Source: Megasphaera hominis
GTDB taxonomy: Bacteria; Bacillota; Negativicutes; Veillonellales; Megasphaeraceae
Assembly (NCBI RefSeq): GCF_014269395.1
Contig: NZ_JACOGK010000007.1
Span: 1 to 64,000, forward strand
Length of the DNA: 64,000 nt
Direction of reading: 5' to 3'
The translations under genes and the position numbers were made by a program. How positions within the stretch are numbered: position 1 is the first letter of the stretch; each line of letters starts with the position of its first letter. The notes below the pieces were generated by a model that did not search any database, was not told where the DNA came from, and saw nothing but the letters and a program-made list of their open reading frames with translations. Shown here one piece after another: positions 1-64,000 of this stretch.

Positions 1-823
1 AAGATCGCAGTTTGTGGCCCCAACCGCAACAGTTATTCCAAGACAGACCCTTCGGCAACCTTCATGCGTATCAAGAAAGACTATATGGGCAATGACCAGC
101 TTCTTCCTGCATATAATGTTCAATTTGGTATTGCAGATGAATACATTGCTGTGGCTGACGTCAGTCAATACCGTTCCGACATGGATTGCTTCGTCCCATT
201 GCTGGAAAAGTTTCATGAAACGTATGGCTTTTATCCCAAGTACCCTGTAGCTGACGCGGGATATGGTTCGTACAACAACTACATCTACTGCGAGCAACAT
301 GGCATGGAAAAGTATATGAAGTTCCCCATGTTCAAAAAAGAGACAAACCGACAAAAACTACCATGAGAATCCCTTCCGTCCCGTCAATTTCAGGATTGAC
401 GAGAACGGCACACTTCGCTGTCCAGCGGGGAGGGCGTTTCATTTGCAATATCGACGAAATGTCAGAGGAAATCTATATGGACGACAAGAGGAAATCTACC
501 AATGCGAAGACTGCACGGATTGTCCCTATGCGGCACAATGTAAAAAGACGGATAAGAATAGAACAATCAGCCTCAACGAAGAACTGACTTCCATGCATCA
601 AGAAGTTGTGGATAACTTAGAAAGTATCCACGGTGCCCTTCTACGCATGAATCGTTCCATTCAATCGGAAGGCACCTTCGGTATCATGAAAAACGACCGA
701 TGGTACAAAAGAATTGTCCGAAAAGGCATAAAACAGGTTCGATTAGAGATTTTCCAGGTTTCCATCGGACATAACCTCTATAAATATCACAATAAAAAAC
801 TACGCTTGCAAAAAGCCGTATAA
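1..823 (+). pseudogene. IS1182-type transposase, 3' part, frameshifted
   Basis: This is the C-terminal half of a DDE transposase, cut by the window edge. The reading frame from position 1 runs to a stop at 364-366, while the homologous protein continues in another frame from about 341 to 823 (KNYHENPFRPVNF, then a Cys-rich stretch CEDCTDCPYAAQCKK, then RSIQSEGTFGIMKNDRWY). The two parts join perfectly if one A is removed from the ACAAACC run near 342-348, giving TTDKNYHEN, so a single-base insertion explains the break. The architecture (DDE core, Cys motif, C-terminal EGTFG...RRG-like motif) is that of IS1182-family transposases. A sequencing error cannot be excluded; otherwise it is a dead copy. 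Confidence 0.8.
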
Positions 824-908
824 ACTATAAAAATACTGCTTTATGGGGAAAGGGGCTTTGCGCCCATTTTTTAAAGGTCATTCTCTAAAAAAGGAAAAAG
901 AGCATGAA

Positions 909-957
909 AAAAAGGAAGTGGACAAAATGCTTTCGCATTTTGTCACACTCCCTTTTA
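909..957. terminator. Strong hairpin between converging genes
   Basis: An almost perfect stem (GACAAAATGC/GCATTTTGTC extended by AAAGGAAGTG/CACTCCCTTT with one bulge and one mismatch) around a TTTC loop lies between the transposase remnant and the GntR gene and is followed by TTTT. It can terminate transcription from both sides. It could also be part of the right end of the insertion sequence. Confidence 0.6.
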
Positions 958-959
958 TA

Positions 960-1643
960 TTATAGGAAATAATCCGGATAGGTTTTCTTCAGCTGTTGTA
1001 CATCCGTATCAAACTTGGTCAGGTGTTCATGCAACAAGGCTACGCCTTTTGCTTCATCATGCGCTTCGATGGCAGCAACGATGCCTTCGTGGATGTGGAG
1101 AGGAATTTCAATGGGTTCAGCAAATGCATTGAGGGTCCGCGCCCGGAAGTAATCACGGCTGGCCTGCATCAGTGTTTGCCAGACGTACTGTTTGTCACAG
1201 CCCGTAAAAAGGGTGCTATGAAAGCTGTTATCGGCTGCATAGAACCCGCGCGGATCGCCTGCGTCGACAGCCTTGTGCTGTTCCTGGATTAACTGCTTTA
1301 ATTGCTGTAAATACGGCTCCGGAAAGGACTTACAGGCTTCCCGTACGACAGCCTCTTCCAGGACGACGCGCATGAAGCGCGATTCTTCCATGACGTGCAT
1401 ATCCAGCTTGGCAACGAACGTGCCCCGTTGCGGTAAAATATCGAGGAGCCGTTCCTGCGCCAAATGAATGAAGGCTTCCCGTACAGGTGTACGGCTCGTT
1501 TCCAAAATACTGGCTACTTCCTTTTCTGACATAGCCGTACCGGGAGCAAGCTGTACGGACATAATGTTGTTATAGAGCGTCCGGTATACATACGACCGGA
1601 CATTTTCCCGCGGCTCTGCCGCCTGTGTTTGTAACTCAATCAT
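960..1643 (-). CDS. GntR family regulator, FadR/FCD subfamily
   Basis: A 227-residue DNA-binding repressor. The N-terminal winged helix (about residues 10-75) carries the typical SEKEVASILETSRTPVREA recognition motif. The C-terminal half is an all-helical FCD ligand domain with conserved metal/ligand His residues (NSFHSTLF, HIHEGI, LLHEHL). FCD regulators usually bind organic acids and control sugar-acid or dicarboxylate catabolism. The start is the ATG at 1643, because the GTG at 1652 lies inside the ribosome binding site AGGTGAGG. The neighbouring cyclase/MFS cassettes and the uxu genes further downstream are plausible targets; this is an inference from position. Confidence 0.85.
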   Translation of the reverse strand: MIELQTQAAEPRENVRSYVYRTLYNNIMSVQLAPGTAMSEKEVASILETSRTPVREAFIHLAQERLLDILPQRGTFVAKLDMHVMEESRFMRVVLEEAVVREACKSFPEPYLQQLKQLIQEQHKAVDAGDPRGFYAADNSFHSTLFTGCDKQYVWQTLMQASRDYFRARTLNAFAEPIEIPLHIHEGIVAAIEAHDEAKGVALLHEHLTKFDTDVQQLKKTYPDYFL

Positions 1644-1896
1644 TAGCCTCACCTAACTATTATAAATTTATACCGTCTCCTAAATTCCTACCCGTACTGC
1701 ACAAAAAAGCTGATTTTACCCGGTCCCTAAGCACACGGACCAAGGAAGAAGCGTCGCTTTTATATCCCTGGGGAAGTTCCCTTTTGACGGATAACAACCT
1801 GATACCATATATACTATTTAATTATAGCATACCACCCATACATAAGCTAGCAATTATTCCTATTTGGGGCCAAAATACAATAAGATAATTTTATAA

Positions 1897-1931
1897 TAAA
1901 AATACTCCTCCTGATTTCTCAAGAGGAGTAT
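1897..1931 (-). terminator. Terminator of cyclase gene, copy A
   Basis: Stem ATACTCCTC/GAGGAGTAT (1902-1910 and 1923-1931) followed on the minus strand by a T-run. The same hairpin follows the second copy at 5126-5160, where 19 extra bases separate it from the gene; it marks the left edge of the duplication. Confidence 0.85.
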
Positions 1932-1939
1932 CACCATTC

Positions 1940-2617
1940 TTATTCTACTTCGGCAATAATCGTAACCGGTGCACTATCTACATCTAAGGCACGAATAGGT
2001 GCTACGGTAATACTTTTTACGGTCTTTCCTTCCAGCGGGGAAAGCATCATGTCTTCAATGACTGTAACAAAGTGATCCGTATAATACCCCAGCAGCCAGT
2101 GATGGGCTTCCGTTGCATAGTCGTTACATACCGAGCCGAGGGACAGGGAATCGAGGCCGATCGTCTTTAAATCAGGGAAATTTTCTACCAAGTATTTACA
2201 AAGCCCCGGATGGGCACTGGGATTTTCATATTTATATCCCTGCGGATCCAGTTCCTTCTGTTTTTCAAAGCCCGTACGGAAAAGCAACAGCTTCGCCTTG
2301 GCAATCTGGTCTTTATAGGGCATGACATCTTCTGCCGTAATGACTTCTTTCTTTCCCTTGGGAATATCGAGAATCAAAATGTCGTCGCCTTTAAAGCAGA
2401 AATATTCCATCGGCAATTCAGTAATCTTAGGTCCCTTAGCATTGAAATGACGCGGTGCATCATAGTGCGTGCCATAGTGGTTTGGAATCACCATGATGGA
2501 CGTGTTGCAGGCGCTGCCATCAATGCCAATAATATCATGCCGGCCAGCAGAATATACGGGGGCATCCGGCCAGGCGATTTGACCTTCAGCTAATGGATAG
2601 GAAAGATATACATACAT
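1940..2617 (-). CDS. Cyclase family protein (KynB-like fold), copy A1
   Basis: A 225-residue metal-dependent hydrolase of the cyclase/kynurenine formamidase family (PF04199). The signature HYGTHYDAPRHF sits near residues 47-58, and a second conserved region near residue 159 (LDSLSLG) precedes AHHWLLG. Family members hydrolyse N-formyl amides, lactones or related cyclic substrates; the actual substrate here is unknown. Catalytic motif residues are intact. It is the last gene of the copy A operon, 42 bases after the second cyclase gene. Copy B at 5188-5865 encodes the same protein. Confidence 0.85.
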   Translation of the reverse strand: MYVYLSYPLAEGQIAWPDAPVYSAGRHDIIGIDGSACNTSIMVIPNHYGTHYDAPRHFNAKGPKITELPMEYFCFKGDDILILDIPKGKKEVITAEDVMPYKDQIAKAKLLLFRTGFEKQKELDPQGYKYENPSAHPGLCKYLVENFPDLKTIGLDSLSLGSVCNDYATEAHHWLLGYYTDHFVTVIEDMMLSPLEGKTVKSITVAPIRALDVDSAPVTIIAEVE

Positions 2618-2659
2618 GTAACATCACCCTTTCAATTAAGATCTGATCCAACGTATTAT

Positions 2660-3361
2660 TTATTTCTTTTCAAAGAAGGCTACTGCATGGACCGGCGATC
2701 CGGAACCGTCTTTAATTTTTAGCGGAACGGCCACAAAGAATACTTCATCCGGCAGCAGGCCCAGATTATACAGGTTTTCAACAATCAGAATACCTTTTGG
2801 CAATAAGGTCTTGTGTGTCGGGTCAGTACCGGCGAAAACGTCCAATGCCAGGGCATCGCAGCCTACGATCTTTACGCCTTTTTCGGCAAGGTACTGAGCC
2901 CCATCCTGGGCCAGGCCCGGCCAATCTTTGAGGAAATCGTCATAATTCGGTTTCACACCATAGCGTGCATCCCAGCCGAAGTGGAGCAGGACAATATCAT
3001 CCTTTTGAATTTCTACATGGTCTTTTTCCCAGGCCATGATATCTTCCTTATGGAAGAGCCCCAGTGGCCCTACCTGTGTGGCTTCAATCTTTACAGCGTG
3101 GCCCATGAACTGTTTAACGGGCACATCACTTACAGGCGTAGCACCTGTAATAAAGTGACGCGGTGCATCCATATGGGTGCCGCAATGTTCGCCCATCGTA
3201 ATGGCATAATGCGTTGCCGGGTCACCTAATTCCGTCGATTCGACAATGTTGTGGAAAAAATGCTGATGCGTTGGCCAGACAGGCATACCTTCTTCCATGG
3301 TCAGTGTTAAGTCCACGGCTTCCATGTTGTTTAACGCCTGGGCAATATCTTTTGTATTCAC
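2660..3361 (-). CDS. Cyclase family protein, copy A2
   Basis: A 233-residue protein of the same metal-dependent cyclase family but only distantly similar to its neighbour. It has the motif HCGTHMDAPRHF (about residues 58-69) and the later GCDALALD motif. The start is a GTG at 3361 with GGAG eight bases upstream. Two different cyclases next to an MFS transporter suggest uptake of an organic acid, amide or lactone followed by two hydrolytic steps, or a heteromeric enzyme; neither can be decided from sequence. Copy B (5908-6609) is identical in protein sequence. Confidence 0.85.
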   Translation of the reverse strand: MNTKDIAQALNNMEAVDLTLTMEEGMPVWPTHQHFFHNIVESTELGDPATHYAITMGEHCGTHMDAPRHFITGATPVSDVPVKQFMGHAVKIEATQVGPLGLFHKEDIMAWEKDHVEIQKDDIVLLHFGWDARYGVKPNYDDFLKDWPGLAQDGAQYLAEKGVKIVGCDALALDVFAGTDPTHKTLLPKGILIVENLYNLGLLPDEVFFVAVPLKIKDGSGSPVHAVAFFEKK

Positions 3362-3418
3362 ACTACTCAGCTCCTTTACGAGATACAGAAAACATAGGAA
3401 TAGTTACCATGCACAGCC

Positions 3419-4699
3419 TTATGCAGCAGCCTGATCTTCGTCTTTATGAACCGTTTCCTTAATGATCGCTAACGGAATATACGAAAGAGCCAGCATGATG
3501 GCCAAGACGATATAGTGGGCTGTAAAGCCGTAGGTTTCAATAATCCAGCCGGCCGTCGGTGCTGCGAAGAAACCGGAAAGGCCCAGGGCAATACCAATCA
3601 TAAGACCCATAGAAGAGCCGGCCGATTTCGGCAAGGAATCGATCAACAGGGCATACATAACAGGGAACGGTGAATTACGGAACAAGCCCCAGAAAATCAG
3701 GATCATCCAGGCGGACATTTCCGTATTGATGAACATACAAGCCAATGTAGCTACTACCCAGCCAGCAGTAATAATGCGCAAGGCAAATTTACGGCCTGTC
3801 GAGTCGGATACGGTACCCCAGCCAATCTGGCCAATCCAGCCAGTCAGGCCAGAAGCACCGGAAACAACAGCAGCGGCTGCTAAGGAAATGCCTGCCACCG
3901 TAGTCAACTGCAGGGTCATGAAGGTAGTAATGGCTGCTTCGGACCAAAGGAAAATAAAGATAGTAATAATAGCCATGACGCAGTTTCTGTTATGGAGACA
4001 AACGCCAACATTTTTAATCATTTCGCCAAGAGAAGGTTTCTTGCCTTCTTGTTCCACTTCATCCAGCGGCTTGGTCATTTTATGATCTTCAATCCATTTG
4101 TAAACTTTTTTCTGGTTCTTTTCTGTCCCAAAAAGTAACTGAAGAATAATAATAGGAATAGCCAAAAGAGGTACAAATGTAAAAGCGTCATGCCACGTGC
4201 CTACAGCCAGGATATAGCTGATAATAACAGGCCCTAAGAATTGGCCGAAGGGGAAGCCCGTATGGTGAACACCAATAGCGAAGCCACGGTGTTCTTTTGG
4301 CCACCATTCGCCGATAATAGCTACGTTTACCGGTTCCGCGCCACCAGTACCCATACCTAACACAGCCAGGGCGCCACGCATGGCATTGACACTAGTACAC
4401 ATAGCTGTTAAGATACCGCCGGCAGCAGCTACTACCATGCAGCAAATCCAGGTCCAGCCCCGCTTATAGCCAGAGCCGACGGAGTCCGATAAAATACCAA
4501 AGAATGTTGCACCAATAAAGGCACCGATAAACATGGCCGAATTCAAGAAACCAACTTCTGTTGCGCTCCAATGAAATTCTTCCATAATAGCCGGTAAAAC
4601 AGTCGGTAAAATAATGCGCGAAACGGAAGTTGCTAAAATAGCTAATGTCGTTACTAATAACAGTATCCACGATATGGGATGAGCTTTAGGCATTTTCAT
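3419..4699 (-). CDS. MFS transporter, copy A
   Basis: A 426-residue, 12-helix major facilitator. It resembles the anion:cation symporter type of sugar-acid and organic-acid transporters, with the cytoplasmic loop GILSDSVGSGYKRGW after helix 2 and EWWPKEHRGFAIG after helix 4. It starts the copy A operon and is followed by the two cyclase genes. Compared with copy B it has about 35 substitutions, many in transmembrane helices (for example MAIITIFIFLW against MLIIFDFIFLW), so the two transporters may differ in substrate or kinetics. The substrate is not known. Confidence 0.85.
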   Translation of the reverse strand: MKMPKAHPISWILLLVTTLAILATSVSRIILPTVLPAIMEEFHWSATEVGFLNSAMFIGAFIGATFFGILSDSVGSGYKRGWTWICCMVVAAAGGILTAMCTSVNAMRGALAVLGMGTGGAEPVNVAIIGEWWPKEHRGFAIGVHHTGFPFGQFLGPVIISYILAVGTWHDAFTFVPLLAIPIIILQLLFGTEKNQKKVYKWIEDHKMTKPLDEVEQEGKKPSLGEMIKNVGVCLHNRNCVMAIITIFIFLWSEAAITTFMTLQLTTVAGISLAAAAVVSGASGLTGWIGQIGWGTVSDSTGRKFALRIITAGWVVATLACMFINTEMSAWMILIFWGLFRNSPFPVMYALLIDSLPKSAGSSMGLMIGIALGLSGFFAAPTAGWIIETYGFTAHYIVLAIMLALSYIPLAIIKETVHKDEDQAAA

Positions 4700-5125
4700 A
4701 AAGATACACTCCTTCTTTTTATTTAATTGCTAATACCTGCTTCGTCTCCTCGTTTACTAATCGTTTACGCTCCTTTCCTCCGTATTTTATTTAAACAGCT
4801 CAACATATTTTTATTAAATATATTAATCTGTTTTAATATAAATTAAAAATATATTTAAGGCATTACCTATTTTTTCTTAAATCATCTTCTTATTTTCTTA
4901 AATTCCGCTTTTTCCACTATACTAACATTCTAGCACTTAACAGAATGATGTCAACAGATTTATAAAATTCATATATATCAAATTTGTATTGATTCGTTAT
5001 TTTTATTGCTAAAATGTAAAGCTATAAATTTATTATCATTTACTAATCCATGTAAGCAGTTCTCATGATAAAAATAGTGAGGCCCGGCAAGCAAGCTCAT
5101 TTCCATATACAAGGTAAATCTTAAC
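4700..5125. other. AT-rich leader and promoter region, copy A
   Basis: No gene. From the promoter at 4927-4954 to the MFS start lies an unusually long leader of about 220 bases, very AT-rich, with no clear riboswitch fold. Upstream of the -35 box lies a stretch shared with copy B (TATATATCAAATNTGTATTGATT, 4973-4995), a possible operator. The rest, up to the copy B terminator at 5126, shows nothing recognisable. Confidence 0.5.
4927..4954 (-). promoter_or_regulatory. Sigma-A promoter of cassette A
   Basis: On the minus strand TTGACA (4949-4954), a 16-base spacer and TAGAAT (4927-4932). The same bases recur in copy B at 8172-8199, the strongest conserved block in otherwise diverged upstream DNA. 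Confidence 0.75.
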
Positions 5126-5160
5126 AAAAAATACTCCTCCCGATTTCTCAAGAGGAGTAT
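5126..5160 (-). terminator. Terminator of cyclase gene, copy B
   Basis: Stem ATACTCCTC/GAGGAGTAT with a T-run on the minus strand, the duplicate of the hairpin at 1897-1931. It lies 28 bases beyond the gene end. Confidence 0.85.
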
Positions 5161-5187
5161 CTTTATTATTATGTTACTTCACCATTC

Positions 5188-5865
5188 TTATTCTACTTCG
5201 GCAATAATCGTAACCGGTGCACTATCTACATCTAAGGCACGAATAGGTGCTACGGTAATACTTTTTACGGTCTTTCCTTCCAGCGGGGAAAGCATCATGT
5301 CTTCAATGACCGTAACAAAGTGATCCGTATAATACCCCAGCAGCCAGTGATGGGCTTCCGTTGCATAGTCGTTACATACCGAGCCGAGGGACAGGGAATC
5401 GAGGCCGATCGTCTTTAAATCAGGGAAATTTTCTACCAAGTATTTGCAAAGCCCCGGATGGGCACTGGGATTTTCATATTTATATCCCTGCGGATCCAGT
5501 TCCTTCTGTTTTTCAAAGCCCGTACGGAAAAGCAACAGCTTCGCCTTGGCAATCTGGTCTTTATAGGGCATGACATCTTCTGCCGTAATGACTTCTTTCT
5601 TTCCCTTGGGAATATCGAGAATCAAAATGTCGTCGCCTTTAAAGCAGAAATATTCCATCGGCAATTCAGTAATCTTAGGTCCCTTAGCATTGAAATGACG
5701 CGGTGCATCATAGTGCGTGCCATAGTGGTTTGGAATCACCATGATGGACGTGTTGCAGGCGCTGCCATCAATGCCAATAATATCATGCCGGCCAGCAGAA
5801 TATACGGGGGCATCCGGCCAGGCGATTTGACCTTCAGCTAATGGATAGGAAAGATATACATACAT
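5188..5865 (-). CDS. Cyclase family protein, copy B1
   Basis: Encodes the same 225-residue cyclase-family hydrolase as 1940-2617 (motif HYGTHYDAPRHF). I see only two silent base differences between the copies (one in the codons near 5310, one near 5447). The near identity, beside clearly diverged transporter copies, points to gene conversion. It is last in the copy B operon. Confidence 0.85.
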   Translation of the reverse strand: MYVYLSYPLAEGQIAWPDAPVYSAGRHDIIGIDGSACNTSIMVIPNHYGTHYDAPRHFNAKGPKITELPMEYFCFKGDDILILDIPKGKKEVITAEDVMPYKDQIAKAKLLLFRTGFEKQKELDPQGYKYENPSAHPGLCKYLVENFPDLKTIGLDSLSLGSVCNDYATEAHHWLLGYYTDHFVTVIEDMMLSPLEGKTVKSITVAPIRALDVDSAPVTIIAEVE

Positions 5866-5907
5866 GTAACATCACCCTTTCAATTAAGATCTGATCCAAC
5901 GTATTAT

Positions 5908-6609
5908 TTATTTCTTTTCAAAGAAGGCTACTGCATGGACCGGCGATCCGGAACCGTCTTTAATTTTTAGCGGAACGGCCACAAAGAATACTTCATCCGG
6001 CAGCAGGCCCAGATTATACAGGTTTTCAACAATCAGAATACCTTTTGGCAATAAGGTCTTGTGTGTCGGGTCAGTACCGGCGAAAACGTCCAATGCCAGG
6101 GCATCGCAGCCTACGATCTTTACGCCTTTTTCGGCAAGGTACTGAGCCCCATCCTGGGCCAGGCCCGGCCAATCTTTGAGGAAATCGTCATAATTCGGTT
6201 TCACACCATAGCGTGCATCCCAGCCGAAGTGAAGCAGGACAATATCATCCTTTTGAATTTCTACATGGTCTTTTTCCCAGGCCATGATATCTTCCTTATG
6301 GAAGAGCCCCAGTGGCCCTACCTGTGTGGCTTCAATCTTTACAGCGTGGCCCATGAACTGTTTAACGGGCACATCACTTACAGGCGTAGCACCTGTAATA
6401 AAGTGACGCGGTGCATCCATATGGGTGCCGCAATGTTCGCCCATCGTAATGGCATAATGCGTTGCCGGGTCACCTAATTCCGTCGATTCGACAATGTTGT
6501 GGAAAAAATGCTGATGCGTTGGCCAGACAGGCATACCTTCTTCCATGGTCAGTGTTAAGTCCACGGCTTCCATGTTGTTTAACGCCTGGGCAATATCTTT
6601 TGTATTCAC
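5908..6609 (-). CDS. Cyclase family protein, copy B2
   Basis: Protein identical to that at 2660-3361 (motif HCGTHMDAPRHF), with GTG start at 6609 and the same ribosome binding site. One silent change (GTGGAG to GTGAAG near 6230) separates the copies. It is the second gene of the copy B operon. Confidence 0.85.
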   Translation of the reverse strand: MNTKDIAQALNNMEAVDLTLTMEEGMPVWPTHQHFFHNIVESTELGDPATHYAITMGEHCGTHMDAPRHFITGATPVSDVPVKQFMGHAVKIEATQVGPLGLFHKEDIMAWEKDHVEIQKDDIVLLHFGWDARYGVKPNYDDFLKDWPGLAQDGAQYLAEKGVKIVGCDALALDVFAGTDPTHKTLLPKGILIVENLYNLGLLPDEVFFVAVPLKIKDGSGSPVHAVAFFEKK

Positions 6610-6666
6610 ACTACTCAGCTCCTTTACGAGATACAGAAAACATAGGAATAGTTACTATACACAGTC

Positions 6667-7947
6667 TTATGCAGCAGCCTTGTCTTTATCCTTATGGACA
6701 GTTTCCTTAGTAATTGCCAGAGGAATAAAGGAAAGAGCCAGCATGATTGCTAAGACAACATAATGGGCAGTAAAACCAAACGTTTCAATAATCCAGCCGG
6801 CCGTCGGAGCTGCAAAGAAACCGGAAAGGCCCAGGGCAATACCAATCATAAGACCCATGGAAGAACCGGCCGATTTCGGCAGAGAATCGATCAACAGGGC
6901 ATAGACAACGGGGAACGGTGAATTACGGAACAAGCCCCAGAAAATCAGGATCATCCAGGCAGTCATTTCTGTGTTAATGAACATGCAGGCCAAAGTAGCA
7001 ATAATCCAGCCAACGGCGATAATGCGCAAGGCAAATTTACGGCCTGTCGAGTCGGATACAGTACCCCAAACAATCTGACCAATCCAACCGGTAATACCAG
7101 AAGCACCGGAAACAACAGCAGCGGCTGCTAAGGAAAGGCCAACAACGGTGGTTAACTGCAAGGTCATGAAGGTTGTGATAGCCGCTTCTGACCAGAGGAA
7201 AATGAAATCAAAGATAATAAGCATGACGCAGTTTCTGTTGTGTAAGCAAATACCAACATTTTTAATCATTTCTTTAAGAGACGGCTTTTTGCCTTCGGCT
7301 TCTACTTCATCCAACGGCTTCGTCATCTTGTGGTCTTCAATCCATTTGTAAACTTTCTTCTGATTCTTTTCTGTACCAAAGATTAACTGAAGGATAATAA
7401 TAGGGATAGCCAAGAGAGGAATAAAGGTAAAGGCATCGTGCCAGGTACCTACAGCCAGGATATAGCTGATAAGGATTGGCCCTAAAAACTGGCCAAAGGG
7501 GAAGCCTGTATGATGAACACCAATAGCAAAACCACGATGTTCTTTTGGCCACCATTCGCCGATAATAGCTACGTTTACCGGTTCGGAACCACCAGTGCCC
7601 ATACCTAAAATAGCCAGAGCACCACGCATGGCATTGACAGTTGTGCACATGGCCGTCAAAATACCACCAATACCGGCAGTAATCATGCAGCAGATCCAGG
7701 TCCAGCCTCGCTTATAGCCGGAGCCGACAGAGTCCGATAAGATACCAAAGAATGTCGCACCAATAAAGGCACCAATAAACATTGCTGAATTTAAGAAACC
7801 AACTTCAGTTGCGCTCCACTGGAATTCTTCCATAATAGCTGGTAAAACGGTAGGTAAAATAATACGTGAAACGGAAGTTGCCAAAATAGCTAATGTCGTT
7901 ACTAATAACAGTATCCACGATATGGGATGAGCCTTAGGCATTTTCAT
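6667..7947 (-). CDS. MFS transporter, copy B
   Basis: A 426-residue, 12-helix MFS protein, about 92 percent identical to copy A by eye. It keeps the loops GILSDSVGSGYKRGW and EWWPKEHRGFAIG. Differences cluster around helices 3-4, helices 6-8 and the C-terminal tail. It heads the copy B operon behind the promoter at 8172-8199. Its retained divergence beside converted cyclase genes suggests that the two transporters are kept for different transport properties. Confidence 0.85.
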   Translation of the reverse strand: MKMPKAHPISWILLLVTTLAILATSVSRIILPTVLPAIMEEFQWSATEVGFLNSAMFIGAFIGATFFGILSDSVGSGYKRGWTWICCMITAGIGGILTAMCTTVNAMRGALAILGMGTGGSEPVNVAIIGEWWPKEHRGFAIGVHHTGFPFGQFLGPILISYILAVGTWHDAFTFIPLLAIPIIILQLIFGTEKNQKKVYKWIEDHKMTKPLDEVEAEGKKPSLKEMIKNVGICLHNRNCVMLIIFDFIFLWSEAAITTFMTLQLTTVVGLSLAAAAVVSGASGITGWIGQIVWGTVSDSTGRKFALRIIAVGWIIATLACMFINTEMTAWMILIFWGLFRNSPFPVVYALLIDSLPKSAGSSMGLMIGIALGLSGFFAAPTAGWIIETFGFTAHYVVLAIMLALSFIPLAITKETVHKDKDKAAA

Positions 7948-8305
7948 AAATATACACTCCTTTTTTTAATTAATTGATAGTGTTTACGTTTTCTCCTCCT
8001 TTAATACTAGTTTTCTTCTCCTTTCTTATGGGTTTATTTAATGTTATTAAGATATCATTATTTAATATCTTAATAATTACCAGATTATATCAAAATAAGT
8101 TTAATCTTATATATGATTTTTTCAAATTATATTTTTAATTTACTTTAAATCCGTGTTTTTAATATACTAACATTCTAGCACTTAACAGAATGATGTCAAT
8201 GAATTTACACAATTTATATATATCAAATATGTATTGATTTGTTATTCTGATTACAAAAAGGTAAAATTAAATCATAATATTTTATTTTTTCTTTTTAGTC
8301 ATATT
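7948..8305. other. AT-rich leader and promoter region, copy B
   Basis: No gene. It holds the duplicated promoter and a leader of about 220 bases to the MFS start. The leader sequence has diverged strongly from copy A, while promoter and upstream TATATATCAAAT block are conserved. No riboswitch is recognised. Confidence 0.5.
8172..8199 (-). promoter_or_regulatory. Sigma-A promoter of cassette B
   Basis: Minus strand TTGACA (8194-8199), 16-base spacer, TAGAAT (8172-8177), identical to the copy A promoter. Confidence 0.75.
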
Positions 8306-8344
8306 AAAAAAAAGAGTGAACCCCATACCCTGTGGGTTCACTCT
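8306..8344 (-). terminator. Terminator of the dehydrogenase/uxu operon
   Basis: Stem AGAGTGAACCC/GGGTTCACTCT (8313-8323 and 8334-8344) followed on the minus strand by seven T. It closes the operon ending at 8382. Confidence 0.9.
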
Positions 8345-8381
8345 CATCATATTGCACACAAAACAGCTGTTTTGACTGTGC

Positions 8382-9398
8382 TTAGAATTTTAAAATAATC
8401 TTCAGTACTTTATCCGGATTTTCATCGCTGAACTGGAATGCTTCTGCTGCTTTTTCGAAGGGGAAGGTGTGCGTAATGATTTCCTGCGGTTTTACGCTGC
8501 CTGCTTTAAACCAGTCGATAACTTCAGGGAAGCGATGGTTATTGAGGCGTGTGCCGATGATTTCCAGTTCTCTGCCCATGATGTCTACCTGGCGGATAGG
8601 CAGTTCCTGTGTCGTAAAGCCTAAGACGACGACGCGGCCGGCCTGGCTGGGCAGGTCACGGATGCACGTAGCCAAAATCTTAGCGTTTGCCGTTGCTTCA
8701 TAGATCAGGTTGAAGCCCAGGCCATCGGTAAATTCTTTCATGGCATCTACAAGGTCCGTCGTATTGCCATTGATGATCATATCAGCGCCCAGTTCTTTTG
8801 CTTTTTCAAGACGGCTTTCTTCCAGGTCGAGGATGGCTACGCGGGCACCTTTCATTTTGGCAACCTGCAGGATGATCAAACCAATCGGGCCGGCACCACA
8901 GATTAATACGGTGTCATCGCCACTGAGGCGGCCTCGGTGTGCCACCTGGGCACCGATAGAGAAGGGTTCTACTGTGGCAGCAATTTCCCAAGGCAGATCT
9001 GCCGGCAGCTTATAGACCTGATCGGCGTTGACGGCAACGTATTCCTGGAAACCGCCATCTTCATGTACGCCCATAACGTGCAGGCTGGTGCATACATTGT
9101 GCCGGCCAATACGGCAGGCATAGCAGTGGCCACAAGAAACGACAGGGTCCACGACGACGTGTTCACCTACAGCAAAATCACCGGCCTGGTCACCGACTTT
9201 GGCAATTTCACCGGCAAATTCATGGCCTACGACGCGGGGATACGTAGCAAACGCGTTTTTGCCATGGAAAATATGCACGTCGGAACCGCAAATGCCGGCA
9301 GCCTTTACTTTGACCAAAACCTGATTTTCTTTGATGGCCGGGATTTCCCGTTCTACCACGGCGATTTTCCCCGGTGTTTCTACTACAACTGACTTCAT
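8382..9398 (-). CDS. Zinc-dependent dehydrogenase, probable L-gulonate/L-galactonate 5-dehydrogenase type
   Basis: A 338-residue medium-chain dehydrogenase. Catalytic zinc ligands are seen as GICGSDVH (Cys about 37) and GHEFAGE; structural zinc ligands as CGHCYACRIGRHNVC; the NAD-binding motif is GAGPIG near residue 170. The family includes sorbitol, threonine and sugar-acid 5-dehydrogenases. Because it overlaps the uxuB-type gene by 4 bases and is followed upstream by uxuA, oxidation of L-gulonate (or L-galactonate) to a keto-hexonate feeding UxuB and UxuA is the most likely role. The specificity is inferred from context, not from sequence. Confidence 0.75.
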   Translation of the reverse strand: MKSVVVETPGKIAVVEREIPAIKENQVLVKVKAAGICGSDVHIFHGKNAFATYPRVVGHEFAGEIAKVGDQAGDFAVGEHVVVDPVVSCGHCYACRIGRHNVCTSLHVMGVHEDGGFQEYVAVNADQVYKLPADLPWEIAATVEPFSIGAQVAHRGRLSGDDTVLICGAGPIGLIILQVAKMKGARVAILDLEESRLEKAKELGADMIINGNTTDLVDAMKEFTDGLGFNLIYEATANAKILATCIRDLPSQAGRVVVLGFTTQELPIRQVDIMGRELEIIGTRLNNHRFPEVIDWFKAGSVKPQEIITHTFPFEKAAEAFQFSDENPDKVLKIILKF

Positions 9399-11008
9399 TT
9401 TATACTACCTCCTACATATTTTATTAATACTTCCCGTACAGCGCCAGGACCGGCAATGAGTTCTTTAAAATACGTTTCAACGACCGGTTCAAGACCTAAG
9501 GCCGTCAAATCAAGGCCGCCCCAAATGGACGTATGCGAGAGGATAGGCTGTAATACGCCTGTTGCCGTATCGGGCTGTCCCAGCTTGACCGGTGCAAGGA
9601 CGTGCTGCAAGTCTGCCAGCAGCGGATCCGGACTGGGCTTAAAGGCGTTCCCCTGGTCATCGATGCCCAGCAGATAACGACACCAGCCGGCAATGGCTAA
9701 GGGGATATATTTCAAATCTTTGGCTTTCTGGCCATACGCCTGCAGTGTGCCGCCATAGCGTACACCCACTTTTTGTGACGTATCGGTGGCAATGCGCTGG
9801 GGCGTATCGGGTACATTCTGATTCGGCAGCCGTTCTTCCAAAAATTCCTTGAGGAAATCTTTAGGATGAATAACGCCAGGATCAGCCACTACGGGCAAGC
9901 CTTCGTCATAGCCAATTTTTTCGGCTAAGCCCCGCAGCTGCGGGTCCTGGATTTCATCGGCGATCTTGACGTAACCAAGGAGGCAGCCATAGACAGCTAA
10001 AGCCGTATGGAGCGGATTCAGGCAGGTGCCTACTTTCATGCGTTCGCACTGATTGACCGTTTCCCGATCCGTAAAGATGACGCCTGCTTTTTCAAGGGGC
10101 GGACGGCCGTTCGGGAAGCTGTCTTCAATGACCAGGTATTCCTGTGGTGCTGCATTGGCAAAGAGGGCATATGTGCTGTGTCCGGCTTGAATGAAATCCA
10201 TATCTGCTACGTCTTTATGACGCAGTTCTTCCTGTACCGTAACCGAAGGGCTGGGCACGATTTTATCAATCATGCTGTACGGGAACGATAAGGTATCCGT
10301 TACGTAGGACACAAAGCCCGCTTCTACCTGGCCCTGTTTGGCCCACGTTTCTGCAAAGGTCAGGAAGGCCTTGCGGACGCGGTCGCCATTGTGGGAACAA
10401 TTATCCATACTTACAAAGGCCGTCGGCACAGCACCGGCCTGATACCGGGCATAGGCCAGCGAAGCCAGCATGCCCATAGAGCTGACGGTCTTAGCCGGGC
10501 CATTCGCCAAATCAGCCCGGACGTCGTCTAAATACGCACCATCAAAGCCGGTTAAGTTATAGCCTTTTTCAGTAATCGTAAAGCTGACGAGCTGCAGCGT
10601 AGGTGCCGTAAAAATCTGCAGCAAACGCTGCCAGTCTGCCGTCCGCTCCCGTTTTACGGCAACGGCTTCGGCTACACTGCCGATAACTTCGGTCTTATAG
10701 GGGCCATCCTTTTCCATGATGACATTGATAAAAAGGTTATCGTATGGCGTATACACGTCATCGATGACGGCAGCATTATGAGTCGTAGCTGCAATGATTC
10801 CGGTCTTAGCCAGGCCCTGATTGAGCAGACGCTGCTGCAATACTGCCACATAGGACCGGAACAGGTTGCCACAGCCAATATGCAGCCATTGCGGCCGGGC
10901 CAGCGTTTCTTCCCGGACAGCCTGGTCATCAAACTGATACAAAGTAAACCCCTTTTCCTGCCATGCATCACGTTGCATACGCACGGCTGATCTTTTCAAG
11001 CGCAACAT
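9395..11008 (-). CDS. uxuB: Fructuronate/tagaturonate reductase type mannitol dehydrogenase-family protein
   Basis: A polyol/hexuronate dehydrogenase of about 537 residues: N-terminal Rossmann part (WLHIGCGNLFRSYV, about residues 40-53) and C-terminal helical catalytic domain with the conserved lysine region MKVGTCLNPLHTALAVYG. UxuB reduces D-fructuronate to D-mannonate with NADH. The adjacent uxuA supports fructuronate rather than tagaturonate as substrate. The second ATG (11008) is chosen: GGAGGA abuts the first ATG at 11014 with no spacing but lies six bases before the second. Translationally coupled to the next gene (ATGA overlap). Confidence 0.8.
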   Translation of the reverse strand: MLRLKRSAVRMQRDAWQEKGFTLYQFDDQAVREETLARPQWLHIGCGNLFRSYVAVLQQRLLNQGLAKTGIIAATTHNAAVIDDVYTPYDNLFINVIMEKDGPYKTEVIGSVAEAVAVKRERTADWQRLLQIFTAPTLQLVSFTITEKGYNLTGFDGAYLDDVRADLANGPAKTVSSMGMLASLAYARYQAGAVPTAFVSMDNCSHNGDRVRKAFLTFAETWAKQGQVEAGFVSYVTDTLSFPYSMIDKIVPSPSVTVQEELRHKDVADMDFIQAGHSTYALFANAAPQEYLVIEDSFPNGRPPLEKAGVIFTDRETVNQCERMKVGTCLNPLHTALAVYGCLLGYVKIADEIQDPQLRGLAEKIGYDEGLPVVADPGVIHPKDFLKEFLEERLPNQNVPDTPQRIATDTSQKVGVRYGGTLQAYGQKAKDLKYIPLAIAGWCRYLLGIDDQGNAFKPSPDPLLADLQHVLAPVKLGQPDTATGVLQPILSHTSIWGGLDLTALGLEPVVETYFKELIAGPGAVREVLIKYVGGSIK

Positions 11009-11073
11009 ATACATTCCTCCAACACGTTTATATTTCTCTTATTGTACAATACATTGTGCCAGTTTGAAAGTAG

Positions 11074-12153
11074 TTACTGCGGTCCGCACAGACGATTGAT
11101 GGCATCCCAAAGGCCGCAAATATAGTTGGCCCCTAAAGCTCTGTCGTATAAGCCATAACCGGGACGGCCTTCTTCGCCCCAAATCATGCGGCCATGATCA
11201 GGCCGGATAGGACCGTCAAAGCCAATATCATACAACGCTTGTACAATGTCTACCATATCTAAGGAACCGATAGCCGACTTATGGGCTACTTCATTAAATA
11301 CCCACGGTTCATGAACCTGGACGTTGCGCAGGTGAATGAAATGGACGCGTTTCATGCGGCCAAACTTGCGGATAATGTGGGGAATGTCATTTTGCCGGTT
11401 AGAGCCGAGGGAACCGGTGCAAATGGTAAAGCCGTTGCTTTCACTATCGACCATGGCCGCAATCTTTTCAAGATCCCTTTCATTTTTGACGATGCGCGGC
11501 AGGCCAAAGACGGAAATAGGCGGATCATCCGGGTGAATGGCCAGCTTAATGCCGCAGGCTTCGGCTTCCGGTACGACAGCTTTCAGAAAATAAGCTAAAT
11601 TTTCCCGTAAGTGCTCTTCATCCATCCCTTCATAGGCTTTAAAGAGCGCTTTCAGGGACTGCAGCCGTTCCGGTTCCCAGCCGGGCATGCTGAAGCCGTG
11701 GCTGTTATCGAGGATTTCATGCACCATATCCTGTGGTGTTTTTCCTTCTACCAAATGATAATCGTAGGCCAGGCACGTAGAACCATCGTATAAGGGTTTG
11801 GCCAAGTCTGTCCGCGTCCAGTCAAAAATAGGCATAAAATTATAGCAGACGACTTCAATACCTGCTTTCGCTGCATTTTTCAAGGACGTAATATAATTTT
11901 CAATATAGGCATCCCGCGTAGGCAGCCCCAATTTGATGTCTTCGTGGACATTGATGCTTTCCAGATCCTTAAAAACCAGATGATGCTTTTCTGCTTCCTG
12001 TTTCATCTGCAGCAGTGGTTCTGCCGGCCATACTTCTCCGACGGGAATATCATATAGGGCACTGACAATTCCATCCATACCTGGAATCTGATCAATTTGT
12101 GTCAGCGTAATCGGATCATCTTTTTCTCCATACCAACGAAAATTCATTCTCAT
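11074..12153 (-). CDS. uxuA: Mannonate dehydratase
   Basis: A 359-residue (beta/alpha)8 enzyme that removes water from D-mannonate to give 2-keto-3-deoxygluconate. Visible family features are FRWYGEKDDPITL at the N-terminus, the VCYNFMPIFDWTRTDL segment, the metal-binding IHPDDPP motif and HFIHLRN and RPDHGRMIW near the C-terminus. Length is normal. It heads the operon uxuA-uxuB-dehydrogenase; GAGGT lies eight bases before ATG 12153. No kdgK or kdgA is in the window, so the pathway must be completed elsewhere. Confidence 0.93.
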   Translation of the reverse strand: MRMNFRWYGEKDDPITLTQIDQIPGMDGIVSALYDIPVGEVWPAEPLLQMKQEAEKHHLVFKDLESINVHEDIKLGLPTRDAYIENYITSLKNAAKAGIEVVCYNFMPIFDWTRTDLAKPLYDGSTCLAYDYHLVEGKTPQDMVHEILDNSHGFSMPGWEPERLQSLKALFKAYEGMDEEHLRENLAYFLKAVVPEAEACGIKLAIHPDDPPISVFGLPRIVKNERDLEKIAAMVDSESNGFTICTGSLGSNRQNDIPHIIRKFGRMKRVHFIHLRNVQVHEPWVFNEVAHKSAIGSLDMVDIVQALYDIGFDGPIRPDHGRMIWGEEGRPGYGLYDRALGANYICGLWDAINRLCGPQ

Positions 12154-12261
12154 TTTTATTTACCTCGTTTCACATAAATGATAGAAAATAGGTATAACAA
12201 TATAGTTCTTTTTTCATGTTATATGCTACCATACCACTTTTATGATTACAATAGACCAGAC

Positions 12262-12304
12262 GAAAAAAAAACCAGTCAGATGCTATTTTGGCATCTGACT
12301 GGTT
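12262..12304 (-). terminator. Terminator of the 2-hydroxyacid dehydrogenase gene
   Basis: Stem AACCAGTCAGATGC/GCATCTGACTGGTT (12270-12284, 12291-12304) followed on the minus strand by an eight-T run. It separates this gene from the uxu operon. Confidence 0.9.
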
Positions 12305-12316
12305 AGACTTATCTTT

Positions 12317-13264
12317 TTAGAGAATAATGTTCTTTTGCTGGCCCTGCAGGTAGGCTTGAATATTGTCGAAGACAATGACCGCCCGTTTTTCCATAGATTC
12401 CTTCGTGGCAAAGGCTACGTGCGGTGTAACAATGGTATTTTTCGCATGGAGCAGGGGATGATCTGTAGCCAAAGGCGGTTCCGTTTCAAATACGTCAATG
12501 CCGGCACCGGCAATACGGCCTTCGTTCAACGCAGCGGCCAAGGCCTGGGAATCGACGATCGGACCACGGGCTTCATTGACCAAATAAGCCGTAGGCTTCA
12601 TATACGACAAGGTTTCTGCATTGATCAGGCCCCGGGACTGTTCCGTAACAGGGCAGTGCAGCGATACGATGTCGGCCTGGGCCATCATTTCCTTCATGGG
12701 CAGGTATTTGATGAGTTCCGTGTCTTCCTTATGGGAGAAACCATTGTAGGCAATGACCTTAGCGCCAAAGGCATGGACCAGTTCGGCTACGCGCTGGCCA
12801 ATGGCGCCGGTACCGATGAGGGCAACGGTCTTGCCTTCCAGTTCAGAGCCGATAAAACCGGCTTTCGTGCCGCCAGCCCGGCAGGCAGCGTCTACTTGCG
12901 GTACATAGCGGAGCAGGTCGAGAATCATGGCCAGTGTCAATTCGGCTACGGCAACGGTGGAGTAGCCGGAGGCATTGCTGACTTTGATCCCCTTGGCTTT
13001 AGCAGCGGCCAGGTCGACGTGGTCGACACCGGTAAAGGCTACGTCAATATATTTCAAATGCGGGCAGGCGTTGATGACTTCAGCTTTGAGAGGCATGTTG
13101 GCAATGATCAGGATGTCTGCATCCTTGGCTTCTGCAATCTGTACAGCCGGGTCGTCGTTGCGTTCGTAGGCAGTAAATTCATGACCTGCCGCTTTGACCT
13201 GGCCGACGTACGTAGCCAGCAGTTCCTGGCTGATTCCCAGCGATTCCAACAAAACAATTTTCAT
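12317..13264 (-). CDS. D-isomer-specific 2-hydroxyacid dehydrogenase
   Basis: A 315-residue NAD(H)-dependent enzyme with N-terminal substrate domain, Rossmann motif ALIGTGAIGQRVA (about residues 144-156) and the catalytic triad Arg in NEARGPIVD, Glu in DVFETEPP and His in TPHVA. It interconverts 2-keto and D-2-hydroxy acids; glycerate, lactate-like and phosphoglycerate-type substrates are all possible. It stands alone, with its own terminator, between uxuA and the exonuclease gene. A link to sugar-acid catabolism is suggested only by location. Confidence 0.85.
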   Translation of the reverse strand: MKIVLLESLGISQELLATYVGQVKAAGHEFTAYERNDDPAVQIAEAKDADILIIANMPLKAEVINACPHLKYIDVAFTGVDHVDLAAAKAKGIKVSNASGYSTVAVAELTLAMILDLLRYVPQVDAACRAGGTKAGFIGSELEGKTVALIGTGAIGQRVAELVHAFGAKVIAYNGFSHKEDTELIKYLPMKEMMAQADIVSLHCPVTEQSRGLINAETLSYMKPTAYLVNEARGPIVDSQALAAALNEGRIAGAGIDVFETEPPLATDHPLLHAKNTIVTPHVAFATKESMEKRAVIVFDNIQAYLQGQQKNIIL

Positions 13265-13365
13265 AGCATAAAACCTCCTTTAAATTAGGACCTTAGTTTT
13301 TTCTATATTATACTCATTCCCTCAGAAATTGTAAAACAAATTGTCCATACCCGCGCCGGTTCCAC

Positions 13366-13920
13366 TTACAGGCTTTTTAAGCGTACGCCCGCCTGCTCGA
13401 TGAGCTCTTCCATCGAACGGGCCCCGGTCTTCTCAGCCGCCTTGACGACAATATAGGCGCAAGCCCGGGCATCGTCCAAGGCCTGATGATGCCGAAAGGT
13501 ATACCCCAGGTGCCCTGCCACGACGTCCAGCCTGTGGCTGGGCAGTTCCGGCCAGATGCGGCGCGAAAGCTGGACCGTGCAGATATACGAGGCCTGCGGT
13601 GGCTCCAGATCATACCACGACAGGAGACTGCGCAAGACGCGCATATCAAAGGCAGCGTTATGGGCCGCCAGAATACGGCCATCCAAATGCCGCCGGATAG
13701 CCGGCCAGAGGGCATTAAATTTCGGTTTTCCCGCTACCATGTCCGGTGTGATCCCATGAATACGCACCGTTTCCGGCGCAAAGACAATAAAGGGCGGGCG
13801 GATCAGGCTGTAGCCTTCTTTCACACAAGCCGCATCGTGCATGGTCACCGCCGCCAGAGAGCAGGCACTGTTGGGGTAGGCGTTCGCCGTTTCAAAATCA
13901 AGGGCAGTAAAATCTAACAT
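13366..13920 (-). CDS. 3'-5' exonuclease, DnaQ/epsilon-like
   Basis: A DEDD exonuclease of about 184 residues. ExoI is LDFETAN, ExoII AAHNAAFDMRVL (HNAxFD), ExoIII the terminal HQALDDARA (HxAxxD, DEDDh type). It most resembles the stand-alone epsilon-like exonucleases of Firmicutes and probably acts in DNA repair or RNA trimming. The start is set at ATG 13920, preceded by GGAGA; the longer frame to 14013 has no ribosome binding site and adds a non-homologous N-terminus. It is divergent from the YgjP-like gene. Confidence 0.85.
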   Translation of the reverse strand: MLDFTALDFETANAYPNSACSLAAVTMHDAACVKEGYSLIRPPFIVFAPETVRIHGITPDMVAGKPKFNALWPAIRRHLDGRILAAHNAAFDMRVLRSLLSWYDLEPPQASYICTVQLSRRIWPELPSHRLDVVAGHLGYTFRHHQALDDARACAYIVVKAAEKTGARSMEELIEQAGVRLKSL

Positions 13921-14036
13921 ACCATTCTCCTTTCCGGGACAATGGTCCCTACAGCTCGTATTATAGCATAAAAAGACATGGACAATGGGACAAAATAAGT
14001 ATAGAGTAAACATACTAAAGAAAAAAGGAGTTCTCT

Positions 14037-14756
14037 ATGTCTACACCTACACGCTATACAATCACGCTCTCAGACCGTACGGTTGTTACGTATGAGCTGC
14101 AGCGCAAAGCCGTAAAAAATATTAATCTGCGTATCCCGGGCGATGGCAAACTGTACGTATCGGCGCCGCCGGCAGTACCGCGCTCCCGCATCGAAGACTT
14201 TCTGCACCGCGAAGAGGCTTTTATCAGCCGCACCCTGGCAACACTACAAAAAGCCCCCGTGCTGACATTGCAGACGGGGGAAACGTACTATGTCCAGGGC
14301 CGGCCTTATATCCTGCGCGTCATTCATGGCCCGGCCGAGGCGATGTGGCTGCAGGGAAACACCCTTTGCCTGGAAACGGAGTCTGACACGGATTGGGAAA
14401 CGCGGCGCCGCCTCTATCATGCATTTTTGCTGCAGCTCAGCCAGCCCTTGCTCACGGCCAGCCTAACGCGCTGTTACGCCCGTGTCAAGGCTTACGGCAT
14501 ACCGGTGCCACGCGTGACGATACGCTTTATGCAGACCCGCTGGGGCTCGTGTACACCGGCCCGGCAGACCATACGCCTCAATGCGTATTTAGCAATCATG
14601 CCCGACGCCTGTATCGACCAGGTCGTCCTGCACGAGCTCTGCCACTTTCTCGAAGCCAATCACTCCGCCCGCTTTTACGCCTGGCTGAGCCGCTTCATGC
14701 CCGATTGGAAGAGCCAGAAAAAGGCGCTCGAATCATACCGGCCATACTGTATTTAG
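14037..14756 (+). CDS. YgjP-like zinc metallopeptidase (DUF45)
   Basis: A 239-residue protein of the YgjP/WLM-related group. The zinc-binding motif VVLHELCHFLEANHS is near residues 199-213, preceded by the conserved RWGSC motif (QTRWGSCTPARQTI). The family is widespread, sometimes linked to DNA-protein crosslink repair or restriction systems, but its physiological role in bacteria is not settled. Ribosome binding site AGGAG with ATG at 14037. Its last four bases overlap the end of the convergent CDF gene. Confidence 0.8.
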   Translation: MSTPTRYTITLSDRTVVTYELQRKAVKNINLRIPGDGKLYVSAPPAVPRSRIEDFLHREEAFISRTLATLQKAPVLTLQTGETYYVQGRPYILRVIHGPAEAMWLQGNTLCLETESDTDWETRRRLYHAFLLQLSQPLLTASLTRCYARVKAYGIPVPRVTIRFMQTRWGSCTPARQTIRLNAYLAIMPDACIDQVVLHELCHFLEANHSARFYAWLSRFMPDWKSQKKALESYRPYCI

Positions 14757-15619
14757 CGGGGATCCAAGTGAATGATCGGGTCGCAGGGACCGTATTCCCG
14801 GTGCAGCGCCGTTTCTACCTTTTCGGAAATGGCGTGGGCCTGGATGAGCGGCAAGCCTTTATCCAGTTCCAAATGGAAATCCATCATCGTTTCCGTACCG
14901 GAAATGCGCGTACGTAAATGATGATAGCCCATGACGCCCGGTGTTTCCAGAATAATCGAACCAATACGCTTTTCTTCACTATCGCTTAAGGAGGCATCGG
15001 TCAGGTCATCGTAGCTGCGGCGGCACATCTTATAGCCGACGCGCAGAATGCCTACGGCTACGATGCAGGCAATGAGCGGATCGAGAATGGCCCAGCCCGT
15101 TATCTTCATGAGGAAAATTCCTGCCATGACGGCCGCTGAGGTCCAGACGTCAGCCCGCAAATGCATGCCATCGGCTTTCAGTGCTTCTGAACCGGTCTTT
15201 TCGCCGACATGGTAGAGCCGTGCCGAAACGACAGCATTGATGAGGCTGGAGCCAAGCATGACGGCCAAGGCCAGATCCAGCGATTGCGGTGTCTGGGGAG
15301 CAAAAAATTTGCCTGACGATTCATAGATAATACCCAAGGCCGCAACGATGATCAGAAGGGATTCAAAGGCTGCCGACACATTTTCCACCTTGCCATGGCC
15401 ATAATCATGGTCTTTATCCGGCGGCAGCGATGCCTTGCGGACAGCCAGACAGGCAATGAATGCCGCCAGGAGATCTACACCGGAATGAATAGCTTCCGAT
15501 ACGAGGCTGACCGTCCCTGTCAAAAGGCCAATGGAAAGCTTGCCAATGACCAAAACCGTATTACTGATAACCGATAACCACGCCGTACGGCGCTTTAATA
15601 CTGCTTCATCTTGTACCAT
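14753..15619 (-). CDS. CDF family divalent metal exporter
   Basis: A cation diffusion facilitator of 288 residues with six helices. The metal-site pairs are HSGVD in helix 2 (EAIHSGVDLLAAF) and HLRAD in helix 5 (DGMHLRADVWTSA); the cytosolic C-terminal domain has the expected HHLRTRISG and HLELD. Such proteins export Zn, Fe, Co, Ni or Mn by proton exchange. The start is ATG 15619 (AAGGAAG eight bases upstream); the longer frame lacks a ribosome binding site. The leader looks like a NiCo riboswitch, which would make Co(II)/Ni(II) the inducing metals. Confidence 0.88.
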   Translation of the reverse strand: MVQDEAVLKRRTAWLSVISNTVLVIGKLSIGLLTGTVSLVSEAIHSGVDLLAAFIACLAVRKASLPPDKDHDYGHGKVENVSAAFESLLIIVAALGIIYESSGKFFAPQTPQSLDLALAVMLGSSLINAVVSARLYHVGEKTGSEALKADGMHLRADVWTSAAVMAGIFLMKITGWAILDPLIACIVAVGILRVGYKMCRRSYDDLTDASLSDSEEKRIGSIILETPGVMGYHHLRTRISGTETMMDFHLELDKGLPLIQAHAISEKVETALHREYGPCDPIIHLDPR

Positions 15620-15659
15620 ATATATAACTTCCTTTTTTCCAATACATATAATCAGACAT

Positions 15660-15762
15660 AGAGAAAGCCTGCAGAACCGCATATTACATATATGTAGTCC
15701 CGCAGGCTGCGCCTACTGCTTGCGCCCGGCCATAGAGCATGGCCTGTTCTTTACGCATATAG
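15660..15762 (-). ncRNA. Probable NiCo (czcD) riboswitch with terminator
   Basis: On the minus strand the leader of the CDF gene carries the ordered blocks CAGGC (15742-15746), GCCGGGC (15724-15730) and CUGCGGGAC (15697-15705), as in the NiCo family. P1 can form between AUAUGCGUA and UACAUAUAU, P2 is a short GCCAU/AUGGC hairpin, and the last arm ends in CCUGC. The arm segment AGCCUGC (15702-15708) can alternatively pair with GCAGGCU (15666-15672), followed by UUUCU, giving a terminator. Metal binding to the aptamer would prevent this pairing and switch expression on. The assignment is by eye. Confidence 0.6.
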
Positions 15763-15841
15763 TATCACTTATATTCTCATTTGTAAATAGAATTTTGAGA
15801 ATGTTTTAGTTGCAAATTCACATACGATGTATGCATTCTCA

Positions 15842-17029
15842 TCATTGTGTAGTAACGGCCGGCCATTTCTTCAGCAATGCCGGCTCTCCTTGCCAGAAGG
15901 TGAGGATAAATACGGATTTAATCGCGTCGTGGTTGGAGTCGAGGACGACCCGGCCTGTCGCGCCGGTGAAATCCATGGTTTTAGCCAGTTCCTGGGCAAT
16001 CTGTTGGGGTGACGCCGAATTGCCACGCCGCACGGCATCGGCTACCATCATGAGCGAATCGTAGCCTAAGGCTGCGTAGCTGTCCGGCCACTGGCCGTAT
16101 TTTTCATAATACCGTTCGGCAAAGGTTTCTGCCGTCTGCTCATGCACGTCATTGGCGTAGTGGTCCGTATAAAAAAGATTCGTAAGATACGCCGCATCCG
16201 TATTCTTCGCCAAGGCCGGGCCGTTCCAGCCATCGGCACCTAAAATAGGAATGGTAATGCCAGACGAACGGGCGAGGGTAATGAATTCCCGCGCCTTCTT
16301 ATCATATAAAGGCAGATATATAGCCTGACACGGCGGTTCCTGTACGGCTGCCAGGGCTGCCTTCAGGTCGCCCTGATAGGCGGCCAGATCGACAAAAGCC
16401 GTAATCGTGCCGCCATGGGCTTCGATGGTACTGCGATAAAATTCAGCCAGGCCTTTGGAATACGTACTGTCGCTATTGAACACGACGGCCGACCGCGTGA
16501 CCTGCAAATATTCGACAGCATAATCGCCCATAGCCCGGGCCTGATAGGGATCGATGAAGGTCGCCCGGAACATATATTGGTAGACCTGCCGCGTTTTTGC
16601 GTCAACAGTAATGTCCGGGTCCGTACAGGCCGGACTGATAACCGGAATCCGCTGTGCTTCTGCCGGCCGCATGACTGCCGTCGCGCAGGCCGACATATTA
16701 GGGCCGATAATGGCACTGACATTACGCGTAGCAAGCTGCTGCACGGCCGTAGCCGCAGCATCGGCGTTGCCATGATTATCTACGCTGATCAGCTGCACCG
16801 GCTTGCCCAGGAGGCCGCCCTGTTCATTGATCATATCCCGTGCCAGTTCAATTCCCTGTTCCGTCGAGCGGCAATAAGCCTCGCCCGGTCCTGTCAGGGA
16901 AAGATTCGTACCGATCAATACGTCCTTGCGTTGCAGGGGCTGCGAATCAGAACGGCTGCAGCCTGAGGCTATCAGTGCCAGTCCCAAGAGACAGATGCCT
17001 ATGGCCAGACAGGCGCTGAAATGTTTCAT
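15842..17029 (-). CDS. LivK-type substrate-binding lipoprotein, orphan
   Basis: A 395-residue periplasmic binding protein of type I fold. The N-terminus is a lipoprotein signal (hydrophobic segment ending IASGC, Cys 24). The body matches the branched-chain amino-acid/amide binding family: IGTNLSLTGPGEAY at the start of the mature protein, VSAIIGPNMSACATAVM, PVISPACTDPDIT and AMGDYAVEYL. No LivHMGF permease or ATPase genes are nearby, so it either works with a transporter encoded elsewhere or serves as a sensor. It follows the terminator of the M23 gene and has its own ribosome binding site (AAAGGAGC). Confidence 0.85.
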   Translation of the reverse strand: MKHFSACLAIGICLLGLALIASGCSRSDSQPLQRKDVLIGTNLSLTGPGEAYCRSTEQGIELARDMINEQGGLLGKPVQLISVDNHGNADAAATAVQQLATRNVSAIIGPNMSACATAVMRPAEAQRIPVISPACTDPDITVDAKTRQVYQYMFRATFIDPYQARAMGDYAVEYLQVTRSAVVFNSDSTYSKGLAEFYRSTIEAHGGTITAFVDLAAYQGDLKAALAAVQEPPCQAIYLPLYDKKAREFITLARSSGITIPILGADGWNGPALAKNTDAAYLTNLFYTDHYANDVHEQTAETFAERYYEKYGQWPDSYAALGYDSLMMVADAVRRGNSASPQQIAQELAKTMDFTGATGRVVLDSNHDAIKSVFILTFWQGEPALLKKWPAVTTQ

Positions 17030-17047
17030 GTAGAGCTCCTTTCACAC

Positions 17048-17093
17048 GAAAAAAGGCAGACAAACTGGCTGCAAGCTGCCAGTCCGTCTGCCT
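17048..17093 (-). terminator. Terminator of the M23 peptidase gene
   Basis: Stem AGGCAGACGGACTGGC/GCCAGTTTGTCTGCCT (minus strand; 17054-17069 and 17078-17093) followed by TTTTTT. Confidence 0.9.
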
Positions 17094-17100
17094 CGTCTGT

Positions 17101-18054
17101 TTATGGCAAGAACAGCATAGGATCTGTCGGTGTACCATTAACCCGTACTTCATAATGGACATGCGGGCCTGTGCTGCGGCCCGTACTGCCAGCCAGTGAA
17201 ATAATATCTCCCGTCTTCACTTCCTGTCCTACGACGACAAGAAGCATCGAGTTATGTCCGTAGCGCGTAACAAAACCGCCGCCATGATCAACTTCAACGA
17301 GGTTGCCATAGCCATCTACCCAGCCGGCCATGGTGACCTTGCCAGACGCCGTAACCCGTACAGGCGTACCGTAATCTACGGCAATATCTACGCCTTCATG
17401 GAAGCCCGTACCGCCGCCGATGGGATTGCCACGATAGCCGAAATTCGACGTAATCGTGCCGTTGACCGGCCAAATGGACGGATAGTTCGATGCCTGGTAC
17501 TGTTTGGATAATTGCTGCATTTCCCGGACCTGCTGACCGGCAGTATCACTCAGTACCGTCTTCAGCGTAATGAAACTGATAATGCGGGCGTTGGTCTTCG
17601 TTTCCAGCCGCGAGGTGGCATGTAACAGTTCATTGTAGTCAGCATGAGAAACGTCCGGCGATTTCTTCTGCTGTCCTGCTACGCCACCGTCACCTTTTGG
17701 GCTGTCACCCGTGCCGGCGCCTTTAACCATTTGCCGCAGCTCTTGGTCAAGGGCATCCATTTTATCCATTTTTTCCTGCAACGATGCCGTTTTTTCCCGC
17801 ATCATCTCCAGTTGTTGTTCATGCAGTGCATTTTGTTCTTTCATTTCCTGGAGGGAAACGAACTCATATATCCCGACAAGCAGGCCGGCTACAATGACCA
17901 CGGCCCCTGCCAGGACGAGGGTTATCCCTTTTTTATATTGTTTCGGTGTCAGCACCAAAGGCTCTGAACGCTGCAAAAAGCCCCGTTGCGACACGTGGGA
18001 AAAGACCTCTGCCAGCCGGCTTTTCCCTTGTTGGAACCAATCCTGAATGTTCAA
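17101..18054 (-). CDS. M23 family murein endopeptidase, membrane anchored
   Basis: A 317-residue cell-wall enzyme: cytoplasmic N-terminus, one transmembrane helix (about 45-70), a coiled coil (about 72-115), a Gly/Lys/Ser-rich linker, then a peptidase M23 (LytM) domain near 195-315. The zinc ligands are visible as GFHEGVDIA (His and Asp) and GPHVHYEV (HxH). It cleaves peptide cross-links in peptidoglycan outside the membrane. The gene is 15 bases downstream of the DUF4446 gene and thus belongs to the parA-parB-DUF4446 strand series, linking wall growth with segregation genes by location. Confidence 0.88.
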   Translation of the reverse strand: MNIQDWFQQGKSRLAEVFSHVSQRGFLQRSEPLVLTPKQYKKGITLVLAGAVVIVAGLLVGIYEFVSLQEMKEQNALHEQQLEMMREKTASLQEKMDKMDALDQELRQMVKGAGTGDSPKGDGGVAGQQKKSPDVSHADYNELLHATSRLETKTNARIISFITLKTVLSDTAGQQVREMQQLSKQYQASNYPSIWPVNGTITSNFGYRGNPIGGGTGFHEGVDIAVDYGTPVRVTASGKVTMAGWVDGYGNLVEVDHGGGFVTRYGHNSMLLVVVGQEVKTGDIISLAGSTGRSTGPHVHYEVRVNGTPTDPMLFLP

Positions 18055-18069
18055 ACGTATTCCCTTCTT

Positions 18070-18594
18070 TTAGTCCTTCTGGACAGTAGTCAGCTCGCCT
18101 GCATACTGTAACGCATTATCCAGGCTTTCTTTTTCTTCTTCGCTCATGCCGTAGAGACACTTGCCATCGACGATGGGCTTGGCAAAAATACGCGATTCAT
18201 TCCGGCCATAGACGCTGGAGAGGCAAAAGCCATCATTTTTGCCATCGAGAACCGTAAAAGCAAAGCTCAGATTATTGCCAATATTATCAAAGGCGTTGTA
18301 TTTGACAAAGCCTATCTTGCGAAAACAATGATTCTGTACCGCCAGAATGTCCTTTTGCGTCTTGTGGATCAATTCCATGGAATCCTGCAGCTCATGCAAG
18401 TGCGCCACATCCTCGCGCAGCTTGGCTTCCATACTTTTTCCCGTTTCGTCTTGCATAAAAAATTCATATTTTTTATTGAGCCTGCTCACGCGGCGATTGA
18501 GTATGCCAATATAAATGAGCAAAGCCAGCAGCAATACTGCTACCACACCGGCAATAATATAATAAAGCATCTGCCAGTCTAATCCGTAACCCAT
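18070..18594 (-). CDS. DUF4446 family membrane protein
   Basis: A 174-residue protein with one N-terminal transmembrane helix (about 10-30), a coiled-coil segment, and a globular C-terminal domain containing KIGFVKYNAFDNIGNNLSFA and GFCLSSVYGR. This family commonly sits next to parB in Firmicutes; its function is not known. Here it follows parB after about 100 bases and precedes the M23 peptidase by 15 bases. Confidence 0.85.
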   Translation of the reverse strand: MGYGLDWQMLYYIIAGVVAVLLLALLIYIGILNRRVSRLNKKYEFFMQDETGKSMEAKLREDVAHLHELQDSMELIHKTQKDILAVQNHCFRKIGFVKYNAFDNIGNNLSFAFTVLDGKNDGFCLSSVYGRNESRIFAKPIVDGKCLYGMSEEEKESLDNALQYAGELTTVQKD

Positions 18595-18700
18595 GTCTTT
18601 CCTCCTGCCGTAGTTCCCAACGTGCGTATCTGTTCGTAAAGTTCGTACCTTATATTACACAAAAGATAGGCAAAACACAACTGTTTTTCCTTAATTTTCA

Positions 18701-19645
18701 TTAAATTGTAAAAGAAGACGGAGGCGTGTCGTCTGTTGCAGACGGTTCCTCTGTCAGCAAAGCCAGGAGGCGTTCAAATTCCGCTTCGGACGCAACGGCA
18801 ATCTCGATTTTCCCCTTCTTGCGCTGCCGGTTAAAACGAATGGAGACATTTGTACCCAAATGCATTTTCAACCGGTCCTGCAGTGCTTCGAGATAGGCGT
18901 CGCCAGCAGGCCTTTCCTTTTTCTCTTTTTCTTGCAGCAGCCGTTGCACCAGCGCCTCACATTGCCGGGCCGAAAGCCCTTCCTTTACAATGTGTTCGGC
19001 TGCCTGCAGCTGCTGCGTCACATCCGGCAGCTGCAGGAGAGGCCGGGCCTGGCCAATCGAAAGCTGTCCGGCCCGCAAGAGCCGGGCAATATCAGCCGGC
19101 AGCTTGAGCAGGCGGAGCATATTGGCCACGTAGGGACGGCTGCGGCCTACCTTGGCGGCAGTTTCTTCCTGCGTGAGGCCGAACTTTTGCATGAGCATCT
19201 GATAGGCTTCGGCTTCTTCCATGGCATTCAGGTCTTCCCGCTGCAGGTTTTCAATGAGCGATACTTCGGCTGCCACGTCAGGCGTATAGCTTTTACACAA
19301 GACAGGCACTGTCGTCAGGCCTGCCTGTTTAGCTGCCCGCAAGCGCCGTTCCCCGGCGATCAGTTCATACGTGCCGTCGGCTTTTTTCTGCACGATCAAG
19401 GGCTGCACGAGGCCGTACTGGCGGATGGAATCAGCCAGCCGGTCCAGGGCCTGCTGGTCAAACGTCTGCCGTGCCTGATGCGGGCTGGCCTGAACGTAGT
19501 CAATGGGTACTTCAATGGGCATGCCGGGGCCGGCTTTTTCCACGGCTTTATCTGCTTCATCGAGATGTTTTTCTGTCAGGCCCAGGGCGCTTAACCGTTT
19601 CCCCAGGCCGCTGTTATTCCCGAGACCTTTTTTCCTAACCGACAC
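18701..19645 (-). CDS. parB: Chromosome partitioning protein ParB (Spo0J)
   Basis: A 314-residue CTPase clamp that loads at parS and spreads on origin DNA. The N-terminal CTP-binding domain shows GLVQPLIVQ and ELIAGERRLRAAKQAGL; the central helix-turn-helix domain follows (LTQEETAAKVGRSRPYVANM), and a C-terminal dimerization domain ends the protein. The start is GTG 19645 with GAGAGGTGA seven bases upstream, overlapping the end of parA by 11 bases. Its binding sites in this window are five exact parS 16-mers at 31.85-39.73 kb. Confidence 0.96.
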   Translation of the reverse strand: MSVRKKGLGNNSGLGKRLSALGLTEKHLDEADKAVEKAGPGMPIEVPIDYVQASPHQARQTFDQQALDRLADSIRQYGLVQPLIVQKKADGTYELIAGERRLRAAKQAGLTTVPVLCKSYTPDVAAEVSLIENLQREDLNAMEEAEAYQMLMQKFGLTQEETAAKVGRSRPYVANMLRLLKLPADIARLLRAGQLSIGQARPLLQLPDVTQQLQAAEHIVKEGLSARQCEALVQRLLQEKEKKERPAGDAYLEALQDRLKMHLGTNVSIRFNRQRKKGKIEIAVASEAEFERLLALLTEEPSATDDTPPSSFTI

Positions 19646-20411
19646 GGCGAATCACCTCTCTGGCCAGTTTTCTATACACGTCTGCGCCACGGGAATGGCT
19701 ATCATATATGGTGATAGGCTCACCGTGGCTGGGGGCCTCACCTAAGCGTACATTGCGGGGGATGAGCGTGTGAAAGACTTGCCCGCTAAAATACTTTTTC
19801 ACTTCTTCCGCCACCTGGAGGGATAAGTTCGTACGGCCGTCAAACATGGTCAGGACGAGGCCGAGAAGCCGCAGCTGTTCGTTCATGCTGCTGCGTACCA
19901 TTTCTACGGTCTGCATCAATTGGGCCAGCCCTTCCAGGGCATAAAATTCACACTGCACAGGAATCAGGACCTGATCTGCCGCTACGAGCGCGTTGATCGT
20001 CAACAGGCCCAAGGAGGGCGGACAATCGATGAGCACGAAGTCGTACGGCTTTTTTACACTATCTAAATACGCCTGTAATGCCTGCTTCAGCACCTGTTCC
20101 CGATGCTCCAGCGTTACCAGTTCGACAGCTGCCCCGGCCACATCCATCGTTGCCGGCATGAGAGACAGTTTTTTGACCGCTGTTTTCTGTACGACCTGTG
20201 CAAAAGGCACGTGCTCAATGAGGCAGTCGTATAAATTTCCTTCCAGATTTTCTTTATCAATACCCAGGCCGCTCGTCGCATTGCCCTGTGGATCCATATC
20301 AATCAACAACGTACGTTTGCCGTTGTCTGCCAGACAGGCACTTAAGTTGATACTCGTCGTCGTCTTGCCAACGCCGCCTTTCTGGTTTGTTACGGCAATA
20401 ATATGAGCCAA
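19635..20411 (-). CDS. parA: Chromosome partitioning ATPase ParA (Soj)
   Basis: A Walker-type ATPase of 258 residues. The deviant Walker A KGGVGKTTTS is at the N-terminus, DMDPQGNAT follows, and Walker B is VLIDCPPSLGLL. ParA drives ParB-parS segregation and, in Bacillus, also regulates DnaA. The TTG at 20411 is taken as start: it gives MAHIIAVTNQKGG, as in homologues, and lies five bases after GAGGTGG. The GTG at 20420 overlaps that ribosome binding site. In most Firmicutes this gene pair follows rsmG; here rsmG is about 28 kb away. Confidence 0.95.
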   Translation of the reverse strand: MAHIIAVTNQKGGVGKTTTSINLSACLADNGKRTLLIDMDPQGNATSGLGIDKENLEGNLYDCLIEHVPFAQVVQKTAVKKLSLMPATMDVAGAAVELVTLEHREQVLKQALQAYLDSVKKPYDFVLIDCPPSLGLLTINALVAADQVLIPVQCEFYALEGLAQLMQTVEMVRSSMNEQLRLLGLVLTMFDGRTNLSLQVAEEVKKYFSGQVFHTLIPRNVRLGEAPSHGEPITIYDSHSRGADVYRKLAREVIRRVG

Positions 20412-20591
20412 CGCAGCCACCTCATTTCAAAAATTTTCCTAAAGTCTATATTATAGTATAACATAGACATTTAGTGACAACTAGTAGTGATTCAAAGAAA
20501 ACTTGGCCTAGCCACACCAGGTAAAACTTGCTATAATGAGTATACATTAGGACCGTGTTTTTCATACCGGCCCGGAAAAGAGGAGATGAAC

Positions 20592-21251
20592 ATGCCTACA
20601 TATCAAGGAATGCTTAAACATATCGATGCCGATAAGGTACTCGAATTAGCTAAACAACGTACGGCTGATGCTGCTACGCCGGAACTGGCTACGGAAGTAT
20701 GTAATACTGTCGTAAAGCTGGCTCATCCGGTCAGCGTATTCTATCAGTTCTTTTACGATAAAGATACTCACACGTTTCAGTGTAATGACCCCTTTGAAAT
20801 TCAGGGCGAAACGATCCGCTCGTATCTGGAAACGACAGAAGTAGCCATCATCATGGCAGTCAGCCTGGGCAAGGAAGTGGAAGATGCTGCCGATGCACTC
20901 TTCCTGGAAAAAGATTTTACCAAAGGGATCCTCATGGACTCGGCCATTTCCGTCGCTACGGAACAGATGGTAGGCCAGCTGTGCAGCTACATCGATTCGC
21001 TCGGTGCTCCGGAAGATTACAAAATCGTCTGGCGCGTAACTCCCGGCTACGGGGATACGCCGCAGCGGCAGAGCGTAACGCTCGCGCGGGCCGTACAGGC
21101 TTCGCAGATCGGCATTACCATTACGCCGACCAACATGCTCATTCCCCGCAAGGCAGTAACTGCCGTAGTGGGTATGAATCATGTAGGCGAAGGCGGTTGC
21201 AGCGCCTCGGGCTGCAGCAGCTGTTCCCATAATTGTCACGAAGAAGAATAA
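20592..21251 (+). CDS. Methionine synthase activation-domain-like protein
   Basis: A 219-residue protein similar to the stand-alone B12-dependent methionine synthase reactivation domain of anaerobes. The hallmark RVTPGYGDTP...ITITPTNMLIPRKAVTAVVGM matches the S-adenosylmethionine/cobalamin-facing region. The protein ends in a Cys/His-rich tail (CSASGCSSCSHNCHEEE) that suggests metal or corrinoid-linked chemistry. No metH is nearby. The start is ATG 20592, six bases after GGAG; the ATG at 20586 abuts the ribosome binding site. A strong terminator follows. Confidence 0.75.
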   Translation: MPTYQGMLKHIDADKVLELAKQRTADAATPELATEVCNTVVKLAHPVSVFYQFFYDKDTHTFQCNDPFEIQGETIRSYLETTEVAIIMAVSLGKEVEDAADALFLEKDFTKGILMDSAISVATEQMVGQLCSYIDSLGAPEDYKIVWRVTPGYGDTPQRQSVTLARAVQASQIGITITPTNMLIPRKAVTAVVGMNHVGEGGCSASGCSSCSHNCHEEE

Positions 21252-21273
21252 GATTTCACTAGCAAAAGAAGAT

Positions 21274-21319
21274 AAACGAAAAGCAGGCTCCGTGAACAGA
21301 GCCTGCTTTTCGTTTTATA
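21274..21319. terminator. Bidirectional terminator between MetH-activation-like gene and purA
   Basis: A 17-base perfect stem (21274-21290 with 21299-21315; core AAGCAGGCTC/GAGCCTGCTT) around an eight-base loop, with A-rich and T-rich flanks that serve both strands. Confidence 0.92.
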
Positions 21320-21396
21320 TCGTTATGGTGAAAACCTAAAATAGCAAGAGAAAGGCACACATACCGTCTCCGTGACGGGCATGGAGCCCTGCGGCA

Positions 21397-22788
<1,392 letters not shown>

Positions 22789-22931
22789 CTATTAGAAACG
22801 AATAAAAATCGCGCCCGGACCGGGGAAAGTGAAAGGCCTAGTCACATATCTTTTTTTAGTCTATAATAGAATAATATGTGGAAATACCCTTTCTGCATAG
22901 TAACAGATTACAAATTCAAGGAGAGATCTTC

Positions 22932-24038
22932 ATGTTATTTGATGCATGTACCATAGGCGGCATTGACGCTCGCTGCCGCATTGTCCGTTCAGCCACCTTC
23001 GAAGGGATGGCCGATGCCCAGGGACAGCCGACAGAAAAGCTCGCCTCTATATACAAAAACCTGGCCGCAGGCGGTACAGGCGTTATGATTACCGGCATGA
23101 TTGCAGCTTCCAAATTGGAACCGCATCAGCACAACCAGATACTGCTTGACGATGACCGCTGCATTGCCCCCTTGGCAGACCTTATTACGCAGGTCCATGA
23201 CCGGGGCGGAAAAATCGTAGCCCAGATTGTTATCATGGGCTCTGCCATTATGGTGCCGGAAGGAGAAAACAGGTTGATCGTCAGCCCCAGTGGCGTTCCT
23301 GACCAGCTGGGACGGGAAAAGCAAGCCTCCACCGCGTTGAGCGAAGGGCAAATCCGCCAGCTCGTCGCGGATGCCGGCCAGGCTGCCCGCCGGGCCAAGG
23401 CTGCCGGTTTTGACGGCGTCCAGTTCCACGGTGCCCACGGCTATTTGGCCAGCAAATTTCTGACCCCCTTTTATAATACGCGTACCGATGCCTACGGCGG
23501 CAGCCTGGAAAACCGGGCCCGCTTCCTGCGTGAATGTATTGCCGAAATCCGCAAACAAACCGGTGCAGATTACCCCATATGGGTAAAATTAAATTGCAGT
23601 GACTTCATGAAAGAAGGCGGCCTGGAAGCAGAAGAAAGCCTGCAAGTCATGAAATGGCTTGCGGAAGACGGTGTCCAGGCCATTGAAGTCAGTGGCGGCA
23701 ATACGTCGTCCCTGCCCCGCAAGGGTCCCATCCGGGCCATCCGCCGCACGAAGGAACCCATGTACTTCGCTGCCTACGCCAAGGCGGCCGCAGCAGCCCT
23801 TAAAGGCAAAACGGATGTCGGTGTCGTTGGCGGCTGGCGTGCTGCCAGTGATATGGAAGAGGCCTTAGCGACATCAGATCTGTCCTTTATTTCTCTGTGC
23901 CGGCCGTTATTGCGGCAGCCCGATCTGCCCAATCTCTGGCGCAACGGCAGTACGGAGCCGGCAACCTGCATTTCTTGTAATCGCTGTTTCCGCGATACCG
24001 ACGTAGACTGTATTTTCCATGAACAGGCAGAAGCCTGA
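22932..24038 (+). CDS. NADH:flavin oxidoreductase, old yellow enzyme family
   Basis: A 368-residue FMN-binding TIM barrel. Visible features are the HGAHGYLASKFLTPFYNTRTDAYGG family signature (quoted here only in part: HGAHGYLASKFL, about residues 176-187), NRARFL, and the C-terminal VGVVGGW and LCRPLLRQPDLP. It ends with CISCNRCF, a Cys pair common in the short clostridial members. It reduces activated C=C bonds such as enoates; the natural substrate is unknown. The start is ATG 22932 with AAGGAGAG seven bases upstream; TATAAT at 22862-22867 is the likely -10 box. Confidence 0.85.
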   Translation: MLFDACTIGGIDARCRIVRSATFEGMADAQGQPTEKLASIYKNLAAGGTGVMITGMIAASKLEPHQHNQILLDDDRCIAPLADLITQVHDRGGKIVAQIVIMGSAIMVPEGENRLIVSPSGVPDQLGREKQASTALSEGQIRQLVADAGQAARRAKAAGFDGVQFHGAHGYLASKFLTPFYNTRTDAYGGSLENRARFLRECIAEIRKQTGADYPIWVKLNCSDFMKEGGLEAEESLQVMKWLAEDGVQAIEVSGGNTSSLPRKGPIRAIRRTKEPMYFAAYAKAAAAALKGKTDVGVVGGWRAASDMEEALATSDLSFISLCRPLLRQPDLPNLWRNGSTEPATCISCNRCFRDTDVDCIFHEQAEA

Positions 24039-24132
24039 TCTGTCCTATTACAAAGAGGATTTCTTCCTGTTATAGCGAATACATTATCATAACGGAACAG
24101 TTCCGTATACTATTGGAAAAGGGAGGCGTGCC

Positions 24133-24867
24133 ATGCTCTTCATCATCTTACTATCGCTGCTTATGATGGTCCTTGCCTTGCTTCTCTTTATCCCTTGTAC
24201 GTATACGGTTCGCATAGAAATACGTGCGCCTTTCCGCTTATATTGCCGGGTTTCCTGGTTACAGCATGGCTTGTACTGGTCCTGGGATTACACCTTTGGC
24301 CAACGGCCGCAAAGAGAGCTGTACCTGGGCTGGCATGCCTGGCCGCCGCAAGCGGCGCCGGCAGAGGCAAACGCAGAAGCGGATCCGGTTCCGGACGCTG
24401 CCCTTTCCGATGACCTGCTAAGGGAGGTTCTGTCGGATGCAGACACACGGCAGGCCGGGGCAGACGAAGAGGCAGGCTGGTGGCGGCCCTACCTTATATC
24501 AGAGGAATTTCTGGTAGCCTGCTTACAGCTTATCCGCCGGGTGCTGCACCATTCCCGCATCCGCCGCTTTACCTTAGAAGGCACGCTGGGCCTGCCCCAG
24601 CCACATCAGACAGGTATGACTGCCGGCTTTCTCTACACGGTGGCGCCCCGGCAGGCAGCTACGCTGCAGTTCAATTTTCTCGAAGAAATATATGACTGTG
24701 AAGCGGTCCTGGCCGGCACGATATACCCGGGGGCCCTCGTCCTATACGCAGCAGTCTTTATGACTACACGCCCGCTCCGCAAGCTTCTGCGGGCCATCTT
24801 ACAACGAAGAAGGGATACGGATCATGGACAAAAACGAATTAAAAAACAACCTGGAAACGATATTTGA
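24133..24867 (+). CDS. ytfI: DUF2953 membrane protein (YtfI-like)
   Basis: A 244-residue protein with one N-terminal transmembrane helix (about 1-22), a beta-rich segment (TVRIEIRAPFRLYCRVSW), an acidic low-complexity linker and a conserved core (IRRFTLEGTLGLPQPHQTGMTAG). It matches DUF2953. In Bacillus the ytfI and ytfJ genes are adjacent in the same order and ytfJ (gerW) is needed for germination; here the pair overlaps by 44 bases. In this probably non-sporulating lineage its function is unknown. Confidence 0.75.
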   Translation: MLFIILLSLLMMVLALLLFIPCTYTVRIEIRAPFRLYCRVSWLQHGLYWSWDYTFGQRPQRELYLGWHAWPPQAAPAEANAEADPVPDAALSDDLLREVLSDADTRQAGADEEAGWWRPYLISEEFLVACLQLIRRVLHHSRIRRFTLEGTLGLPQPHQTGMTAGFLYTVAPRQAATLQFNFLEEIYDCEAVLAGTIYPGALVLYAAVFMTTRPLRKLLRAILQRRRDTDHGQKRIKKQPGNDI

Positions 24868-25255
24868 AAACTTCCGTGAGATGATTAAGGTGGAAACCGT
24901 CGTCGGCCAGGCCGTACACATTGGCGACGCCATTCTCGTCCCCTTTGTCGATATTACCTTCGGCTTTGGTACCGGCTGCGGTGGCGGCCAGGGCGAAGTG
25001 AGCCGGCGAAGCAGCGGCGGTGGCGGTGGTGGCGGCGGTGCAAAGATGGAACCGACAGCCGTATTAGTCATTAAAGGGGACCGCGTAGAAATGTTTTCCA
25101 TCAAAAAAGGCGGCTATCAGGCTTCCGCCTTTGAAAAGCTGCTGACCATGGCACCGGAAATTATCGATAAACTGAAAAAAGATAAATATATTTATATTAA
25201 AGACGATGACGAAACGACAACGGCCGGGCCGGCAGATAACAACAAAGAATCGTAA
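24824..25255 (+). CDS. ytfJ: GerW/YtfJ family protein
   Basis: A 143-residue soluble protein: N-terminal helix (NLETIFENFREMIKVETVVGQ), then IGDAILVPFVDITFGFGTG, a run of Gly (eight in a row after RRSSG) and the conserved MEPTAVLVIKGDRVEMFSI. This is the sporulation protein YtfJ (GerW) family. It is translationally nested in the end of the DUF2953 gene. Presence without other sporulation genes in view suggests a role outside germination. Confidence 0.85.
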   Translation: MDKNELKNNLETIFENFREMIKVETVVGQAVHIGDAILVPFVDITFGFGTGCGGGQGEVSRRSSGGGGGGGGAKMEPTAVLVIKGDRVEMFSIKKGGYQASAFEKLLTMAPEIIDKLKKDKYIYIKDDDETTTAGPADNNKES

Positions 25256-25278
25256 TTGTCACAGTACAGTTACAAACG

Positions 25279-25307
25279 TTGTACTTTCCGTTTTATTTTG
25301 CTATAAT
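25279..25307 (+). promoter_or_regulatory. Sigma-A promoter of ompH
   Basis: TTGTAC (25279-25284), 17-base spacer, TATAAT (25302-25307), about 50 bases before the ompH start. Confidence 0.75.
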
Positions 25308-25359
25308 AGGGAAACAGCAAGAAACCCTTAATATTTGCGATTTACAGGAGGAATATATA

Positions 25360-25788
25360 ATGAAATTGAAAAAACAATTGGCTTCCCTCGCCGTAGTAGG
25401 GATGATGAGCATTGTTGCTGCGTCTTCTGCTTTTGCTGCTGGCGTAGGCTACGTCAATTTCGACACCCTCGTTCAGGCACATAAAGATTTCCCGAAGGTA
25501 AGTGCACAGATGCAGTCTGCCATCAAGAGCGCAAATGAAGAATTCTCTAAAAAGGCTCCTACACTGAAAACCGATCAGGAACGACAGGAATTAGGCCGTC
25601 AGCTGGCACAAAACCTGAGCAAGCTGGAAAACAGCCTGATTGTCCCGATTGAAAAAGATGTAGTCGCAAATGTAGAAAAAGTACGTCAGCAGAAGAACCT
25701 GGACTGCATCGTAGCCCAGGGCGCTATCATCGCCGGTGCCGATAATGCACAGGACGAAACACAGGCCGTTGAACAGCTGCTCAAATAA
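25360..25788 (+). CDS. OmpH/Skp family periplasmic chaperone
   Basis: A 142-residue exported protein: signal peptide ending SSAFA (cleavage about residue 26), then GVGYVNFDTLVQAHKDFPKV, a charged helical coil and a C-terminal LDCIVAQGAII. This is the Skp/OmpH pattern; such chaperones hold outer-membrane proteins in the periplasm. The start is ATG 25360 after CAGGAGG; longer frames have no ribosome binding site. Its presence is one of the best signs in the window for a diderm cell envelope. It is monocistronic, with its own promoter and terminator. Confidence 0.88.
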   Translation: MKLKKQLASLAVVGMMSIVAASSAFAAGVGYVNFDTLVQAHKDFPKVSAQMQSAIKSANEEFSKKAPTLKTDQERQELGRQLAQNLSKLENSLIVPIEKDVVANVEKVRQQKNLDCIVAQGAIIAGADNAQDETQAVEQLLK

Positions 25789-25813
25789 TACCGTACTTCA
25801 TACGTCCGGAATC

Positions 25814-25850
25814 CATCCCCGTTTGGCCAAGAGCCAGACGGGGATTTTTT
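25814..25850 (+). terminator. Terminator of ompH
   Basis: Stem ATCCCCGTTTGG/CCAGACGGGGAT (25814-25825, 25834-25845) followed by TTTTTT. Confidence 0.92.
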
Positions 25851-26049
25851 ATGGCCTTTCCGTGTCACGCAGGAACCTTCTGTGTGACGTTTTATTTTTC
25901 TTTTATATTTTTCTCTCTTTCATTTTTCTCTCTTTCCTGGAAAAACGGGGAAAGGTATAGTTTCTTTATATAGAGTATCTCTATATCTTATTGGTTTGTA
26001 AATGATACTTTTTCTCATGTTTTTATATTGAAAATAAATTGCAAATTCC

Positions 26050-26078
26050 TTGACATATACCCCCTTAGGGTATATGAT
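26050..26078 (+). promoter_or_regulatory. csoR-copA promoter with CsoR operator
   Basis: TTGACA (26050-26055), a 17-base spacer and TATGAT (26073-26078). The spacer holds the inverted repeat ATATACCC (26055-26062) CCTTA GGGTATAT (26068-26075), the classical CsoR operator type. CsoR without Cu(I) would therefore block the promoter directly. Confidence 0.9.
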
Positions 26079-26121
26079 GTGTGCAGATACCGGTGGGAGG
26101 TATAGTAAGGAGGTGTACGTG

Positions 26122-26484
26122 ATGGAAGAGAAGGAAAAAGAAAAAGCACTGGAAGTAGAAAAAGAAGCAGAAGTGAAGACGGCTTGCTGTTGCCCCACTG
26201 GCAAAAGCAAGCACCGCGATAAAGAGGGCAAGGAGTATAAAAGCCTCATTTGCCGTTTAAACCGTATTGAAGGGCAAATCCGTGGTATCCGCAATATGGT
26301 CGAGAATGACCGCTATTGCGTCGATATACTGATGCAGGTCAGTGCCGTTCAGTCGGCGCTCAATGCCTTTAATAAAGAACTCCTGGCCCAGCACATCAAC
26401 GGCTGCGTCATCCGCGATATACGGGCAGGCAAAGACGAAGTTGTCGATGAACTGGTAACGATGTTACAAAAATTGATGAAGTAG
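26122..26484 (+). CDS. csoR: Copper-sensing repressor CsoR
   Basis: A 120-residue all-helical repressor of the DUF156 family. The Cu(I) ligands are Cys in DRYCVDIL and the His and Cys in AQHINGCVI. It is released from DNA on binding Cu(I). Beyond the family core it carries an unusual N-terminal extension of about 30 residues that is Glu/Lys-rich and includes three consecutive Cys (TACCCPTGK), a possible extra metal site. The start is ATG 26122, after AAGGAGGTG. It is followed after nine bases by copA. Confidence 0.92.
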   Translation: MEEKEKEKALEVEKEAEVKTACCCPTGKSKHRDKEGKEYKSLICRLNRIEGQIRGIRNMVENDRYCVDILMQVSAVQSALNAFNKELLAQHINGCVIRDIRAGKDEVVDELVTMLQKLMK

Positions 26485-26493
26485 GTGAGATAT

Positions 26494-29400
26494 ATGAAGC
26501 ATGAAAAGTACGCCGTCACCGGCATGAGCTGCTCTGCCTGCTCAAGCCGTGTAGAAAAGGCCGTTTCTAAGCTCGACGGTATGGATAAGGCCAGCGTCAA
26601 CCTGCTGACCAACAGCATGCAGGTCGATTACGATGAAGCAAAGCTATCGAGCAAGGATATTATCAATGCCGTCGTCGACGCCGGTTATGGTGCATCTGTA
26701 GCCGGTGGCAGTACGCAAAAGAGCAACGCAGCCCCGGCGCCCAGTCCGTCTGACATGGCAAAAAAAGCCATGGAGGCTATGAAGAAACGCCTCATTTGGT
26801 CTATTGTATTCCTTATTCCCGTCATGTACCTGGCTATGCATCATATGCTGCTGGAATGGTTTGGTATTCCTGTACCGGACATCATTACCAATACCTTCCA
26901 CGGTGATGCCAACGCCATTACCTTAGGGTTTGCTGAATTTCTCCTCGTTTTGCCCATTATGTACTTGAACCGGGCCTATTATACCAAAGGCTTTCGCACG
27001 CTCTTCGAAGGTGCGCCCAATATGGACAGCCTGGTCGCCATGGGTTCTATGGCCGCCGCTGCCTACGGTGTCTTTGCCATCTTCCGCATGAGCTGGGGCA
27101 TGGGCCACGGCGATTGGGCCCTCGTTGCCACGTACAGTACGAATTTGTACTTTGAATCAGCCGGTATGATCGTCACGCTCATCGATATCGGCAAATATCT
27201 GGAAGCCCGCGCCAAGGGCAAGACCAGTACGGCCATTGAAAAGCTCATGGATTTGGCGCCAAAACAGGCGACAGTCCTGCGTGACGGCGTAGAAACAGTC
27301 GTCCCTGTAGAAGAACTGGTCGTCGGCGATGAAATCGTCGTCCGCCCCGGTGAAAGTATTCCTGCTGACGGCGTCATCAGCGAAGGTACGACCAGCATCG
27401 ATGAAGCCGCCATTACGGGCGAAAGCATTCCTGTAGAAAAACAGGCCGGTGACCCTGTCACGTCGGCAACGCTCAACAAAACGGGCTTTATCCACATGAC
27501 AGCCCGCCGCGTCGGCGCCGATACGACCATCAGCCAGATCATCCAGCTCGTCGATGAAGCCAACTCCAGTAAGGCGCCTATTTCCAAAATGGCCGATAAA
27601 ATCGCGGGCATCTTCGTACCGGCCGTCATTACCATCGCCGTCATTGCCGGCTTGGTCTGGTATTTCCTCTTAGGTGCCGACATGGAATTCGCCTTCTCGA
27701 CAGCCATTTCCATTCTCGTCATTTCCTGCCCCTGCGCCTTGGGCCTGGCTACACCGGTAGCTATCATGGTCGGTACCGGTAAAGGTGCTGAAAACGGCAT
27801 CCTTATCAAGTCCGGGGAAGCCTTGGAAACAGCCCACGACGTAGATACAGTCGTTATGGACAAGACCGGTACCATTACAGAAGGTCATCCGCAGGTGACG
27901 GACATCTGGGTACAGCGGGGTACAGAAGAAGAACTCCTGGCCCTGGCAGCCGGCCTGGAACAGGGGAGCGAGCATCCCTTAGCCGAAGCCATTACGACAT
28001 ACGCAGCGGGCCGGCAGATCCGGCCTGTCGTGATTTCTGATTTTAAAGCACTCTTTGGCCGCGGCATTCAGGGCGTCGTAAATGGCAAGCTGTACTTTGC
28101 CGGCAATACGCGGCTCCTCGAAGAAAAGGGCCTCTCTGCCGCTGCCATTACGGACCAGCTGAACCGCTTTGCCGATGACGGCAAGACGCCCCTTATCTTC
28201 GCTGATCACAGCGGCGTTATCGGTATTATCGCCGCTGCCGACGTCGAAAAGGAAAACAGCGCCGCCGCCATTTCCCTCTTTCACCAGATGGGCATCCATG
28301 TTATTATGCTCACAGGGGACAACCAGCGTACAGCCGAAGCCATCCGCAAACGGCTGCATATCCCGCAAGTCATTGCCGGTGTGCTGCCTCAGGATAAAGA
28401 ACGTCATATAGCGGCGCTGCAGGCTGAAGGCCATAAGGTCGCCATGATCGGTGACGGCATCAACGATGCGCCTGCCCTGGCCAAAGCCGACCTGGGTATC
28501 GCCATCGGGGCCGGTACGGACGTAGCGATTGAAAGCGCCGATGCCGTCCTCATGCGCAACGACCTCCTCGACGCGGTCAGCGCCGTACGGCTGAGCAAGG
28601 CCGTTATTAAAAACATTAAAGAAAACCTCTTCTGGGCGTTTTTCTACAACGTCATTTGTATTCCCTTGGCAGCCGGTGTTCTTTATCCGGCCTTTGGCAT
28701 CCGCCTCAATCCGATGATCGGCGCTGCTGCCATGAGCCTGAGCAGTTTCTGCGTCTGCATGAACGCCTTGCGTTTGCGCTTTTTTAAGCCCTCTGCCGCT
28801 CCTTCAGGACATATGTATCAAGACACGCCCGTTACGGCCGTTACAGCGGCTTCTAGCGCGATTACGCCTTTTACGGCCGAAACAGCCGCTTCTTCCGATG
28901 CGTCTGCCCTCCCTGAAGAACACTACACGCTGCACGTAGAAGGCATGACCTGCAGCCATTGCACGGCTACCGTCACCAAGGCCTTACAGGCCATGCCCGG
29001 CGTCACAGACGTACAGGTCAGCCTGGAAGACAAAACTGCTATGGTCACCAGTACGTCCGCTATCCCGGTAGAAGACTTTGAAAAGGTCATTACCGCTGCA
29101 GGCTACACCTTAGTTCCGGCAGCAGCGCCGGAACACTATACACTGCACATTGAAGGCATGATGTGCGGCCATTGCACGGCTACCGTCACCAAGGCCTTAC
29201 AGGCCATGCCCGGCGTCACAGACGTACAGGTCAGCCTGGAAGACAAAACCGCTGTGGTCACCAGTACGTCCGCTATCCCGGCAGAAGACTTTGAAAAGGT
29301 CATTACCGCTGCGGGCTACACCTTAGTTCCGGCAGCAGCGCCGGAACACTATACACTGCACATTGAAGGCATGATGTGCGGCCATTGCACGGCTACCGTC

Positions 29401-29772
29401 ACCAAGGCCTTACAGGCTATGCCCGGCGTCACAGACGTACAGGTCAGCCTGGAAGACAAAACCGCTGTGGTCACCAGTACCTCTGACATCCCGGCAGGAG
29501 ATTTTGAAAAGGTCATTACTGCTGCAGGATATACATTAGTTCAAGGAAAGGAAGAATCAACGAACATGAAAACAACACTGAAAATCGAAGGCATGATGTG
29601 CCAGCACTGCCAGAAACATGTACATGAAGCATTGGCTGCCATGGATGGCGTAACAGCTGTCAGCGTAGACTTGGAAGGGAAAAAAGCAGAAGTAGAAACA
29701 AATCGCGAAATCCCGACTGCCGAATTTGCCAAAGTAATTGCCGACGCCGGCTACGAACTCGTTACCGCCTAA
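26494..29772 (+). CDS. copA: Copper-transporting P-type ATPase with four C-terminal HMA domains
   Basis: A 1092-residue P1B ATPase, clearly longer than usual (700-820). Order: one N-terminal HMA domain (GMSCSACSSRVE), eight-helix core with ISCPCALGLATP, phosphorylation site DKTGTITEG, GDGINDAPAL; then a Thr/Ala-rich linker (about residues 770-808) and four C-terminal HMA domains with CSHC, CGHC, CGHC and CQHC. CopA members normally carry such domains only at the N-terminus. It exports Cu(I) from the cytoplasm. The start is ATG 26494 (AGGTGAG upstream). The last domain begins with its own ATG and may also be made separately. Confidence 0.95.
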   Translation: MKHEKYAVTGMSCSACSSRVEKAVSKLDGMDKASVNLLTNSMQVDYDEAKLSSKDIINAVVDAGYGASVAGGSTQKSNAAPAPSPSDMAKKAMEAMKKRLIWSIVFLIPVMYLAMHHMLLEWFGIPVPDIITNTFHGDANAITLGFAEFLLVLPIMYLNRAYYTKGFRTLFEGAPNMDSLVAMGSMAAAAYGVFAIFRMSWGMGHGDWALVATYSTNLYFESAGMIVTLIDIGKYLEARAKGKTSTAIEKLMDLAPKQATVLRDGVETVVPVEELVVGDEIVVRPGESIPADGVISEGTTSIDEAAITGESIPVEKQAGDPVTSATLNKTGFIHMTARRVGADTTISQIIQLVDEANSSKAPISKMADKIAGIFVPAVITIAVIAGLVWYFLLGADMEFAFSTAISILVISCPCALGLATPVAIMVGTGKGAENGILIKSGEALETAHDVDTVVMDKTGTITEGHPQVTDIWVQRGTEEELLALAAGLEQGSEHPLAEAITTYAAGRQIRPVVISDFKALFGRGIQGVVNGKLYFAGNTRLLEEKGLSAAAITDQLNRFADDGKTPLIFADHSGVIGIIAAADVEKENSAAAISLFHQMGIHVIMLTGDNQRTAEAIRKRLHIPQVIAGVLPQDKERHIAALQAEGHKVAMIGDGINDAPALAKADLGIAIGAGTDVAIESADAVLMRNDLLDAVSAVRLSKAVIKNIKENLFWAFFYNVICIPLAAGVLYPAFGIRLNPMIGAAAMSLSSFCVCMNALRLRFFKPSAAPSGHMYQDTPVTAVTAASSAITPFTAETAASSDASALPEEHYTLHVEGMTCSHCTATVTKALQAMPGVTDVQVSLEDKTAMVTSTSAIPVEDFEKVITAAGYTLVPAAAPEHYTLHIEGMMCGHCTATVTKALQAMPGVTDVQVSLEDKTAVVTSTSAIPAEDFEKVITAAGYTLVPAAAPEHYTLHIEGMMCGHCTATVTKALQAMPGVTDVQVSLEDKTAVVTSTSDIPAGDFEKVITAAGYTLVQGKEESTNMKTTLKIEGMMCQHCQKHVHEALAAMDGVTAVSVDLEGKKAEVETNREIPTAEFAKVIADAGYELVTA
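28918..29547 (+). repeat. Tandem 213-bp repeat encoding HMA domains
   Basis: Three direct units of 213 bases (71 codons) start at 28918, 29131 and 29344. Units two and three are nearly identical, unit one slightly diverged. Each encodes EHYTLHxEGM-CxxC and the rest of one HMA domain. The high identity suggests recent expansion or ongoing homogenization; the number of domains may vary among strains. Confidence 0.92.
29566..29772 (+). CDS. Possible internally started copper chaperone (CopZ-like) at the end of copA
   Basis: In frame with copA, ATG 29566 opens a 68-codon reading frame that is exactly a complete CopZ-like HMA protein (MKTTLKIEGMMCQHCQKHV...). It is preceded by a purine-rich AAGGAAAGGAAG about seven to ten bases upstream, acceptable as a ribosome binding site. 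This last domain is also less similar to the three repeated domains. It may be a copZ gene that was fused to copA, with an internal start retained. Not proven; independent translation is an inference. Confidence 0.35.
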   Translation: MKTTLKIEGMMCQHCQKHVHEALAAMDGVTAVSVDLEGKKAEVETNREIPTAEFAKVIADAGYELVTA

Positions 29773-29786
29773 AAGGGGCTGCACAG

Positions 29787-29829
29787 AAAAAGGGCCTGCA
29801 CTGAACTCACTTCAGTGCAGGCCCTTTTT
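29787..29829. terminator. Bidirectional terminator after copA
   Basis: A 19-base perfect stem (29787-29805 with 29811-29829; core GGGCCTGCACTGAA/TTCAGTGCAGGCCC) with five-base loop; A-run and T-run flanks serve copA and the convergent DUF1294 gene. Confidence 0.93.
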
Positions 29830-29839
29830 CACGTTTCCC

Positions 29840-30118
29840 TTAGAAAATACCCATGCGGATGAGCACGACGAGCTGCAACGCATACACCAGAAGGATGCCG
29901 TATTTAAACTTCCAGTCCTTCTTCTTGTGCGTAAAAATATAAATACCAAAGTAAGCCCCCATAGAGCCGCCGGCAACAGCTAAGGCCAAGAGACCGCCGT
30001 CCGGCACAAGTTTCCGGCCGCCTTCTACATAATGCTTGTCCAGCCCATACACGATAAAGGCTAAGACGTTGATGATCGCCAAATACCACCATACGTAGGT
30101 TACATATATTGCTTCCAT
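29840..30118 (-). CDS. DUF1294 family small membrane protein
   Basis: A 92-residue protein with three transmembrane helices (about 6-25, 38-58, 70-90). Conserved DUF1294 features are YGLDKHYVEGG after the first helix and GGLLALAVAGGSMGAYFGIYIFTHK (in part: GGSMGAYFG). The family function is unknown. The start is ATG 30118, seven bases after AAGGAG. It converges on copA and has no partner gene. Confidence 0.85.
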   Translation of the reverse strand: MEAIYVTYVWWYLAIINVLAFIVYGLDKHYVEGGRKLVPDGGLLALAVAGGSMGAYFGIYIFTHKKKDWKFKYGILLVYALQLVVLIRMGIF

Positions 30119-30363
30119 ATCCGACTCCTTCTCCCAGTACGACACGCGTGTATTTTTCTATATTGTACCATAAAGAGGCCGTTTCTCCCATGTCACGTCC
30201 AGAAAAGAGCAGAGCCGATGGCCGGCGGCAAAAGAAAAATATAAAAAAAAGCCTATAATGATTGATTTTTTCTCTATATTGGCATACAATAGTCTCGTAA
30301 ACGTTACTATTGTTGCGACAGATGAAACACTAGTTGTTAAAATAAAAGAGGGGGAGGTTCATC

Positions 30364-31779
30364 ATGTCCATCCAATTAGCCATTGTCATTCTATACATTT
30401 TATTGCTTTTCGCCATATCTTTTTACGTCAAACGCCGGGCCAGTCAAAACCCGACGGAATACCTGTTTGCAGGCCGCCAGTTCTCAACCGGCCTCGTCGC
30501 CGTCAGTATTACCGGCATGGCCGTCGGTGCCGCATCTACTGTAGGCGTAGCTGAAAGTGCCACCAAAATCGGCTTGGCCGCCGGCTGGTACAACGCCGCC
30601 TGGGCCATTGGTGCCATCGTCATGGGCCTCGTCGCTGCCGGCAAATACCGCTCCCTGGAATGTACGACCATTCCGGAGCTCTTTGAACGGAGCTACGATA
30701 AAAAAGCACGTGTCATCAGCGTTATCGGCTTATCCCTGATCATGATCTGTATTACATCCCTGCAATATGTTGCCGGCGGCTCTATCCTGCACGCCCTGAT
30801 GCCGGATATTTTCTCGTTCCACGCCGGGATGATCGTCAGCGCCGTCGTCTTCATTGGCATTACGGCCATTGGCGGTCTTTGGTCCAGCGGTCTTTCCAAC
30901 GTCTTAAGTGTTGCCGTCATTTATATCGGCATTGTCTACTCGATGATCCGCATTCTCATGCGTGATGGCGGCATTTCTGCTATCAACGCGGCCTTGCCAC
31001 AGGCAGACTTCGGCTGGTTCGATCCCTTTGGCGGCCTCACGGCAGCCATGCTGCTCGGCTGGATTATCGTCATGACCACCCAGGCCATTACCGCCCAGGG
31101 ACCGGTACAAATTGCCTGCGGTGCCAAAAACGCCCACGCTGCCCGTAAGGGCTTCATCCTCGGCGGGTTCCTCATTTTTCCGATCGGCTTCATTTCCGCC
31201 GTTCTCGGCTTAGCCGCCAAAGCCCAGTTCCCCGATTTAAATCCGACCATGGCCTTGCCGCAAATCATCATGAGCCTCGATCCGTTTTCCTCCGGTATGA
31301 CCTTAGCTGCCCTGTGGGCTGCTGACGTATCGACAGCCTGCACGATTCTCCTCGGCGCCGGTACACTCATTGCCCAGGATATTTACAAGCGGTTTATGAA
31401 CCCGGGTATTTCAGAACACTCGTACGTACGGGCAAACCGCCTGATTATCCTCTTCGTTGGTTTAGGCACCCTCTGGCTGGCCTTTAACGCCGTCGGGATT
31501 GTCAAGGTCATGCTCATCGGCCTCTCCCTGACAACGGCCTTTACCTTGGTTTTCCTGGCTACCATGTTCTGTCCGTCCCTGTGCCGTAAAAACACAGCCT
31601 TCTGGACGACCCTGGTTGGTATTGTCGGCCTCTTCGCCTGGCAGTTTTTCCCGGAAATCCATTTCCTGCCTCACGTCATTTACTTCGAATGGCTGATCTG
31701 CATCATTACGCTTCTCGTCGTCCGCCTGGTCGATAAGACGCCGATTCAGCCACCGCAGGTAAAGGCCCAGGCAAAATAA
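30364..31779 (+). CDS. Sodium:solute symporter (SSS family)
   Basis: A 471-residue membrane protein with about twelve to thirteen helices. It begins with the SSS pattern FYVKRRASQNPTEYLFAGRQ, then GMAVGAASTVGVAESATKIG, and has a conserved ADVSTACTILLGAGTLIAQDIYKRF segment near residue 320 (in part: DVSTACTILLGAG). The family imports solutes such as pantothenate, proline, monocarboxylates or sugars with Na+. The substrate cannot be told. A GGGGGAGG ribosome binding site precedes ATG 30364. Terminator at 31791-31829. Confidence 0.85.
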   Translation: MSIQLAIVILYILLLFAISFYVKRRASQNPTEYLFAGRQFSTGLVAVSITGMAVGAASTVGVAESATKIGLAAGWYNAAWAIGAIVMGLVAAGKYRSLECTTIPELFERSYDKKARVISVIGLSLIMICITSLQYVAGGSILHALMPDIFSFHAGMIVSAVVFIGITAIGGLWSSGLSNVLSVAVIYIGIVYSMIRILMRDGGISAINAALPQADFGWFDPFGGLTAAMLLGWIIVMTTQAITAQGPVQIACGAKNAHAARKGFILGGFLIFPIGFISAVLGLAAKAQFPDLNPTMALPQIIMSLDPFSSGMTLAALWAADVSTACTILLGAGTLIAQDIYKRFMNPGISEHSYVRANRLIILFVGLGTLWLAFNAVGIVKVMLIGLSLTTAFTLVFLATMFCPSLCRKNTAFWTTLVGIVGLFAWQFFPEIHFLPHVIYFEWLICIITLLVVRLVDKTPIQPPQVKAQAK

Positions 31780-31790
31780 ACGTATCTGCA

Positions 31791-31829
31791 ACGGTCCTGA
31801 CCCACACCACGTCAGGGCCGTATTTTTTT
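31791..31829 (+). terminator. Terminator of the SSS gene
   Basis: Stem ACGGTCCTGAC/GTCAGGGCCGT (31791-31801, 31811-31821) followed by a seven-T run. Confidence 0.9.
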
Positions 31830-31849
31830 CTCTGCAGCGGCGCTGCCTT

Positions 31850-31865
31850 TGTTTCACGTGAAACA
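31850..31865. other. parS: parS site 1
   Basis: Exact 16-base parS consensus TGTTTCACGTGAAACA, the ParB loading site. It lies between the SSS terminator and the second parS. Confidence 0.95.
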
Positions 31866-31892
31866 AAAAACAACATATCCATCTGACAAACG

Positions 31893-31936
31893 AAGAACCT
31901 CCCGTATGTTTCACGTGAAACATACGGGAGGTTCTT
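31893..31936. other. parS: parS site 2 inside a 44-base perfect palindrome
   Basis: The exact parS 16-mer at 31907-31922 is the centre of a perfect 44-base inverted repeat (arms begin AAGAACCTCCCGTATG). As RNA the palindrome would be a 20-base-pair hairpin just after the histidine kinase gene (stop at 31939), so it can act as terminator and as ParB loading site at once. Confidence 0.92.
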
Positions 31937-31938
31937 TA

Positions 31939-33060
31939 TCATGCAGCAGGAAAGGTAATCGTAAAAACCGTTCCTTTGCCGACTTCACTAGCAGCCTGTA
32001 TCGTGCCCCCCTGGCTAAGGACAAACTGCCGCGCCAGAGCCAGGCCAATACCACTGCCACCGCTTTTCCGGTTACGTGATTTTTCGGCCCTGTAGAAGCA
32101 TTCAAAAATATGCTCAAGATCTTCCTTTTCTATACCAGGCCCTGTATCGGCAATCTGCAAGCGCACCTGACGCTTGCCTGCCGCTTCTTCCAGACAGGTG
32201 GTAATCGTAATATCGGCCGCCTCCGGCGTGTAGCGGATAGCATTATTCAAAATATTGTAAATCACCTGATTGGTCCGGTCCTTATCGAGCTGTAAGAGTG
32301 GCACTGCGTCATCTAAGTGTACGGTCACATGGAGATTCTTTTCATCAAAGAGCGGCTGCAGCATACCTGCCGCCCGGGTGAGGAGAAGATTGAGATCGAC
32401 GTCACTCTTGTGGAGGACCAGCTCGTTTACTTCTGCCAGGGACAGGTCCCGCAAGTCTTGGACCAGGCGGTTCAGGCGCAGGATTTCATCTTCCATAGAA
32501 AGAAAATGTTCTTTATCTGCCGGAATAACGTCATCGATCATGCCTTCCAGATTCCCCTGCATGATGGCTAAGGGCGTCCGCAGCTCGTGGGCAATACTGG
32601 CAAAGAGCTGCCGCCGCATTGTATCGTTATATTCCAGCTTACGGGACATATCATTAAAGGTATCGGCCAGCATGCCTACCTCGTCATTCCGGTCTACCCT
32701 GACGGTTTGGCCAAAGGAGCCTTCGGCTATGTCATGGACGGCGTCCGTCAATTTTCGCAACGGTTTGACAAAACTGCGTACGAAAAGCCAGCTCACGAAG
32801 ACACTGATGCAAATCATAACGGAACCAACCCAAAAGAGAGACTGGTGCACAGACGACAGGTATATATTTTCCGGTGAATTGTGCATCATCATACCGTGCA
32901 TCCCCATGGGCATACCACCCATGGCATGGGTGTACAAATAATTGGAAAAATGCGTATCCATCTGGTAATTCACCAAAAAGAGAAGCGTACCGATAGTAGC
33001 CGCAAAGAGCAGGAAAATGATACCGGTCAGGCGAAAAACCATACTATTGTATTTATTCAC
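31939..33060 (-). CDS. Sensor histidine kinase with Met/His-rich periplasmic loop
   Basis: A 373-residue BaeS/CusS-like kinase: first transmembrane helix (about 8-31), a short periplasmic loop with HAMGGMPMGMHGMMMH (residues 45-60), second helix (about 73-95), HAMP, phosphoacceptor SIAHELRTP (His 158) and ATPase motifs NNAIRY, DTGPGIE and GGSGIGLALA. The loop, with seven Met and three His in 16 residues, suggests direct sensing of Cu(I) or Ag(I). The start is GTG 33060, with GGAGG eleven bases upstream; it overlaps the end of the response regulator by eight bases. Confidence 0.9.
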   Translation of the reverse strand: MNKYNSMVFRLTGIIFLLFAATIGTLLFLVNYQMDTHFSNYLYTHAMGGMPMGMHGMMMHNSPENIYLSSVHQSLFWVGSVMICISVFVSWLFVRSFVKPLRKLTDAVHDIAEGSFGQTVRVDRNDEVGMLADTFNDMSRKLEYNDTMRRQLFASIAHELRTPLAIMQGNLEGMIDDVIPADKEHFLSMEDEILRLNRLVQDLRDLSLAEVNELVLHKSDVDLNLLLTRAAGMLQPLFDEKNLHVTVHLDDAVPLLQLDKDRTNQVIYNILNNAIRYTPEAADITITTCLEEAAGKRQVRLQIADTGPGIEKEDLEHIFECFYRAEKSRNRKSGGSGIGLALARQFVLSQGGTIQAASEVGKGTVFTITFPAA

Positions 33061-33760
33061 GGTGATGTGCGCCTCCATCGAATTTATAGCCAATACCATA
33101 GACGGTCAGGATATATTCCGGATGGGCCGGATCGCGCTCCAGTTTCTTGCGCAGATTACGAATGTGCGTGTCAATAGTCCGTTCATAGCCTTCAAAGCCA
33201 TAGCCGCCCTGAGTACGTTCCATGAGCTGCATACGGCTAAAAACACGGCCCGGCGAAGACGTCAATACTTCGAGCAGGTTAAATTCCGTTGGCGTCAGGC
33301 ATATGGGCTCACCTGCACGGAGGACCGTATATTGGTCTTTATCGATGACCAAATCGGCAATTTCATAACGGGCTACATGCTGAATGACTTCGCCACGGGC
33401 CCGGCGCAAGAGGCTGTACACACGGGCAATGACTTCCTTCATATGGAAGGGCTTGGTAATATAATCGTCACCACCCATATTGAGCCCGACAAGACGGTCC
33501 GTTTCATCATCCTTGGCCGTCAGAAAAATAATAGGAATATCACTAAAGGAACGGATACGGCGGCACACTTCAAAACCGTCCATACCAGGCAGCATGAGAT
33601 CGAGGAGCATGATCTGAGGTGTTTGCGTACGCACCGTATGGATCGCCGCAGCGCCATCCGTTGCCGTATAGACAATAAATTTCTCCTGTTCAAAATACGA
33701 GCGAAGCAAAGAACAAAGTTTTTCGTCGTCGTCGACGATGAGGATCGAATTTGTAATCAA
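33053..33760 (-). CDS. OmpR-type response regulator
   Basis: A 235-residue regulator. Receiver domain: acidic pocket VDDDE, phosphoacceptor Asp 54 (LLDLMLPGMDG), FLTAKDD. C-terminal winged helix: ICLTPTEFNLLEVLTSSPGRVFSR and RTIDTHIRNLRKKL. It starts at TTG 33760, six bases after AGGAGGG. Partner of the Met-rich sensor kinase. Three tandem 11-base repeats upstream of the CX5C-repeat gene at 36899-36931 have the spacing OmpR-type regulators use, so that gene and the Met-rich membrane protein are likely targets. Confidence 0.92.
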   Translation of the reverse strand: MITNSILIVDDDEKLCSLLRSYFEQEKFIVYTATDGAAAIHTVRTQTPQIMLLDLMLPGMDGFEVCRRIRSFSDIPIIFLTAKDDETDRLVGLNMGGDDYITKPFHMKEVIARVYSLLRRARGEVIQHVARYEIADLVIDKDQYTVLRAGEPICLTPTEFNLLEVLTSSPGRVFSRMQLMERTQGGYGFEGYERTIDTHIRNLRKKLERDPAHPEYILTVYGIGYKFDGGAHHRE

Positions 33761-34105
33761 AGGCTTACCCTCCTGCCATTTATAGCATCATATCTGTATT
33801 GTATCACGCCATGCGGGGAGAGGGTAGTTAGCAGTTTCTATAAACAGCGTATAATCATTTAATAAATACATGATTGTACGCTGTTGTATTTTATTTGATA
33901 AACAAAATAATATCAGTTATAATAATAAAAGAAAACAAATGAGATGCTAACTTATATATAAAAGTGAATTCACAGAACCTGCCTACAAAGCGGAATAATT
34001 ACGTTAAACAAGGGAATTTGCCTATCAAATGAACAGAAAAAGGTAGACGAATCGTGGTTTGTAAAGAGTTACCTGCGTAATTAGATTTATTTTAATCTCT
34101 AATGG
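33761..34105. other. Intergenic region with imperfect inverted repeat
   Basis: No gene. It holds the upstream region of the response regulator gene (minus strand) and an AT-rich stretch before the TnpB-like gene. A 16-base inverted repeat with one mismatch (33843-33858 AACAGCGTATAATCAT; 33870-33885 ATGATTGTACGCTGTT) encloses an 11-base AT loop. It could be a terminator-like structure, a regulator site or the left end of the TnpB-bearing element. Confidence 0.5.
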
Positions 34106-35536
34106 ATGAGAAAGAAGATGAGGAGAATGATTGCTTCTAAAACGTATACCATTGAAACTCGGCTCAATCAAAGAGAAAATGCCGGGTTAATCGAATATGT
34201 AAAAGAGTATCATCTCCTCTATGGCAAGATGCTGCGTTTTACATGGCATCGGTATAACAATGGTGGCAGGTTCTCTGTAAAGAAAAGCGCGTTTAATACC
34301 ATTTTGCAAAACCGCTTTCATGTGAATAAGCGTCTGGCCAATTCAGTTATTTCTGAAGTAGAAGGGTTATATAAAGCTCTGTATCAACTAAAATGGTATG
34401 AGTTTAGCCAGCTGAGTCGTAAAATAAAAAAGCTTGATAAAAAGCGAAAGAAGCTTTGCGAAAAAGTAGCCGCATTAAAGGAAAGGTCCCGAAACAATCA
34501 ATTATCTCCTTCCGCCTTAACCTATTATCGCCAGCAGAAAGAAAAAATCTTTTATACCAATCAAAAGCTGAATAAACTAAAGCAGAAACAAGCCAATTTG
34601 TTGAAAGAGATTCAAAGCAAGGATTTACATCTATGCTTTGGTTCAAAGAAACTGTTTCGGGCCCAATATCATCTGGCAGAAAACAAGCTGACGAGTCATG
34701 CAATCTGGTTAGACCGTTTTCGTAAGCAAAGAGATAACCGGTCTTTATATATCGGCTCAAAAGACGAACATCGTTGCAACCAGATTGTACAATTAACACC
34801 CATGGTACATACAAGCAAAGGGAATCGCTTCGCTATTCAATTACGAAAAAATACAAAAAACCGTGCATATGTTTATGGAACTTGTATCTTTTCCTACCTG
34901 AGCGGGCTGCTTGCCAAAACGATTATTAAGCAAGACCACGGCATCAGCTATCGCATCGTCTTTCGCGGCAATGCCTGTTACCTGCAAGCCATGGTAACGC
35001 TTGATAGGGATACCGACGATTGTAAAACGAGAAAGACCTATGGAACAATCGGTTTGGACTATAACGACGGGTTCATCGAATTAGCCGAAACCAATGACAC
35101 GGGAAATCTCGTCAGTCTAAAACACTATCGGTTACAGTATCATGGTACGGGAAAGAAAGCAGAATCCGAAATCCGTGAAGTCACCTCTCACATCGTAAAT
35201 TATGCAATATCTGTGGGCAAAGACATCGTCATCGAAGAGTTAGATTTTCGCAAAGCAAAATCGGAGACAGCTACAGCAAAGTCTGATCAGGGCAGGGCAT
35301 ACAACAAAATGATTCATGCCTTCGATTATTCCAGGTACAAGAAAACGTTTGAAAATTGTTGTTATAGACGAAATGTTCATGTAATTCAAGTCAATCCTGC
35401 TTACACAAGCAAGATTGCCAAACAAAAATATTGCGACAGAAAGAAATTGACAATTCACCAGGGAGCAAGATATGTCATTGCCCGTAAAGGGCAAGGCTTT
35501 GTTGATAAAAATATAAAGCAAAAGAAATCCGCATAA
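34106..35536 (+). CDS. TnpB-like protein (IS605 OrfB group) without zinc ribbon
   Basis: A 476-residue RuvC-fold protein related to TnpB. N-terminal helical and coiled-coil part (about 95-190), then RuvC motifs: TIGLDYNDGFIELA (first Asp) and IVIEELDFRKAK (Glu), and a C-terminal VNPAYTSKIAKQKY. The usual CxxC zinc ribbon after NPAYTSK is absent and the third motif reads TIHQGARYVIARKGQGF, with His where TnpB has Asp. This is the divergent accessory TnpB group. No TnpA is present. Base composition is visibly AT-richer than the neighbours. The start codon is uncertain (34106, 34118 or 34127). It splits a minus-strand metal gene cluster. Confidence 0.8.
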   Translation: MRKKMRRMIASKTYTIETRLNQRENAGLIEYVKEYHLLYGKMLRFTWHRYNNGGRFSVKKSAFNTILQNRFHVNKRLANSVISEVEGLYKALYQLKWYEFSQLSRKIKKLDKKRKKLCEKVAALKERSRNNQLSPSALTYYRQQKEKIFYTNQKLNKLKQKQANLLKEIQSKDLHLCFGSKKLFRAQYHLAENKLTSHAIWLDRFRKQRDNRSLYIGSKDEHRCNQIVQLTPMVHTSKGNRFAIQLRKNTKNRAYVYGTCIFSYLSGLLAKTIIKQDHGISYRIVFRGNACYLQAMVTLDRDTDDCKTRKTYGTIGLDYNDGFIELAETNDTGNLVSLKHYRLQYHGTGKKAESEIREVTSHIVNYAISVGKDIVIEELDFRKAKSETATAKSDQGRAYNKMIHAFDYSRYKKTFENCCYRRNVHVIQVNPAYTSKIAKQKYCDRKKLTIHQGARYVIARKGQGFVDKNIKQKKSA

Positions 35537-35735
35537 CCAAACACTCCCGTTAAGAAAGAACTACTTCCAAGAGATGGTAGTCCTTGTACTTAACGGGAGC
35601 TTAAAACAGACATCTACGATCCTATTTTGTTGTGCCACTTAGCAATAAGAGAAACTAAATATGATTGTCGGAAAACCATGAGCGTACCGTAACGCTCGAA
35701 ATCCTCAGGACGTTGTCTACCCTATTTTGTATGAT
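35537..35735 (+). ncRNA. Structured region 3' of the TnpB-like gene, candidate guide-RNA scaffold or element end
   Basis: Directly downstream of the gene lies an 11-base perfect stem CTCCCGTTAAG/CTTAACGGGAG (35548-35558 and 35588-35598) that encloses an inner ACTAC/GTAGT stem. Further on come the hairpin GAGCGT/ACGCTC near 35680-35697 and two near-identical blocks ending CCTATTTTGT (35611-35630 and 35714-35730). TnpB proteins use an RNA copied from the 3' end of their gene, so this could be such an RNA or the right end of the element. No family match can be claimed. Confidence 0.35.
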
Positions 35736-35757
35736 TTTATTTTACGGTAGGTTTCCA

Positions 35758-35773
35758 TGTTTCACGTGAAACA
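35758..35773. other. parS: parS site 3
   Basis: Exact TGTTTCACGTGAAACA, directly beside the terminator of the Met-rich membrane protein gene. Confidence 0.95.
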
Positions 35774-35800
35774 AATCCCCCATGCCGTAGCATGGGGGAG
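35774..35800 (-). terminator. Terminator of the Met-rich membrane protein gene
   Basis: Minus-strand stem CCCCCATGC/GCATGGGGG with a four-base loop, followed by ATTTGTTT, which is the first half of parS site 3. Confidence 0.85.
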
Positions 35801-35818
35801 AAAAGAGAAAAGCAGAAA

Positions 35819-36451
35819 TTATTTGTTAGCATCGGAGCTCTGCTGATTCATATTCATATTTTGCTGATTGTTCATCTGCTGATCATTCATTTGGTGATGC
35901 ATGTGCTGATGATCCATCGGCTGATTGCTCATATCATGGTTCATCTGTCCGTTTTGCATGTTCATCTGCATGTTCATGGTCTGCTGCGGCGGTACATAGC
36001 CGGCGAGCTGCGGATCAGCCATGCCGAAGACCATGGCCATGTGGGTAAAGAAGATGAAGAGAATCATGAGCAGTGTGTGACGCTTCAAGCGTTTTTCTAC
36101 ATCGGCATTCTTGCAAACAACGCCCAATTCGAAGAGGATAAGCAGTACTGCCGGAATAATAGCCAAAACGTAGCTCCATACGGCAATGTAGTCAATAGGA
36201 CCACGCCATTGAATGGTCGGCATGTACGAAATGACAATGTAGCCGGCGGCAAAGATGAAGAAAACGCCCAAGATGAGACTGGCTGCATGACTTAACGAAT
36301 CCCAGCGGGCACTGCGTGCGTCGCCATCAATCAGGGAAATCACACCGGCAGCCAAAATGGTTTCTGCCAAAACCATCGGTACCAGCATAAAAAGGATCAA
36401 AAACCAAGGCTGATGGAGTGAAAGGAGCTCCATATAATGAGTCATTACCAT
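35819..36451 (-). CDS. Membrane protein with Met/His-rich C-terminal tail
   Basis: A 210-residue protein I cannot assign to a characterised family. It has four predicted helices (about 12-35, 55-78, 88-110, 125-145) and, after residue 155, a tail made almost only of Met, Gln, Asn, His and Asp: about twelve Met and five His in 50 residues (NMQMNMQNGQMNHDM, DHQHMHHQM). Such tails bind Cu(I) or Ag(I) in known resistance proteins. The gene lies 31 bases after the CX5C-repeat gene, apparently in one operon, and upstream of a sensor with a Met-rich loop. GGAGGA precedes ATG 36451. Proposed role: envelope copper binding. Confidence 0.75.
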   Translation of the reverse strand: MVMTHYMELLSLHQPWFLILFMLVPMVLAETILAAGVISLIDGDARSARWDSLSHAASLILGVFFIFAAGYIVISYMPTIQWRGPIDYIAVWSYVLAIIPAVLLILFELGVVCKNADVEKRLKRHTLLMILFIFFTHMAMVFGMADPQLAGYVPPQQTMNMQMNMQNGQMNHDMSNQPMDHQHMHHQMNDQQMNNQQNMNMNQQSSDANK

Positions 36452-36482
36452 AACTAGTTCCTCCTATATATGTACAATATCA

Positions 36483-36839
36483 TTACCGCTGAGCCGCAAG
36501 GCCACGACAGCCACGCGGACCGGCACAGGTGTAGCCATTCTGGTTAGAAGACGCTGTGTCCCCGTTTCCCGTCGTAGCCGCCGTGCCCGTATAGCAATTC
36601 TGCGGTCCCTGGCAGTACGTACCTGCTGCCGGAGCCGGACAATCCTGCGGTCCCTGGCAATAGGCTGACGCATTCACATTACTTGTATTGCCATAGCAGT
36701 CCTGTGGCCCCTGGCAATATGTGCCATACCCGTTTTGTGCCTCATTCTGTGCACCTGCAGTGGGGGCTGCAGCAAAAACAGAGAAGCTGGCAACAGCCGC
36801 GATAGCGGCCAAACCTAGGGCAAGTGTTCGTCTCATCAT
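36483..36839 (-). CDS. Small exported protein with four CX5C repeats
   Basis: A 118-residue protein with a signal peptide (cleavage near residue 23, SVFA). The mature part has three copies of YCQGPQ(D/N)C (Cys 42/48, 61/67, 76/82) and a variant YTCAGPRGC (Cys 105/111), separated by Asn/Thr/Gly/Ala-rich spacers. I do not recognise the family. The repeated Cys pairs could bind a soft metal such as Cu(I) or form disulfides in the periplasm. AAGGAGG lies six bases before ATG 36839. It heads an operon with the Met-rich membrane protein behind tandem repeats that look like response-regulator sites. Confidence 0.75.
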   Translation of the reverse strand: MMRRTLALGLAAIAAVASFSVFAAAPTAGAQNEAQNGYGTYCQGPQDCYGNTSNVNASAYCQGPQDCPAPAAGTYCQGPQNCYTGTAATTGNGDTASSNQNGYTCAGPRGCRGLAAQR

Positions 36840-36872
36840 GTCTACCTCCTTTTACTTTTGTCTATGCCTATA

Positions 36873-36931
36873 GTATAGTAAAGGCATGCGAAAAAGTTGT
36901 GAAGATATTATGAAGATATTGTGAAGATACA
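36873..36931 (-). promoter_or_regulatory. Promoter with three tandem 11-base repeats
   Basis: On the plus strand GTGAAGATATT, ATGAAGATATT and GTGAAGATACA stand head to tail (36899-36909, 36910-36920, 36921-36931). On the minus strand they cover the -35 position relative to a TATACT (36873-36878). An 11-base period is typical of OmpR/PhoB-type sites, which suggests activation by the nearby response regulator. Confidence 0.7.
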
Positions 36932-36973
36932 AAAATTCCCGCCTTGTTTCACGTGAAACAAGGCGGGAATTTT
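36932..36973. other. parS: parS site 4 inside a 42-base perfect palindrome
   Basis: Exact parS at 36945-36960, the centre of a perfect 42-base inverted repeat (arm AAAATTCCCGCCTTG plus half parS). It follows the malic enzyme stop by 15 bases and ends in TTTT on the minus strand, so it doubles as that gene's terminator. The 11-base repeats begin immediately next to it. Confidence 0.92.
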
Positions 36974-36988
36974 ACATCTGCAAAGAGC

Positions 36989-38242
36989 TTAGCCGTGCAG
37001 TTTGTCGATCATCGCGTGCAGTTCTGCAATTTGCGTGGCTGCTTCCTGACGAATTTCTTCAGGATCGCGTTCAATACGGGCCGAGCCTGATTCCATAGCG
37101 GCCTTGGCTACCGCAGCTGCCACAGCCGGTGCTACGCGTTCATCAAAGGCATCGGGAATCACGTACTCTTCCTGTAATTCCGCATCACTAATGAGGCCGG
37201 CAATGGCGTAGGCCGCAGCAATCTTCATATCTTCGTTGATATGGCGGGCCCGTACAGCCAGGGCACCGCGGAAAATGCCCGGGAAGACCAAGACGTTGTT
37301 GATCTGGTTCGGAGAATCCGAACGGCCTGTACCGACGACGCGGGCACCGGCGGCCTTGGCAGATTCATAATCCGTTTCCGGAATGGGGTTAGCCATAGCA
37401 AAGACGATGGCATCCGCATTCATGGAGCGGATAATTTCTTTTGTAAAGATATGGGGTGCCGAAACGCCGAGGAGCAAATCAGCGCCTTTTACGACGTCAG
37501 CTAAGGTGCCCTGTACGTGTTCCTTGTTAGTCAGGCTGGCCAGTTCAGCCTGTACGCTATTGAGGCCTTCCATGCCTTCATATAAAGCACCAAAGCGATC
37601 TACCATGATGACCTGTTCCGCTCCGGCGCGAACGAGGAGGCGGCCAATAGACGCACCGGCAGCACCGGCACCGTTGATGACAATCTTAGCCGTTGCCAGC
37701 TTTTTGCCTACGACACGCAGGGCACCGATAACGCCGGCGAGAGCCGCAATAGCCGTGCCGTGCTGGTCATCGTGGAAAACGGGGATATCCATTTCCTTTT
37801 TCAGTGTCGTTTCTATTTCATAGCATTTAGGTGAAGAAATATCTTCCAGATTAATGCCGGCAAACGACGGCTGGAGCATTTTTACCGTTTCAATGAATTT
37901 TTGCGGATCCTTCGTATCCAAGCAGATGGGTACAGCATTGACGCCGCCAAAGACTTTGAATAGGATGGATTTCCCTTCCATAACCGGCATGGCCGCTTCA
38001 GGACCAATGTCGCCCAAGCCCAGTACACGCGTACCATCGGAAACGACGGCAATCATATTGCCACGACAGGTCAAGTCGAAGGATAAATCCTTATCCTTCA
38101 CAATTTCCCGGCACGGCTGGGCTACACCCGGCGTATAGAGCGTACTCAAATCATCCCGCGTCTTCAGGACAGCCCGGGGGAGCGTTTCAATGATACCTTT
38201 TTTACCACGTCGTACAGCCATAGCGGCTTCGTCAAAATTCAT
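36989..38242 (-). CDS. Malic enzyme, NAD(P)-dependent
   Basis: A 417-residue bacterial malic enzyme: oxidative decarboxylation of malate to pyruvate. Visible: LYTPGVAQPCREI, GNMIAVVSDGTRVLGLGDIG (partly), catalytic DDQHGTA, the nucleotide motif INGAGAAGASIG and FAMANPIPE. It links dicarboxylate and pyruvate metabolism in the cytosol. It is monocistronic; its terminator is the parS palindrome. Confidence 0.93.
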   Translation of the reverse strand: MNFDEAAMAVRRGKKGIIETLPRAVLKTRDDLSTLYTPGVAQPCREIVKDKDLSFDLTCRGNMIAVVSDGTRVLGLGDIGPEAAMPVMEGKSILFKVFGGVNAVPICLDTKDPQKFIETVKMLQPSFAGINLEDISSPKCYEIETTLKKEMDIPVFHDDQHGTAIAALAGVIGALRVVGKKLATAKIVINGAGAAGASIGRLLVRAGAEQVIMVDRFGALYEGMEGLNSVQAELASLTNKEHVQGTLADVVKGADLLLGVSAPHIFTKEIIRSMNADAIVFAMANPIPETDYESAKAAGARVVGTGRSDSPNQINNVLVFPGIFRGALAVRARHINEDMKIAAAYAIAGLISDAELQEEYVIPDAFDERVAPAVAAAVAKAAMESGSARIERDPEEIRQEAATQIAELHAMIDKLHG

Positions 38243-38370
38243 ATCCTCACCTCATCATCTAATCTGGAGACTGATACATAGCACAGCCTTTTTTCTATAC
38301 ACCGTTATCTTATACTGATTTTTACAGTAAGTCAAAGGATTTTACCTGCCAGCCCCTTTAGGCCCGTCAG

Positions 38371-39387
38371 TTATACAGTTTCTCCTGTCAGTGCCGCCCA
38401 GGCTTCATTGGCCCGTTCGACAAACATCTTCCGGACAGCCGCATTTTCTCCCAGGCCATGGATGTACACGCTGACAGAAAAACCGGCCTTTTCGAGCAGC
38501 GTCTTATGCGAATCGTCTGCCGTACCGGCCATGTCATTGTTGGCGTGGTCGCCGGCGACGAGCATCATCGGCATGAGCAGGACCTCCCTAATGCCCCGGG
38601 CCTTGAGCAGGGGTATAATTTCCCCAAGTGCCGGCCAGCCTTCGACGGAATAGACATAGACCCGGTCCAGACCAGCCTGGTTCAGGCGGTGCTGGACGAC
38701 GGCATAATAGGCATTGGCCGGATGGAGCGTACCGTGGGCCATGACCAGGATGGCTTTATTTTCCCCTAGGGCCGCCGGGGGAAATTGCGTCGCAAAGGCC
38801 CGGGCAAATTCGGCTACATCGTCACGCTGCCCTTCTTGGCCCATCCAATAGAGAAGGGGCGTACCTAAGGTCATCTTCTTAAAATTGGCCTTATATAAAT
38901 CGAAAATGGCCGTCATATAACTATATTCCATGCCGGGAATGATATCGAGAGAAGCCAGGGCTACGCGCGTACAGCCAGCCGTCAGGAGTTCTTCCAGAGC
39001 CTGTTCCGGTGTAGGTATGACACGGCCTTCCTTAGCCCGGATCCGGTCGATGATGATATGGGACGTAAATGCCAAGGCCACACGGGTATCCCTGTGGGCA
39101 GCCTGAATAGCCGCGACAGTCGCATTGATGTTCAGGCGGCGGCTTTCCGCATAGGTCGTACCGAAGCTGACAATAAGGAGGGCGTCGACGTTCTCCCTGT
39201 GGGCGAGCTCCGGATTTTCATAGGTCCGTACGCCAATGGCTGCAGCCTGGCGCAAGGCCGGCGTCGGGTCCTTGACGGCCGGATGCAGCCGATACGACGC
39301 CTTGGCCGGCACACCCGTATAGGCACCACAGCCGGTGATCCCCATAATAGAACATAGACATACACGTTTCCATAGCTTACGAAACAT
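38371..39387 (-). CDS. cbiK: Exported sirohydrochlorin cobaltochelatase-type protein CbiK
   Basis: A 338-residue class II chelatase of the CbiK family. It starts with a lipoprotein-like signal (SIMGITGCGAYTG, Cys 20). The chelatase domain has LLIVSFGTTYAESR, the conserved MAHGTLHPANAYY (metal-binding His) and MLVAGDHANNDMAG. CbiK inserts Co(II) into sirohydrochlorin. Envelope-localised CbiK proteins are known from sulphate reducers, where they are tied to metal or heme handling rather than to synthesis alone. A cobalamin riboswitch precedes it, so it is B12-regulated. No other cob genes are in view. Confidence 0.88.
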   Translation of the reverse strand: MFRKLWKRVCLCSIMGITGCGAYTGVPAKASYRLHPAVKDPTPALRQAAAIGVRTYENPELAHRENVDALLIVSFGTTYAESRRLNINATVAAIQAAHRDTRVALAFTSHIIIDRIRAKEGRVIPTPEQALEELLTAGCTRVALASLDIIPGMEYSYMTAIFDLYKANFKKMTLGTPLLYWMGQEGQRDDVAEFARAFATQFPPAALGENKAILVMAHGTLHPANAYYAVVQHRLNQAGLDRVYVYSVEGWPALGEIIPLLKARGIREVLLMPMMLVAGDHANNDMAGTADDSHKTLLEKAGFSVSVYIHGLGENAAVRKMFVERANEAWAALTGETV

Positions 39388-39483
39388 ACCACTGTCACTC
39401 CTTCAAAATAATTCCTGAAGACGGCAGAGCAGGCGCTGAAAAAACATCATCCACTCCCTATGGCTCGCAGGTTCGTTGATTAC

Positions 39484-39637
39484 ACAATCAGGCAGTTCTT
39501 CTGGCTCGGCATCATCACTACGCTGCGCCTTCCCATACTTCTGTGTACAGTGGCATTTAGCAGCCTCGCTCCACCTTACAGCGGCGGCACCGCGCCGGCT
39601 TACCCGGCTTCTCTTTTAAGCAAAGCACCTGATTGAA
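39484..39637 (-). ncRNA. Cobalamin riboswitch upstream of cbiK
   Basis: Minus strand: P1 is CAAUCAGG (near 39626-39634) with CCUGAUUG (39485-39492). Between them are AAGCCGGGUAAGCCGG, GCCACUG (near 39549-39555), GGGAAGGCGCAG, GAUGAUGCCGAGCCAGAAG and ACUGCCUGAUUG, the B12-box order of the cobalamin class. The leader continues about 95 bases to the cbiK start. Adenosyl- or other cobalamin binding should lower cbiK expression. Confidence 0.95.
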
Positions 39638-39709
39638 AGAAAAGTACTTTGACTGTACCATAGACACTACGGCCTGTCAAATATGCTGAAAAATCTATTT
39701 TTTCCAGAA

Positions 39710-39725
39710 TGTTTCACGTGAAACA
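39710..39725. other. parS: parS site 5
   Basis: Exact TGTTTCACGTGAAACA between the cobalamin riboswitch and the ptsI terminator. Confidence 0.95.
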
Positions 39726-39739
39726 AGCAGGGTGTTTCT

Positions 39740-39772
39740 AAAAAGACGCCCTGCCCAAAGGCAGAGCGTCTT
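39740..39772 (-). terminator. Terminator of the fru-pts operon
   Basis: Stem AAGACGCTCTGCC/GGCAGGGCGTCTT on the minus strand (39743-39755, 39760-39772) followed by TTTT. Confidence 0.9.
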
Positions 39773-39788
39773 CATAAATAAATCCGTC

Positions 39789-41420
39789 TTATTTGCTTAA
39801 GTCGAGGGAGCGTACTGTATCCCGCAAGGGAAGGACTGACTGAGGGCTCACAGACAGCTCGTCTACGCCCATGCGCAGGAACGTTTCCGTCAGGCTCAGG
39901 TCTGCACCGAGTTCGCCGCAAATCCCTACCCAGATGCCGGCCTGGTGGCCATTGGCAATGGTCTGGCCGATGAGACGCAGAACAGCCGGATGGTGCGCAT
40001 CAAAGAACGAATCCAGCTGGGTCTGCTGCCGGTCGATGGCCAGTGTATACTGGGTCAGATCATTGGAGCCAATACTGAAGAAATCGACTTCCTTGGCCAG
40101 GTCGTCACTCATAATAGCCGCTGCCGGCGTTTCAATCATGATGCCGATTTCCATGTCCTTATCATAGGCAATCCTCCGGCGATCCAGATCCTGGCGCACT
40201 TCCTGCAACAGTTCCTTAGCCCGCCGTATTTCCTTGACCGAAATGATCATGGGGAACATGACGGCAATCTTGCCAAAGGCCGAAGCCCGGCACAAGGCCC
40301 GGAGCTGGGTCTTGAAGAGTTCCGGACGGGTCAGGCAAATACGGATTGCCCGCATGCCCAGGGCCGGGTTTTCTTCTTCTGCCAGATTAAAATAATCGAC
40401 TTTCTTATCGGCACCAATATCGAGGGTCCGGATGACAACCTTTTTGCCGGGCAGGGCCTGGACCGTCTTTTTATATGCTTCAAACTGTTCCTCTTCCGTC
40501 GGATAGTCCGTCCGGCCCAGGTAGAGGAATTCACTGCGGAAGAGGCCAATGCCTTCGGCATCGTTAGCCAGTACCTGCGGCAGGTTATCCGGATTGCCAA
40601 TGTTGGCAAAGATTTCTACGGCCTTGCCGTCCTTGGTTGCCGAAGGCAGGCCGCGGACCAATTCCAGCCGCTTACGGCGATCCTTTTCTTCCTTTTGCGC
40701 CTGCTGCATCCGGGCGAGCGTTTCCGCGTCGGGATTAATGTAGACCGTACCGGTCGTACCATCGACAATAGCCAACAGGCCATCTACGTCCTGATGGAGC
40801 TGTGTCCCCGTATTGACGATGGCCGCAATGCCCAGCGTCCGGGCCAGAATAGCCGTGTGGGAATTGGCACTGCCACCGGAGGTAATAAAGCCTAAAATTT
40901 TATCCGTATCGAGCTGCATCGTTTCACTGGGAGCCAGATCGTCGGCAGCGATAATCACTTCATCGTATTTACTGAAATCAATCCCCTGGCCGCCGCACAA
41001 TTCCTGTTCTACCCGGCGGGATATGTCCAGTACATCTGCAGCCCGGGCCTGCATATACGCATCATCCATTTCCCGGAACATGGTGGCAAACTGCTGAGCC
41101 GTATTTTCGACAGCTGCTTCGGCATTGCACTGTTTTTCTTCGATCTGGCCGACGATGGAATCGATGTAATCGTCGTCTTCGAGCATCATCTGATGTACTT
41201 CAAATACAGCTGCCTGTTCTTCACCGACTTTTGCCAGGGCCTTTTCATACAGGGCCTGGAGCTGGCGGATTGCCGCTTCCCGGGCTGCCTGGAAACGGTC
41301 GATTTCGGCTGCTACATCTTCGATTTTACGTTCTGCCGTAGAAATAGTATTGCGATGAAACAGTGCCAGCGGCCCAATGGTAATGCCCGTATTGACACTT
41401 TTTCCTTTGAGTACTAACAT
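39789..41420 (-). CDS. ptsI: PTS enzyme I
   Basis: A 543-residue phosphoenolpyruvate-protein phosphotransferase. The N-terminal half carries the phosphorylated His in GGSANSHTAILART; the C-terminal PEP-binding barrel shows EGIGLFRSEFLYLGR, GSNDLTQYTLAIDR and GICGELGAD. It passes phosphate from PEP to HPr. The start is ATG 41420 after AAGGAGG. It is the last gene of fruR-fruK-fruA-ptsH-ptsI, so the general PTS proteins share the fructose control region, unless internal promoters exist. Confidence 0.96.
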   Translation of the reverse strand: MLVLKGKSVNTGITIGPLALFHRNTISTAERKIEDVAAEIDRFQAAREAAIRQLQALYEKALAKVGEEQAAVFEVHQMMLEDDDYIDSIVGQIEEKQCNAEAAVENTAQQFATMFREMDDAYMQARAADVLDISRRVEQELCGGQGIDFSKYDEVIIAADDLAPSETMQLDTDKILGFITSGGSANSHTAILARTLGIAAIVNTGTQLHQDVDGLLAIVDGTTGTVYINPDAETLARMQQAQKEEKDRRKRLELVRGLPSATKDGKAVEIFANIGNPDNLPQVLANDAEGIGLFRSEFLYLGRTDYPTEEEQFEAYKKTVQALPGKKVVIRTLDIGADKKVDYFNLAEEENPALGMRAIRICLTRPELFKTQLRALCRASAFGKIAVMFPMIISVKEIRRAKELLQEVRQDLDRRRIAYDKDMEIGIMIETPAAAIMSDDLAKEVDFFSIGSNDLTQYTLAIDRQQTQLDSFFDAHHPAVLRLIGQTIANGHQAGIWVGICGELGADLSLTETFLRMGVDELSVSPQSVLPLRDTVRSLDLSK

Positions 41421-41486
41421 GGAGAACCTCCTTTGAAAGACAGGGGAGAATCGCCCTGGCAATTCTCCCCATACTATGGTGATAAC

Positions 41487-41744
41487 TTAGAAATTTTCCT
41501 TCAAGAAGGCTTCCATAGCGGCAGCAGCAGCGTCTTCATCAGCACCTTGTGCCTGAACGGTTACGGTTTCACCCTGTTTAACGCCTAAGCCCATGACGGT
41601 AAAAATCTTTTTCAGATCGCCTTTTTTGGTACCCTTTAAGATGGTCAGGGTAGCCGCATATTTTTTGGCTTCTTTTACGAGCAGTCCTGCCGGACGAGCG
41701 TGAATACCTTGGGGATCCGTAATAGTAAACGTAAATTCTTTCAT
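41487..41744 (-). CDS. ptsH: HPr phosphocarrier protein lacking Ser46
   Basis: An 85-residue HPr with the active site GIHARPA (His 15) intact. The regulatory segment that normally reads LKSIMGVMSLG reads LKKIFTVMGLG, so residue 46 is Lys. Phosphorylation of Ser46 by HPr kinase, the basis of CcpA-type catabolite repression, is therefore impossible. Transport function should be unaffected. Located between fruA and ptsI. Confidence 0.95.
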   Translation of the reverse strand: MKEFTFTITDPQGIHARPAGLLVKEAKKYAATLTILKGTKKGDLKKIFTVMGLGVKQGETVTVQAQGADEDAAAAAMEAFLKENF

Positions 41745-41822
41745 GATAGTTCCTCCTTTAAGTGTGATGATACGTATATATATAGTGTACGTTACGTACA
41801 GCAGAATCGCAAGAGAACGGTC

Positions 41823-43772
41823 TTATTCCTGCGGCTGGGCTTTGCGTATAAGGCCCAAGAGAACGGCCGCAACGACCGTGCCAATAACCAGGGCCGCTAA
41901 GTACATGGGCCAATTGTGGACGACGCCAAAGACGAAGATGCCGCCATGCGGCGCCGGCAGGGTGCAGCCGAAAAGCATGGAAAGCGCACCGGCTACGGCT
42001 GCGCCAATGGCACAGGAAGGAATGACATGTAACGGGTCTGAGGCCGCAAAGGGAATGGCCCCTTCTGTAATGAAGGAGAGACCCATAATAAAGTTAGTAA
42101 TCGTGGACTGCCGTTCTTTAGGCGTAAATTTCCCTTTAAAGAGGAGCATTGCCAGGGAGATTGCCAGCGGCGGTACCATGCCGCCAACCATGACCGAAGC
42201 CATGATGCCTGAGCTGACAGCCGCGCCGGATGCGCTCATGAGCGAGGCCGTACCAAAGACATATGCGGCTTTATTGATAGGCCCGCCAAAATCGATAGAC
42301 ATCATGCCGCCGAGGATAAAGCCGAGAATAATCCGGCTCGACGTCGACATGGAGTTAAGAGCGTTAGAGAGCCACTGATTGAAGATGGACATAGGCGGAT
42401 TGATGACGCAGGTCATAATGACACCTATGAGGATCAGCCCTAAGACCGGATAAATGAGGACCGGCTTGGTTCCTTCCAGGGACTGGGGCAGATGGGCAAA
42501 AACCTTTTTCAATAAGACGACTACATAGCCTGCAATAAACCCGGCAAAGAGAGCACCGAAGAAACCGGAACCACCTTGTGTCGCCAGGAAACCGCCGACG
42601 ATGCCCGGCATGAGAGCCGGCCGTTCACCAATACTGACGGCAATGTAGCCGGCCAGGATCGGCATCATCATGCTGAAGGAAAGACCACCGACGGTCTTTA
42701 AAAAGGCTGCCAGCGGCGTGCCGGAACCAAAGTTGCCCGACCCTGCGTTGCCCATATCGAAGAGGAAGGCCAGGGCAATGAGAATACCGCCGCCAATGAC
42801 GAAGGGGAGCATGTGAGAAACACCGTTCATGAGGTGTTTATAAATCTGCCGGCCGGCACTTTCACCGCTTGCTGTGGCCGGCTCATTGCCTGCCGCAGCG
42901 GCGTGCGTACTGTGAAAGATCGGTACACTGCCATCAAGTACTTGCTGAATGAGATGCTCCGGTTCTTTAATACCGGCAGCCACTTTTACAAAGAGAACGG
43001 GCTTGCCATCAAAGCGGTCCGTTGCCACATCCTTATCGGCTGCGACGATAACCCCGGCAGCCCGCTGAATATCGGCGGCTGTGAGGACATGCTTGGCGCC
43101 GCCGGAGCCATTCGTTTCTATTTTAATCTCAACGCCCATTTCCTGGGCTTTATTTTCCAGTGCTTCGGCTGCCATATACGTATGGGCAATGCCCGTCGGG
43201 CACGCCGTTACGCCAATGACGTAGGGCTTTTCTGTTTCTGTCTCAGGTGCCGCCGGCACAGGTGCTGCCTGGGCTGCCGCTTCTTCTGCCGCTTCGGCTT
43301 CCTCTTCGGCCAGCTGCGCTGCTTCCGCCTCATTGATAACCGCTAAATATTCCTGCGGCGACGCAGCCTGCATCAGGCGGTCGCGAAAGTCATCGTCCAT
43401 GAGCATACGGCTCAAACGGCTCAATACTTCCAAGTGAATATCTGCCCCGTCAGCCGGAGCGGCAATCATGAAGAAGAGATACGCCGGTTCTTCGTCGAGG
43501 CTTTCATAATCGACGCCGCTACGGACGATCATGGAAGCCAGGCCGGGATTTTGCACGGCATCGGTCTTGGCATGCGGAATAGCAATCCCTTCGCCAATCC
43601 CTGTACTGCCTTCTGCTTCACGGGCCAGTACGCCGGCCTTATAGGCACTGACGTCCCGTAAATGACCGCCCTTAGCCATCAGGTCTACGAGGTGATCAAT
43701 GGCCGCCTCTTTGTTGACGGCTTGTGCCTGGAGATCAATACTGTCGAGTTTTAATAAATCTGCAATACGCAC
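41823..43772 (-). CDS. fruA: Fructose-specific PTS enzyme IIABC
   Basis: A 649-residue fusion: EIIA (about 1-150, phosphorylated His 67 in IAIPHAKTD), an Ala/Glu-rich linker, EIIB with VTACPTGIAHTYMAAEAL, and a membrane EIIC of about eight to ten helices with ISIGERPALMPGIVGGF. It imports fructose as fructose-1-phosphate. The start is GTG 43772 preceded by GAGGGGA; the GTG at 43787 is part of that region. It is flanked by fruK and ptsH. Confidence 0.94.
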   Translation of the reverse strand: MRIADLLKLDSIDLQAQAVNKEAAIDHLVDLMAKGGHLRDVSAYKAGVLAREAEGSTGIGEGIAIPHAKTDAVQNPGLASMIVRSGVDYESLDEEPAYLFFMIAAPADGADIHLEVLSRLSRMLMDDDFRDRLMQAASPQEYLAVINEAEAAQLAEEEAEAAEEAAAQAAPVPAAPETETEKPYVIGVTACPTGIAHTYMAAEALENKAQEMGVEIKIETNGSGGAKHVLTAADIQRAAGVIVAADKDVATDRFDGKPVLFVKVAAGIKEPEHLIQQVLDGSVPIFHSTHAAAAGNEPATASGESAGRQIYKHLMNGVSHMLPFVIGGGILIALAFLFDMGNAGSGNFGSGTPLAAFLKTVGGLSFSMMMPILAGYIAVSIGERPALMPGIVGGFLATQGGSGFFGALFAGFIAGYVVVLLKKVFAHLPQSLEGTKPVLIYPVLGLILIGVIMTCVINPPMSIFNQWLSNALNSMSTSSRIILGFILGGMMSIDFGGPINKAAYVFGTASLMSASGAAVSSGIMASVMVGGMVPPLAISLAMLLFKGKFTPKERQSTITNFIMGLSFITEGAIPFAASDPLHVIPSCAIGAAVAGALSMLFGCTLPAPHGGIFVFGVVHNWPMYLAALVIGTVVAAVLLGLIRKAQPQE

Positions 43773-43801
43773 GGGATTTCCCCTCACTTTCCTACGAGTA
43801 T

Positions 43802-44707
43802 CTATAACGCTTCATAGAGAGCACGGATTTCCTGCTCTGTCGCCAGCCATTCCTGAAAGGCTGTGGCACTGCCGGCGCACAAGCCCAGTTTTAAGGCTTC
43901 TTCCAAATTGCCGCCGGACGATTCATAGCCTGCCAGGAAACCGGCCACCATGCTGTCCCCGGCACCGACGGAGTTGACCATCTTGCCCTGTGGTGCTGCG
44001 CGGCGGTACACCTGCCCATCTTCACCGATGAGCAAGGCTCCGGCTTCCCCTAACGACACGAGTACGTTGCGGGCACCCATCGACTGGAGCCGTTTGCCAC
44101 AGGTAATGATTTCTTCATCTGTATGCAGGATCACACTGAAGAGTTCGCCCAATTCAAATTGATTCGGTTTGATCAGGAAGGGGTGATAGGCGATGACATT
44201 GCGCAGGAGATCGCCTGTCGCATCGACGACAACGCGGATCTGCCGGCCCTGGAGCCGCTTCATGATATCTTCATACATGTCACCTGGCAGGACAGCCGGA
44301 ATACTGCCGGCCAAAACCAGCGTATCGCCAGCCTTTAAGGTCTGTATTTTTTCCCACAGGAGCTGCAGCTTGGCTTCCGGTATATCCGGGCCCATACCGT
44401 TCACAGCCGTTTCATCGGCAGCACTGATTTTCAAATTGATGCGGGAATTTCCCTGATCGAGCGTAATAAAATCACAATCGCCGCCGTTTTCCTTGCAAAG
44501 GCGGACGATCTCCTGGCCTGTAAAACCGGCTGTAAAGCCCAAAATCCGGGCCGGAATATGCAGGTTGCCCAAGACCAGGGCCACGTTGATGCCCTTGCCG
44601 CCAGGGTAGATCGTTTCCTGCTCGGCCCGGTTGATGGCCCCCGTTTCAAAATGTTTCATACGTACAACATAATCCAGGGAAGGATTAAAGGTTACCGTGT
44701 AAATCAC
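43802..44707 (-). CDS. fruK: 1-phosphofructokinase
   Basis: A 301-residue PfkB-family kinase that converts fructose-1-phosphate to fructose-1,6-bisphosphate. Conserved pieces: TFNPSLDYVVRM at the N-terminus, GGKGINVALVLGNL, GFTGQEI and the catalytic GAGDSMVAGFLAG. It overlaps fruR by four bases (ATGA), so the two are translationally coupled. Confidence 0.95.
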   Translation of the reverse strand: MIYTVTFNPSLDYVVRMKHFETGAINRAEQETIYPGGKGINVALVLGNLHIPARILGFTAGFTGQEIVRLCKENGGDCDFITLDQGNSRINLKISAADETAVNGMGPDIPEAKLQLLWEKIQTLKAGDTLVLAGSIPAVLPGDMYEDIMKRLQGRQIRVVVDATGDLLRNVIAYHPFLIKPNQFELGELFSVILHTDEEIITCGKRLQSMGARNVLVSLGEAGALLIGEDGQVYRRAAPQGKMVNSVGAGDSMVAGFLAGYESSGGNLEEALKLGLCAGSATAFQEWLATEQEIRALYEAL

Positions 44708-45468
44708 AGTACATGCACCTCCGTTAACTGCTGATACGAGCTAAAATCCTGAATGCGTTCGCTTTTGGCAGTAATAATCGTAACGTCCGGTAATTCGGCA
44801 AAGGTAATATGCGAAGCCAGGCCAAATTTACTGGCATCGGCCAGGATATACGCCGTATTACAGCGAACGACAGCCGCCTCCTTGGTAGCTGCCTCTTCAA
44901 TATCCGGCGTCGTACAGCCTTCATGAAGGCTCAGTCCATTAGCCCCAAAAAAGCCTTTCGTAAAGTGATACCGGCGCAGGAGCTGTATGACCTCACTGCC
45001 GACGACGGAAGACGTCGTCCCTTTGACATGGCCCGCCAGGATTCTGACCTGACAGCCATTACGGGCCAGTTTCTGTGCTAAGGGCAGGCTGTTCGTCACA
45101 AACGTCGCCGTAGAGCCCGAAAGGAAATCTGCCATTTGTTCCACTGTCGAACCGGCGTCGAGATAAACGAAATCGGCAGGGCCGATTTGTCCTGCCGCAT
45201 ATTGGGCAATACGGCGTTTTTCCGGCAAATGAAAGGCATATTTTATTTCCAGCTCTTCCATATTGGCTTCATAGCCGGCTGTATCGGAAGGAATAGCCGT
45301 AGCCCCGCCATGGACACGGCGCAAGCGGCCGGCCTGTTGCAATACCGTTAAATCCCGGCGTACAGTGGCCTCTGAAATATGAAAATAATCAACCAGTTCC
45401 TGTACAGAGGCTGCACCGCCAGCATTGACAATGCGTACGATTTCTTCCTGTCGTTCTTCTGTAAGCAT
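44704..45468 (-). CDS. fruR: DeoR family regulator of fructose genes
   Basis: A 254-residue repressor: N-terminal helix-turn-helix (VQELVDYFHISEATVRRDL), linker GRLRRVHGGA and a C-terminal phosphosugar-sensing domain (DFVYLDAGSTVEQMADFL, GFFGANGLSLHEGCTTPD). The effector in this family is fructose-1-phosphate. The start is ATG 45468; the upstream ATGs have no ribosome binding site. First gene of the operon; TGATTG repeats around its promoter are its probable operators. Confidence 0.92.
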   Translation of the reverse strand: MLTEERQEEIVRIVNAGGAASVQELVDYFHISEATVRRDLTVLQQAGRLRRVHGGATAIPSDTAGYEANMEELEIKYAFHLPEKRRIAQYAAGQIGPADFVYLDAGSTVEQMADFLSGSTATFVTNSLPLAQKLARNGCQVRILAGHVKGTTSSVVGSEVIQLLRRYHFTKGFFGANGLSLHEGCTTPDIEEAATKEAAVVRCNTAYILADASKFGLASHITFAELPDVTIITAKSERIQDFSSYQQLTEVHVL

Positions 45469-45514
45469 AGCGTCACCCGTCTTTTTCTGTAGATCAATCT
45501 TTATGTATATCTTC

Positions 45515-45590
45515 ATTATATAATCATAATCAATCATTTTCAATCATTTTTAGTGACTATGTTTAAAAAGCAATCATTTTCAATCATCTA
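45515..45590 (-). promoter_or_regulatory. fru operon promoter with phased TGATTG repeats
   Basis: Minus strand TTGAAA (45538-45543), 17-base spacer, TATAAT (45515-45520). The element TGATT(G) occurs three times at exactly 10-base steps across this promoter (TGATTGAAAA, TGATTGATTA, TGATTATATA) and twice more upstream (45571-45588). One face of the helix is thus marked by repeats, as expected for DeoR-family binding. Confidence 0.75.
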
Positions 45591-45611
45591 TCTAACTACG
45601 ATATACTGGGA

Positions 45612-45653
45612 TAAAAAAAATCCCCCAGGCAGCATTATGCTGCCACAGGGGAT
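45612..45653 (-). terminator. Terminator of the OFA transporter gene
   Basis: Minus-strand stem ATCCCCTGTGGCAGCAT/ATGCTGCCTGGGGGAT (with two mismatches) followed by eight T. Confidence 0.9.
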
Positions 45654-45670
45654 AGGGAATCAAACAGAGC

Positions 45671-46960
45671 TTAGCCTTTCACTTCCGCCTTCTGCCGGAC
45701 AGGACGAAGGTTTTCCGCATCATGGCAGACAATGCCATGACGGGTCTGGTATTTAAGGAAGAGCATCAGTACCAGGGCGCCGACGAAGAAGGCCGAGAAG
45801 ACCTGCAAGGTGACGGCATAGCTGTTCGTCGTTTCTTTGATCAAGGCCAGCAGCAGCGGACCGGCGACACCGGCAGCGCCCCAGGCCGTAAGAATACGTC
45901 CGTGAATAGCACTGAGTTCGCGTGTGCCGAAGAGGTCCGAAAGGTAGGCCGGCATGCACGAGAAGCCGCCGCCATAGCAGGTGATGATGAGCAGTACGAG
46001 AACCTGGAAGCTAAAGGAGTTAGTCACCTGGGAAAGCTGCCAGAAGGCGACGATTTCAATGGCGAAGAAGAGGACATATGTAGCCGAACGGCCAATGTAG
46101 TCCGATACGGTAGCCCAGGCGATGCGGCCGGCACCGTTCATAAACCCGATGATACCGACCATGGAGGCAGCGGCCATGGGTGACATGCCGACGACTTCCT
46201 GGGCCATAGGAGAGGCCACGGCCAGGAGAGCAATACCGCAGGTAATGTTAGTAAAGAAGAGGAGCCAGATCGTATAGAGCTGCCACGTCTTCATAGCCCC
46301 CTTGACCGTAAATTGAGGCAGGGAATCGGCATAGACGATCCTTTTCTTTTCCCCGGCCTGACGCAGGGCCAGATCGGCCTGAGGCACTTCGCCTGCTTTA
46401 GGCGGCGCCAAATACAGCGAAGAAGCAGTCATAATGGTCATATAAACGGCTCCCAGGATGAGGAAGTTGGGAATAAGACCTACGTGCTGCACCAGAAGCT
46501 GCATAACCGGGCCGGCGATCATGCTGGCAAAACCAAAGCCCATAATGGCCAGCCCCGTAGCAAAGCCACGGTTATCGGGGAACCATTTGACCAGTGTCGA
46601 AACAGGTGTAATATAGCCTGTGCCCAGGCCGATACCGCCTATGACACCATAGCAGATATAGAGCAGGGGCAGACTGTGGAAATACAGAGCAGCAGCCGTA
46701 CCAAACATACCGCTGCAGAAGAAAACCATCGATAAAAGACCTGACTTGCGCGGTCCGATTTTCTGGACAAAGCTGCCTAAAAAACCTGCTGACAGGCCTA
46801 AGAATAAAATGGCCAGGGAGAAGGTCCACGTCGTTTCCTTCAGGGAAAAGCCCATGGACTCCATAATCGGGCGGGTAAGGACGCTCCAGGCATAGACACT
46901 GCCAATGCAGATGTGAATCCCCATAGCGGACAACGCAATAAGCCAACGGTTCTTTTTCAT
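45671..46960 (-). CDS. MFS transporter, oxalate:formate antiporter (OFA) family
   Basis: A 429-residue, 12-helix transporter. Family features: GIHICIGSVYAWSVL in helix 1, GGIGLGTGYITPVSTLVKWFPD (in part: GLGTGYITPVSTLVKW) in helices 4-5 and GNRG-like DNRGFATGLAI. OFA proteins exchange or export small carboxylates such as oxalate and formate. The start is ATG 46960, about nine bases after AAGGAGAG; the ATG at 46969 abuts that site. The leader carries a ZTP riboswitch, which ties expression to one-carbon folate status and favours formate or a related C1-linked acid as substrate. Confidence 0.85.
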   Translation of the reverse strand: MKKNRWLIALSAMGIHICIGSVYAWSVLTRPIMESMGFSLKETTWTFSLAILFLGLSAGFLGSFVQKIGPRKSGLLSMVFFCSGMFGTAAALYFHSLPLLYICYGVIGGIGLGTGYITPVSTLVKWFPDNRGFATGLAIMGFGFASMIAGPVMQLLVQHVGLIPNFLILGAVYMTIMTASSLYLAPPKAGEVPQADLALRQAGEKKRIVYADSLPQFTVKGAMKTWQLYTIWLLFFTNITCGIALLAVASPMAQEVVGMSPMAAASMVGIIGFMNGAGRIAWATVSDYIGRSATYVLFFAIEIVAFWQLSQVTNSFSFQVLVLLIITCYGGGFSCMPAYLSDLFGTRELSAIHGRILTAWGAAGVAGPLLLALIKETTNSYAVTLQVFSAFFVGALVLMLFLKYQTRHGIVCHDAENLRPVRQKAEVKG

Positions 46961-47003
46961 TGAATCCATCTCTCCTTTGCGGTCGGCCGGCACACAGGCG
47001 CAC

Positions 47004-47121
47004 AAAAAGAAGCGCCGGCCGGCTGGCCAAAGCATATTTTCATATCTTTGCCCAGACGGTCGGCGCTTACTACTGCGATACAGTCCACGTGGTTGTTCCA
47101 CTGATCCGTCAGTCCTGCATC
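47004..47121 (-). ncRNA. ZTP (pfl motif) riboswitch with terminator
   Basis: Minus strand: P1 GAUGCAG/CUGUAUC (47115-47121 and 47077-47083) encloses GACUGACGG and the P2 hairpin GUGGAACAACCAC (47089-47101). The 3' domain GCCGACCGUCUGGGCA (47049-47064) is the signature of the ZTP class. The segment AAGCGCCGACCG (47057-47068) can also pair with CGGCCGGCGCUU (47010-47021) followed by CUUUUU, a terminator that competes with the ligand-binding fold. ZTP/ZMP, which builds up when 10-formyl-tetrahydrofolate is low, would turn the OFA transporter on. Confidence 0.82.
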
Positions 47122-47181
47122 GGAATATTCATGATGTTCTTTTATTATAGCAAGAAAGAGTCTTATGTCAAGAATTAATTT

Positions 47182-48204
47182 TTATGACTCTGCTCCTTGG
47201 GCATTGGCAGCAGAAAGGGCCTGCACCTGTCTCTGCTGGGCTGCAATAGACGATAAGGTCTGTCCTGCCGGTGCATTGCGCAGGACATAGGCTTCTTCTG
47301 CATCCCGGTCAGTATCTGCCGCCGCGGCAGTTTTGCTTGGTGCCGCTGCAGGCTGGCTCGTCGTGTTAGCTGTCGCCTGCGGTGCTGTCGTATCCGTTAA
47401 CTGCGAAAAACCATACGTGAGCAAGCTTTGGGCATCGGCAGAACGGCTCTGCGAATTGAGGATCGAAACGACGAGAGTATGGCCATCACGCGTGGCCGAA
47501 GCGACGAGGCAAGGACCGCCTTCGTTCGTCACGCCCGTTTTGACACCGTTAGCACCGCTAAAGCCACTGGTCAGGAACCCGTTGGTCGTTTCACAATGCT
47601 TGGTCCCGCTATCCATATAGGGCATATCGTAGGACGTGTGGTTTACAAGGCCGCGGAAATCAGAGGACTGCATCGCATAGGCTGCGATTTTCGCCAAATC
47701 GCGGGCTGTCGAATAGTGCTTGGCATCAGGCAGGCCGGTAGGATTGGTAAAATGCGTGCCTGTCGCGCCTAAGGCGGCAGCCTTGGCATTCATTTGCTGC
47801 ACAAAATCAGCTTCTGTCGGCGCTACCGTTACGGCTACGTCTATGGCCGCATCACAGCCACCGACGGTCATCATACCGGTCAGGGCATGACGCAAGGTCA
47901 CTTTATCCCCGGCATAGAGGCCCAGCTTGCTGACATCACCAGGCAGCTGCTGGGAAGCCGGAGCAATCGTAAGAGGCTGATCCAGTTTCCCCGATTCTAC
48001 GCCGAGCAGACTGGTCATAATCATCGTCGTACCACCGGGGTACATGCGGTGATCTGCATCCTTGGCATATAATTCTTTTCCCGTATTGGCATCAATGACA
48101 CAGGCCGACTGTGCATTAATTTCCGGCGCAGCTGCCATGACGGCCGCCGTACCCAGGGTAAAGCAGGCTGTAAGCAGGACCAGAATAGATTTTTTAAGAG
48201 ACAT
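47182..48204 (-). CDS. D-alanyl-D-alanine carboxypeptidase-like protein without catalytic residues
   Basis: A 340-residue exported protein of the S11 (DacA) family: signal peptide (cleavage near residue 26), peptidase-like domain to about 275, then a Ser/Thr/Ala-rich tail. The active-site motif that should read PASTTKIM reads YPGGTTMIM (Ser58 to Gly, Lys61 to Met). The second motif SGN reads GGC (115-117). Only the KTG motif (GVKTGVT) remains. The rest (THFTNPTGLPD, STARDLAKIA) is well conserved, so this is a folded protein rather than a decaying gene. It should bind neither penicillin nor substrate covalently. Confidence 0.88.
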   Translation of the reverse strand: MSLKKSILVLLTACFTLGTAAVMAAAPEINAQSACVIDANTGKELYAKDADHRMYPGGTTMIMTSLLGVESGKLDQPLTIAPASQQLPGDVSKLGLYAGDKVTLRHALTGMMTVGGCDAAIDVAVTVAPTEADFVQQMNAKAAALGATGTHFTNPTGLPDAKHYSTARDLAKIAAYAMQSSDFRGLVNHTSYDMPYMDSGTKHCETTNGFLTSGFSGANGVKTGVTNEGGPCLVASATRDGHTLVVSILNSQSRSADAQSLLTYGFSQLTDTTAPQATANTTSQPAAAPSKTAAAADTDRDAEEAYVLRNAPAGQTLSSIAAQQRQVQALSAANAQGAES

Positions 48205-48250
48205 GCTGACACACCCTTTCTATAGGCTGAAAAATATGAATTCAGCTCCA

Positions 48251-48964
48251 TTATAACGGATTTTTGGCAGCCAGTGTAGGCTTGCGCGGATATTTTAAGG
48301 GACTCTTGGCGTTCTTGCGGATGTAGAGGACAGCCCGCTTATCTGTAAGCCCCGGCAAGGTCACAGGACGCACAGCTTCCAGGGTCCCTCCTAGCACAGC
48401 CAGAGCATGGCCGGCTTCTTTGATTTCCTCTTCATATTGTGCCCCCTTAAGGGCAATGAAAACACCGCCTGTACGCACATAGGGCAGTGCCCATTCGCAG
48501 AGAATATTGAGGCGCGCAACGGCCCGGCTGGTAACGACATCAAACTGTTCCCGGTAGGTCTTGTCATGGGCTTTTTCTTCAGCCCGGCCGTGGAGAAATA
48601 CAGCTCCTGTCAGCGTTAGTTCCGTCGTGACCTGTTCCAGGAAGCGCAGCCTTTTTTGCAGGGAATCGAAAAAAGTCATGTGCAGGTCCGGCCGGTAAAT
48701 GAGCAGGGGAATACCGGGAAAACCGGCGCCGGTACCTAAATCGAGGCAGGCAGCGCCCTTAGGAAAATACGCTTCCTCATAGCAGGAAAGGCTGTCTGCC
48801 ATGTGCTTGACCGCTACTTCTTTGGGTTCTGTAATGGCCGTCAGGTTCATGACCTTGTTCGTTTCCAAGAGGAGTTCTTCAAAGCGGCAGAACTGGCTGA
48901 GCTGCTGCTCGCTCAGGGATATATGCATAGCCGTCAGAACGGCAGTCAATTCATTACGAAACAT
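48251..48964 (-). CDS. rsmG: 16S rRNA (guanine527-N7)-methyltransferase
   Basis: A 237-residue SAM-dependent methyltransferase; the SAM motif is LDLGTGAGFPGIPL and a Ser-Arg-Ala motif VTSRAVARL follows. It methylates G527 of 16S rRNA. The start is ATG 48964 after GGGAGGG, overlapping the mnmG stop by 11 bases; the longer frame has no support. End of the origin-proximal minus-strand series; in many Firmicutes parA would follow here, but does not. Confidence 0.93.
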   Translation of the reverse strand: MFRNELTAVLTAMHISLSEQQLSQFCRFEELLLETNKVMNLTAITEPKEVAVKHMADSLSCYEEAYFPKGAACLDLGTGAGFPGIPLLIYRPDLHMTFFDSLQKRLRFLEQVTTELTLTGAVFLHGRAEEKAHDKTYREQFDVVTSRAVARLNILCEWALPYVRTGGVFIALKGAQYEEEIKEAGHALAVLGGTLEAVRPVTLPGLTDKRAVLYIRKNAKSPLKYPRKPTLAAKNPL

Positions 48965-50837
48965 GATTGCCCTCCCGCTTGTTTTGTTCCAGCACGATGA
49001 GCAGTGCCGTAATATCGGCCGGGGAAACACCGGAAATACGGCTGGCCTGGCCGAGGGAACGGGGACGGATAGCATCGAGCTTCTGCCGCGCTTCGGCAGA
49101 CAGCGTATCGATTTCTGCATACACGATAGAATCCGGCATGAGCTTTTGTTCCAGCCGGTTCATTTTTTCTACCTGTTCCAGCTGGCGGTTAATATAGCCT
49201 TCGTATTTGATCATGATTTCGATTTCTTCTTTTACATCAGCATTCAGATCGGGCAGGTCGAAGACTGTCTGTAGCCGGTCATAGGTCAATTCCTGGCGGC
49301 GCAGCAGTTCATAGGCCGTAAGCCCTGTATGTACCGGTGCAGTCCCCAAGGCCTGCAGTTTTTCTCCCATGGCCTTGCTGGGCGTAATAGAAATGGCCCG
49401 CAGCGCAGCTATGCCGTCGGCAATAGCCTGTTTTTTGGCGCAAAAGCGGTCGTAGCGTGCCTGGCTTACGAGACCCAGGTCGTAGCCCTTCTGGGTGAGG
49501 CGCAGGTCTGCATTATCCTGACGCAGGATGAGACGGTATTCACTGCGGCTGGTCATCATACGGTATGGTTCTTCCGTACCCTTGGTGACCAGATCATCAA
49601 TCAGTACGCCGATATACGCTTCGGCACGCGTTAAAATAAACGGTTCTTTTCCCTGGACCTTGCGGGCCGCATTAATACCGGCCATGAGTCCCTGGGCGGC
49701 AGCTTCTTCATAACCGCTGGTCCCGTTGGACTGGCCGGCGGAAAAGAGGCCGCTGACCTGCTTTGTTTCTAGGGCAGGGGTCAGTTGTAAGGGATCGAGG
49801 CAATCGTATTCAATGGCATAGCCCGGACGCATAATGCGCACGTCTTCCAGGCCCGGAATGGTACGCAAAAATTCATACTGCACATCAATGGGCATACTCG
49901 TACTCATACCCTGGACGTACATTTCTTCCGTCGCTTCTCCTTCCGATTCAATAAAGAGCTGATGCCGTTTCTTGTCGGCAAAGCGGACGATTTTCGATTC
50001 GATAGAAGGGCAGTAGCGCGGGCCAATGCCTTCAATCGTGCCGTTACACATCGGTGCCCGGTCCAGATTTTCCCGGATGATGCGGTGTGTTTCTTCATTC
50101 GTAAAGGTCAGCCAGCAGCATTCCTTATTGCGGTTTTCCCGTTCCGACATAAAGGAAAAGGCGTGACCGTCTGTATCGCCTTCTTGAATGGTCATTTCCT
50201 CCGTCCGCAAGGTCCGCCGGTCGACGCGGGCAGGCGTACCGGTTTTAAAGCGCATGAGATGGAGGCCTGCCCGGAGCAGGGAAGCCGACAGGTCTTCGGC
50301 CGACCGCTGTCCTACCGGGCCGCCGGAGTAGGTGCATTCGCCAATGATTATTTTCCCCTTTAAGTACGTACCGGTCGCCAAAATGACACAGGCCGCCTTA
50401 TATACTTCACCTAATTCCGTACGGATGCCCGTTACCTTGCCATCTTCGATGAGGAGGTCCGTCACCATGAGCTGGCGCACATCGAGATTTTCCTGATTTT
50501 CCAAGGTTTTCGTCATGGTCATCTGATAGAGCTTTTTATCCGACTGGGCCCGCAAGGAATACACAGCCGGCCCTTTGCCTGTATTGAGCATGCGCATTTG
50601 CAGGCATGTCCAGTCCGTATTGATGCCCATTTGTCCGCCTAAGGCGTCGATTTCCCGCACTAAGTGGCTCTTACCGGGGCCGCCAACGGCCGGATTACAG
50701 GGCATGAGGGCAATATTATCCAGGTTAAGTGTGGCCATCAGTGTTTTAGCTCCCAAACGGGCACTGGCCAGGGCCGCTTCACAGCCGGCATGGCCGGCAC
50801 CAATGACGATGACATCGTATGTATCTATGACAAACAT
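48954..50837 (-). CDS. mnmG: tRNA uridine 5-carboxymethylaminomethyl modification enzyme MnmG
   Basis: A 627-residue FAD protein: dinucleotide motif VIGAGHAGCEAALA at the N-terminus, CNPAVGGPGKSHLVREIDALGG (in part: CNPAVGGPGKSHLV), and C-terminal helical tRNA-binding domain. With MnmE it modifies U34 of several tRNAs. GGAAGGAA precedes ATG 50837; it lies 36 bases after mnmE. Confidence 0.97.
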   Translation of the reverse strand: MFVIDTYDVIVIGAGHAGCEAALASARLGAKTLMATLNLDNIALMPCNPAVGGPGKSHLVREIDALGGQMGINTDWTCLQMRMLNTGKGPAVYSLRAQSDKKLYQMTMTKTLENQENLDVRQLMVTDLLIEDGKVTGIRTELGEVYKAACVILATGTYLKGKIIIGECTYSGGPVGQRSAEDLSASLLRAGLHLMRFKTGTPARVDRRTLRTEEMTIQEGDTDGHAFSFMSERENRNKECCWLTFTNEETHRIIRENLDRAPMCNGTIEGIGPRYCPSIESKIVRFADKKRHQLFIESEGEATEEMYVQGMSTSMPIDVQYEFLRTIPGLEDVRIMRPGYAIEYDCLDPLQLTPALETKQVSGLFSAGQSNGTSGYEEAAAQGLMAGINAARKVQGKEPFILTRAEAYIGVLIDDLVTKGTEEPYRMMTSRSEYRLILRQDNADLRLTQKGYDLGLVSQARYDRFCAKKQAIADGIAALRAISITPSKAMGEKLQALGTAPVHTGLTAYELLRRQELTYDRLQTVFDLPDLNADVKEEIEIMIKYEGYINRQLEQVEKMNRLEQKLMPDSIVYAEIDTLSAEARQKLDAIRPRSLGQASRISGVSPADITALLIVLEQNKREGNHVS

Positions 50838-50873
50838 GGAAATTCCTTCCTTTGCGTAATGTATGAACTCGTA

Positions 50874-52256
50874 TTATTTTCCCAAACAAAAACGGCTGAA
50901 TATTTCTTCTACAATATCGGCATGAACCGTTTCCCCCGTAATGGATCCCAAAAGGTCCCAGGCTTCGCGAATATCGACGACCGCACAATCGAGAGGCATG
51001 CCGGCGGCCAGGGATTCCTGGGCCCGTGTCAAGGCGGCTGCACTTTGCCGCACCAGCTCGATATGCCGCGTATTGGTCAGGAGGGCACTTTGGCCGTCCA
51101 TCAGGCCGTGAGCCAGGACTTCCTGGAGCAGTCGCTCTTTTAATGCATCCATACCGGCTCCTGTATTGGCTGAAATAGGACATACAGGGAAGCCGTAGTC
51201 CGTCAGGTCAGAGACGGTCACTTCTTTTTGCAGGTCTTCTTTATTTAAGACGATAATGGCTTTTTTGCCCTTTACCGAGGCGAGGATCTGACGGTCTTCT
51301 TCCGTCAGGGCCCGGGAGCCGTCAATGACTACCATGACGATATCGGCGCGGTCCAAATACTTCCGGGCCCGGTCAACACCTATCTTTTCTACAGTATCTT
51401 CCGTTTGCCTGATGCCGGCTGTATCGACGAGACAAACAGGTACGCCCTGGAGGACAATCCATTCTTCCAGTACGTCCCGCGTCGTTCCCGGTACATCTGT
51501 AACGATGGCCCGTTCTTCCTGCAAAAAGCGGTTCAGGAGGCTCGATTTCCCGGCATTGGGCACGCCGGCAATGGCTGCCACGACGCCATCGCGGATCATT
51601 TTGCCACTTTGGGAGTTTTCCAGCATGGCCTGGATTTTCTCCTGCATCGTCTGCAGGGCTGCACTTACATCAGGTACGACAATATCTTCCAAATCTTCTT
51701 CCGGGTAATCAATCATGACTTCCAGGCGCGTAATCAGTTCGGTCAGTTCCTGACGCACAGACCGGACGGCCTGGGAAAGGCGGCCCTCCAGCTGGCTTAC
51801 GGCACTGGTAAGACCGGCTTTGCTTTTCGCCTGAATGACATCCATCACGGCCTCTGCCTGGGCCAGGTCAATACGGCCGTTGACAAAGGCCCGTTCCGTA
51901 AACTCACCGGGATTGGCCAGGCGGGCGCCTTGACGCAAAATAAGCGCTAAAATAGCAGACAAGGACTGACGGCCGCCATGACATTGGATTTCGAGTACAT
52001 CCTCAGCCGTATAGGAATGAGGGCCCTTCATGATCAGGGCCAATACTTCATCTATGCAATGGCCTTGTTCATCGACAATAGTGCCGTATTGGATAGACCG
52101 GTCCCGTCTCTCGCCTAAGGGAGTTTGGGACTGGCTGTGAAAGATACGGTCACCCAGGGTATATGCGTCAGGACCGCTAATGCGGATGGCGCCGATCCCG
52201 CTTTCACCTAAGGGCGTCGTAATAGCCGCAATCGTATCTGTTGCATCGTAGAGCAT
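50874..52256 (-). CDS. mnmE: tRNA modification GTPase MnmE
   Basis: A 460-residue protein: N-terminal folate-binding domain, helical domain with an inserted G domain (GVPNAGKSSLLN, DVPGTTRD, DTAGIRQT, LNKED) and the C-terminal FCLGK with the essential Cys. Partner of MnmG. The start is ATG 52256 (AAGGAGG ten bases upstream); a TTG at 52277 overlaps that site. Confidence 0.96.
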   Translation of the reverse strand: MLYDATDTIAAITTPLGESGIGAIRISGPDAYTLGDRIFHSQSQTPLGERRDRSIQYGTIVDEQGHCIDEVLALIMKGPHSYTAEDVLEIQCHGGRQSLSAILALILRQGARLANPGEFTERAFVNGRIDLAQAEAVMDVIQAKSKAGLTSAVSQLEGRLSQAVRSVRQELTELITRLEVMIDYPEEDLEDIVVPDVSAALQTMQEKIQAMLENSQSGKMIRDGVVAAIAGVPNAGKSSLLNRFLQEERAIVTDVPGTTRDVLEEWIVLQGVPVCLVDTAGIRQTEDTVEKIGVDRARKYLDRADIVMVVIDGSRALTEEDRQILASVKGKKAIIVLNKEDLQKEVTVSDLTDYGFPVCPISANTGAGMDALKERLLQEVLAHGLMDGQSALLTNTRHIELVRQSAAALTRAQESLAAGMPLDCAVVDIREAWDLLGSITGETVHADIVEEIFSRFCLGK

Positions 52257-52275
52257 AGGAAGAGTTCCTCCTTTC

Positions 52276-52308
52276 AAAAAAACCCGGTGCCAGCACCGGG
52301 TTTTTTTG
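52276..52308. terminator. Terminator after jag
   Basis: Perfect stem AACCCGGTGC/GCACCGGGTT (52281-52290, 52293-52302) with a two-base centre and T/A runs, just before the mnmE ribosome binding site; probably reduces readthrough from jag. Confidence 0.85.
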
Positions 52309-52325
52309 CAGGTGTTAGCCTGCGT

Positions 52326-53174
52326 TTATTCTGCGTAATAAATGACTACATGACGGTAAGGATCCTGTCCTTCACTTTCCGTCCGGACGTGTTCCTTATC
52401 CTGCAGTGCCACGTGAATGATCTTGCGTTCATACCCGTTCATCGGTTCTAAAACTACTTTATCGCCTTTTTTCTTAATACGCCCGGAAAGGCGTACAGCC
52501 AGCTGTTTTAACGTTTCTTCACGGCGATGGCGGTAATTTTCTACATCGAGCATGACAAAATGACGGCCTTCATGACTCTGATTAATCGTCAGATTCGTCA
52601 GATACTGCAGCGCATCCAGCGTTTGTCCGTGCTTACCGATGAGAATGCCCAGATTTTTCCCGTGCAAGTGGAGGACAATCTTGTCCGGCTTGATCATCTT
52701 TTCGATCATCACTTGCAGGCCCATATTGGCAAGGACTTCCTGTAAGAAGCGTTTTGCCTGAGCGGCGGCTTCTTCCGCTGTGTATACGGGTTTCGTTTCT
52801 TCTGTATCGGCAAGGGCTACAGCCGGTGCTGCTTCCGGTGTGTTAGCAACAGCAGGTGCTGTCGTTTCCGGAGCCGTAGCGGCAGGAGCCACTTCTTTTT
52901 CTTCTATAACTGCTTTGCTGTCTTCTTTTTCAACAGCAGGCACAGGTACTTCCTGTGCGGCAGCCGCCTCTTCTTGCTGACGGAAGAGCACATGGGCTGC
53001 TTCTTTCTTAGCCGTTACCCGTACTTGGGCAGGCTTGCTGCCAAGACCGAGAAAACCGCTTTTCGGTTCAGCTAATACTTCGACATCAGCTTCATCACGG
53101 GTTAATCCCAATTGAACCAGGCCAGAGCGGACGGCATCTTCGATCGTTTTGCCTGTAGCTTCTACACTGTTCAT
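52326..53174 (-). CDS. jag: RNA-binding protein Jag/KhpB
   Basis: A 282-residue protein: Jag-N domain (about 1-50, ATGKTIEDAVRSGLVQLG and KSGFLGLGSKPA), a long Ala/Glu/Val-rich linker (about 65-130), KH domain (LHLHGKNLGILIGKHGQTLDAL, in part) and R3H domain (PMNGYERKIIHVAL). In Gram-positive relatives it binds RNA with KhpA and affects envelope growth. It overlaps yidC by four bases. Confidence 0.93.
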   Translation of the reverse strand: MNSVEATGKTIEDAVRSGLVQLGLTRDEADVEVLAEPKSGFLGLGSKPAQVRVTAKKEAAHVLFRQQEEAAAAQEVPVPAVEKEDSKAVIEEKEVAPAATAPETTAPAVANTPEAAPAVALADTEETKPVYTAEEAAAQAKRFLQEVLANMGLQVMIEKMIKPDKIVLHLHGKNLGILIGKHGQTLDALQYLTNLTINQSHEGRHFVMLDVENYRHRREETLKQLAVRLSGRIKKKGDKVVLEPMNGYERKIIHVALQDKEHVRTESEGQDPYRHVVIYYAE

Positions 53175-53863
53175 GCATTAGCTCCTTTCTTTTTGCCGCG
53201 GAACATGATGAGTTGCTGTACCCACTGGAATACGTTGGAAACGACCCAGTAAATAACAAGACCGCTAGGGAAGCTGATGCTGATCCAGCCGATGAAGAGA
53301 GGCATGACGATCTGCATGATTTTCTGCTGTTTTGCCTGCGCATCATTCATCGCTACCTGCGTACCGCTCATCTGCTTTTGAATGCCAAAGGTAGAAATAG
53401 CGGAAAGGATAGGCATGATATACGTCGGATCGGCAGCACCCAGGCTGGGCATCCATAAAAAGCTTTCGTATGCCGGATCATAGGGATAGGCCCGCAGGGC
53501 ATAGAAAATAGAAATCAGGAAGGGCATCTGAATGATGATCGGCAGGCATCCGGAAAAGGGGCTGACCTTTTCTTCCTTATATAACTTCTGCAGGGCTGCC
53601 TGCATTTTTGCCTGGTCGCCTTTGTATTTCTTTTGCAATTCCTTGATCTTCGGCTGTATTTTCTGCATGCCTTCCATGGAATGGATCTGTTTTGCCGTTA
53701 AAGGCGCCAGAATCAGCTTGATGATGATCGTCAATAAAATAATTGCAATGCCATAGCTCGGGTAACCAATCATATGGGTGAAGGCATAACAATAATCGAG
53801 GCAGACGGACATGAAACCTGTTAATATATCCATAATTCCGCTAAAAAAGCTCAATAAACTCAA
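53171..53863 (-). CDS. yidC: Membrane protein insertase YidC (SpoIIIJ type)
   Basis: A short YidC/Oxa1 protein of about 230 residues with five helices. Conserved: GIAIILLTIIIKLILAPL, the cytoplasmic helical hairpin MQKIQPKIKELQKKYKGD, and PFSGCLPIIIQMPFLISIFYAL. It lacks the large periplasmic domain of proteobacterial YidC. The start is uncertain: TTG 53863 touches the AGGAG site, TTG 53854 is nine bases away and ATG 53833 is also possible. Confidence 0.92.
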   Translation of the reverse strand: MSLLSFFSGIMDILTGFMSVCLDYCYAFTHMIGYPSYGIAIILLTIIIKLILAPLTAKQIHSMEGMQKIQPKIKELQKKYKGDQAKMQAALQKLYKEEKVSPFSGCLPIIIQMPFLISIFYALRAYPYDPAYESFLWMPSLGAADPTYIMPILSAISTFGIQKQMSGTQVAMNDAQAKQQKIMQIVMPLFIGWISISFPSGLVIYWVVSNVFQWVQQLIMFRGKKKGANA

Positions 53864-53922
53864 CTCCTGTCGAATAAAAAGGATAAAAAATCAGACAGCC
53901 TCTTTTTCATCTGTCTAATTTA

Positions 53923-54132
53923 TTAAGGTACAGGATCGTAACCTCCCTTATGGAAAGGATGGCATTTTAAAATGCGCTTTACTGCCAGATAACCGCCTTT
54001 CAAGGCACCGTATTTCTGTACAGCTTCCAAGGCATAGGCGGAGCACGTAGGGTAAAAACGGCAACATGGCAGCCGTAGCGGAGATACACATACCTGATAA
54101 AAACGTATTACGAAAATGAAGAGTGCTTTCAT
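53923..54132 (-). CDS. yidD: Membrane protein insertion efficiency factor YidD
   Basis: A 69-residue protein with the complete family pattern [35 protein letters not shown] and [13 protein letters not shown]. It associates with the membrane and helps YidC-dependent insertion. The start is ATG 54132, which overlaps the rnpA stop (ATGA), so translation is coupled. Confidence 0.94.
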
Positions 54133-54488
54133 TGCATTCGCTTCTTCCATATATTGGCCCGGCGAAATAGCTGGAGGATACTTTTTTCAGCTTCTTTATA
54201 TCCTACATCTTTTAAATAGCTGCGTCCGATTAATACGACATCATAGCCGTCCTGCAGGGAATCCTGATGCAAGCGGTAGACTTCCTTCATTAACCGGCGA
54301 CAGCGGTTGCGTTCTACAGCACAGCCGATCTTTTTCCCTGTAACAAAACCGATGCGTGACGGCTGTTTTGGGGAACGGGGCAATACGTATAAAACGACCA
54401 AGCGATTTACGAAAGATTTACCGCGGCGGTAGACAAGCTGATATTCCCGGTTCTTACGCAACCGCTTTTCTTTATTTAATTCATACAT
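54129..54488 (-). CDS. rnpA: Ribonuclease P protein component
   Basis: A 119-residue basic protein with the RNR signature [16 protein letters not shown] and N-terminal [17 protein letters not shown]. It is the protein subunit of RNase P for tRNA 5' processing. Located between rpmH and yidD as in nearly all bacteria. Confidence 0.95.
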
Positions 54489-54514
54489 CGTAAGTTCCTA
54501 AGCTGTAATTCCTA

Positions 54515-54568
54515 AAAATTACAGATGAACAGAAAAATTCCTCTGGGGAACTTTTCTGTTCATCTGAA
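54515..54568 (-). terminator. Hairpin between rpmH and rnpA
   Basis: Long stem CAGATGAACAGAAAA/TTTTCTGTTCATCTG (54522-54536 and 54552-54566) with T-rich flank; probably attenuates readthrough from rpmH to rnpA, as often seen where L34 is needed in excess. Confidence 0.75.
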
Positions 54569-54572
54569 AAAA

Positions 54573-54707
54573 TTAAGCAGAAAGCTTCTTTCTGCCTTTC
54601 ATGCGGCGTTTTTTCAAAACCATGCGGCCACCTTTAGTCTTCATTCTTTCACGGAAGCCATGGGTTCTTTTTTTCCACAGTTCGTTCGGCTGATATGTCT
54701 GTTTCAA
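54573..54707 (-). CDS. rpmH: 50S ribosomal protein L34
   Basis: A 44-residue, highly basic protein with the family sequence [17 protein letters not shown], then [15 protein letters not shown]. The start is a TTG at 54707, seven bases after AAGGAGGTG; ATG-only gene finding would miss it or extend it wrongly. Confidence 0.95.
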
Positions 54708-54846
54708 TGTAGACACCTCCTTCGTATCGATACAACGTATATAGAATTTACACCATAACAGTGTAATTATAGACAATCCGACTGCTCATGTCAATCATTT
54801 CCGCTTACATTTTATTTTTTCCGGTCTTGCATGAGGCGAAAAAAAG

Positions 54847-55078
54847 TTATCCACAGCCCTGTGTACAAGTAAAAACACAAGTTCTATTTGTGTATTATCC
54901 ACTTTTGATGTACAATGTCAATGTGATCTTCGGGAAGATATTCACCTAGTTATCCACAAGTTATCCACAAAATGTGGATAACTTCCATCATGTCGGAAAT
55001 TCGATATTCATCGGCTTTCCGCTTTTTTCAGCCCTATTTTACCCACTTTATCCACAAGGGATTATAAACATATCCACA
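54847..55078. other. oriC: oriC part 1: DnaA-box cluster upstream of dnaA
   Basis: DnaA boxes TTATCCACA at 54847-54855, 54950-54958, 54961-54969, 55048-55056 and, inverted, 54973-54981; near matches at 54895-54903 and 55070-55078. Three boxes between 54950 and 54981 are almost continuous. The region 54708-55097 has no gene and also holds the rpmH and dnaA promoter regions. Confidence 0.92.
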
Positions 55079-55097
55079 AGAGGAAGGAATGCATGAC

Positions 55098-56615
55098 ATG
55101 GCAAGCATGGATCTGACATCACTTTGGCTGGGAATCCTGGCTAAAATCCAGCAGGAAATACCTCCACAAATTTATGACAACTGGTTTGAAACAGCCCTAA
55201 TTCCCTATACGTATGAGAACGATACACTGACTCTCGATACGACAGGCCTCTTTATTTGCAAATTTATCAGCAAAAAATATACAGGTCTCCTGGAAAATGC
55301 AGCTTCCCAGGTAACGGGAAAAGCGACAACGGTCCGGCTGATCTATAGCAGTGAAGGCGAAGAAGAAGCCATTGTCAGTACAGCTGCCGAAAAAACGACG
55401 AACGAACTGTTACAAGAAACGCAGGCTATAGACGAGCCAAAATTACAGCCGGAAGAAGCTGAACCACCGGTAGATCCGCCGCTTACGCCAACGCTTGAAA
55501 TCGTCAAACCGGAGCTCCTCGTACAGGATGCCCTGCCGTTGACGCCACCGCCCAAAGCAGACGTCAAGCCACTTACGACAGCTGATGAATTAAACAGCAA
55601 TTATACCTTTGAAACGTTTATCGTCGGCAACAGCAACCGCATTGCCCATGCGGCAGCCCTTTCCATTGCCGAAGCACCAGCCCAGAAATATAATCCTTTC
55701 TTTATATATGGCGGCTCCGGCCTCGGTAAAACCCACCTCATGCAGGCTATTGGCCACCGCATTCGTGAAAACTTCCCTAACATGGTCCTGCGCTGCATTA
55801 CCAGTGAAGACTTTGCCAACGAGCTGATCCAATCCATTCAGGATAAAAGCTCGGAAAGTTTCCGCCAGCGCTACCGCAATGTAGACGTACTGCTCGTCGA
55901 TGATATCCAGTTTCTCGAAAATAAGGAACACACACAGGAAGAGTTTTTCCATACCTTCAACAAGCTCTACCAGGACCATAAACAAATGGTATTTACCAGC
56001 GACCGTCCGCCTCAGGATATCAAAAAAATGGAAGACCGCCTGCGGTCCCGCTTCCAAGGCGGCATGGTCACCAGCATCGACCCGCCGGATCTGGAAACAC
56101 GTACGGCGATCCTGCGCAGCCGCGCCGAAGCCGAACATATCGAATTCCAAAAGGAAGCCATCGATTATATTGCTTCAAACGTCAGTGAAAATATCCGTGA
56201 GCTCGAAGGCGCCTTCGTCCGCGTCACACTCCTGGCCTCGCAGGCCCATACCCCCATTACACTGGAGCTGACCCAAAAGGCCTTACAGGACCTGGTGAAA
56301 ACCAATAATAAAAAGAAGTATATTACAATAGATGAAATTACACGGACTGTCTGCCAGTTCTATAAAGTAAAGTATGAAGATCTGATGAGCAAGAAAAAGA
56401 CGAAGTCCATCGTTATTCCCCGCCAGATTGCCATGTACCTTTGCCGGGAATTGACAGAAAATACCTTTCCACATATTGGTACAGCCTTTAGCGGCAGGGA
56501 CCATACGACAGTTATGCACGCCTGCAATAAAGTATCCGATGAAATTAAAAGCAACGAAAGCTTCCGTAAGATGATCGAACAGTTAAAGACACAAATTACA
56601 GGCGTGGATAAGTAG
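55098..56615 (+). CDS. dnaA: Chromosomal replication initiator DnaA
   Basis: A 505-residue initiator: domain I ([22 protein letters not shown]), a long Pro/Glu-rich linker (about 90-160), AAA+ domain with Walker [13 protein letters not shown] and Walker [10 protein letters not shown], and domain IV with [14 protein letters not shown]. It opens oriC. ATG 55098 is preferred because AGGAAGGA directly abuts ATG 55089, but the latter (three residues longer) is possible. DnaA boxes on both sides allow autoregulation. Confidence 0.97.
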
Positions 56616-56625
56616 GCGCACACAA

Positions 56626-56783
56626 TGTGGATAACTGAAAAGTTTTCCACAAGCTCCGAAAAACGGTGGAAATGTGGATAGATAATCTCTGGTTATCCAC
56701 AATTTATACACACCTGTGGATAGCTGAAAATACAGGGGTTTAAGCACTTATACACAATTGCACAGCGCCTATTACTATTATTA
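56626..56783. other. oriC: oriC part 2: DnaA boxes and DnaA-trio unwinding element
   Basis: Between dnaA and dnaN: boxes TGTGGATAA (56626-56634), TTATCCACA (56693-56701) and near matches at 56673-56681, 56704-56712, 56715-56723 and 56748-56756. The last box is followed by a short GC block (GCGCC) and CTATTACTATTATTA (56769-56783), which on the other strand reads TAA TAA TAG TAA TAG, five consecutive DnaA-trios. This is the order of the basal unwinding system of Bacillus, so strand opening is expected here. Confidence 0.88.
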
Positions 56784-56836
56784 CGATCTTTTACTCTTTC
56801 TCAATTAAACTCACCACAGTAGAAAAGGGGACAACC

Positions 56837-57952
56837 ATGAAACTGAAACTCAAAAAGGAAGACCTCAACAAAGGCCTCCAGGCCGTACATAGAATAGCTC
56901 AGCTTAGCAATACGGAACTCCACACACAATCAGGGTTCCTTATTAAAGCAGTCAGTGAACATATCGAATTTCAAGCCAACGGCTTCGACATGGCAATTCG
57001 CATTCATGTACCCGGAATCATCGAAGAAAAGGGAGAAGCATATATAGCTAATCCCTATCTTACAGAACTGACACGTCGCCTGCCAGGAGACGAAATCGAA
57101 ATGATCAAACAAAACGGCGACACACAGCTCCTTTTAAAGGGAGGCAAACTGAAATTCGAATGCCTGACAATCAACCCGGATGACTTTTCTGAAGTAGACG
57201 TGGTCAATTCCGGACAGGTACAATTCACGACAGACAGCATTACTTTAAAAGATTTAATCGAACACACCGCTTTTGCCTGCTCGACAGACACAGTACGCCC
57301 TATCTTCTCCGGCACCTACCTGGACGTATCCGGTACGACAATCAATATGGTCGCTACAGATACACACCGCCTGGCCTACAAATCAGCCAGCCTGGAAAAA
57401 CCGGTCGATCAGCCCTTCAAGGCCGTCATTCCCAGCCGCCTCTTAGCCGAAATTTCCCGTCACTTGCCGACAGATATTCCGGAAATGGTCGATATCATTT
57501 TGCTGCGTAATTCCCTGGCCGTAACCTTTACCAACGTATATATGAAGACGCGCCTCATCGAAGGGGAATTCCCCGACTACCATCGCGTCATTCCCAGCCA
57601 GTTTTCCTGTGTCGCCACGGTCAACCGCCAGGAATTTACGAATGCCGTCGAACGGGCCTCCCTCATCGCTAAAGATGCGGGCTACAATGTCATCGATTTT
57701 ATGGTCACCAATGAAAGCATCAATATGACCAGCCAGAACCCGGATTACGGTACCATTGCCGACAGCGTTCCCTGCCAGGCCATAGGGGATCCCCTCCATA
57801 TCGCTTTGAACGGAAAGCTTCTTCTCGACCTCCTGAAACATTGTGAAGCCGACGACGTCGTCTTGAAATTAGGCGAAAACAAACCGGTACTGGTACAAAA
57901 CAAAGATGATAATAATTGTTTATTTGTCGTAACACCTATGAGGACAAAATGA
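56837..57952 (+). CDS. dnaN: DNA polymerase III sliding clamp
   Basis: A 371-residue beta clamp of three similar domains; features include MKLKLKKEDLNKGLQAV, FSGTYLDVSGTTINMVATDTHRLA (in part: VATDTHRLAYKSA), VIPSRLLAEI and the C-terminal VVTPMRTK. It tethers polymerase III to DNA. Its stop overlaps the start of yaaA (ATGA). Confidence 0.97.
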   Translation: MKLKLKKEDLNKGLQAVHRIAQLSNTELHTQSGFLIKAVSEHIEFQANGFDMAIRIHVPGIIEEKGEAYIANPYLTELTRRLPGDEIEMIKQNGDTQLLLKGGKLKFECLTINPDDFSEVDVVNSGQVQFTTDSITLKDLIEHTAFACSTDTVRPIFSGTYLDVSGTTINMVATDTHRLAYKSASLEKPVDQPFKAVIPSRLLAEISRHLPTDIPEMVDIILLRNSLAVTFTNVYMKTRLIEGEFPDYHRVIPSQFSCVATVNRQEFTNAVERASLIAKDAGYNVIDFMVTNESINMTSQNPDYGTIADSVPCQAIGDPLHIALNGKLLLDLLKHCEADDVVLKLGENKPVLVQNKDDNNCLFVVTPMRTK

Positions 57953-58167
57953 TAAAAAATATTAAAATAAAAACAGATATGATTCAGTTAGACCAACTTT
58001 TAAAATTAGCCGATGTGATTGCCACGGGCGGCCAGATCCGCATGTTTTTGGATGCTAAGAAAATCTTTGTCAATGGCGAACTGTGCCAGGTAAAAAGAAA
58101 GCAGCTCCATGACGGCGATGTCGTAGAAGTAAAGGGCTGTGGCACCTACCGGGTATGCGGAGAATAA
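57949..58167 (+). CDS. yaaA: S4-domain RNA-binding protein YaaA
   Basis: A 72-residue S4 protein: IQLDQLLKLADVIATGGQ, KIFVNGELCQVKRKQLHDGDVVEV (in part: FVNGELCQVKRKQL). The family is conserved between dnaN and recF in Firmicutes and probably binds structured RNA or the ribosome. The start is ATG 57949, coupled to dnaN; the longer frame (57916) is inside dnaN. Confidence 0.93.
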   Translation: MIKNIKIKTDMIQLDQLLKLADVIATGGQIRMFLDAKKIFVNGELCQVKRKQLHDGDVVEVKGCGTYRVCGE

Positions 58168-58170
58168 GCT

Positions 58171-59265
58171 ATGCAGATACATCAGATTCGTTTACATAAC
58201 TATCGCAATTATGAAGCAGAGTGCGTTTCCTTTCCGGCATCTATCGTCATTTTGTATGGAAAAAACGGACAAGGAAAAACGAATCTTTTGGAAGCCCTGT
58301 ATATGGCCAGCTTTGGCAAATCCTACCGGGGCCTGCAGGATGCGGATCTCATCCGCTTTCAGGCCCAGGAGGCCAGTATCATCCTCTCTTTTACACGCAA
58401 CCAGGTTGCCCAGCAGATTAAAATCATCCTTTCCCATACAGCAAAAAAAGAACTCTGGATCAATGAAACGAAGGTACCCCAGCGGGAGCTCATCGGCACG
58501 CTGAATGAAGTCATTTTTTCGCCGGAGGATCTGCAGCTGATCAAAGCCGGACCGGCCCTGCGCCGCCGCTTTCTGGACCGGGAAATATCCCAGGTCAGTT
58601 CCGTCTATTGCCGCACCCTGCTGCGGTATAACCGGGCTATAGCCCAGCGCAACCTGTTGTTAAAAAAGATGAAATACGAAGGGCCCTTATCGTTAGAAGA
58701 ATGGGACCGGCAAATTGCCGGCCTGGCTGCCGACATAACGGCACGCCGTCTCGATGCGCTCCATAAAATAGGCTTTCTGGCCGGCGTCATTCACAAACGG
58801 ATCAGCAGTGGGGAAATACTGGCCCTGGCTTACGAACAGCCCTATGGCGACGGCCAGGGAAACGTGGCAGATGCAGCCTGGTTTTATGAGAAATTGCAGA
58901 CCCATTTACAGCAGGATATCTACCATATGTCTACGTCTGTAGGTCCCCATCGTGACGATTTGGTGTTTACCGCCAACGGAGCTGATCTGAAAAAATTTGG
59001 CTCTCAAGGCCAGCAGCGTACAGCTGTATTATCATTAGAATTGGCTGAACTGGAATATATTAAATCGGAAACCGGTGAATATCCGGTCTTACTCTTAGAC
59101 GACGTCATGAGCGAACTGGACAGCAGTCGCAGACAGGCCTTACTGGCCTTCGTCCGGGGCCGGATCCAGACCTTTATTACGACGACCGAGCCGGATTTAT
59201 TCCGTTCCATGGAAGGCTGCTCTTTCATCCGGATTGAGCAGGGAAAGGTGGCTGCCTATGACTGA
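58171..59265 (+). CDS. recF: DNA repair and recombination protein RecF
   Basis: A 364-residue SMC-like ATPase: Walker A YGKNGQGKTNLLEAL, signature region FGSQGQQRTAVLSLELAE, Walker B VLLLDDVMSELD. It helps RecO/RecR load RecA at gaps. It overlaps the next gene by eight bases. Confidence 0.96.
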   Translation: MQIHQIRLHNYRNYEAECVSFPASIVILYGKNGQGKTNLLEALYMASFGKSYRGLQDADLIRFQAQEASIILSFTRNQVAQQIKIILSHTAKKELWINETKVPQRELIGTLNEVIFSPEDLQLIKAGPALRRRFLDREISQVSSVYCRTLLRYNRAIAQRNLLLKKMKYEGPLSLEEWDRQIAGLAADITARRLDALHKIGFLAGVIHKRISSGEILALAYEQPYGDGQGNVADAAWFYEKLQTHLQQDIYHMSTSVGPHRDDLVFTANGADLKKFGSQGQQRTAVLSLELAELEYIKSETGEYPVLLLDDVMSELDSSRRQALLAFVRGRIQTFITTTEPDLFRSMEGCSFIRIEQGKVAAYD

Positions 59266-60196
59266 ACGAAAAGGCAACTTATCCCAGGCCGGACAGAGTA
59301 TTCCCACAGTACTAGAAAAATACAAGCTCTTATATCCCTTGCGCTTTTACATGGCTAAGCGGGATTGGGAACAGATAGTCGGCAAACAAGTTGCGAAATA
59401 TTCTTATATTAAAGAGATGGATAGACATGAAGTAGTGATAGGCGTTACCAATTCTATTTGGATGAATCAGCTCTTCATTATCCAGCAGGACATACAGGAT
59501 AAATTGAATGCCTATATTGGCACTGACTTTGTGCATTCAGTCCGCTTTGTCAAGGCCGGCCGCAAACCACTGCCGCCGGTTTTCCAGGAAGAAAAGAAAG
59601 AAAACGCACTGCAGAAAAACCTGCATACAGCCATCCGCAATATTGTGCTCAGTGATGAATTTGTCGCAAGTGTCAAGGAGCAGACCGAAGGGATAAAGGA
59701 ACCCCTGCGCAGCAAAATCAGGGCCGCCCGCTATGCCAGTGAAAAGAACCGTCTGGCCCACGAAGCGGCAGGCTACAGGACATGTCCCCAGTGTGGCCGC
59801 TGGCTGGAAGAATGGGAAACGCTGTGTCTCTTTTGCCGGCGCAAGGCCTGGCAGGAAAAGATACGCTGGGCCTATTCGATCCTAAAAGAACAGCCCTGGC
59901 TGACGCTGGCACAATTTGGCGAGGCCGGCAACGTGGCTATCAATAAAGAAGTAGAAGACGTCTATAATGAGGTACGCCGGGACTGCATTTATAAACTCAT
60001 AGACAAGATTTACCATGATACAGATACGCCAGTGGATGATATTTTACTCACCCTGTACATTACGCGTAAGACACCGTCAGAGCTGACGGATGATCTGATC
60101 CGCAATTTAACGAACAGGTACCGGAAAAAAGAGAACAAAGGAAAAGAAGAAGGGAAGAACCATGTATCTGCACATCGGCGGCAGCCAGATGATTGA
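59258..60196 (+). CDS. DciA-type (DUF721) protein with zinc ribbon
   Basis: A 312-residue protein. The N-terminal domain (about 10-100: LRFYMAKRDWEQIVGKQVAKYS, partly, and VIGVTNSIWMNQLFII) is the DUF721 domain of DciA, a loader of the DnaB helicase. A linker follows, then a CPQCGRWLEEWETLCLFC zinc ribbon (about 180-197) and an all-helical C-terminal part not seen in short DciA proteins. The start is ATG 59258 inside the recF end. Location between recF and gyrB in the origin block fits a replication role. It overlaps remB by 35 bases. Confidence 0.78.
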   Translation: MTERKGNLSQAGQSIPTVLEKYKLLYPLRFYMAKRDWEQIVGKQVAKYSYIKEMDRHEVVIGVTNSIWMNQLFIIQQDIQDKLNAYIGTDFVHSVRFVKAGRKPLPPVFQEEKKENALQKNLHTAIRNIVLSDEFVASVKEQTEGIKEPLRSKIRAARYASEKNRLAHEAAGYRTCPQCGRWLEEWETLCLFCRRKAWQEKIRWAYSILKEQPWLTLAQFGEAGNVAINKEVEDVYNEVRRDCIYKLIDKIYHDTDTPVDDILLTLYITRKTPSELTDDLIRNLTNRYRKKENKGKEEGKNHVSAHRRQPDD

Positions 60197-60410
60197 TGTA
60201 CGGCATATCGTCGCCTTTTTTCATCGTGATCCCGGCCGTACAGGCAAGGCCAACCCCGTTACGTCGTATCATTTGCCTTACCGGCTGGCGGACCCGCAAC
60301 ATGGGGCACACGTACGCAGCTATGTCCTGACGGATGAAGCCATTTATGGCTCTCCTCTGGCAGTACAGACACTGGTCCGGCGCTATGAAGCGCTGCTGAG
60401 TGTGGAATGA
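60162..60410 (+). CDS. remB: RemB-like DUF370 protein
   Basis: An 82-residue protein starting MYLHIGGSQMIDVRHIVAFF, the DUF370/RemB pattern; RemB (YaaB) of Bacillus lies at the same position before gyrB and is linked to matrix gene regulation. The function here is unknown. It starts inside the end of the DciA-like gene. Confidence 0.82.
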   Translation: MYLHIGGSQMIDVRHIVAFFHRDPGRTGKANPVTSYHLPYRLADPQHGAHVRSYVLTDEAIYGSPLAVQTLVRRYEALLSVE

Positions 60411-60499
60411 ACGGGCAAAATTTGGTATAATAAGATGTTGACACATCTTTTCGTATACAGCACTGTGCAATACATACGGAGAGCTGGACTGTGCAATAG

Positions 60500-62449
<1,950 letters not shown>

Positions 62450-62455
62450 GCCAAT

Positions 62456-62498
62456 AAAAAAGCAGTTTTCCCATAACCTGGGAGAACTGCTTTTTTTA
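62456..62498 (+). terminator. Terminator of gyrB
   Basis: Stem AGCAGTTTTCCCA/TGGGAGAACTGCT (62461-62473, 62479-62491) followed by seven T. Confidence 0.92.
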
Positions 62499-62581
62499 CT
62501 TGTTCCAGATTCATTGCACCTGGACCGGACAGGCTTTATAATGAAAGAGTAAAGGTTAGCTTTAGAAAGGGGGACGAGCCC

Positions 62582-63397
62582 ATGCTGAAAAAATGGGTCA
62601 TTACGAGCCTTAGCGCGTGTCTCCTGTGCGGCACGGTCCTGGCGGCTGCGCCGGCAGAAACGACGGCGCCTGCAGGCACAGCGGCACCGGGAACGGCCGT
62701 TACGGCACCGGTGATACCGGAAGTACAGACAGACCCGGCTGTGAATATGAAGCATCCGGAAAAGTATTATCTCGTTTCCGGTTCAACCTATGAAAAGGTA
62801 ACGGGCCTCTTAGAAGAAATTGCCAAAGAGCGGACGGGCCTGCCGGCCGTAAGAAGCCAGTATTATTACCGCGTAGAAAAGAATCTGACAAGTAACTATT
62901 TGTACAGCGTCAAAGCCTATGCTGCGGATACGCATGTTCTTATAGGCAGTTATTTCGTGGCCAAGGATGGTTCCTGCGTCTGGCGCTTATCCCAAAACGG
63001 CGATGGGGCTATGATCTTTGGTACAGCTGACAAGTTGCTGGAAAAAGCTGAAGTCGTCGTCTATCCCGATAAAATACAAATGGGCAGCCATGGTATCCTG
63101 CGCGTCCACGTGCCGGGACGCCTGCCCTATGATATTAAGGTGACGAGCCTCAACACGTCTATTGCCTCTGTGTCAGATGAACTGAACATTATGCCCCAAA
63201 GTGAAGGCAAGACGGATTTGGTTATTGACCTGAAAATGGGAGATACTATACGTACGCTGACTAAGAGCGTACGCGTCGTAGAAACGGCTGACCGACATAC
63301 GGGCAGCAGCGGCCGGAATGTCGGTGTCGGCATTGGTATTGGCGTCGGCTGGGGCGGTGGCTGGCATCACCACGGCGGCATTGATATTTGGGTCTAG
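62582..63397 (+). CDS. Secreted protein with Ig-like domain and Gly/His-rich end
   Basis: A 271-residue exported protein of unknown function. The signal peptide ends near LAAA (about residue 23), followed by a Thr/Ala/Pro-rich linker. The middle (about 55-150) has YYYRVEKNLTSNYLYSVKAY. A C-terminal Ig-like (BIG2) repeat follows (LNTSIASVSDELNIMPQSEG, VRVVE), and the protein ends in a Gly-rich zipper-like run and GGGWHHHGGID. It may be envelope-associated. Good ribosome binding site (AAAGGGGG) and its own terminator; no operon partner. Confidence 0.65.
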   Translation: MLKKWVITSLSACLLCGTVLAAAPAETTAPAGTAAPGTAVTAPVIPEVQTDPAVNMKHPEKYYLVSGSTYEKVTGLLEEIAKERTGLPAVRSQYYYRVEKNLTSNYLYSVKAYAADTHVLIGSYFVAKDGSCVWRLSQNGDGAMIFGTADKLLEKAEVVVYPDKIQMGSHGILRVHVPGRLPYDIKVTSLNTSIASVSDELNIMPQSEGKTDLVIDLKMGDTIRTLTKSVRVVETADRHTGSSGRNVGVGIGIGVGWGGGWHHHGGIDIWV

Positions 63398-63399
63398 TA

Positions 63400-63435
63400 A
63401 AAAAACGGAAGAATCTTACGATTCTTCCGTTTTTT
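63400..63435. terminator. Bidirectional terminator
   Basis: A 16-base perfect stem AAAAAACGGAAGAATC/GATTCTTCCGTTTTTT (63400-63415, 63420-63435) with a four-base loop. The last codons and stop of the CorC-like gene lie within the loop and right arm. Confidence 0.93.
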
Positions 63436-64000
63436 CCGGCAGGTTTTGGGTTACAAGAATTTTATCGACCCGCAGGTTATCCATATCCATGACTTCAAAG
63501 GTGAAATGCTGCCACGTACACGTGTCTGTTTCTGCCGGTATACGGCCGATTTCATAGGTGATAAAACCGGCTAAGGTTTTATAGAGGTCATCTTCTTCGC
63601 CAGGCAGGTCTTCATCCAAATCGAAGAAATCTTTAAATTCTTCAATCGTCAGGAGGCCTTCCATGAGCCACTGGTTGGGTCCCCGGCGGATGATGCGGTT
63701 CGCTTCTTCCTGTTTTTCTTCTTCGCCGGCAGGCATGATGCCTACGAGCTCTTCCAGGATATCGTGCAAGGTGACAATGCCGCTCAGGCTGCCATATTCG
63801 TCGAGGACGGCTGCTTCATGCACGCCTTGTTCCCGGAATACCTGGACGGCCTTCATGATATCCATCGATTCCGGTACATACGTAGGCCGGCGCAGACTGG
63901 ATTCGATAATTTGGATCATAGAAGGAATTTTTTGGCTGTGTACGGCTGCGTGGTATTTGCCAAACACTTCGGCAATAGAAACGATGCCGACAAAGTCATC
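63416..64000 (-). CDS. CBS-domain CorC/HlyC-type protein, 3' part
   Basis: Partial gene, open at the window edge; 194 residues are visible and the frame continues upstream (DDFVGIVSIAEVFGK). It contains a CBS domain (VFREQGVHEAAVLDEYGSLSGIVTL, in part) and the transporter-associated CorC/HlyC domain (PNQWLMEGLLTIEEFKDFF, KTLAGFITYEIGRIP). Full-length members have an N-terminal DUF21 membrane domain and act in Mg/Co efflux or related ion transport. The missing N-terminal part cannot be judged. Confidence 0.88.
   Translation of the reverse strand, partial: DDFVGIVSIAEVFGKYHAAVHSQKIPSMIQIIESSLRRPTYVPESMDIMKAVQVFREQGVHEAAVLDEYGSLSGIVTLHDILEELVGIMPAGEEEKQEEANRIIRRGPNQWLMEGLLTIEEFKDFFDLDEDLPGEEDDLYKTLAGFITYEIGRIPAETDTCTWQHFTFEVMDMDNLRVDKILVTQNLPEKTEES

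Follow-up and report, generated by a model that had tools for sequence, protein, structure and literature searches.

A probable copper/silver stress module with a DUF6803 membrane protein in Megasphaera hominis and other Negativicutes

Results

Organization of the locus

We analysed a 64,000-nucleotide stretch of Megasphaera hominis DNA (the window), in which two gene pairs on the minus strand share features of soft-metal binding. The first pair comprises a sensor histidine kinase with HAMP, HisKA and HATPase_c domains (31939–33099, minus strand; Pfam and sequence) and a response regulator with a TTG start (33053–33760, minus strand), whose OmpR/PhoB type, proposed in an earlier note on this DNA, is borne out by the Pfam domains Response_reg and Trans_reg_C. 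Because position 33099 falls within the regulator gene, a GTG at 33060 is the more likely start of the kinase. The second pair encodes a small exported protein in which the CX5C unit occurs four times (36483–36839, minus strand; from sequence) and a membrane protein with four helices and a Met/His-rich C-terminal tail (35819–36451, minus strand; PF20617). Tandem 11-bp direct repeats, found by motif scan (36887–36930, minus strand), constitute the predicted box of the regulator. A promoter-like site, TTCACA-17-TACTAT (36875–36903, minus strand), and a terminator-like hairpin 3′ of the membrane protein gene (35776–35799, minus strand) were both assigned by consensus match only. All sequence features that the earlier note had listed for the four genes are present in the window.

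Between the two pairs, that is between the membrane protein and regulator genes, lies the TnpB-like gene described earlier (34106–35536, plus strand), which we place outside the module. It exceeds the cut-off of TIGR01766 (TnpB-related accessory protein; 34.0 bits, cut-off 32) and stays below that of NF040570 (RNA-guided nuclease TnpB; 35.6 bits, cut-off 100). A relative of it was found in none of the 82 loci compared and in none of 60 related genomes, the latter by a search method whose empty answer carries little weight; the gene is apparently a private insertion in this genome.

A csoR-type metal-sensitive repressor gene (26050–26484, plus strand; PF02583, 104 bits, gathering cut-off 22.8, E 5.4e-30) and a copA copper P-type ATPase gene (26485–29772, plus strand; TIGR01511, 583.7 bits, cut-off 397) lie on the other side of the kinase. 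Pfam marks five HMA stretches in CopA, one N-terminal and four C-terminal. From the end of copA to the kinase we count 2.2 kb, in line with the approximately 2 kb given before, and the genes in this interval encode a sodium:solute symporter and a DUF1294 protein. An export-like CbiK gene is found 1.5 kb from the module, and the locus as a whole is situated 15–23 kb from dnaA, amid parS-type sites. An Rfam search of 31000–38500 returned nothing credible.

The membrane protein belongs to DUF6803 and carries a fixed Met/His cluster

The membrane protein has the 210 residues, four hydrophobic segments and Met/His tail reported earlier, and the 60-residue tail contains 12 Met and 5 His (binomial P ~2e-7 for Met at a 3% background). 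Pfam assigns it no function, but the protein is no orphan: residues 1–158 match PF20617 (DUF6803) with 184 bits (E 3e-54, cut-off 27). A search of the accessible literature on the name DUF6803 found no paper. The domain is present in 75 of 380 genomes of the class, and the tails of the family consist of 17% Met and 12% His. Within the core of 50 representatives, whose kinship is uncorrected, five of nine Met-consensus columns are invariant compared to six of 74 columns with L, I, V, F or A consensus (P 0.0015). The fixed Met/His cluster comprises M3, M7, M22, H137, M140 and M144; E30, D87 and H125 are invariant as well. In an AlphaFold model (mean pLDDT 68, tail <50), the invariant Met and His are predicted to lie close to where helices 1 and 4 reach the periplasm.

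We weighed two further readings of this domain. Rather than a buffer, DUF6803 could be a transporter or receptor of four helices, carrying Cu(I) across the inner membrane or loading it there, with the tail as no more than its collecting arm. The predicted position of the invariant Met/His, together with E30, D87 and H125, speaks for this possibility, as does the lack of a gene for a small exported Cys protein immediately upstream of DUF6803 in 67 of 72 loci; we regard it as less likely than not. Alternatively, a haem- or quinone-binding, cytochrome b-like protein, possibly a cupric reductase, could belong to the same copper regulon and use the invariant His as haem ligands. Residue 5, which forms the third His column, is however Asn in 26 of 81 sequences, and a constant partner His on a second helix is thus lacking. 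Structural matches do not exceed the helical background either: Foldseek gave nothing at E ≤ 0.001, VIA-align helical-bundle background only, and the family profile chance-level matches only against solved structures. We thus consider haem or quinone binding improbable.

The CX5C protein is inconstant

The exported protein is 118 residues long and has a signal-peptide-like N-terminus. Four CX5C units (CQGPQDC twice, CQGPQNC and CAGPRGC) account for all of its eight Cys, in agreement with the four repeats noted previously. A protein search returned only P0121 and P0122 as homologs. Positional counterparts occur in five of 72 loci (L002–L005 and L101), all from Megasphaera relatives, and only some of them are CX5C-like; we describe the protein as a fast-evolving positional family. 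We also considered a bufferin-type copper peptide. This assignment finds no support in the score against the BufA2 model NF050166 (13.4 bits, cut-off 60) or in the search for the MNIO gene PF05114, which was found in none of 12 Megasphaera-type genomes, with a control search positive in 2 of 14.

DUF6803 and the two-component system are often neighbours across the class

The earlier note had proposed a module of all four genes and regarded a lack of neighbourhood in relatives as evidence against a module. We found the regulator and kinase genes within 5.5 kb of DUF6803 in 40 of the 72 loci examined (L001 included), so that the neighbourhood of these three genes is more than chance; the CX5C protein, with its five counterparts, does not share this constancy. 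The 72 loci derive from 75 DUF6803 genomes after removal of G088 (3.5 kb only), G174 (26-residue match) and G297 (contig end). The link spans the class with differing gene orders, and a close kinase is encoded elsewhere in 25 of 31 genomes that have no adjacent two-component system. At the loci with no adjacent two-component system, a Pfam tally of 111 of the 124 DUF6803 neighbours, with 25 of 90 and 25 of 82 families displayed, contained no recurrent copper family among those displayed; HMA was counted in 1 of 58 and 2 of 53 and CbiK in 4 of 53. The copA gene adjoins the module in seven loci, all from Megasphaera relatives. In Campylobacter concisus, DUF6803 is accompanied by neither two-component system nor box; its neighbours there are a 4Fe-4S protein and a weakly TorD-like one.

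The module kinases fall on one side of a branch and vary in their periplasmic loop

The Met/His-rich periplasmic loop quoted in the earlier note is present in the window kinase and holds 7 Met and 5 His in 37 residues (P ~1e-4 for Met). The window kinase and 67 other module kinases fall on the same side of one tree branch. Their N-termini contain a median of 7 Met/His per best 25-residue window (n = 40; 11 in the window kinase) compared to 3 in controls (29 of 30 loci with usable sequence), a difference with P 1e-9 when kinship is left uncorrected. Within the clade, the loop ranges from Met-rich to almost devoid of Met, with L074 and L096 nearly Met-free. The idea of a Met-rich sensor kinase therefore applies to the window kinase, but Met-richness is no fixed feature of the group. 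Met/His counts of kinase loops and DUF6803 tails gave rho 0.01 across loci, a value that argues neither way because many loops were unparsed or parsed empty. The kinase scores 169 bits against the CusS/CzcS subfamily (TIGR01386, cut-off 292.55) and the regulator 157.4 bits against the CusR/CzcR subfamily (TIGR01387, cut-off 279.2), both below cut-off.

A tandem repeat box precedes DUF6803 operons

Both the CX5C-DUF6803 promoter and DUF6803 operons throughout the class carry a tandem 11-bp repeat with the consensus (NN)TCTTCAYAA, a box common to these operons that is new. At 36887–36930 it reads TATCTTCACAA-TATCTTCATAA-TATCTTCACAA, followed by a degenerate fourth repeat, and the first hexamer of the promoter-like site falls in the last good repeat. 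The window holds two perfect overlapping copies, only at this promoter, and no other match at ≤1 mismatch. In 65 of 73 DUF6803 upstream regions, the box scores higher than in 99% of 615 control upstream regions, with a matrix trained on 42 of the same regions and kinship uncorrected in the box tests. The box is present in 62 of 65 kinase-positive genomes versus one of six kinase-negative genomes (Fisher 2.5e-5). This comparison leaves out L083 (truncated regulator, no kinase beside it) and scores as box-negative L018, where DUF6803 is broken, as well as L123 and L125, where boxes lie further up, before the regulator gene and a preceding Met-rich gene. We predict that the box is the site of the OmpR-type regulator.

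These distributions also bear on whether the arrangement is mere Megasphaera synteny near the replication origin, free of functional coupling. The distance to dnaA and the surrounding parS-type sites would fit such an origin-proximal arrangement, but the class-wide link between DUF6803 and the two-component system despite differing gene orders, the close kinases found elsewhere in genomes with no adjacent system and the box that tracks the kinase leave it very little probability.

The same box precedes CusCBA-type pump operons in some genomes

We scanned 16 genomes at ≤1 mismatch and obtained 84 box matches compared to 13 for the reversed pattern, with tandem copies counted apart. A match lies at the DUF6803 operon in 13 of 15 scanned genomes that carry this gene (all except G091 and G313), and G001 has no match elsewhere in its genome. 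In 6 of 16 genomes, the box also precedes TolC-adaptor(-pump) operons of the CusCBA type, with pumps above the CusA/CzcA cut-off in G084, G012 and G009. CusA M573, M623, M672 and E625 are described as Cu(I) ligands (PMC8092243). The G084 pump keeps all four by alignment to CusA, with the triad also found by motif, and the G012 pump keeps the three Met by motif; the triad was checked in these two pumps, one read whole and one mostly. In the 12 Megasphaera-type genomes searched, no CusA/CzcA rises above cut-off, although 10 of 12 encode lower-scoring RND pumps, and the pump link is therefore one of regulon homology, drawn outside this genus.

The copper/silver assignment, first proposed from the window, gains strength from these pumps and is well supported by sequence because the box precedes Cus-type pump operons with the methionine triad. 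Another stimulus, either nickel, cobalt or zinc or a general envelope stress of the BaeSR kind, would be consistent with the BaeS and BaeR models among the best NCBIfam scores of kinase and regulator (below their cut-offs), with CbiK, NicO and acetyl-CoA synthase among DUF6803 neighbours in some genomes, with the CbiK gene of the window and with the P-type ATPase adjoining the module in G090, for which Zn/Cd/Pb models give the highest scores and which passes the cadmium subfamily cut-off and, narrowly, that of the copper subfamily. We judge it unlikely, since pumps with the CusA triad stand under the same switch and since CopZ adjoins DUF6803 in L122, where a multicopper oxidase also lies close by. 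Thioether ligands, moreover, suit Cu(I) and Ag(I), unlike Ni, Co and Zn. Kinase, regulator, DUF6803 and CX5C protein are thus probably a copper/silver stress module.

Discussion

We consider it likely that the locus encodes a copper/silver-responsive envelope-stress module. The kinase would sense periplasmic Cu(I) or Ag(I) via Met/His ligands between its two membrane helices and, as is typical of its family, phosphorylate the OmpR-type regulator. The latter would bind the TCTTCAYAA repeats overlapping the −35-like hexamer and switch on the CX5C-DUF6803 operon, as the co-occurrence of box and kinase suggests. The exported CX5C protein may then buffer periplasmic Cu(I)/Ag(I) by its cysteine thiolates. 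In the least certain step, the DUF6803 tail and the fixed Met/His cluster would catch metal at the inner membrane and store it or pass it on. The neighbouring CsoR-CopA pair, judging by the two families, would deal with cytosolic copper. Certain larger genomes of the class would have the same switch in front of CusCBA-type pump operons as well, and of additional small exported proteins rich in Met/His.

We rate the module, from its sequence, as a Cus-like copper regulon with undescribed effectors. Like CusRS-CusCFBA of Escherichia coli, it has a two-component system that probably senses Cu(I)/Ag(I) in the periplasm, and in certain larger genomes of the class a CusA-triad pump stands behind the same predicted switch. 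It differs from the E. coli system in that kinase and regulator stay below the CusS/CusR-type cut-offs and in that the 12 Megasphaera-type genomes contain no CusA above cut-off. We know of no Cus counterpart for DUF6803 or the CX5C protein. With SilE/PcoE and CusF, small Met/His-rich periplasmic metal binders, the module proteins share export, low complexity and soft-metal ligands, and the Met/His spacing of the DUF6803 tail is similar by eye; the CX5C protein, however, uses cysteine instead of Met/His, and in DUF6803 the tail extends from a membrane domain of four helices. Bufferins (BufA, MNIO-modified copper peptides) are likewise small exported Cys-containing copper buffers, and NF050166 gives a weak score, but one far below cut-off, and the 12 Megasphaera-type genomes yielded no MNIO gene.

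Among the papers listed on copper handling in Negativicutes, Megasphaera and Pelosinus, none appeared to describe this system, and a literature search for a methionine-rich copper-sensing histidine kinase found nothing. For a regulon that we did not find described, we can now name the kinase and regulator together with a precise DNA site, and DUF6803, a domain with no assigned function in 75 of 380 genomes, becomes a testable copper/silver protein. More tentatively, and with less than even confidence, DUF6803 might represent a previously undescribed type of copper receptor or transporter in the inner membrane, a four-helix protein whose invariant periplasmic Met/His site is fed by the disordered tail. 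It would then be the most widespread element of a CusRS-independent copper/silver regulon in outer-membrane-bearing Firmicutes, with exported thiol buffers such as the CX5C protein as lineage-specific satellites. The module suggests how gut and rumen anaerobes among the outer-membrane-bearing Firmicutes that have no Cus-type pump may handle envelope copper; copper is a common feed additive.

Gene content of the locus

The module comprises, on the minus strand, genes for an exported 118-aa protein with four CX5C units (36483–36839), a 210-aa four-helix membrane protein whose 60-residue tail carries 12 Met and 5 His (35819–36451), an OmpR-type regulator (33053–33760) and a kinase with 7 Met and 5 His among the 37 residues of its short extracytoplasmic loop (31939–33099); coordinates and residue counts of the earlier note proved correct on re-examination of the sequence. 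The membrane protein belongs to DUF6803 (PF20617, 184 bits, cut-off 27). The sequence shows the gene content, its conservation and a common repeat that goes together with CusA-type pump operons as well as with the kinase clade, and we consider a copper/silver-responsive envelope module the probable identity of the locus. Kinase and regulator score below the CusS/CusR-type subfamily cut-offs, so the system is not classed as CusRS; they probably work like CusRS of E. coli. A limited literature search found no description of this system.

A symporter gene and a DUF1294 gene separate the module from csoR (26050–26484) and copA (26485–29772). Inside the four C-terminal HMA domains, copA contains a 213-bp tandem repeat (28918–29542; 2.9 copies, 94%), possibly a recent amplification of copper-binding domains; by eye, two were counted in copA of the related loci L001 and L004.

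Probable insertions between DUF6803 and the regulator

A TnpB-like gene had been read as an insertion between the two gene pairs, and this apparently holds: no TnpB homolog was found among 82 loci compared or in 60 relatives, the latter by a search whose empty answer is weak. Of 31 loci with both genes on the same strand, 29 have a gap of 1–391 bp between DUF6803 and the regulator; L004 has 925 bp and L101 2.8 kb, compared to 2.06 kb in the window. In L101, the gap is occupied by a nucleotidyltransferase/substrate-binding pair and a group II intron reverse transcriptase, and ORFs resembling the pair in sequence lie in the L004 gap, so this position seems to be a hotspot for insertions. The TnpB-like protein itself (gene 34106–35536) scores far under the TnpB cut-off; by eye, neither the third acidic residue nor the usual zinc-finger cysteines at the C-terminus are present. 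Its gene is followed by the inverted repeat CTCCCGTTAAG/CTTAACGGGAG (35544–35599).

Distribution and conserved neighbourhood

A homology search found direct DUF6803 relatives on 19 contigs, from Megasphaera, a Veillonellaceae isolate, Propionispira, Propionispora, Pelosinus, Acidaminococcus, Campylobacter concisus, one Methylocystaceae MAG and one Campylobacterota MAG. DUF6803 is present in 75 of 380 genomes of the class of the Veillonellaceae isolate, which we take to be Negativicutes, and in 16 of 150 genomes of the class of C. concisus. The neighbourhood of DUF6803 was inspected for 72 of these 75 genomes. In 40 of the 72 loci, it includes both regulator and kinase at no more than 5.5 kb (39 by the gene caller, plus L001, whose intact regulator the caller overlooked), so that co-occurrence in other Negativicutes, suggested earlier as a check on all four genes, is found for these three. 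Gene order varies by lineage (DUF6803–regulator–kinase, regulator–kinase–DUF6803 or divergent), which speaks for function over mere synteny.

A common repeat upstream of DUF6803

The upstream regions of DUF6803 have in common tandem 11-bp direct repeats with the consensus (NN)TCTTCAYAA, mostly 65–105 bp ahead of the start codon; in the window, this box precedes the CX5C–DUF6803 operon (36887–36930, minus strand). We scored a matrix of 42 instances over 200 bp in 73 regions (72 loci and the window; the CX5C gene start was used for the window, L002–L005 and L101), with 615 other upstream regions of the same loci as control. The 99% control quantile is exceeded in 65 of 73 regions: 37 of 39 with an adjacent regulator–kinase pair, 27 of 33 without, and the window. 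Because the training set overlaps the test set, (i) a plain-pattern scan and (ii) the association with the kinase weigh more. Across 16 genomes, the plain pattern with at most one mismatch occurs 84 times when each tandem copy is counted separately, versus 13 times for the reversed pattern. A match lies at the DUF6803 operon in 13 of the 15 scanned genomes carrying DUF6803 (exceptions G091 and G313); it is the sole match in genome G001. At the same tolerance of one mismatch, the window contains no matches other than a pair of perfect, overlapping copies at the promoter of the CX5C gene. The box is present in 62 of 65 kinase-positive versus 1 of 6 kinase-negative genomes (Fisher P = 2.5e-5, ignoring relatedness). 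A promoter-like site of the window (36903–36875) has its −35-like hexamer within the last good repeat, as expected for an OmpR-class activator, and the regulator would bind this repeat.

Sensor kinase

In the N-terminal part, 40 module kinases have a median of 7 Met/His in the best 25-residue stretch (11 in the kinase of the window), compared to 3 in 29 control kinases from 14 genomes (P = 1e-9). Neighbouring (41, including that of the window) and distant (27) module kinases are split from the 29 controls by one branch (support 0.97), a separation partly by construction, as the distant kinases were picked by similarity to the window kinase. The Met-rich loop emphasized in the earlier note stands for the window and as an N-terminal enrichment, not as a fixed feature, since loops range from very Met-rich to nearly Met-free; by eye, helix 1 ends in a Met and helix 2 begins with a His in most members. 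These features suggest that the kinase senses metal.

DUF6803 and exported Cys-rich proteins

Among 50 representatives of DUF6803, M3, M7, M22, M140, M144, H125 and H137 are at least 98% invariant; invariant columns comprise 5 of 9 Met versus 6 of 74 L/I/V/F/A (P = 0.0015). In the structure model, four long helices are followed by a disordered tail; fold searches with it were uninformative. Positive residues between helices 1–2 and 3–4 would place the N-terminus and the tail in the periplasm, so that most invariant Met/His would face the periplasm near the tail.

A protein search returned only two homologs of the CX5C protein. In 5 of 72 loci, all of Megasphaera relatives, the gene immediately ahead of DUF6803 encodes a positional counterpart, which is CX5C-like in L004 and L101 and of a Cys-His-Gly-Tyr type in L002, L003 and L005; the CX5C protein that the earlier note pairs with the Met-tailed protein is thus not constant in the module. 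The Megasphaera-type genome G347 has the module kinase, no DUF6803 match, and two tandem small exported Cys/His-rich genes with one box each (L218, 2380–3260). Two distant DUF6803 proteins (L080, L091) have Cys/Gly/Pro stretches in the tail itself, a hint of cooperation between exported Cys modules and this family. Buffering or transfer of metal may be the role of DUF6803 and the CX5C protein.

Another context for the family is found in C. concisus (L006–L008, L010; ~5472–8633), where DUF6803 directly follows 563-aa and 237-aa proteins and neither an adjoining regulator–kinase pair nor the box was found; in L006, the matches of the two proteins are to 4Fe-4S families and, with a weak score under the cut-off, to a nitrate-reductase-delta/TorD-like family.

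Which metal

Six of the 16 scanned genomes have a box ahead of a TolC–adaptor operon. A pump gene is next in G084 (whole) and in G012, G308 and G009 (cut by the locus end); in G090 and G313, the locus ends before any pump gene. Family scans place pump and adaptor of G084, the pumps of G012 and G009 and the adaptor of G308 over cut-off, and TolC of G084 and the TolC-like protein of G090 below; other labels were assigned by eye from similarity in sequence. An alignment with E. coli CusA shows M573, M623, M672 and E625 conserved in the G084 pump (the numbering offset of 7 was counted by hand and fits the spacings of 50 and 49); the three methionines are also present in the G012 pump. These CusA residues are described as Cu(I) ligands (PMC8092243). 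CopZ beside DUF6803 with a multicopper oxidase nearby (G086), copA adjoining the module in seven loci of Megasphaera relatives, and small exported proteins rich in Met whose genes are preceded by a box (G009, G090) agree with copper. Counting against copper are (i) CbiK, NicO and acetyl-CoA synthase neighbours in a few genomes, (ii) CbiK with an export-like N-terminus in the window, 1.5 kb from the module, and (iii) a P-type ATPase adjoining the G090 module, more zinc/cadmium-like than copper-like, which slightly reduces our confidence in a copper/silver module. No pump over the CusA/CzcA cut-off was found in 12 Megasphaera-type genomes (lower-scoring RND pumps in 10), so the module there would depend on CopA and DUF6803 together with CX5C/His-rich proteins.

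G084 also harbours a 25-kb copper island (L209–L210) with 11 box matches at 7 places, comprising a CusCBA-type pump operon, the module kinase, LemA, DUF6803, a CopZ-like HMA protein, NicO and a DsbD_2–HMA–cupredoxin fusion.

parS-type sites and the origin region

Five perfect copies of the 16-bp parS-type site TGTTTCACGTGAAACA occur in the window (31850, 31907, 35758, 36945 and 39710), all within 8 kb around the module and one of them in a terminator-like hairpin, as part of its stem. A similar clustering is seen in 9 of 10 Megasphaera-type genomes (exception G349): all perfect sites found there, 1–5 per genome, are at most about 4 kb away from DUF6803 or the module kinase. One such site falls inside copA in L001 and L004, where it encodes VSRET. 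The gene order at 48251–59265 (rsmG, mnmG, mnmE, jag, yidC, then dnaA, dnaN and a RecF/SMC-type gene) is of the origin type, which places the copper module 15–23 kb from the probable oriC. Elsewhere in the window, a direct duplication of at least 3.07 kb (1931–8245, 91.6% identical) carries putative cyclase genes and an MFS transporter.
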